From a virus, in IMG/VR virus record IMGVR_UViG_3300032117_000189, positions 1-20,380 of that record: a stretch of DNA of 20,380 nucleotides. One strand, 5' to 3'. Below the pieces are notes generated by a model. It worked only from the letters and a program-made list of their open reading frames with translations. It searched no databases and was not told the origin of the DNA. The position numbers and the translations under genes are program-made. Below are positions 1-20,380 of the stretch, piece by piece. The stretch's first letter is position 1, and every line of letters starts with the position of its first letter.

Positions 1-264
1 CCAGTCAGTGTTAGTGTCTTTTCTGGCCTTGTCCTGATACTTCTGAATTGTCTTGCTCAACTTTGTTGCCGATACAGGGCGAAAGCGAATGTACAATTCA
101 GGGCTGTCCCAACGGGGAACCTTAATGTCAATAAACAAGTCATTAACAATTTGTTCGCGACGCTTCTTCAGCGACAACAGGGGAGTCGTTTCGGCAATAA
201 CGTTAACGGCCTCCCCTGTTGTAACAACAGAAGGTTCCTGCCCCTCAATGATAAAATCAACCAT
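1..264 (-). CDS. Partial protein after the tail tube, possible tail assembly chaperone (3' end outside window)
   Basis: The first 88 codons are present, from an ATG at 264 with a GGAGG site just upstream; the frame is open to the window edge. The N-terminus begins MVDFIIEGQEP and continues with a charged stretch (LKKRREQIVNDLFIDIKV) and a lysine-rich segment. Position is the main argument for function: in many long-tailed phages the gene directly after the tail tube encodes the tail assembly chaperone, often with a programmed frameshift near its end. That end lies outside the window, so the frameshift cannot be tested here. No catalytic motif is visible. It follows the tube gene by 37 bases and is probably co-transcribed with it. 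Confidence 0.6.
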   Translation of the reverse strand, partial: MVDFIIEGQEPSVVTTGEAVNVIAETTPLLSLKKRREQIVNDLFIDIKVPRWDSPELYIRFRPVSATKLSKTIQKYQDKARKDTNTDW

Positions 265-301
265 GTTTCCTCCAGTGGTTTTGTTTTTAGTATACTACAA
301 T

Positions 302-865
302 TTAGATTACGGTGACGACCGGCCAGGTGATAGCACCAAGGCTTGCGCTGGGCGCTGTGCTGCCGTTGCTGGAAGAGCCAGACGTAAGCGCAATCGTCTC
401 AACGGAAAGGTCAACGTCAAGCATACGCACGTTGTTGCTGTTTGCGTCAGCGCCGCCAGGTGTCACCTTGGCAATACGGCCGGTGTAAACCGTGCCAGCG
501 CCCCAAGCGTTTCCGCCATCGTCCAGAGGTTGCACAGTAACCTGAGCAATGCTGTTGCCGATAAGGTTAATCAGGTCGGACCAGACCGCGTTGTCAATTC
601 CGGTGTTCCACGCCTTTGAAATTGTAACGTCTGAGTACGTGGGAAGGGCAAGAAATGAAATTTCCGGGCCCATGCCACCGGGGCGGTGCTTGCTGATTGA
701 CGCTTGCACGTCGCCGCCGCTGAACTTGTCGAAGACGTAGGGGGCGGACTTTGCCAAACTTGAGCCAAGCGTTACGCTTGCGGGCGTTACCAAAATTGAC
801 AGGGTTACAAGAAACTGCTGTTCTGAACCGAAGTAGGTCGGGGTGCCTGTGTTTGTAATAGACAT
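302..865 (-). CDS. Tail tube protein
   Basis: 187 residues, ATG start with AAGGA about 8 bases upstream, TAA stop. It lies directly downstream of the tail sheath gene, the normal place for the inner tube protein of contractile-tailed phages. Composition fits a tube subunit: Gly/Ser/Thr/Val-rich, no Cys, beta-rich, with a conserved-looking core around residues 47-75 (SGGDVQASISKHRPGGMGPE) in which a Pro-Gly-Gly loop precedes an ISFLALP strand. Tube proteins of this family are typically 140-200 residues. Subunits would stack as rings inside the sheath to form the DNA channel. Identity rests on gene order plus size and composition rather than on a sharp motif. Confidence 0.8.
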   Translation of the reverse strand: MSITNTGTPTYFGSEQQFLVTLSILVTPASVTLGSSLAKSAPYVFDKFSGGDVQASISKHRPGGMGPEISFLALPTYSDVTISKAWNTGIDNAVWSDLINLIGNSIAQVTVQPLDDGGNAWGAGTVYTGRIAKVTPGGADANSNNVRMLDVDLSVETIALTSGSSSNGSTAPSASLGAITWPVVTVI

Positions 866-891
866 ATTTTTTCCTTAGAAGTTTGTTCTAG

Positions 892-2433
892 TTATTGAGG
901 AAGCGAGGCAGTGACCGAGTACTTGGCAACACTGATGTTGACAAATTCACCAAACGGAGACATTTTCAGGCTGACCACAGCGTTGATTTGACCCAGCGCA
1001 ATTGTTGAAGGAGTGTTGACGGAAGAACCAACGTTGACGACGTAAGCCGAACCAGCGGTGGCGCCGTAAAGGCTCCCGCGCAACCAGTACAGTTGGCACT
1101 GAGCGCCAAGAGCGCCAGCCAACTTGCCAAACAATTGGCCCTTGCCGTCAATTTCCTGAAAGACAAAACCTTCGGCAATTGAGTCAAACTGTTCAATGAT
1201 TTGCATACGGAAACGAACGTTGCTGAGGTAGGTCCAGTTGGGGTTCAAAGCAGCCGAACGGAAACCGTAGATTGCAATTGTACCAGTGTTGGGGATGTTG
1301 CGAACAACGTTCACGCCGGCCGCGTTGAGGGCAGCGCGGTCAGAAGCAACGTAAGACTGGGTAACACCAGTAACGTAGTTTGCAGAACCGTTAACCACAC
1401 CAGCGGCAGGGACGTTGGCGTCGTTTCCGGCGTCGTTGCGCGAAATGTTGGCCGCGACCAAAGCGACAGGAGGAACCGTGCGGTTGAACGCGTACGGGTT
1501 TGTCGCTGAAGGGTTGGTGTTAACGACGCCAGGACAGGTCAGCCACGGGCCAAAGAAGCCGGCGTACGACGGGTCCAAAACGGCCGCGTTGCTCTGGAAG
1601 GTGGCAACGGCGGTTGACATTGTGGCAGCGGTAGGCGTATTGACAACATCCAGCAACGCAACGCGGTTAAAGTTAACACAGTGGTTGGCAATGCTGGTGT
1701 AAACCGCGGCGCCGGTGTTGCCGGGGTACGAAACTTGACCGGGACCGTAGGCGTCTGTGATAGCAGCAAGAGCAGTAACAGCGTCGGCGTCGGCAACGGC
1801 TATGTCGGCGCCAAGCGTCAGGTAAACAATAAGAGGGGCAATGGCCGTGGTGGGAAGCGTAGAAGTACCGGCCATGGAAGCAGCGGTAACCATGCTTTGG
1901 TAGCCGGGCAACGAGTTGACCCAGTTGATAACGTCATTGTCGCCAGAAAGGCCGGAGACGGCGGCGTTGACGTTGCCGTTGTAGGCAATAGTAGCGCTGT
2001 AGTTACCAGTTGAAATGTAGTTAACGGTCAGAATGACGCCGGCGGCCGAAGCGCTGGACGAGTTGGCCCAAGTACCGGGACCGTTGGCGGTCAACTTCCA
2101 AACGCCTCCAAGGGCGGCTGAGGTGGCAACTGTTCCGGCGCCGGGGGCAACGCGGACGACAAACGCCTGCATACCGCCTTCGCGGAAAAACACGTCCAGC
2201 GAGTCGTAAAGCAAGGTGCTGTTTACGTTGGTCAGCGCGTAACGACCGGTGATTTGGCCGTTAACGATTTGACCAAAAACAGCGTTAAAGTCGCTCATTG
2301 ATTGAATCGGAACCGGGATGTTGGCGGGACCAGCGGCAACTCCAAGCGCAAACCATGTGCCCGTGGGGTTATTGGTTTGCGTGTTGGAGGCGGCAGCGGT
2401 CACCGTAATATTGGTACCTGGGGCTTGAGCCAT
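892..2433 (-). CDS. Tail sheath protein
   Basis: 513 residues; ATG at 2433 forms a TAATG overlap with the preceding gene and has AGGAG 7 bases upstream; TAA stop. The N-terminal part (PTGTWFALGVAAGPANIPVPIQSMSDFNAVFG) and the C-terminal part (TGTIAIYGFRSAALNPNWTYLSNVRF followed by MQIIEQFDSIAEGFVFQEID) are characteristic of phage sheath proteins, where the C-terminal domain forms the inner contractile mesh. The middle, rich in Ala/Gly/Thr, would be the variable outward domain. It assembles around the tube and contracts during DNA injection. This gene is the strongest evidence that the phage is a myovirus. The tube gene follows after 26 bases. Confidence 0.93.
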   Translation of the reverse strand: MAQAPGTNITVTAAASNTQTNNPTGTWFALGVAAGPANIPVPIQSMSDFNAVFGQIVNGQITGRYALTNVNSTLLYDSLDVFFREGGMQAFVVRVAPGAGTVATSAALGGVWKLTANGPGTWANSSSASAAGVILTVNYISTGNYSATIAYNGNVNAAVSGLSGDNDVINWVNSLPGYQSMVTAASMAGTSTLPTTAIAPLIVYLTLGADIAVADADAVTALAAITDAYGPGQVSYPGNTGAAVYTSIANHCVNFNRVALLDVVNTPTAATMSTAVATFQSNAAVLDPSYAGFFGPWLTCPGVVNTNPSATNPYAFNRTVPPVALVAANISRNDAGNDANVPAAGVVNGSANYVTGVTQSYVASDRAALNAAGVNVVRNIPNTGTIAIYGFRSAALNPNWTYLSNVRFRMQIIEQFDSIAEGFVFQEIDGKGQLFGKLAGALGAQCQLYWLRGSLYGATAGSAYVVNVGSSVNTPSTIALGQINAVVSLKMSPFGEFVNISVAKYSVTASLPQ

Positions 2434-2687
2434 TAGATTTCTCCTGTGGGACTAGTTGAAACAGTTTCCTGGTTCTTAGAATTTTTTGTTGTTGATGCGG
2501 GCTTGGGCGCGACTTCTTGGACCTCTGAAACAACTGGGTCGGGGATAATCGAAGCCTGACCATTTGAGATAAGGTTCTCAATAACCGGCGTTAGATTAAC
2601 AACATGGGTTTCCCCCATTGCCATCGGCTGCCCCAAGTCGTCAAACACTACATAGTCCGACTGGATGATGATTGTAACTAAGTTCAT
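2433..2687 (-). CDS. Small tail-region protein, function unknown
   Basis: 84 residues. The ATG overlaps the previous stop (ATGA) and its own TAA overlaps the sheath ATG (TAATG), so it is translationally coupled on both sides and almost certainly real. The N-terminal half (residues 1-55) is hydrophobic and beta-like, with VVNLTPVIENLISNGQASI; the C-terminal 30 residues are a disordered Pro/Lys/Ser/Thr tail. No family is recognised. Its place between tail terminator and sheath suggests a role in tail or connector assembly; this is inferred from position only. Confidence 0.75.
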   Translation of the reverse strand: MNLVTIIIQSDYVVFDDLGQPMAMGETHVVNLTPVIENLISNGQASIIPDPVVSEVQEVAPKPASTTKNSKNQETVSTSPTGEI

Positions 2688-3331
2688 AGAGTTCCCCCTA
2701 GCGGGACTTTAGTGATAGAAATGTTGGTTGTTTCAACTTCTGGAATTGCCGCTGGGGCCGAAGTTGAAGGCACCGATACGCCACCGTAAATGTTCATTAC
2801 GTTTGCGATGGTGACAAGAAAGCGAATGTGAGCAACGCCGGTTGTGCGGCCTGAACTGTGTTCGCCTTCAAGGTATTCTTCGCCAATCCAAAGCGTGTTT
2901 TCTGCAAGACCATTAAGGGCGCGGTTTTGCACGATGCACGTACGAATACAGGCTGCGTATGCTTGTGTCAACGCTTCGGTTTCTTGCCAGTCGGTAGTAC
3001 CGTATAGGTAGACCATAACATCAACGTGGAAGTGAGCACGCACATTGCTTTGGTAAATCTCTGGCTGGCCCGCCGTGCCTGGAACCGTTACAAGAACGGC
3101 CGCTTTGGCGTTTTTGGGCAATGTCCGAAAATCGGGGCGGTGCCGGTACTCAAAAGGAACCGACAAAACATTGCTGCCCAATGCACGATTGAATTCTGCA
3201 ATGTAAGTTGGAAACCAGGTTTGAAGCGTTGTATAAAAAGCCTCTTGAACAGAGTGACCGCCGTAAACGGGGCCGTAAGCGTCATCAAGATTGTTCATGG
3301 ACCAATCGGTCCACCATTCTCTTTTAACCAT
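2684..3331 (-). CDS. Probable tail terminator / head-tail joining protein
   Basis: 215 residues, ATG at 3331 overlapping the preceding TAA (TAATG), TGA stop overlapping the next ATG. It is the only gene of the structural block (12974 to 302) that ends in TGA. The central part has an alternating strand pattern (AAVLVTVPGT, VRAHFHVDVMVYLYGTTDW) and a helix containing AYAACIRTCIVQN, as in the small alpha/beta tail-terminator and completion proteins that cap the tail tube. Position between the Mu gpG-like protein and the sheath agrees. The last 30 residues are a Ser/Pro/Ala-rich extension. No diagnostic motif is visible, so the role is inferred from order and fold pattern. Confidence 0.7.
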   Translation of the reverse strand: MVKREWWTDWSMNNLDDAYGPVYGGHSVQEAFYTTLQTWFPTYIAEFNRALGSNVLSVPFEYRHRPDFRTLPKNAKAAVLVTVPGTAGQPEIYQSNVRAHFHVDVMVYLYGTTDWQETEALTQAYAACIRTCIVQNRALNGLAENTLWIGEEYLEGEHSSGRTTGVAHIRFLVTIANVMNIYGGVSVPSTSAPAAIPEVETTNISITKVPLGGTL

Positions 3332-4110
3332 TACCGCGTCCTCTTGCCCAGTGTTTTGCCGCCAAGAAGTTTAGTCTGTTCCGAACCGATTTTATGGCCT
3401 CGCCCATAGTGAATGTCCATGGGGTGCCCAAACGGACGAAATTCTTCGTTGGGGTTTCGTTTTTTAATCTTGTTCTCAAATTTGCGCAAATCTCTTTTAA
3501 GAGCATCGGTGCGATAAGAGTTGGAGGGAATCTTTACATTCTCTCGTTTTTGTTCCTTGGCGGTTCCCTCAAGAACGTAGAATTTAATAATTCTATTTGC
3601 AATTGCAATAAATGTCGGTCTAATTGTAACAAATTGTCGTTTGGGATTATTGCCGAGTCCGAGTTGGTGAACCGCTCCATAATTGTGGTTATGTGAATAA
3701 CCGCCCGGTGCTTCACGGTTTGGGTCAATTGTCATTTCGATGGCTTTGGTGCCAACATATTTCAAATTGGGGTCCGAAGCGGCTTTGGCCAAATAACCAA
3801 AATTGAGCAATGCTGTGTCCGACGGGTTTCCGCCCTTAACGGCGCGTTCGCTATAAGTAGACCAATTGCTGCCATAGCCATAGCCTTCCGACAACGAAGA
3901 CCAAAAAGTTTTAATTCCAAATTCTGGCGCGTAACCGCCACTCATAAACCGGCGGGCTTCCATCATTCCGAATTCGGCAACAATGGAGTTTAGGGCGGGC
4001 TGGGGGTCTTTAAGGCGCTCTTTGACTAACTCAAGGCGAGATGAAATGTCCTTAAAAGCATTTGAGTTTTTAAAAACGCCTTGGCCATAAACAATTGCCT
4101 TGACTGGCAT
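3331..4110 (-). CDS. Virion morphogenesis / tail completion protein, Mu gpG-like
   Basis: 259 residues from ATG 4110 (MPVKAIVYG), which overlaps the previous TAA as TAATG; a longer reading from a TTG at 4125 lacks a ribosome site and is not preferred. The middle of the protein shows the pattern of the phage virion morphogenesis family: a loop around WSTYSERAVKGG, then LLNFGYLAKAAS (the L-x-x-G-x-L-x-x-A helix start), then YGAVHQLG, then RQFVTI. In that family the protein joins head and tail or completes the tail tip. The C-terminal 60 residues are strongly basic and lengthen the protein beyond the usual 150-200. TAA stop, overlapping the tail terminator ATG. Confidence 0.75.
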   Translation of the reverse strand: MPVKAIVYGQGVFKNSNAFKDISSRLELVKERLKDPQPALNSIVAEFGMMEARRFMSGGYAPEFGIKTFWSSLSEGYGYGSNWSTYSERAVKGGNPSDTALLNFGYLAKAASDPNLKYVGTKAIEMTIDPNREAPGGYSHNHNYGAVHQLGLGNNPKRQFVTIRPTFIAIANRIIKFYVLEGTAKEQKRENVKIPSNSYRTDALKRDLRKFENKIKKRNPNEEFRPFGHPMDIHYGRGHKIGSEQTKLLGGKTLGKRTR

Positions 4111-4796
4111 TAGCCGCGGACCCAAGGACCAATCAGTTTATTGATTTGCTGGTCCATCTGGTCAAGATTCATTTCACGGCGCGTTTGAGGTTCGAATTCA
4201 AGCATGATAAATTTTGCGGCCTGGAAAAGACAGGCGCGGCGAAGCGAGGCCGGTATGCCGTTGGTGTAGCCGCCGCTGTAAACAACTTGAATTCTGGAGC
4301 CTTCGGGCGCAAATGTTCCGAGGCGAATCCAAACGTGACCGTCAGTTACGTCAGGTCCGCGAACGCCACCGTTCAAAAAGTCAATAGGCTGGTAGTCGCC
4401 GTATGTGCGGAAAATGGTCATGGACTCAATGGTGTAAGTCCAAAGTTCAGGGTATGCCGGCGCACAGTGGTCAAGCCAGAAGTGGCGGACCAGTGTTGAG
4501 GCGCCTAGCGCAATAGCCTGGGACATTCCCAATGAACCATAAATGTCCATTGGCATGTCAGCGTTATTGCCGTATTCTGCGGGGTCAATCCCGAAAAGAC
4601 GGTCTTGGTAAATGTGCCCAGTAAACGGGGCAAGACGGCGACCGGTAATGTCTTCGATGTGTGCCGTTGCTTCGACAAGAATATCAGCGATTGTAGTCGC
4701 TTCTAAATCAACGACCAGTTCAGGATACCGCTTTGAAAATTCTTCTACCGTGGCAAGCGCAACGGGGTCCGAATATTGTGACCCGTTATTTGCCAT
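4110..4796 (-). CDS. Head-tail connector (adaptor) protein
   Basis: 228 residues, ATG at 4796, 6 bases after the preceding TAG, with AAGGA about 10 bases upstream. The N-terminal helical segment (VEEFSKRYPELVVDLEATTI, then a run ending ITGRRLAPF) is typical of connector proteins of the HK97 gp6 / SPP1 gp15 type, which bind under the portal ring and form the neck. The C-terminal part has a further helix (ASLRRACLFQAAKFIMLEFE) often seen in the same proteins. Position after the capsid gene and before the gpG-like protein agrees. TAA stop overlaps the next ATG. Confidence 0.72.
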   Translation of the reverse strand: MANNGSQYSDPVALATVEEFSKRYPELVVDLEATTIADILVEATAHIEDITGRRLAPFTGHIYQDRLFGIDPAEYGNNADMPMDIYGSLGMSQAIALGASTLVRHFWLDHCAPAYPELWTYTIESMTIFRTYGDYQPIDFLNGGVRGPDVTDGHVWIRLGTFAPEGSRIQVVYSGGYTNGIPASLRRACLFQAAKFIMLEFEPQTRREMNLDQMDQQINKLIGPWVRG

Positions 4797-4802
4797 AGTA
4801 GC

Positions 4803-5108
4803 CTATTCCTTTGAGCGTCGCTTGGTGGTTGATGTTACTTCTAAAGCCTCTGAGAGGTCGTCTCCGGGCTTTTCTTCTACAACAGGTGGCTTAGGAGCCG
4901 CCTTTTTGGAAACAGCCTTTTCGACCGCAACCTTTACTTCTTCTTCAATCTTCTTTACTTCTTTTTCAACAACAAAAAAGAGTTCTCCAGGAATTGAAAG
5001 TAGTTCGTGCGCAAGGCGAGGATGTACCTCAATAGCGCCCTCCGCGCCTACTTTTTCCCAAACCAGTCCGGCAGCGCCGCCCAGTTCTTTCTTTGCTAAC
5101 AAAACCAC
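4803..5108 (-). CDS. Small head-region protein with charged helix, unknown
   Basis: 101 residues if translation begins at the GTG at 5108, which has GAAAGG 8 bases upstream; a TTG two codons earlier (5114) is too close to that site. The N-terminal half (VLLAKKELGGAAGLVWEKVG) could be a small folded domain; residues about 45-75 are a Lys/Glu/Val helix of coiled-coil type; the C-terminus is disordered and basic. TAG stop. It follows the GC hairpin behind the major capsid gene, so it is probably expressed at a lower level than the capsid. No family recognised. Confidence 0.65.
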   Translation of the reverse strand: MVLLAKKELGGAAGLVWEKVGAEGAIEVHPRLAHELLSIPGELFFVVEKEVKKIEEEVKVAVEKAVSKKAAPKPPVVEEKPGDDLSEALEVTSTTKRRSKE

Positions 5109-5135
5109 TTTCAAAACCTTTCGATAAATCCAGCA

Positions 5136-5172
5136 CAGCGGGCGGGGGAGGAACGAGGGGCCCCGCCCGCTG
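5136..5172 (-). terminator. Strong GC hairpin after the major capsid gene
   Basis: Perfect 12-bp stem (CAGCGGGCGGGG at 5136-5147 pairs with 5161-5172) around a 13-nt loop. It lies 47 bases beyond the capsid stop, in the only sizeable gap of this part of the operon. There is no U-tract after the stem on the minus strand, so it may be an attenuator or an mRNA 3'-end stabiliser rather than a full terminator. Either role would raise capsid mRNA relative to downstream connector genes. Confidence 0.5.
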
Positions 5173-5218
5173 CACTAGAAGTGTGTGCTACTTAACCAGT
5201 AACAACAAGTTGACTAAA

Positions 5219-6757
5219 TTAGTCAACAATGAAGTTAGGCGTGTACGACGTGTTGGTCGGCGTGTAGCCGTTACCAGCGGTGCTGTCGAGCGCGGCACGA
5301 ACGTTAGCCAAACGACCAATGTACTTCGGAGCGCGAATAGCGAGCGTGGTGTCCGCAACAAAGGCGAACGGCAGGCTGTCGGGCGAAGCGGTGGTCGGGA
5401 ACACGTTGACGGGCTGCATTTCACGCACGAACGGACGAACAATGTAGTTCGGGTCACGTGACATGAGGTAGATGCTCTGCTCGCCGTTTGAAGTCAACGG
5501 GTTGAGGCCGGTGTTCTTGTAGTAGTACGACGTGGGCGCAACACCAATGGCGTTGGTTCCGTTACCAGCGACAAGGGCGGCGCCGGTGTCGGTGATAGTG
5601 GTCGTGGACCAAGTGTTGCCTGTGCTGTCGAGGTAGAACGCGTCAACAATACCGATAAGGGTGAAGTTGGTGTTTACCGACTGCGAAGCACCAGCGGCGG
5701 TGCGGTACACCTTGTAGTGCGTAGGCTGCGAGCCCTCGGGACCCGTGGGGGTCGAGAAAGACAACTTAACACCACCGGTGGCGGGCGCCGCCGAGGCAGC
5801 AACCGAACCCTGGATTTCGCCAAAGCGGGCGATAACAGGAGCAACGACGTAACCGTAGGTGCCATTCAACGTACCGGTGATGGACGAAGTGGTCGTTGTG
5901 ACCGTGCCCATCTGGTTGGTACGAGGCGACAGGAACGAAGACTTGACAATAGGGACGCCACGGTAGGTCGGAACAATCAGACCTGACTGGATTTCCACTT
6001 GGTCAACGAAACGTTGCTGGTTGATAAGCAGTTGCGAAAGACGGCTGTTGGCCGCGGGTGACATGACGAACATCCACTCGGAGTTCTCAACCGGCTCGGC
6101 AACGTTGGACTCAACCATGTCGATAAGAAGGTCAAGCGAACCCAGAGACAGGTTGTTGCCGCCCATGTTGATGGCGTTCTGGTCGATACCGTCTGTCCAG
6201 GGGTTGGCAATGCCGCCCCATGTAACTTCGCCACCGTAGTTGTCAATTGTGCCGCCGCCGATGCCCTGAGCAGGGCCACCAGTCGAAGCAGAAGTGAACG
6301 ATGAGCAAATGACGTCAAGACCGTCGAACTGCGGGTAAGGGCCGTATGTTGTGGGCAGTTCAGCACCCCAAATGATAGCGGCTTCCATGTCCCAGTAAAG
6401 ACCGCGGGCAGCGCCCTCGATTTCACGGGCGCGCAAGTCACCAATCAGGTCTGCGGTAACAGCCTGCGAGTAACCCGTAACGGCGCCAACGCTCTGAAGC
6501 AGACGAATCTGAAAGTTCTCCTGAGCGTAGTTGGACACGGACACTGAGCGAGCACCACCGTCGGTTACGAAACCACCGGTAGGCAACTGAGTGCGCTTGT
6601 TGAAGTAGTAAACTGTTGAGCCCCACTTGACCGTCGGCAGCGAGCGAACGAGCGGCGCATAGCGACGCTGGTACTCAAGCAATACGGGGTCAATCTGCTT
6701 CTGTACGAGTGCAGCAGCACCCGCGGCAGTAAGGGCCTCTTCCAAATCGTTAGCCAT
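5219..6757 (-). CDS. Major capsid protein (HK97-type fold)
   Basis: 512 residues, ATG at 6757 with AAGGAGA 9 bases upstream, TAA stop. Early features fit an HK97-fold capsid protein without a long delta domain: an N-terminal helical segment, LEYQRRYAPLVRSLP, the strand-rich stretch GSTVYYFNKRTQLPTGG, and a long helix (LRAREIEGAARGLYWDMEAA). The segment VENSEWMFVMSPAANSRLSQL, then TYRGVPIVKSSFLSPR, is the usual P/A-domain part of such proteins. Residues about 285-412 look like an inserted Ig/fibronectin-III-like domain (THYKVYRTAAG core, Thr/Ser-rich strands), after which the capsid fold resumes at SNGEQSIYLMSRDP. It follows the scaffold gene, as expected. Confidence 0.88.
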   Translation of the reverse strand: MANDLEEALTAAGAAALVQKQIDPVLLEYQRRYAPLVRSLPTVKWGSTVYYFNKRTQLPTGGFVTDGGARSVSVSNYAQENFQIRLLQSVGAVTGYSQAVTADLIGDLRAREIEGAARGLYWDMEAAIIWGAELPTTYGPYPQFDGLDVICSSFTSASTGGPAQGIGGGTIDNYGGEVTWGGIANPWTDGIDQNAINMGGNNLSLGSLDLLIDMVESNVAEPVENSEWMFVMSPAANSRLSQLLINQQRFVDQVEIQSGLIVPTYRGVPIVKSSFLSPRTNQMGTVTTTTSSITGTLNGTYGYVVAPVIARFGEIQGSVAASAAPATGGVKLSFSTPTGPEGSQPTHYKVYRTAAGASQSVNTNFTLIGIVDAFYLDSTGNTWSTTTITDTGAALVAGNGTNAIGVAPTSYYYKNTGLNPLTSNGEQSIYLMSRDPNYIVRPFVREMQPVNVFPTTASPDSLPFAFVADTTLAIRAPKYIGRLANVRAALDSTAGNGYTPTNTSYTPNFIVD

Positions 6758-6807
6758 GGCTAATTCTCCTTAAATATTTTGGATAGGGGGTTTGTTGTTG
6801 CTTTTGC

Positions 6808-7392
6808 TTAGTAGCCGCGGTCGGCCTGGGCAAACTTGTGTGCGAAGAAGGGCGATGAACCCCAGATTTCGCTCTGGACCTTGCGGAAGTTCGTCGAAGA
6901 CATTTCGGCCAACTTGCGGGGGTCCAGTTCCTCCGACTCTGACAAGTCAGAGGCGTCGTTTCCTACTGAACCACTGCCGACGTAACCCTTACGGAAGGTT
7001 TGGCCTCCGTTGCGGTACGACTCAACAGCATTCTTCTTTGTCTCGGCAACAGCAGCCTCGGCAGCCGACTTGGCAGCCTCAGCAATCATTGCTTGAACTT
7101 GCTCAGCGGTAAAAAGGTTTTCGCTCACGGTATTCTCCTGTGATTCGATAGATTCTTCAGCAGTGGCCTCGGCGGCAACTTCCTCTTCGGCAGGAGCCTC
7201 AGCGGCCTCTTCCTCTTCGGGAGCAACCTCAGCGGCAACTTCTTCTTCTGGTGTTGATTCAACGGGCTTCTGGGCGGCCAAGATAAAGCCGGCCAATGCC
7301 TTCAGGTCTGCATCGGACATGGTGCGGGAAGCGGTCGATTCGAGCGCAATTTCCTCAGCCGGAGCCTCAGCAGTGGTCTGGTCGTCAGTCAT
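6808..7392 (-). CDS. Scaffold protein from an internal in-frame start
   Basis: An in-frame ATG at 7392 (Met460 of the protease-scaffold fusion) is preceded by AGGAGG with 8-base spacing, as strong a ribosome site as any in the window. It lies exactly at the border between the zinc-ribbon region and the Glu/Ala-rich scaffold. Starting there gives a 194-residue protein holding only the scaffold helix and C-terminal tail. This is the same arrangement as lambda C/Nu3, where a protease gene contains a nested scaffold gene. The codons under the site encode Glu-Glu-Glu-Val, so part of the match could be protein-driven. Confidence 0.55.
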   Translation of the reverse strand: MTDDQTTAEAPAEEIALESTASRTMSDADLKALAGFILAAQKPVESTPEEEVAAEVAPEEEEAAEAPAEEEVAAEATAEESIESQENTVSENLFTAEQVQAMIAEAAKSAAEAAVAETKKNAVESYRNGGQTFRKGYVGSGSVGNDASDLSESEELDPRKLAEMSSTNFRKVQSEIWGSSPFFAHKFAQADRGY

Positions 7393-8769
7393 AGTGACTT
7401 CCTCCTCTGTTTTGGTTAAAGCATCGTCGCTCGACTCTGCTTGTGATACGGGTTTTCCACAAGTGGAACAGTACATGGCCGCCTGGGGAATAGACATTCC
7501 GCAACCATCGCAACCATCCCAGTCAACGGGGCTTTGAGGCACTAGCGTGCCACACTGGTGACAGAAAATTGCGTCTTCTGCGCATTCGGTGCCACACTCG
7601 GCGCATTCCATGTTGTTGTCGTCATGCTTAGCCATTAGGTCGTCATCCTCTGGCCCCATGCCGCTGGCGTCGCCAGTTGCATCTACCTGTGACCAGTCAG
7701 GCTTAGAAAGGTAAATGTCGCCGTCGTCATCGGGGTCAATGGCGTGCATGGCGGCAATTGCGCCAAAAGCAATGCGGTTTGCAACAACCTTCAACTGGTG
7801 AGGGTCAGTGGCATAGCCGGTAATGCTGATGCTATCGTCATCGTTGACAAGGGCGATAGAAGCGTATGCTTCGAGAACTTCTTGAACGTCAGCGGCCAAC
7901 ATAGCGTGTTCGCTGACAATGTTGATGCCAAACTTCTTGGCGGCAGACTTGATGCGAGACTTAACTCGGGCAAGTTGCGCGACGGTGTAAAGACTGGCGT
8001 GATGGCCCTGATTAATATATGACCAAGCAGCACGAACATGCGCAGCGGTGTTAATCGGGTAACGCTTTTTCTTGTCCTTCTGGTAGCCAGGGTCGGCGTA
8101 AGTAACGTCACCGTAGGGCTTTGAGGTGTCCTTTTCGCCAATAGAGTTAATGGCGTTTTCAACAGCCTCTTCTACAGCGTCACGAATAATATCGGCGGCT
8201 TCTGCAATCACGACTTCCTCTTCCCGAGAGATAATTTCCACAGGGTCAACAGACTCGTAGATTGCCAAGCGATTGCCGGCACGGTGTGACTCGGCAAGGG
8301 CGGCGTATTGAATTTCGGCCCCATCAACACCAGGGCTATTTGTAAAATCGATACCGTGGATAGCAAGGTCATCGGCCGTTGTGGCTTCACCGCCGTCGGT
8401 GTGAGTAACCGATTGCGGCTCGCCTCGCCATTCGCCACGAATAGAAACGCCCTTAATGAACTTGCCAACCGTAAGAGCGGCAATGTCACGGCCGTGCGCC
8501 GTGTTGGGAACGTCTGCTTCGAAAGAAGCCGAGCCGTCCTTGTTGAGCCAAACGCTGGTGATGTTGCCAACGGTTGAAAGCGCATCGTCCTTAAATGCGG
8601 CACCATGGCTTGTGGCCATGCTCAAAGGCATACCGTCGCCGGAAGCCAATTGTTGCTGCATACGCTCTACGGCTTTTGAAATATTGCCGCGTGTGTACAA
8701 ACGGCGGTTTTTTGAAAGGCCGGGCTTCAGAAAAATACCACGAATAGTGGCTGCCTTGGTTGAGGCCAT
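6808..8769 (-). CDS. Prohead protease fused to scaffold, with two zinc ribbons
   Basis: 653 residues from ATG 8769, which has AGGAG 8 bases upstream; a longer reading from 8832 overlaps the previous gene and has no such site. Residues 1-150 are the maturation protease: TIRGIFLKPGLSKNRRLYTR, the SHG motif with candidate catalytic His55, and FIKGVSIRGEW with candidate Ser109. Residues about 215-285 form a helical module starting YADPGYQKDKKKRYPI, seen in other phage and plasmid proteins. Residues 389-437 hold two zinc ribbons (C389-x2-C392...C403-x2-C406 and C420-x2-C423...C434-x2-C437). Residues 460-580 are a Glu/Ala-rich scaffold helix and the C-terminus ends SSPFFAHKFAQADRGY. The protease would cut the scaffold and itself during prohead maturation. 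Confidence 0.83.
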   Translation of the reverse strand: MASTKAATIRGIFLKPGLSKNRRLYTRGNISKAVERMQQQLASGDGMPLSMATSHGAAFKDDALSTVGNITSVWLNKDGSASFEADVPNTAHGRDIAALTVGKFIKGVSIRGEWRGEPQSVTHTDGGEATTADDLAIHGIDFTNSPGVDGAEIQYAALAESHRAGNRLAIYESVDPVEIISREEEVVIAEAADIIRDAVEEAVENAINSIGEKDTSKPYGDVTYADPGYQKDKKKRYPINTAAHVRAAWSYINQGHHASLYTVAQLARVKSRIKSAAKKFGINIVSEHAMLAADVQEVLEAYASIALVNDDDSISITGYATDPHQLKVVANRIAFGAIAAMHAIDPDDDGDIYLSKPDWSQVDATGDASGMGPEDDDLMAKHDDNNMECAECGTECAEDAIFCHQCGTLVPQSPVDWDGCDGCGMSIPQAAMYCSTCGKPVSQAESSDDALTKTEEEVTMTDDQTTAEAPAEEIALESTASRTMSDADLKALAGFILAAQKPVESTPEEEVAAEVAPEEEEAAEAPAEEEVAAEATAEESIESQENTVSENLFTAEQVQAMIAEAAKSAAEAAVAETKKNAVESYRNGGQTFRKGYVGSGSVGNDASDLSESEELDPRKLAEMSSTNFRKVQSEIWGSSPFFAHKFAQADRGY

Positions 8770-8795
8770 TTCTAAATCTCCTGTAAAAATAGTGG

Positions 8796-9308
8796 TTAAA
8801 GCGGCGTAAACGACTTGCCGCGGCCTCGCCATTTGTGAACATGGTGAAACCGTTTGGAACGAGGTTTTATTCGGTTCTTAAAACCGGGTTTTCTCGCTGT
8901 GCCCCATGCGGTTCGTTCAAGAAAACGACCGGGGGCAAGTTCTCCGTGGAATTTTTTAACCTTACCGCTAATGCTCGGTTTTTTGAGGGTCACTTTTTGG
9001 TGATACCCAATCCATCGAACACCTATTGCATGTTGCTTAATGGAAGCAAGATACAATTCGGCATATACGCGGTCTCGGGTTTTGTTCCCACGATATTTGG
9101 CGCTTTGATAGTTAAGCGCATTTGACTTTGCGGCTGAAGTTTTGTGGTAATAGCCCTTGGCCGCTCGGGCTGCAATAAGGTTATTCCGCTCAGCCGTTAT
9201 TTGAGCATACGTTTGGCTGCCGGCCGGGTATCGATAATGGGTGGCAAACGCACCCGCTTGACCCATATAGCCAGCATGGTAAACCTGTGGTGTTGGTGAA
9301 GTAGCCAT
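8796..9308 (-). CDS. Basic protein between portal and protease, unknown
   Basis: 170 residues, ATG at 9308 directly after the stop of the small gene upstream, TAA stop 26 bases before the protease start. It is very basic: the last 60 residues carry many Lys/Arg/His (KKPSISGKVKKFHG, NRIKPRSKRFHHVHKWRGRG). The N-terminus is Tyr/Ala-rich (VYHAGYMGQAGAFATHYRYP). No motif of a MuF-type head protein is seen, although that family often occupies this place. A DNA-contacting internal head protein is possible from charge and position but unproven. Confidence 0.7.
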   Translation of the reverse strand: MATSPTPQVYHAGYMGQAGAFATHYRYPAGSQTYAQITAERNNLIAARAAKGYYHKTSAAKSNALNYQSAKYRGNKTRDRVYAELYLASIKQHAIGVRWIGYHQKVTLKKPSISGKVKKFHGELAPGRFLERTAWGTARKPGFKNRIKPRSKRFHHVHKWRGRGKSFTPL

Positions 9309-9309
9309 A

Positions 9310-9438
9310 TTAGCCTACTTCTTTTGGCACCAGTGCTGCCGCCTTGGCGGCGGTAAGACCCAAGAAGGGGTAAACAGGCTGTCCTTCGCTGTAAAAAACA
9401 ACACCGTTAATTTGCTCGGGTTGTTGATTAATTGCCAT
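9310..9438 (-). CDS. 42-residue protein downstream of portal
   Basis: Starts at ATG 9438 inside the last codons of the portal gene (11-base overlap) with GAGG about 10 bases upstream, and its TAA ends one base before the next ATG. The protein begins MAINQQPEQINGVVFYSEGQ and contains the segment VYPFLGLTAAKAAALVPKEVG. It has no Cys and no membrane segment. The tight fit between two genes and the ribosome site support it as real. Function unknown. Confidence 0.6.
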   Translation of the reverse strand: MAINQQPEQINGVVFYSEGQPVYPFLGLTAAKAAALVPKEVG

Positions 9439-10978
9439 CTTCATCATCCTCTTGCAGGTAGGGGGCGTAAAGCGTTTCCGTGCCAGATGGAGCCTTGGGC
9501 GTTGCTACAGAAGCAGGCGCTTGGCTTGTCTTTGGCTTTCCCGACGAAGGGCTCGCGGCAGACTGTGGCTTCTTTGCGCCCGCGCCTTTGGGTGCCCCTG
9601 GATTAGTGTTTGGCAGTTGTGGCATGTTCATCGTGCCGCCCTGGTTTTGCACAACCAAAAGGTTGGCGGCTGACAGGTCGCTAAGGTCAGACCAAAGAAC
9701 CATGTTTTGCCGGTCAATAAGAACAGCGTCGTCGCCGCCCTTGACGGGGGGTTCGCCAATGTCAGAGCGAGCCTTGTTGAGGGTCCACGTACCGTTACGA
9801 ATTCTCTGGTCGCGAATCAACTCAATAACTTCGTCGTCTCGCCAGTCAACAACGCCAAACTTAAGAGTCCAGTCGGTAATGCCGTAGGCAAGATAAAGAA
9901 GAGAAAACGAAAACTTTTCAAGGACAAGTTCCTGAATAGGGCCAACCGTGTTAACACGGAAAGTCTTGTCCTGTTGGGTTCCCGTTCCACCGCCAAGGTT
10001 ACCGGCTTCAATAACGCCGACCTTGGATGGAGGGACGCCGTATCCAGATAAAATCTCGTCACGGCGCTGTTGCAAGGTGTTAAGCCAATTGTTAATTTGG
10101 TTTGAACCCATTTCGGTGACGACCGCGCCACCCTTGGTTTCAAACAAGTTACCAATGTTTCTAGCACCAAGATTACGAATAGCGTATTGTTGCTGAAGTT
10201 TCTTCATTTCCGCTTCAGGCAAAGCAATTGGCCAGTCAACGTGTGCTCGCAGGGGGTCTCCGCGCTTCATTGTCTCTTTGACAAGAGCGGCAGTAAACAG
10301 CCACGAGGTAATAGGAAGAATGTTCTTTTGAGTCGGGGAAACACCATACAGCGTCGCTCCGGGGGAGTCAAACTTAACGTGAATGATTTCATTAGGCCGA
10401 AAACGCGCTTCACGGTTGGTCGGCGTCTTTTGGTAGTAGCCCTTAATAACACCGTGCTCATCGGCAAGAACGCTCATTGAGGTTGGGTCAAGCGGGTAAA
10501 GAGCCACCGGCTCGCCCATAACCCAAACGACTTCAGTGAATGAGTCGCCAAAAATCATAAGGTCTGTAATAACCTGGCGCATCAACTGTCGAATGTCGTC
10601 CGTGGGGTTAACATACTTCAAAAGTTGCTGAACCTTTGAAACCTCTTCAGGCGCCTTAGGGGTTTTTGTGGGACCGGTCATGCCGCCATCGTAAGTAACT
10701 TCAAGTCCACCTGCGGTAGCGGTGCGCGCAATTGTGTCAATAGCCGCTGAAGACCAAGGGCAAGCAAGGTACGCTTGCAACAACTGCTGCATAAACGTTG
10801 CACGGTCAAGGGTTCCAGCGGTTACGTTTTCACCGGGGTTAACCTCTGTTGAGCCGCCAACAGGCACGCCCGTTGCATAACCGGCGCGCTTTGGCAGGCT
10901 TTTGGGCCGCGCCTCTAGGATTTCGTCGAAGGTGCTTGCGGCCTCTTCGAGACCCCTTCTAAAAGATGTAATAGCCAT
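9428..10978 (-). CDS. Portal protein
   Basis: 516 residues, ATG at 10978 with an AAAGAAAG site upstream, TAA stop. It sits directly after the large terminase. Recognisable portal features are YLACPWSSAAIDTIARTA near residue 70, the wing/stem region around HVKFDSPGATLYGVSPTQKN, and the long helix PITSWLFTAALVKETMKRGD leading to the clip. The last 70 residues are low-complexity Pro/Ala/Lys/Ser and end in an acidic tail (YLQEDDEDGN). Twelve copies would form the ring through which DNA is packaged and leaves the head. Length is typical for the HK97-type portal family. Confidence 0.88.
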   Translation of the reverse strand: MAITSFRRGLEEAASTFDEILEARPKSLPKRAGYATGVPVGGSTEVNPGENVTAGTLDRATFMQQLLQAYLACPWSSAAIDTIARTATAGGLEVTYDGGMTGPTKTPKAPEEVSKVQQLLKYVNPTDDIRQLMRQVITDLMIFGDSFTEVVWVMGEPVALYPLDPTSMSVLADEHGVIKGYYQKTPTNREARFRPNEIIHVKFDSPGATLYGVSPTQKNILPITSWLFTAALVKETMKRGDPLRAHVDWPIALPEAEMKKLQQQYAIRNLGARNIGNLFETKGGAVVTEMGSNQINNWLNTLQQRRDEILSGYGVPPSKVGVIEAGNLGGGTGTQQDKTFRVNTVGPIQELVLEKFSFSLLYLAYGITDWTLKFGVVDWRDDEVIELIRDQRIRNGTWTLNKARSDIGEPPVKGGDDAVLIDRQNMVLWSDLSDLSAANLLVVQNQGGTMNMPQLPNTNPGAPKGAGAKKPQSAASPSSGKPKTSQAPASVATPKAPSGTETLYAPYLQEDDEDGN

Positions 10979-10992
10979 CTGGTTATCTTTCT

Positions 10993-12516
10993 TTAAAAGG
11001 GACTAAGCCCAAAGTCTCCAACAAATAGACCACCAAAGTTTGGCTGCCTTAGTGGAGGGGCATCGTCTTCTTTTACGATAACCATTGTATCAGGAACACC
11101 CGCCTTGGGCATTGCTGAATCATTATAAATAACGGGCCGAGCGTAAACGCCTGCATACATGCAAACATAGCGCAAAGCATCGGGGATGTGGTCGTCAACG
11201 TTGCGCGTTTCAGAGTCATCCGGTTTTGCGGCGCTTCTAGGCAATGCCGGAATCTGCTCAATAAACATTGGGCATTTGTCTTCAAAAACATGAAGCATCG
11301 GGCATTTGGTTTTTCCCTCTAAACGGTGCAACTCGCAAGCGGGCGCATCATTGAGGTATTGGTGGACTCGGGCCCAACCATTTATACGGTCGTTGTTGGC
11401 GGGCATAATGCCACAACCATTGATGCCGTAATCGTCTGCAATTGAAAGCGGGGTTCCGCGGCTTCCCCACATTGAAGGGTCGGCAACACGAATAACTTCG
11501 TTTTCGCCAGCGCCGCGTTCGGTTTCAATAATTAGTTTGGCTTGTTCGTCCGAGTTGTAACCAGACGTACAAATTTCCCTATACACCCACATACGACCGT
11601 CATTGTCCATTGCGACCCACACGACCGCAAAAGGGTCCTTGAATCCATAGTCAATTCCTGCGTATCGAGGCCATTCTTTGGGAAGGTCAAAAGAACGAAC
11701 AACGTGCTTTGAGTATTGCCACTGTTCAAAGAACTGTCCAACCATTGCGTCCCAATCGCCATCTCGCATGGCGGCGCGGCGGCGCGGGTCAGGAATAGAG
11801 TCAAGAACTGCGTGATACCCTTCATTGACGTGAGGGTTGTCGGTAACTTTGGCTTGAATAAAAGCAACGCTTCTAGTGCGGTTGTTGTCGCCAATTTTTT
11901 CTTCGTACCGCACCTTCCCACGCTTAGTGGGATTGATGAAACGGTCTTTGAGGTACTTGTGGCCAATTCCGCCAGGGTTCGTTGCCAAACGAAGGCCGAT
12001 AACTGGGACCAAGCGGCTGCCGGAACGAAGACGCTCTTCAATGTGCTGAATAACCGCGGGAAGCATTTGTGAGGCTTCGTCAATGTAAAACGCTTGGTAT
12101 TCACCACCAAGAATTCGGGAGGCGTCTACAAGGTTTTCGGCGTATGTAAAGTTGATAATAGAACCGTTAGCGAACTTTAAAACCTTGTTGGTTGAGTTCC
12201 ACTTGGCACCAAGGTCACGACCATAGTTCCATTTGGCCAATTGAGCCAAGAATGATTCTTCCAACTCTGGGTACGAACGCCGGAAACAACCGATTTTCAT
12301 ACCAGGGTGGTTGGCGGCGTTATAAAGCGCATCCATCAAAAAGGCGGCGGTTTTGCCACCACCGGCGGCTCCACCATACAAAATAGCGTCAACTCGTTCG
12401 GCAGAAGCAGCGTGAAAAACCTGTTGGCGCTCTGTGGGAACGTAGCCAAGAATCTCAAACACGTTAACTTCAGGCGGTTTGACCGAATCCGAAATAAACT
12501 TGCTAAAGGAAGACAT
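10993..12516 (-). CDS. terL: Terminase large subunit
   Basis: 507 residues; ATG at 12516 overlaps the preceding TAA (TAATG). The N-terminal ATPase has Walker A GGAAGGGKT (48-56), Walker B AFYIDEAS (142-149, Asp146/Glu147) and the coupling motif LATNPGG (177-183). The C-terminal RNase H-like nuclease shows GIDYG (Asp289), VADPSMW (Asp346) and DDHIPDALRY (Asp441/442 and Asp446), a full acidic triad. It would cut concatemeric DNA and pump it into the prohead through the portal encoded next. No classical small terminase gene is recognisable beside it; the 194-residue gene at 12999 is a positional candidate. TAA stop. Confidence 0.95.
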   Translation of the reverse strand: MSSFSKFISDSVKPPEVNVFEILGYVPTERQQVFHAASAERVDAILYGGAAGGGKTAAFLMDALYNAANHPGMKIGCFRRSYPELEESFLAQLAKWNYGRDLGAKWNSTNKVLKFANGSIINFTYAENLVDASRILGGEYQAFYIDEASQMLPAVIQHIEERLRSGSRLVPVIGLRLATNPGGIGHKYLKDRFINPTKRGKVRYEEKIGDNNRTRSVAFIQAKVTDNPHVNEGYHAVLDSIPDPRRRAAMRDGDWDAMVGQFFEQWQYSKHVVRSFDLPKEWPRYAGIDYGFKDPFAVVWVAMDNDGRMWVYREICTSGYNSDEQAKLIIETERGAGENEVIRVADPSMWGSRGTPLSIADDYGINGCGIMPANNDRINGWARVHQYLNDAPACELHRLEGKTKCPMLHVFEDKCPMFIEQIPALPRSAAKPDDSETRNVDDHIPDALRYVCMYAGVYARPVIYNDSAMPKAGVPDTMVIVKEDDAPPLRQPNFGGLFVGDFGLSPF

Positions 12517-12791
12517 TACCTAAACCAAAGTACAAATGACCATGCAACAGCAAGAGCGCTGCTTGTCAAAATGGCTACACCTAATGTAGAGCGGACAAAA
12601 CAAGAAGCCTTTACAAGTTCAATGTGGACGGCGGCTTGAGAAATGCTTAGAGCATTATTCATACGAATCAAACCCAGGGTTTCTTCGTATTGTGTGTCGC
12701 CCATAATTTTGCGCGCTTCGATTTCGCCCTCACCTACAAGGTAGCCAAGGCTATCAATAATAGAACGGGCTTCTGAGTTGTCGTTTTCCAT
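12516..12791 (-). CDS. Small single-pass membrane protein upstream of terminase
   Basis: 91 residues, ATG at 12791 and TAA overlapping the terminase start. Residues 1-60 are soluble and charged (EGEIEARKIMGDTQYEETLG); residues about 68-90 form one membrane helix (STLGVAILTSSALAVAWSFV) ending in WFR. The layout suggests a C-tail-anchored protein with its N-terminus in the cytoplasm. It is coupled to the terminase gene. A role in packaging or lysis cannot be deduced; one helix and the long N-terminus are not typical for a holin. Confidence 0.7.
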   Translation of the reverse strand: MENDNSEARSIIDSLGYLVGEGEIEARKIMGDTQYEETLGLIRMNNALSISQAAVHIELVKASCFVRSTLGVAILTSSALAVAWSFVLWFR

Positions 12792-12797
12792 AATTAC

Positions 12798-12974
12798 CTA
12801 GAACCTTAAGTTGTCCACGTCATCGTTGGACATAAGACGACGAATAAATTCATCGTGAGCCTCCCATTGGAGGGCTATCGGCAGTTTCCGAAGAATGGAT
12901 ACTTGCCAGGGTTCAAAACCGAGGTAAAAAAGTTCCTCATTGCTCGGGGCAGAGTGAGGCCGATTCTTGTTCAT
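12798..12974 (-). CDS. 58-residue protein, unknown
   Basis: ATG at 12974 and TAG 6 bases before the next start; fills a gap that otherwise would have no gene. The protein begins MNKNRPHSAPSNEELFYLGF and contains EPWQVSILRKLPIALQWEAH followed by DEFIRRLMSNDDV. The ribosome site is weak (GTGG). Composition is normal for the phage and the frame is the only open one in this stretch. Short tape of Trp/Leu residues with Asn/Asp ends resembles small tail or packaging accessory proteins, but no family is recognised. Confidence 0.6.
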   Translation of the reverse strand: MNKNRPHSAPSNEELFYLGFEPWQVSILRKLPIALQWEAHDEFIRRLMSNDDVDNLRF

Positions 12975-12998
12975 AATTTACCACGTTTTTCTGAAATG

Positions 12999-13583
12999 TC
13001 AAGTATTTAAAATTGGGCGGCGCGCGGGGGGTGCTTCCGTCACCAAAACCTGACCATCGGATGAGGTCAATTGATGCATATAAGCACGCCAGCGAAAACG
13101 GTCCGGCGCTCCTGCATCGACCCATTGGACGTAGCAATCAGAACACATAGCGGTTTTAACGGCAGGGAGAATCGTGCAAATCTCGCAAGGTTCGCTTGCT
13201 TGACGCTTGCGCTTTTTTTCAACGCCTTCTTTAAGAAAATTAATGCTTTCAAGAATTTGGCGCAGGTTTTCTTCCGATTGAATAATCTTTCGCTCGATTT
13301 TACGAACTTCTTCACGCACGGTGTCTTTGGGCTTCTTGCTTCTCATGCTCGCTTCTGCCGCGCGTTCGGTCGGGGTCAACTCCGAAGAAGAGCCACGATT
13401 GGATGCGGCAATACTGGTTCCCGTGTTGGAAACGGCATAAGTGTCAAGGCCAATTTCATCTCGGCGCACAAGATTCTCAAGTTCAACGGCAGAAATCTTG
13501 TTGGTAAAACGCCCAATGGCTTCAAGAGAATCGGTCATCCGCTTAAGGCGCTGCTGAGAACGACGATTTAGTTTCTTTGCCAT
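12999..13583 (-). CDS. Cys-pair (zinc-binding) coiled-coil protein, possible terminase-associated
   Basis: 194 residues, ATG at 13583 with GGAGG 6 bases upstream, TGA stop. It has a basic N-terminus (MAKKLNRRSQQRLKRM), a likely coiled coil at about 85-127 (VREEVRKIERKIIQSEENLR), and two Cys pairs (C133-x2-C136 and C147-x2-C150) that could bind one zinc ion, followed by RFRWRAYMHQL. Position two genes ahead of the large terminase and the basic/coiled-coil build would suit a small terminase or another DNA-binding accessory, but no helix-turn-helix is evident. Function not assigned. Confidence 0.7.
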   Translation of the reverse strand: MAKKLNRRSQQRLKRMTDSLEAIGRFTNKISAVELENLVRRDEIGLDTYAVSNTGTSIAASNRGSSSELTPTERAAEASMRSKKPKDTVREEVRKIERKIIQSEENLRQILESINFLKEGVEKKRKRQASEPCEICTILPAVKTAMCSDCYVQWVDAGAPDRFRWRAYMHQLTSSDGQVLVTEAPPARRPILNT

Positions 13584-13628
13584 TGGTTCCTCCGGCTATA
13601 GCGAGGGGGCGACAAAAGCACCCACTCT

Positions 13629-13657
13629 AATGTAAAGTTACAACAAAAAATTTACAA
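13629..13657 (-). promoter_or_regulatory. Possible leftward promoter before the late block
   Basis: On the minus strand, TTGTAA (13657-13652) and TACATT (13634-13629) are 17 bases apart, each matching 4 of 6 consensus positions. Transcription would start near 13622, 39 bases before the ATG at 13583. The gap 13584-13659 is the largest non-coding stretch in the leftward block apart from the one after the capsid gene. Moderate match only. Confidence 0.35.
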
Positions 13658-13659
13658 AG

Positions 13660-14013
13660 TCAAGGATTTAGGTCAACCTGATTTTTAACGCAATAATCGT
13701 AGGCTCTCAAAAGTACAAGCCAGGAATCAAAGTCTTGGGTGGCATACGCTTTGCGGGCATTTTTGCCTCGACGCTTGTGTACTACCACAAACGGTTTGCC
13801 GGCTTTTTCTGAAGCAATTTCGGCTTGTTTCATCCAAGCAGCCAACGCCATTGTTTGTTGGTTTTTTGCTTCAAGAACAATTGGGATTCCATCAATGTCT
13901 CCGAATTCCCAGTTAATAGGACCGGGGCGGTGCGCCTCAGGAAAACCGTCTTCGTTAAGGATTTTTACAATTTCGCTTTCAAACGAAGTCCCTTTGGCGC
14001 GTGCTTTGCTCAT
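13660..14013 (-). CDS. PD-(D/E)xK nuclease, Holliday-junction-resolvase-like
   Basis: 117 residues, ATG at 14013 overlapping the previous TGA (ATGA), TGA stop. The order of motifs fits the Hjc/VRR-type PD-(D/E)xK fold: KGTSFESEIVKILN with Glu12, then GDIDGIPIVLEAKNQQ with Asp39, Glu48 and Lys50 as catalytic residues, then a helix and the strand KPFVVVHKRRGKNAR. Such proteins cut branched DNA; in phages they resolve replication or recombination junctions before packaging, in line with its place upstream of the terminase. A restriction-like role is less likely given the small size. Confidence 0.75.
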   Translation of the reverse strand: MSKARAKGTSFESEIVKILNEDGFPEAHRPGPINWEFGDIDGIPIVLEAKNQQTMALAAWMKQAEIASEKAGKPFVVVHKRRGKNARKAYATQDFDSWLVLLRAYDYCVKNQVDLNP

Positions 14014-14297
14014 AGTTGAGCCAATGTGTTTTCCAGCGTTTCATCAACCCATGAATACTCACAGACAAGGCAAAGCCGCTTAAGCCATTCTTCTTTTCCG
14101 TCGGAGGTGTAGACGGTTTTAATTGTTGAACGCATACTTCGGGTTTCATCAACAACTTCACCCTGACGACCGTAAACGGTGCTAATGGTAATAACAATCG
14201 AATCGTCTTCGCATCGGATGCCGCATTTAGGGCATTCGGCAATTACCGAACCACGCGCGGAATGGCTGCCGAAAAGGCTAGGGCCGACCGAAATCAC
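14010..14297 (-). CDS. Zinc-ribbon-like small protein
   Basis: 95 residues from a GTG at 14297 that overlaps the previous stop as GTGA; its own TGA overlaps the nuclease ATG. Cys pairs C22-x2-C25 (ECPKCGIRC) and C76-x2-C79 (LCLVCEYSW) are 50 residues apart with beta-rich sequence between, the spacing of a zinc ribbon. Thr/Ser-rich middle strands (SIVITISTVYGRQG) support a small beta fold. It may bind nucleic acid or act with the adjacent nuclease; this is inference from neighbours. Confidence 0.7.
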   Translation of the reverse strand: MISVGPSLFGSHSARGSVIAECPKCGIRCEDDSIVITISTVYGRQGEVVDETRSMRSTIKTVYTSDGKEEWLKRLCLVCEYSWVDETLENTLAQL

Positions 14298-14515
14298 TTG
14301 AGTTCACCAATGACGTTTTTAAGACCAAACCAAATAATGTAAATTGGCCACGAAAAAGAGTCTCGAAGAATCTTTAGAATCAAAGTGTAAAATTGAACGT
14401 GGAATTCTTGTTCTTTCCACTCCTGCAACGTTCGTTGCGTAATGTAACAAATGCGCACAAGGAAAAAAACCGAAACGGTGACGTACCCAAAAATGCAATC
14501 AATCCAAACCGACAT
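14294..14515 (-). CDS. Two-helix small membrane protein
   Basis: 73 residues from ATG 14515, chosen because AGGAGG lies 6 bases upstream; a longer frame from 14611 would overlap the previous gene by more than 100 bases. Two hydrophobic segments: residues 4-24 (WIDCIFGYVTVSVFFLVRIC) and about 54-68 (SFSWPIYIIWFGL), separated by a charged loop containing QEWKEQEFHVQF. Size and build are compatible with a membrane-active accessory, including a class II holin, but it is not with an endolysin. TGA stop overlaps the next start. Confidence 0.65.
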   Translation of the reverse strand: MSVWIDCIFGYVTVSVFFLVRICYITQRTLQEWKEQEFHVQFYTLILKILRDSFSWPIYIIWFGLKNVIGELK

Positions 14516-14870
14516 TTTCTTCCTCCTGCTCTCCGTAGATTTCTGACCACGCTTTGTTGCTGACCAGTGAAGCACATGATACCACACCATTTTCAACATA
14601 CGCGGTCCCATTGCGAATCACTTGTGTTGCGTTTTTAAGGCCAAGCGCCACAGAGGGCGAATTGCCGTATGCGCTAATTTCTTCTGTCATTTCAAGAATT
14701 GCATAAATTCTTTCGCCTTTTTGCTTCAAACGCGCGGCCCCGACGTTTTCGTTTTGGTCAAAATTTACCAGAAGGGGAACAAGGTCCGGGACAAAAACAT
14801 TGTGGTATGTCAACTCGGGTTGATTGATATGCGCAAGAATGACATACTTGTTTTGAGATGCTTTTTTCAT
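14499..14870 (-). CDS. First gene of the leftward block, unknown
   Basis: 123 residues from ATG 14870 (MKKASQNKYVILAHINQPEL). An upstream ATG at 14888 lies between the putative -35 and -10 elements and has no ribosome site. The start at 14870 is about where transcription from the 14879-14907 promoter would begin, so the message may be leaderless. The protein is mixed alpha/beta with no clear motif and ends in an acidic tail (SEIYGEQEEENVGLD). It overlaps the next gene by 17 bases, TGA stop. Being first after the divergent control region suggests early expression. Confidence 0.65.
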   Translation of the reverse strand: MKKASQNKYVILAHINQPELTYHNVFVPDLVPLLVNFDQNENVGAARLKQKGERIYAILEMTEEISAYGNSPSVALGLKNATQVIRNGTAYVENGVVSCASLVSNKAWSEIYGEQEEENVGLD

Positions 14871-14878
14871 ATGCAAAA

Positions 14879-14907
14879 ACCCTATCATTTCAAGGGTTTT
14901 GTGTCAA
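14879..14907 (-). promoter_or_regulatory. Putative leftward promoter
   Basis: Minus strand TTGACA (14907-14902) and TAGGGT (14884-14879), 17-base spacer. The -35 is perfect, the -10 matches 3 of 6 positions. The predicted start is at about 14872, next to the ATG at 14870. The elements lie in and beside a 14-bp inverted repeat (14888-14901 and 14916-14929), a plausible repressor site. Confidence 0.45.
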
Positions 14908-14929
14908 GCATTTCCCAAAACCCTTGAAA
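14888..14929. repeat. 14-bp inverted repeat over the leftward promoter
   Basis: TTTCAAGGGTTTTG at 14888-14901 is the exact reverse complement of 14916-14929, with a 14-base centre that holds the -35 hexamer of the leftward promoter. As DNA it could be an operator; as RNA from upstream transcription it would form a hairpin. It has no U-tract on either side. Confidence 0.7.
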
Positions 14930-14998
14930 CTTTGGGGTCCTCACCAGTGAGGAGGGGTATATATATTAATATATATATATAAATATAATGCTCAAAAT
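14930..14998. promoter_or_regulatory. AT-rich segment of the divergent control region
   Basis: The palindrome CCTCAC-CA-GTGAGG (14939-14952) is followed at 14958-14989 by an almost pure A/T tract made of alternating TA steps. This is the least GC part of the window and lies between divergent promoters. It could be an unwinding element or a regulator-binding region. No ORF crosses it with support. Confidence 0.5.
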
Positions 14999-15015
14999 TT
15001 GACATGGCCAAAGGC

Positions 15016-15045
15016 TTGACAGCCGCAATTACAGTGTGGTACAAT
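15016..15045 (+). promoter_or_regulatory. Strong rightward promoter
   Basis: TTGACA (15016-15021), 18-base spacer, TACAAT (15040-15045): 11 of 12 consensus matches. Transcription would begin near 15052 and cover the 97-residue gene at 15089, the tRNA-Asn/Arg/Thr trio and possibly the genes that follow. A second TTGACA at 14999-15004 has no -10 partner at a suitable distance. Confidence 0.75.
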
Positions 15046-15088
15046 GTAAGTGCTCACAAACGTGGGCATTCCTACCGGAAGGAAAACC

Positions 15089-15382
15089 ATGTCAGCAACC
15101 GCTAACATTTTTACTGCCGTTGGTACTTCTTGGGCTGCTAGCGCCGTGGGTTTTGTCGCCTATGCTGTTAAGGCTGCAAAGAAGGACAACGCCAAGTTCC
15201 AGGCTTTTATTGCCCACATTGAAACAGAATTTGACAACGTTTTGCTTGAGGTGCAAAAGGTAGAGTTGTCACTTTCCGCCCTCGTCCCCGCGCCGGCTCC
15301 CGAGCCTGCCCCTGTAACGCCTGCGCCTGCAAAGACCGTAGCCAAGCGAGTTTCTACCGCATCAAAGCGTAATTTGCGTTAA
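15089..15382 (+). CDS. Small protein with N-terminal hydrophobic helix and Pro/Ala linker
   Basis: 97 residues, ATG at 15089 with GGAAGGA 6-7 bases upstream; a GTG at 15050 in the same frame sits at the predicted transcription start and is an alternative. Residues 5-30 (ANIFTAVGTSWAASAVGFVA) form a hydrophobic helix, 31-62 a charged helix, then a Pro/Ala/Glu linker (VPAPAPEPAPVTPAPAK) and a basic end (KRVSTASKRNLR). This build suggests a membrane-attached protein with a flexible basic tail that could contact nucleic acid. Family unknown. It is the first gene after the rightward promoter. Confidence 0.72.
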   Translation: MSATANIFTAVGTSWAASAVGFVAYAVKAAKKDNAKFQAFIAHIETEFDNVLLEVQKVELSLSALVPAPAPEPAPVTPAPAKTVAKRVSTASKRNLR

Positions 15383-15392
15383 GGGATTTGCG

Positions 15393-15426
15393 GGGCATGA
15401 AGTGCGCTAAACAACATTTCATGCCC
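15393..15426 (+). other. Hairpin between the 15089 gene and tRNA-Asn
   Basis: GGGCATGAA (15393-15401) pairs with TTCATGCCC (15418-15426), 16-nt loop. It ends 9 bases before tRNA-Asn and has no U-tract, so a processing or mRNA-end-protecting hairpin is more likely than a terminator. Confidence 0.5.
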
Positions 15427-15434
15427 TGTGGCCT

Positions 15435-15506
15435 TGGCCTGTGGCGCAATGGCAGCGCGGGAAACTGTTAATTTCTAGGTTGAAGGTTCGAGTCCTTCCA
15501 GGCCAG
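15435..15506 (+). tRNA. tRNA-Asn (GTT)
   Basis: 72 nt cloverleaf: acceptor TGGCCTG/CAGGCCA, D stem GCGC/GCGC, anticodon stem GGAAA/TTTCT with loop CTGTTAA (anticodon GTT, 15467-15469), T arm GAAGG-TTCGAGT-CCTTC, discriminator G. CCA is not encoded. Confidence 0.92.
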
Positions 15507-15511
15507 CAAAT

Positions 15512-15584
15512 TGGTCAGTAGCATAATGGATAGTGCAACTGGCTTCTATCCAGTCCAGTGTGGGTTCGACTCCCACCTGACCAG
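15512..15584 (+). tRNA. tRNA-Arg (TCT)
   Basis: 73 nt: acceptor TGGTCAG/CTGACCA, anticodon stem ACTGG/CCAGT with loop CTTCTAT (anticodon TCT, 15545-15547, reads AGA), T arm GTGGG-TTCGACT-CCCAC, discriminator G, no encoded CCA. Five bases after tRNA-Asn. AGA is a rare codon in many GC-rich hosts. Confidence 0.92.
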
Positions 15585-15589
15585 CATTT

Positions 15590-15661
15590 GCCCCTGTGGC
15601 GTAACGGTAGCGCAGCACTTTTGTAATGTGAAGGTTGGGGGTTCGAATCCCTCCGGGGGCA
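15590..15661 (+). tRNA. tRNA-Thr (TGT)
   Basis: 72 nt: acceptor GCCCCTG/CGGGGGC, D stem GCGT/GCGC, anticodon loop TTTGTAA (anticodon TGT, 15622-15624), T arm GGGGG-TTCGAAT-CCCTC, discriminator A. The anticodon stem GCACT/TGTGA has only three central pairs (first and last positions mismatched), weaker than usual. Ends 18 bases before the next gene, so it is probably cut from a mixed tRNA-mRNA transcript. Confidence 0.88.
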
Positions 15662-15679
15662 CTTTGAACAAGGAGAAAA

Positions 15680-16588
15680 ATGAAGGAAACGATTTACTGC
15701 GCAGGGCCCATGTCCGGGTACAAAGAGTGGAACTTTCCTGCATTTTATGCAAACTCTGATTACATGCGCTCTTTGGGTTGGGATGTTATAAACCCAGCAG
15801 AGTTGGATAAAAACGTTGGCTTTGACCCCAAAATTGCAACGGAAGAGTTTACCGAGCAACACTTCAAAGACGCCATGAAAAGAGATTACAGAGCAATCCT
15901 TGACTGCGATGCCATTGCGTTTATGCCCGGTTGGGAAAAATCCAGGGGCGCCCGACTTGAGCGTGATTTTGCCAGTCGGCTTGGTTTGCCAATGTACCGA
16001 GTTGACGTTGCCAGCAGTTATTTTGAGCAGGAAAAGATTATTGGCATTGCCGGTTTTGCTCAAAGTGGCAAAGACCTTTTGGCTGGTCACTTTGTAGCAA
16101 ACCATGGGTTTGAACGCGTTGCTTTTGCAGACACCCTCCGTGGTATGCTTTACGAGACAAACCCAATTGTGGCGCTTGTTTACGAAGACCGTTTCCGTGA
16201 AGTTACAAGAGTCCAAAGTGTTGTTGACGCAATTGGCTGGGAGGGCGCTAAATCGGAATACCCAGAAATCCGGGAACTCCTTCAGCGCCTTGGAACCGAA
16301 GCGGGGCGCAAGCACATTGCTGATGACATTTGGAGCCGCACCGTTTTTGAACGCCCGCATTTGGCCAAACTGGTAATTCCCGATGTTCGTTTTCCGAATG
16401 AAGCCAAAGCAATTCAAGACAGAGGCGGGGTTATTATCCGAGTCAAGCGAGATGGCTATGAGCCAATCAATGGCCATATTAGCGAAACCGCATATGACGG
16501 GTTTGACATTGTTCTTGAAAACAACGGGGCGCCAGAAGAATTGTTTGCCAGCGCCGAATCCGCACTGGGGTGGGGCAATGGCAATTGA
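15680..16588 (+). CDS. Fusion of DUF4406/deoxyribosyltransferase-like domain and deoxynucleoside monophosphate kinase
   Basis: 302 residues, ATG at 15680 with AGGAG upstream, TGA stop. Residues 1-110 match the DUF4406 (nucleoside 2-deoxyribosyltransferase-like) pattern: IYCAGPMSG, NFPAFYANSDYMRSLGWDV, and DAIAFMPGWEKSRGARLERD. Residues 119-302 match phage dNMP kinases: P-loop IGIAGFAQSGKD (125-132), FADTLRGMLY, LLQRLGTEAGR, VIPDVRFPNEAKAIQ and the INGHISE motif. The kinase would phosphorylate deoxynucleoside monophosphates for phage DNA synthesis; the first domain may act on nucleosides or modified nucleotides. Either part is common alone in phages; the fusion is notable. It overlaps the next gene by 11 bases. 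Confidence 0.85.
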   Translation: MKETIYCAGPMSGYKEWNFPAFYANSDYMRSLGWDVINPAELDKNVGFDPKIATEEFTEQHFKDAMKRDYRAILDCDAIAFMPGWEKSRGARLERDFASRLGLPMYRVDVASSYFEQEKIIGIAGFAQSGKDLLAGHFVANHGFERVAFADTLRGMLYETNPIVALVYEDRFREVTRVQSVVDAIGWEGAKSEYPEIRELLQRLGTEAGRKHIADDIWSRTVFERPHLAKLVIPDVRFPNEAKAIQDRGGVIIRVKRDGYEPINGHISETAYDGFDIVLENNGAPEELFASAESALGWGNGN

Positions 16589-16790
16589 AAGCATTCTTCT
16601 AAAGGCAAAATTCAGCAAAGAAAAAGACCCAGAAAAATGGGCGGCTGAAATAGAGTATATTGAAGTTCTCCGAGAGCACCTAGATGCAATGGCTTATACC
16701 AAGGTGACGCATCAAAAAGAATTAGATGCTCACAAATTGTATCTTAGGAAACTTAACGAAATCGAGCATCCAGGTGCGTTTAAGTCGTGA
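16578..16790 (+). CDS. 70-residue helical protein, unknown
   Basis: ATG at 16578 lies in the last codons of the kinase gene behind a GGGGTGGGG stretch; TGA overlaps the next GTG. The sequence is highly charged and helical (KFSKEKDPEKWAAEIEYIEV, HQKELDAHKLYLRKLNEIEH), probably a short coiled coil. No Cys. Coupled to its neighbours, so probably real. Function unknown. Confidence 0.65.
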   Translation: MAIESILLKAKFSKEKDPEKWAAEIEYIEVLREHLDAMAYTKVTHQKELDAHKLYLRKLNEIEHPGAFKS

Positions 16791-16933
16791 CCGTTTCAAG
16801 AGAAGAGTTTTTTGAGCGGGTTGAAGTTCTTGAAGAAAATTCTATTATTTCCCTGCAATACATGGAAGCGCCAATTCACCAAGCACTTCTTATTCATCAT
16901 ATTTTTGAAGAAGTACGCAAAATTGTCGAATAA
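16787..16933 (+). CDS. 48-residue protein, unknown
   Basis: GTG at 16787 overlaps the previous TGA (GTGA); TAA is four bases before the -35 of the second tRNA promoter. The peptide (MTVSREEFFERVEVLEENSI, then LQYMEAPIHQALLIHHIFEE) is acidic and helical. No separate ribosome site, so translation depends on coupling. Function unknown. Confidence 0.55.
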   Translation: MTVSREEFFERVEVLEENSIISLQYMEAPIHQALLIHHIFEEVRKIVE

Positions 16934-16936
16934 TAC

Positions 16937-16966
16937 TTGACATAGGTTAAAAGCACGTGCTATAAT
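16937..16966 (+). promoter_or_regulatory. Consensus promoter of the second tRNA array
   Basis: TTGACA (16937-16942), 18-base spacer, TATAAT (16961-16966): a perfect match in both hexamers, the best promoter in the window. The expected start, near 16973, is the first base of tRNA-Met, so that tRNA would have almost no 5' leader. Its strength suggests high output of the downstream RNAs. Confidence 0.88.
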
Positions 16967-16972
16967 TTCTAT

Positions 16973-17044
16973 AGCGGGGTAGCGCAGTAGTAGAGCAGCG
17001 GGTTCATGTCCCGAAGGTCGTTGGTGCAAATCCAACTCCCGCCA
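16973..17044 (+). tRNA. tRNA-Met (CAT), initiator type
   Basis: 72 nt. Three initiator marks are visible: base 1 (A) and base 72 (C) do not pair, while the next six acceptor pairs do (GCGGGG/TCCCGC); the anticodon stem has three successive G-C pairs next to the loop (GGG/CCC at 17000-17002 and 17010-17012); and the anticodon is CAT (17005-17007). T arm GTTGG-TGCAAAT-CCAAC has G instead of the usual T at position 55. Loop is TTCATGT, with G37 and T38 instead of the usual AA. CCA is not encoded. Confidence 0.82.
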
Positions 17045-17076
17045 CTAAGAAATATTTGTTGCAACAAACGCATACC

Positions 17077-17166
17077 GGGGTAGGGGCACCTAGCCAAGTT
17101 AAGGTTGCGGTGGGTAGCCTGAGGGCAGGTTTGATTAGGTAAGACGTTCGATTCGTCCCCTACCCG
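17077..17166 (+). ncRNA. tRNA-like element without a normal anticodon loop
   Basis: Outer stem GGGTAGGG (17078-17085)/CCCTACCC (17158-17165) and a textbook T arm GACG-TTCGATT-CGTC (17143-17157) are clear. A D-like arm forms from ACCT/AGGT (17088-17091, 17102-17105). Where the anticodon arm should be, the best fold is AGCCTG/CAGGTT (17116-17121, 17126-17131) closed by a four-base loop AGGG; no 7-base loop with T33 could be folded with a paired stem. About 90 nt, class II length. It may be a decayed Leu/Ser-type tRNA or a functional mimic. Lies between tRNA-Met and tRNA-Tyr in the same array. Confidence 0.5.
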
Positions 17167-17172
17167 CTAAAT

Positions 17173-17255
17173 CGATGGGTAGCAAAGTGGCCAAACGCTT
17201 CTGGCTGTAAACCAGACCTCCTTAGAGTTCGGGGGTTCGAATCCCTCCCCATCGA
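17173..17255 (+). tRNA. tRNA-Tyr (GTA)
   Basis: Class II tRNA: acceptor CGATGGG/CCCATCG, anticodon stem TCTGG/CCAGA with loop CTGTAAA (anticodon GTA, 17207-17209), variable arm of about 13 bases, T arm GGGGG-TTCGAAT-CCCTC, discriminator A. It is the only tRNA in the window followed by an encoded CCA (17256-17258). Confidence 0.92.
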
Positions 17256-17258
17256 CCA

Positions 17259-17478
17259 GTGGCAAGGAAAGTAAACGGAGAATGGGCAACAAGGGTTCGG
17301 CAGACGTGCTGGTAATTCCTTTGTGTATACCTCACCGGCCATTAAAAAGAAGTAGCGACCAGTAGTAAACTTAAGTTGGGAGTGGCTTGCAACCGCCTCA
17401 ATGTATCGGTTGGCGAATAATTCCCGTTAACCCCTGGTTGAATGCAAGGAAATGTTTACTAAGTGACTTGCAAAAATA
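17259..17478 (+). other. 220-base spacer in the RNA array, unassigned
   Basis: No supported ORF. TAGTAAAC (17363-17370) pairs with GTTTACTA (17454-17461), enclosing about 83 bases that contain AACCG/CGGTT (17391-17395, 17407-17411) and a T-arm-like hairpin CCTGG-TTGAATG-CAAGG (17433-17449, four of five pairs). AAGGAA/TTCCTT bounds another segment near 17264-17325. GCAAGGAAA occurs twice (about 17262 and 17444). Decayed or unusual tRNA-like RNAs are possible, but no cloverleaf closes properly. Confidence 0.4.
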
Positions 17479-17552
17479 GCAGACGTGGCGTAATGGTAAC
17501 GTTGGGGAATCTAATTAATTCCCTGTCGTGGGTTCAAGCCCCACCGTCTGCT
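17479..17552 (+). tRNA. tRNA with extended anticodon stem, anticodon uncertain (AAT in best fold)
   Basis: Acceptor GCAGACG/CGTCTGC, D arm GCGT-AATGGTA-ACGT and T arm GTGGG-TTCAAGC-CCCAC are all perfect or nearly so. Between them, GGGGAAT (17504-17510) pairs with ATTCCCT (17518-17524), giving a 7-bp stem and loop CTAATTA. With the usual 5-bp stem the loop would have 11 bases. The variable loop is reduced to three bases. Loop geometry gives anticodon AAT (Ile), rare in bacteria; other phasings are possible. Discriminator T, no CCA. Confidence 0.6.
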
Positions 17553-17556
17553 GGTA

Positions 17557-17623
17557 GACAGTGTGGTGTTAGTGGGAGCACCCGGCCTTTGCCGGAGCAT
17601 CGGTTCAATTCCGGTCGCTGTTA
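17557..17623 (+). ncRNA. Short tRNA-like element with tetraloop in place of anticodon arm
   Basis: 67 nt, about five shorter than a tRNA. Acceptor GACAGTG/CGCTGTT, D arm GTGT-TAGTGGGA-GCAC and T arm ATCGG-TTCAATT-CCGGT fold well. Only 17 bases remain between D and T arms, and they form CCGGC-CTTT-GCCGG plus AGC, a 5-bp stem with a 4-base loop (17582-17595). If read as a loop of six or seven bases, anticodons TTT or TTG could be proposed, but position 33 or 37 would then be wrong. It begins four bases after the previous tRNA. Confidence 0.55.
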
Positions 17624-17648
17624 CAAAGTATAGAATGTTGTAAGATAT

Positions 17649-17719
17649 TCGGGTGAAATGTTACGGTAGCATGGCGGTCTTCAAAACTGCTCGACTAGGT
17701 TCAATTCCTAACATCCGGG
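17649..17719 (+). tRNA. tRNA-Trp-like opal suppressor, anticodon TCA
   Basis: 71 nt class I tRNA: acceptor TCGGGTG/CATCCGG, D arm ATGT-TACGGTA-GCAT, anticodon stem GCGGT/ACTGC with loop CTTCAAA, T arm CTAGG-TTCAATT-CCTAA (outer pair mismatched). The anticodon TCA (17681-17683) reads UGA. The anticodon arm resembles bacterial tRNA-Trp (stem ending GGT, loop CTCCAAA) with C34 changed to T, and the discriminator is G, as tryptophanyl-tRNA synthetase needs. It is far too short and lacks the long variable arm of tRNA-Sec. Expected function is insertion of an amino acid, most likely Trp, at UGA. Confidence 0.82.
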
Positions 17720-17723
17720 CTCT

Positions 17724-17808
17724 GGAAGCGTGGCCGAGCGGCTTAAGGCGTCTGCCTTGAAAGCAGAAGTGTGTAAAAGCACCGGGGGTTCAAATCCCTC
17801 CGCTTCCT
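17724..17808 (+). tRNA. tRNA-Ser (TGA)
   Basis: 85 nt class II tRNA: acceptor GGAAGCG/CGCTTCC, D arm TGGCCGAGCGGCTTAAGGCG, anticodon stem TCTGC/GCAGA with loop CTTGAAA (anticodon TGA, 17758-17760), long variable arm, T arm GGGGG-TTCAAAT-CCCTC. Discriminator T instead of the usual G; CCA not encoded. Confidence 0.92.
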
Positions 17809-17821
17809 CTGCAAATACCCA

Positions 17822-17897
17822 TGAGGGGTGGCGGAATTGGTAGACGCGCCAGACTTTGAATCTGGTTTTATTGGGGGTTCGACGCCCTCCCCCTCAG
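17822..17897 (+). tRNA. tRNA-Gln (TTG)
   Basis: 76 nt: acceptor TGAGGGG/CCCCTCA with T1-A72 and discriminator G, both expected for glutaminyl identity; anticodon stem CCAGA/TCTGG with loop CTTTGAA (anticodon TTG, 17856-17858); T arm GGGGG-TTCGACG-CCCTC. The D arm (GCGGAATTGGTAGACGC) and 7-base variable loop are leucine-like, so it may derive from a tRNA-Leu. Confidence 0.87.
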
Positions 17898-17916
17898 CAA
17901 ACAAAGGAGACAACCA

Positions 17917-18006
17917 ATGAGCGTAACAAATTGGGTAGGCGTAATTGCTTACGTGCTTGGTTTTGCATTCGGAGTTTTATACGGTCGATTAATTTGCAAC
18001 CGGTAG
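17917..18006 (+). CDS. 29-residue membrane peptide
   Basis: ATG at 17917 with AAAGGAGA and 5-8 base spacing, TAG stop. The peptide is one membrane helix (NWVGVIAYVLGFAFGVLYGR) with a short basic end (LICNR). It follows tRNA-Gln by 19 bases and would be read from the tRNA array transcript. The ribosome site is much better than chance for so short an ORF. Function unknown; size fits small phage peptides that act on host membrane proteins. Confidence 0.6.
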   Translation: MSVTNWVGVIAYVLGFAFGVLYGRLICNR

Positions 18007-18022
18007 CAAACCCTGCTATACT
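17994..18022 (+). promoter_or_regulatory. Promoter of the small RNA
   Basis: TTGCAA (17994-17999), 17-base spacer, TATACT (18017-18022), overlapping the end of the 29-residue gene. Four of six and five of six consensus matches. Expected start near 18029. Confidence 0.6.
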
Positions 18023-18028
18023 TGTAGC

Positions 18029-18110
18029 ATGGTGTTCGACACCCGGATGGTCCGGGAAACCTGCGATGTACAGTTAAGCCCTGGCCCTTGTGTAAGGCCG
18101 GGGCTTTTCT
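18029..18110 (+). ncRNA. Putative small RNA of about 80 nt
   Basis: Between the promoter at 17994-18022 and an intrinsic terminator there is no convincing ORF but three hairpins: GGTGT-TCG-ACACC (18031-18043), CCCGGA-TGG-TCCGGG (18042-18056, sharing two bases with the first, so they compete), and the terminator stem. The single-stranded stretch between the second and third, near 18057-18075, is the likely pairing region. No known RNA family is recognised. Confidence 0.55.
18076..18110 (+). terminator. Intrinsic terminator ending the rightward RNA region
   Basis: AAGCCCTGGCC (18076-18086) pairs with GGCCGGGGCTT (18096-18106) around a 9-base loop, followed by TTTTCT. Strong stem (one G-T pair) and U-tract. 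It closes both the small RNA and the tRNA array transcript. Confidence 0.88.
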
Positions 18111-18273
18111 GATTCATGTATACAATCATATTATTGTGTGCCCCCCCATTAAATAAATACAACACAGCAGTTTATATAGAGTCAGCGGCGTTTTCAAAAA
18201 TTTTGTAAAAATCGGTGTCAAAAAAACGCTTGTTCAATAAATAATGTATTTCCCGCCGGCCGTAAACCCCACC
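18111..18273. other. AT-rich intergenic stretch between convergent terminators
   Basis: No supported ORF. It holds a run of seven C (18141-18147), A/T-rich sequence and an imperfect inverted repeat GCGTTTT/AAAACGC about 18187-18230, ending in GCCGGC palindromes near 18255. It separates the rightward array from the leftward 18325-19142 operon. A replication or regulatory role is possible but unsupported. Confidence 0.4.
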
Positions 18274-18313
18274 AAAAAACCCCCCACGCCGGCCGCAGCC
18301 ATTGTGGGGGGTT
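18274..18313 (-). terminator. Intrinsic terminator of the leftward 19142-18325 operon
   Basis: Minus strand stem AACCCCCCAC/GTGGGGGGTT (10 bp; 18304-18313 with 18278-18287), a GC-rich loop, then six T (18279-18274). Begins 12 bases after the TAA of the 26-residue gene. Confidence 0.88.
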
Positions 18314-18324
18314 CTCTAACAAAA

Positions 18325-18405
18325 TTAAACGTGTGGGTGAGGCCCGCTCGTCTCCGCAAGGATAAGCAGTCCAATGACTACCAATAGGACAATCAATCCT
18401 GACAT
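18325..18405 (-). CDS. 26-residue membrane peptide
   Basis: ATG at 18405 directly follows the TAA of the previous gene; AAAGGAG lies about 10 bases upstream, inside that gene. The peptide is almost a single helix (MSGLIVLLVVIGLLILAETS) with a short His/Pro tail. TAA stop, followed at once by a strong terminator. Very short, but ribosome site, spacing and operon end support translation. Function unknown. Confidence 0.55.
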   Translation of the reverse strand: MSGLIVLLVVIGLLILAETSGPHPHV

Positions 18406-18501
18406 TTAGGGTTTATCTCCTTTCTTGGATGTTCCCACTACTATTCCGTAGGCTGCAATGCTTCCAAAAGTAATAACTGCCCATGCAATGATTCCGCTCA
18501 T
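18406..18501 (-). CDS. 31-residue membrane peptide
   Basis: ATG at 18501 overlaps the TAA of the 213-residue gene (TAATG). It encodes one membrane helix (GIIAWAVITFGSIAAYGIVV) and a basic end (TSKKGDKP). It shares the MSG- start with the next peptide, suggesting related small membrane proteins. TAA stop. Function unknown. Confidence 0.6.
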   Translation of the reverse strand: MSGIIAWAVITFGSIAAYGIVVGTSKKGDKP

Positions 18502-19142
18502 TAGAGTTCCTTGCTTAGAAGTGAGGGGCTGTGGGTGTTGTGAATTACACCAATTGTGCCGTTACACCGTACAAACGAACTCCCCGCCCGGGCGATTTTT
18601 GGGGTGGGGCTACTGGCTGGTGAAAGAGACACGGATGCCACAATCTTTACGGGGCCCTCTACGTAATACTCTACGCAGTACCACTTGTGTTCCACGAACT
18701 TTGAAAACTCTTCTTCAGAAAAATCGTGGGTGATAGGGAACACGTCTACGGACCATTTGTTCTCGGGAGGTTTAATCGCACTATTCTCCTGCTCGGTGAT
18801 TGTTTCCTCACTCTTGGGAGCCCCCGAAATTGAGTTTTTCGTCACCGGTCGGTTCTCATCGTACGCCCAAAGTGTATAAACCTTTCCCTCGGAGATAAAA
18901 GCGTGCTCTAGGCTTCCGTAGCCGGCCCAATCAGCAATAGGTTGCCTTGTAGGGGGGCTAGATTGCTCTGTGTCGTCTTTTTTGGCGGGGGCTGAGTAAT
19001 TCGGTTCCCAACGGCCGTCAAGGTGTAGAATCGACGTACGGATGTTGTGGCGATTTCGTTTCTGCAAATCACGCTCCGATTGGGCTAAGAAAAAATTAAT
19101 CGGGTTTGGTTCTGGCTTTTCAGTTGGGTTTGTATTTGGCAT
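18501..19142 (-). CDS. 213-residue protein, unknown
   Basis: ATG at 19142, which lies about at the expected transcription start of the promoter at 19151-19179, so the message is probably leaderless; there is no good ribosome site. The first 105 residues are hydrophilic and partly disordered (NTNPTEKPEPNPINFF, PAKKDDTEQSSPPTRQP). Two short segments look folded: GYGSLEHAFISEGKVYTLWA and the stretch around HDFSEEEFSKFVEHKWYCVE followed by YVEGPVKIVASVSLSP. It has two Cys and no membrane segment. TAA stop coupled to a membrane peptide. No family recognised. Confidence 0.75.
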   Translation of the reverse strand: MPNTNPTEKPEPNPINFFLAQSERDLQKRNRHNIRTSILHLDGRWEPNYSAPAKKDDTEQSSPPTRQPIADWAGYGSLEHAFISEGKVYTLWAYDENRPVTKNSISGAPKSEETITEQENSAIKPPENKWSVDVFPITHDFSEEEFSKFVEHKWYCVEYYVEGPVKIVASVSLSPASSPTPKIARAGSSFVRCNGTIGVIHNTHSPSLLSKEL

Positions 19143-19150
19143 AGGACTCT

Positions 19151-19179
19151 ATTGTACCAGCCCCCAAAACGTTTGTCAA
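19151..19179 (-). promoter_or_regulatory. Strong leftward promoter, probably leaderless
   Basis: Minus strand TTGACA (19179-19174), 17-base spacer, TACAAT (19156-19151): 11 of 12 matches. The ATG at 19142 is 8 bases after the -10 box, so transcription begins within one to three bases of it. Confidence 0.82.
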
Positions 19180-19254
19180 GTAAAAATGCAAAAGCCTTCG
19201 GCAATCGTTCCTGGGGCTGGCCCCCCGAAAATTTTTGGGCGGGGGAAGTCCTCC

Positions 19255-19386
19255 CTACCGGTTCTTTCCCAGTTGGCGGGTTATCACCGATAGTGGTAGC
19301 GCATACTTTGGGTTGCTTAGTTTAACGCCTTTGCGCGTGGTGCGCACATTAATTCCTGGGATTCCACTGCTGATTCGTATCCTCAT
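19255..19386 (-). CDS. 43-residue basic protein
   Basis: ATG at 19386 with AAAGGAG 6 bases upstream, TAG stop. The sequence begins MRIRISSGIPGINVRTTRKG and continues with VKLSNPKYALPLSVITRQLG. The pattern hydrophobic-basic strand, P-G-I/V-N/R-V, then K-G-V-K-L-S recalls the short beta-hairpin proteins of the DUF4236 type, but the match is partial. Strongly basic with no Cys. The ribosome site is excellent, so translation is likely. It stands alone between two regulatory regions. Confidence 0.6.
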   Translation of the reverse strand: MRIRISSGIPGINVRTTRKGVKLSNPKYALPLSVITRQLGKNR

Positions 19387-19428
19387 AGTAACTCCTTTCA
19401 AATCCAGGATACCACACCCTCTAAAAAT

Positions 19429-19458
19429 TTGCCACCCCCCTTACGCTTGTGGTATAAA
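19429..19458 (+). promoter_or_regulatory. Probable rightward promoter upstream of SOS-like box
   Basis: TTGCCA (19429-19434), 18-base spacer, TATAAA (19453-19458): five of six matches in each box. Expected start near 19465, about 20 bases before the SOS-like box. No gene with a good ribosome site starts before 19706. Confidence 0.5.
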
Positions 19459-19484
19459 ATTTCATATCTCAGGGTTTCACGGGG

Positions 19485-19498
19485 TGAACAAATGTTCG
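19485..19498. promoter_or_regulatory. LexA/SOS-box-like operator
   Basis: TGAACAAATGTTCG has the GAAC-N4-GTTC core and fits the Gram-positive LexA consensus CGAACRNRYGTTCG at all fixed positions except the first base. It lies just downstream of the 19429-19458 promoter and also inside the spacer of a second possible promoter (TTCACG 19476-19481, TATAGT 19500-19505, 18-base spacer). Confidence 0.6.
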
Positions 19499-19630
19499 GT
19501 ATAGTGAAAAGTGAAAATGTGCATGACACCACACCACACCATTCTTCTGCCGCTTGTGCGTACCATATCTGACGTTGTATAAGTGCAGGCGACTTTATTT
19601 TGCCCTTAGATCTAAAATTATGCGAGGTAT
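19499..19630. other. Leader or spacer after the SOS-like box
   Basis: No supported gene. It contains a CACCACACCACACCA run (about 19529-19543) and a 21-codon ORF (19517-19582) without ribosome site. It could be a 5' leader for the 19706 gene if the upstream promoter is active. Confidence 0.4.
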
Positions 19631-19660
19631 TTGCATTCTGGCGCTAAGTGTGTTTATACT
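19631..19660 (+). promoter_or_regulatory. Promoter of the 178-residue gene
   Basis: TTGCAT (19631-19636), 18-base spacer, TATACT (19655-19660). Expected start near 19667. The short leader carries a hairpin CGGCG-ACAG-CGCCG (19669-19682), and GTCACT (19661-19666) is repeated inverted as AGTGAC (19695-19700) just before the start codon. Confidence 0.62.
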
Positions 19661-19705
19661 GTCACTATCGGCGACAGCGCCGGTCCTAAGTGAAAGTGAC
19701 TTACT

Positions 19706-20242
19706 ATGAACCGCTTTAACATCATTGAAGAATTAGCACCTATTAATGAAATTGACGCTACGGCCGGCCTTATCGGTTTCATTAACGCAACTCACTACGA
19801 CACACAACGGTTGGACAATTTCAAGGCCCTTAAGTTCACGGCGACTAATGGCGTAGATACTCTAATTTTTTGCGTTGAAACTGTTTCATCGACCTCTAAA
19901 GTAGTCACTCTCACAATATTTCGTGACGAAACTACCGACGGCGCTTACGCCTTTCGCCGTATTGAACTAGCGGGCTCTTATGGTGAATACGTGAAGGCTA
20001 ACGGCGAAACCGTTTCTAAGTGGGGCGCGGGCTACGGACTCACCATTACTACGCCTGATGCAGAAATTGCCGATGTTCTTAACGAGGTTCTCTGGCAGAC
20101 AGTGGACACTGACCTATCTACCGCCGGTAAGTTAATGCGTGACCCTAAGGCGCTTGCAATGGACCTGCCTAAGTGGCATCATGACTTGCGGTTTAAGAAT
20201 GGTGGATGCATCACCGGTGGCAAAAAGGTACTTTTTGCCTAG
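19706..20242 (+). CDS. 178-residue protein, unknown
   Basis: ATG at 19706, weak ribosome site (AAGTGA), TAG stop. Beta-rich N-terminal half (VDTLIFCVETVSSTSKVVTL, TIFRDETTDGAYAFRRIELA), then VSKWGAGYGLTITTPDAE and an alpha-helical C-terminus with WHHDLRFKNGGCITGGKKV. Two Cys, no membrane segment, no catalytic motif recognised. It has its own promoter and a strong terminator, so it is a monocistronic, independently controlled gene, typical of early phage proteins acting on the host. Function not assigned. Confidence 0.8.
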   Translation: MNRFNIIEELAPINEIDATAGLIGFINATHYDTQRLDNFKALKFTATNGVDTLIFCVETVSSTSKVVTLTIFRDETTDGAYAFRRIELAGSYGEYVKANGETVSKWGAGYGLTITTPDAEIADVLNEVLWQTVDTDLSTAGKLMRDPKALAMDLPKWHHDLRFKNGGCITGGKKVLFA

Positions 20243-20258
20243 TCCTACCGGCTACCGG

Positions 20259-20297
20259 ATACCGGCCTCCCGAAAGGGGGGCCGGTATTTGTCTTTT
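20259..20297 (+). terminator. Intrinsic terminator after the 178-residue gene
   Basis: ATACCGGCC (20259-20267) pairs perfectly with GGCCGGTAT (20280-20288); inside it CCC/GGG pairs around a GAAA tetraloop. A T-rich tail (TTTGTCTTTT) follows. Very stable. Confidence 0.92.
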
Positions 20298-20380
20298 CAG
20301 GTGACCAGGTGACCAGGTGACCAGGTGACCAGGTGACCAGGTGACCAGGCGACCAGGTGACCAGGTGACCAGGTGACCCC
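20298..20380 (+). repeat. Ten tandem copies of CAGGTGAC
   Basis: Starting at 20298, the 8-bp unit CAGGTGAC is repeated ten times to 20377, followed by CCC at the window end. Only copy 7 (20346-20353) differs, reading CAGGCGAC. Each junction creates GGTGACC. There is no spacer sequence, so it is not a CRISPR array. It begins directly after the terminator. The array may continue beyond the window. Confidence 0.95.

What the first reader, a model, noticed from the sequence alone, without database searches (positions are those of the whole stretch)
17649..17719. Phage-encoded opal suppressor tRNA with tryptophan identity
The cloverleaf has anticodon TCA, which reads UGA, in an arm resembling that of tRNA-Trp, and discriminator G as required by bacterial TrpRS. 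It is class I, so not tRNA-Sec. A UGA-decoding tRNA means the phage can read through UGA, either to extend its own proteins, to adapt late translation, or to disturb host termination.
Basis: partly seen in the sequence, partly recalled or inferred. Interest (0 to 1): 0.8.

Follow-up and report, generated by a model that had tools for sequence, protein, structure and literature searches.

The report
Decaying phage tryptophan tRNA, UGA anticodon
A freshwater phage carries a tryptophan tRNA whose anticodon has mutated so that it should read the stop codon UGA, but its sequence and its relatives look more like a gene drifting towards decay than a working device for reading through stop codons.

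Summary
The tRNA is real: 17649-17719, class I, anticodon TCA, discriminator G. Its Trp origin is shown. A second phage (L078/G025, 53 kb contig) carries the same tRNA with anticodon CCA, 66 of 71 bases identical. All other intact relatives found are tRNA-Trp(CCA).

Use as a suppressor is not supported. All five differences are C>T or G>A. One makes CCA into TCA. Three lie in stems, none is compensated, and all weaken pairing. Neighbouring tRNAs mostly change by compensated pairs. Five random GC>AT changes in the parent give a stop anticodon 23% of the time and an equally or more stable cloverleaf 39% of the time. A sister lineage holds only the 5' half of this tRNA, broken at the anticodon, and two neighbours lack a usable anticodon arm. 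TGA is an ordinary stop in 7 of 22 ORFs, as in close relatives lacking the tRNA. No gene has in-frame TGA.

Best reading: a tRNA-Trp losing constraint, incidentally and perhaps weakly an opal suppressor. A selected suppressor, or escape from anticodon nucleases, is not excluded. Opal tRNAs in standard-code phages are already reported (Atu_ph07, PMC6102473).

The parts
17649..17719 (+). tRNA-Trp-derived gene with anticodon UCA (opal)
   Evidence: 66/71 identical to tRNA-Trp(CCA) of G025
17681..17683 (+). anticodon TCA; CCA in the parent, so C34T
17657..17657 (+). derived change G9A (all outgroups have G)
17688..17688 (+). derived change C41T; G29-C41 becomes G-U
17711..17711 (+). G65A; C49-G65 becomes a C-A mismatch
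17714..17714 (+). C68T; G5-C68 becomes G-U
17719..17719 (+). discriminator base G73
17557..17623 (+). tRNA-like element with a 5-bp anticodon stem and only a 4-base loop, so no usable anticodon
   Evidence: RF00005 31 bits
17079..17164 (+). tRNA-like remnant (acceptor and T arm visible, no normal anticodon arm)
   Evidence: 14.9 bits to RF01852, far below its cut-off; fold
17478..17553 (+). tRNA called Ile(aat), with a lengthened anticodon stem-loop
17724..17808 (+). tRNA-Ser(TGA), intact, compensated changes against a relative
17822..17897 (+). tRNA-Gln(TTG), intact, compensated change against a relative

Best explanation
The element is a tRNA-Trp gene acquired from or shared with another phage, and now under little constraint. 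In this lineage it has taken five GC>AT transitions, one of which turned anticodon CCA into UCA. If it is still transcribed, matured and charged with Trp by the host enzyme, it would decode UGG (by wobble) and UGA, giving low opal readthrough as a side effect rather than as a selected function. Shown: ancestry, the changes, the standard use of TGA as stop, and the broken sister copy. Inferred: weak or absent activity and absence of selection.
For: The parent-like tRNA-Trp(CCA) in G025 scores 45.2 bits against 36.0 here. All five differences are C>T or G>A; those at positions 9, 34 and 41 are derived by comparison with three outgroup tRNA-Trp genes. Three of three stem changes are uncompensated and weakening, while the neighbouring tRNAs show 13 compensated against 4 single changes (Fisher p 0.03). 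Random decay gives a stop anticodon in 23% and equal or better stability in 39% of trials. L008, L010 and L052 keep only the 5' half of this tRNA, ending in anticodon CC. Two other elements of the cluster cannot decode. TGA is an ordinary stop, and none of 22 ORFs (5472 codons, 84 TGG) is broken by TGA.
Against: The cloverleaf remains the favoured fold, with mean pair probability 0.91; only 10% of random five-change mutants do as well. None of the bases conserved in nearly all tRNAs was hit. The two G-U pairs are benign. The number of changes is small, and the copies compared differ in divergence time. The tRNA is identical in two contigs from different metagenomes. Intact Trp-like UCA tRNAs recur in other phages.
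Confidence: 0.58

Rival explanations
1. A functional, selected opal suppressor: Trp-tRNA(UCA) reads UGA to extend some phage proteins (outside this 20-kb fragment) or to disturb host termination.
For: Exact C34 to U change in a tRNA-Trp with discriminator G. Cloverleaf still favoured. The family already carries A24 in the D stem, the base that in E. coli tRNA-Trp (Hirsh G24A, PMC11805395) permits UGA reading with anticodon CCA. Intact UCA tRNAs with similar anticodon arms occur in at least 9 other viral contigs, most of which show no sign of TGA recoding in the stretches held. Atu_ph07 has an opal tRNA in a standard-code phage (PMC6102473).
Against: No in-frame TGA in conserved genes and no conserved extension past TGA stops. 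No shift away from TGA stops compared with close relatives. Uncompensated weakening of stems. Found in a single population only.
Confidence: 0.24
2. Escape from a host anticodon nuclease: C34U changes the cleavage site of tRNA-Trp while wobble keeps UGG decoding, so the phage tRNA replaces cleaved host tRNA.
For: Phage tRNAs with anticodon-loop changes that predict nuclease resistance are described (PMC10264068). Several tRNA elements of this cluster and of relatives are altered exactly in the anticodon arm.
Against: Neighbouring altered arms are destroyed rather than retuned. The change is accompanied by weakening elsewhere. No nuclease of the host is known. UGA suppression would be a cost.
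Confidence: 0.12
3. The phage or its host uses a code in which UGA is tryptophan.
For: Only the presence of the UCA tRNA.
Against: TGA terminates 7 of 22 ORFs at places where homologues use TGA, TAA or TAG. ORFs are not fragmented by TGA. The best cellular matches of the terminase are in Actinobacteriota, which use UGA as stop (established knowledge).
Confidence: 0.02

Closest known systems
tRNA-Trp(CCA) of phages, e.g. contig IMGVR_UViG_3300025423_000028 and Streptomyces phages StarPlatinum and Braelyn (tRNA-Trp)
   Same: Shared D arm and anticodon arm, with unusual A8/U14 and A24 in the viral contigs aligned; 66/71 identical to the first.
   Different: Anticodon UCA instead of CCA; four further GC>AT changes; no encoded CCA end.
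Opal (UCA) suppressor tRNA of Agrobacterium jumbo phage Atu_ph07 (PMC6102473)
   Same: UCA tRNA in a phage that uses UGA as an ordinary stop.
   Different: Sequence not compared here; the window copy is weakened and has a known CCA parent.
[quoted passage not shown]
   Same: Anticodon UCA, thought to insert Trp.
   Different: Those phages are predicted to have TGA as a sense codon in genes; this one does not.
E. coli UGA suppressors derived from tRNA-Trp (C34U su7-type, from general knowledge; Hirsh G24A, PMC11805395)
   Same: Same C34U route to a UGA-reading tRNA-Trp; A24 present.
   Different: Those were selected in the laboratory and tested; here activity is untested and the stems are weakened.

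Membership tests
tRNA-Trp (class I) | Cloverleaf with short variable loop | tested here: met
   RF00005 36 bits; 4-base variable loop; one mismatched T-stem pair
tRNA-Trp (class I) | Nearest relatives are tRNA-Trp | tested here: met
   all intact relatives are Trp(CCA)
tRNA-Trp (class I) | Discriminator G73 | tested here: met
   17719 = G
tRNA-Trp (class I) | Charging by TrpRS | not testable with these tools
   needs a charging assay; A1-U72 and G5-C68 of E. coli tRNA-Trp (from general knowledge) are U-G and G-U here
Opal suppressor tRNA | Anticodon UCA in a 7-base loop | tested here: met
Opal suppressor tRNA | Reads UGA in vivo | not testable with these tools
   no reporter or proteomics
Code-4 phage system | In-frame TGA in conserved genes | tested here: not met
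   only 20 kb of the genome is available
tRNA-Sec | Long variable arm and long acceptor stem | tested here: not met
   7-bp acceptor, 4-base variable loop; best family is RF00005, not RF01852

The most novel reading that the evidence does not exclude
A phage lineage has recently evolved, by one transition in a tRNA-Trp that already carried the UGA-permissive A24, a working opal suppressor that it uses at selected UGA stops in an otherwise standard code. The UCA form and the CCA parent then exist in nature as a near-isogenic pair for testing.
Probability: 0.15. Interest if true: 0.6.

Novelty: new member of a known kind. Interest (0 to 1): 0.27.

Why it matters
It shows a suppressor-type tRNA one mutation away, at the anticodon, from a known phage tRNA-Trp, with a broken copy in a sister lineage. 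UCA tRNAs listed in phage annotations may therefore often be drifting Trp tRNAs rather than evidence of recoding. The natural CCA/UCA pair would make the question testable.

Tried and rejected
Genetic code 4: rejected from stop-codon use and intact ORFs. Selenocysteine tRNA: rejected on structure. Recoding sought from relatives' ORFs against the window: the long list of stops comes mostly from shadow frames and was not used; the gene-by-gene readthrough test found only '*' in the close relatives at the compared sites. In PDDEXK, three distant relatives show W near the site, but their own frames stop a few residues earlier, and close relatives without the tRNA also have a stop there. A 3' half of the broken Trp tRNA was looked for by eye in the L008 stretch downstream of the 5' half and not seen; Rfam found no tRNA there. 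A tRNA of this sequence was sought in cellular genomes: none. The low bit score as a pseudogene test was dropped, since an intact family member scores the same. A literature check for tRNA-Trp cleavage by VapC gave nothing usable.

Full report
What is there. ARAGORN and Rfam both find a tRNA at 17649-17719 with anticodon TCA. It is class I, has discriminator G and no encoded CCA. It lies in a cluster of nine ARAGORN tRNAs plus a tenth RF00005 hit at 17557-17623. The window is a whole 20,380-base viral contig with terminase, portal, major head and tail-tube genes. The terminase's best cellular matches are in an Acidimicrobiia MAG and a Streptomyces (47 and 44%), so an actinobacterial host is likely.

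Origin. Among 77 loci related by terminase, only L067, identical to the window over the shared 2.85 kb, has a TCA tRNA. A pattern scan found the near-identical tRNA in another phage contig (G025, 53 kb), with anticodon CCA and an encoded CCA end. No window protein matches the three G025 stretches, so the tRNA is shared between unrelated phages. More distant relatives in viral contigs and named phages are all tRNA-Trp. Tryptophan ancestry is therefore shown, not inferred from the anticodon loop.

How it changed. Five of 71 bases differ from G025: G9A, C34T, C41T, G65A and C68T, all GC>AT transitions. Outgroups show that positions 9, 34 and 41 changed on the window's side. Two stem pairs became G-U and one became C-A; none is compensated. 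Eight tRNAs were compared in the same way, each with the nearest relative found. The other seven show 13 compensated and 4 single pair changes (Fisher p 0.03). These comparisons span different divergences, so this is moderate evidence. In 5000 simulations of five random GC>AT changes in the parent, 23% gave a stop-reading anticodon, 39% an equal or more stable cloverleaf, 54% as few mismatches, and 10% as high a pair probability. Decay without selection is thus not rejected; nor is it proved.

Fate in relatives. L008, L010 and L052, whose terminases are 91% identical to the window's, carry roughly the first 34 bases of the same tRNA after the Met tRNA, ending in ..GGTCTCC where the CCA anticodon should be, with no tRNA match afterwards. 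In the window cluster, 17557-17623 has a 4-base anticodon loop and 17079-17164 shows only acceptor and T-arm features. The cluster contains broken tRNAs.

Is UGA read? Of 22 ORFs, 13 end in TAA, 7 in TGA and 2 in TAG. For five of the seven TGA ORFs, homologues at 88% identity or more (including other copies of the same population) end in TGA too, and lower-identity close relatives such as L002-L006, which lack the tRNA, also stop at the same place in the ORFs at 12999-13583, 13660-14013, 14010-14297 and 14499-14888. The ORF at 16578-16790 was mis-framed and is not counted there; it was re-read in frame. More distant homologues use TAA or TAG as well. Reading through the TGA stops gives no conserved extension in close relatives. 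No conserved gene is interrupted by TGA. Only about a quarter of a genome of this type may be in hand, given relatives' contigs of up to 79-96 kb, so a special target elsewhere is possible.

Comparison with the known. Opal tRNAs in standard-code phages are reported (Atu_ph07, PMC6102473), and Sup-TCA tRNAs in 11 of 73 phages predicted to use table 4 (PMC11210395). Nine other viral contigs have a Trp-like UCA anticodon arm with a perfect stem; most show no clear sign of TGA recoding in the stretches held, and at least two (L088, L089) have discriminator A and also carry Trp(CCA), so they may not be Trp tRNAs. Phage tRNAs with anticodon-loop changes that evade host nucleases are proposed in PMC10264068.

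Verdict. The functional claim is open and, on present evidence, less likely than loss of constraint.

Noticed in passing
L057:1150-1360 (- strand): A tRNA-Gln-like gene (intact in L007) is interrupted in its anticodon loop by an insert of over 100 bases that contains a complete second tRNA-Gln(TTG).
   Followed up: partly
window 17557-17623 and 17478-17553: tRNA elements with abnormal anticodon arms: one with a 4-base loop, one with a lengthened stem-loop (Ile, aat).
   Followed up: partly
L078/L080, L082, L083, L084 and window 17656-17672: This phage tRNA-Trp family has A8 and U14 (usually U8-A14) and A24, the UGA-permissive base of the Hirsh suppressor; natural UGA misreading by the CCA form might be worth a test.
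   Followed up: no
L088-L096: Nine viral contigs with UCA tRNAs of perfect Trp-like anticodon stem, labelled SeC by ARAGORN; two have discriminator A and also carry Trp(CCA).
   Followed up: partly
window 302-12791 versus 12999-16790: Structural genes end almost only in TAA, non-structural genes mostly in TGA; a similar split is seen in relatives.
   Followed up: partly
window 20302-20375: Tandem repeat of the 9-base unit GGTGACCAG at the contig end.
   Followed up: no
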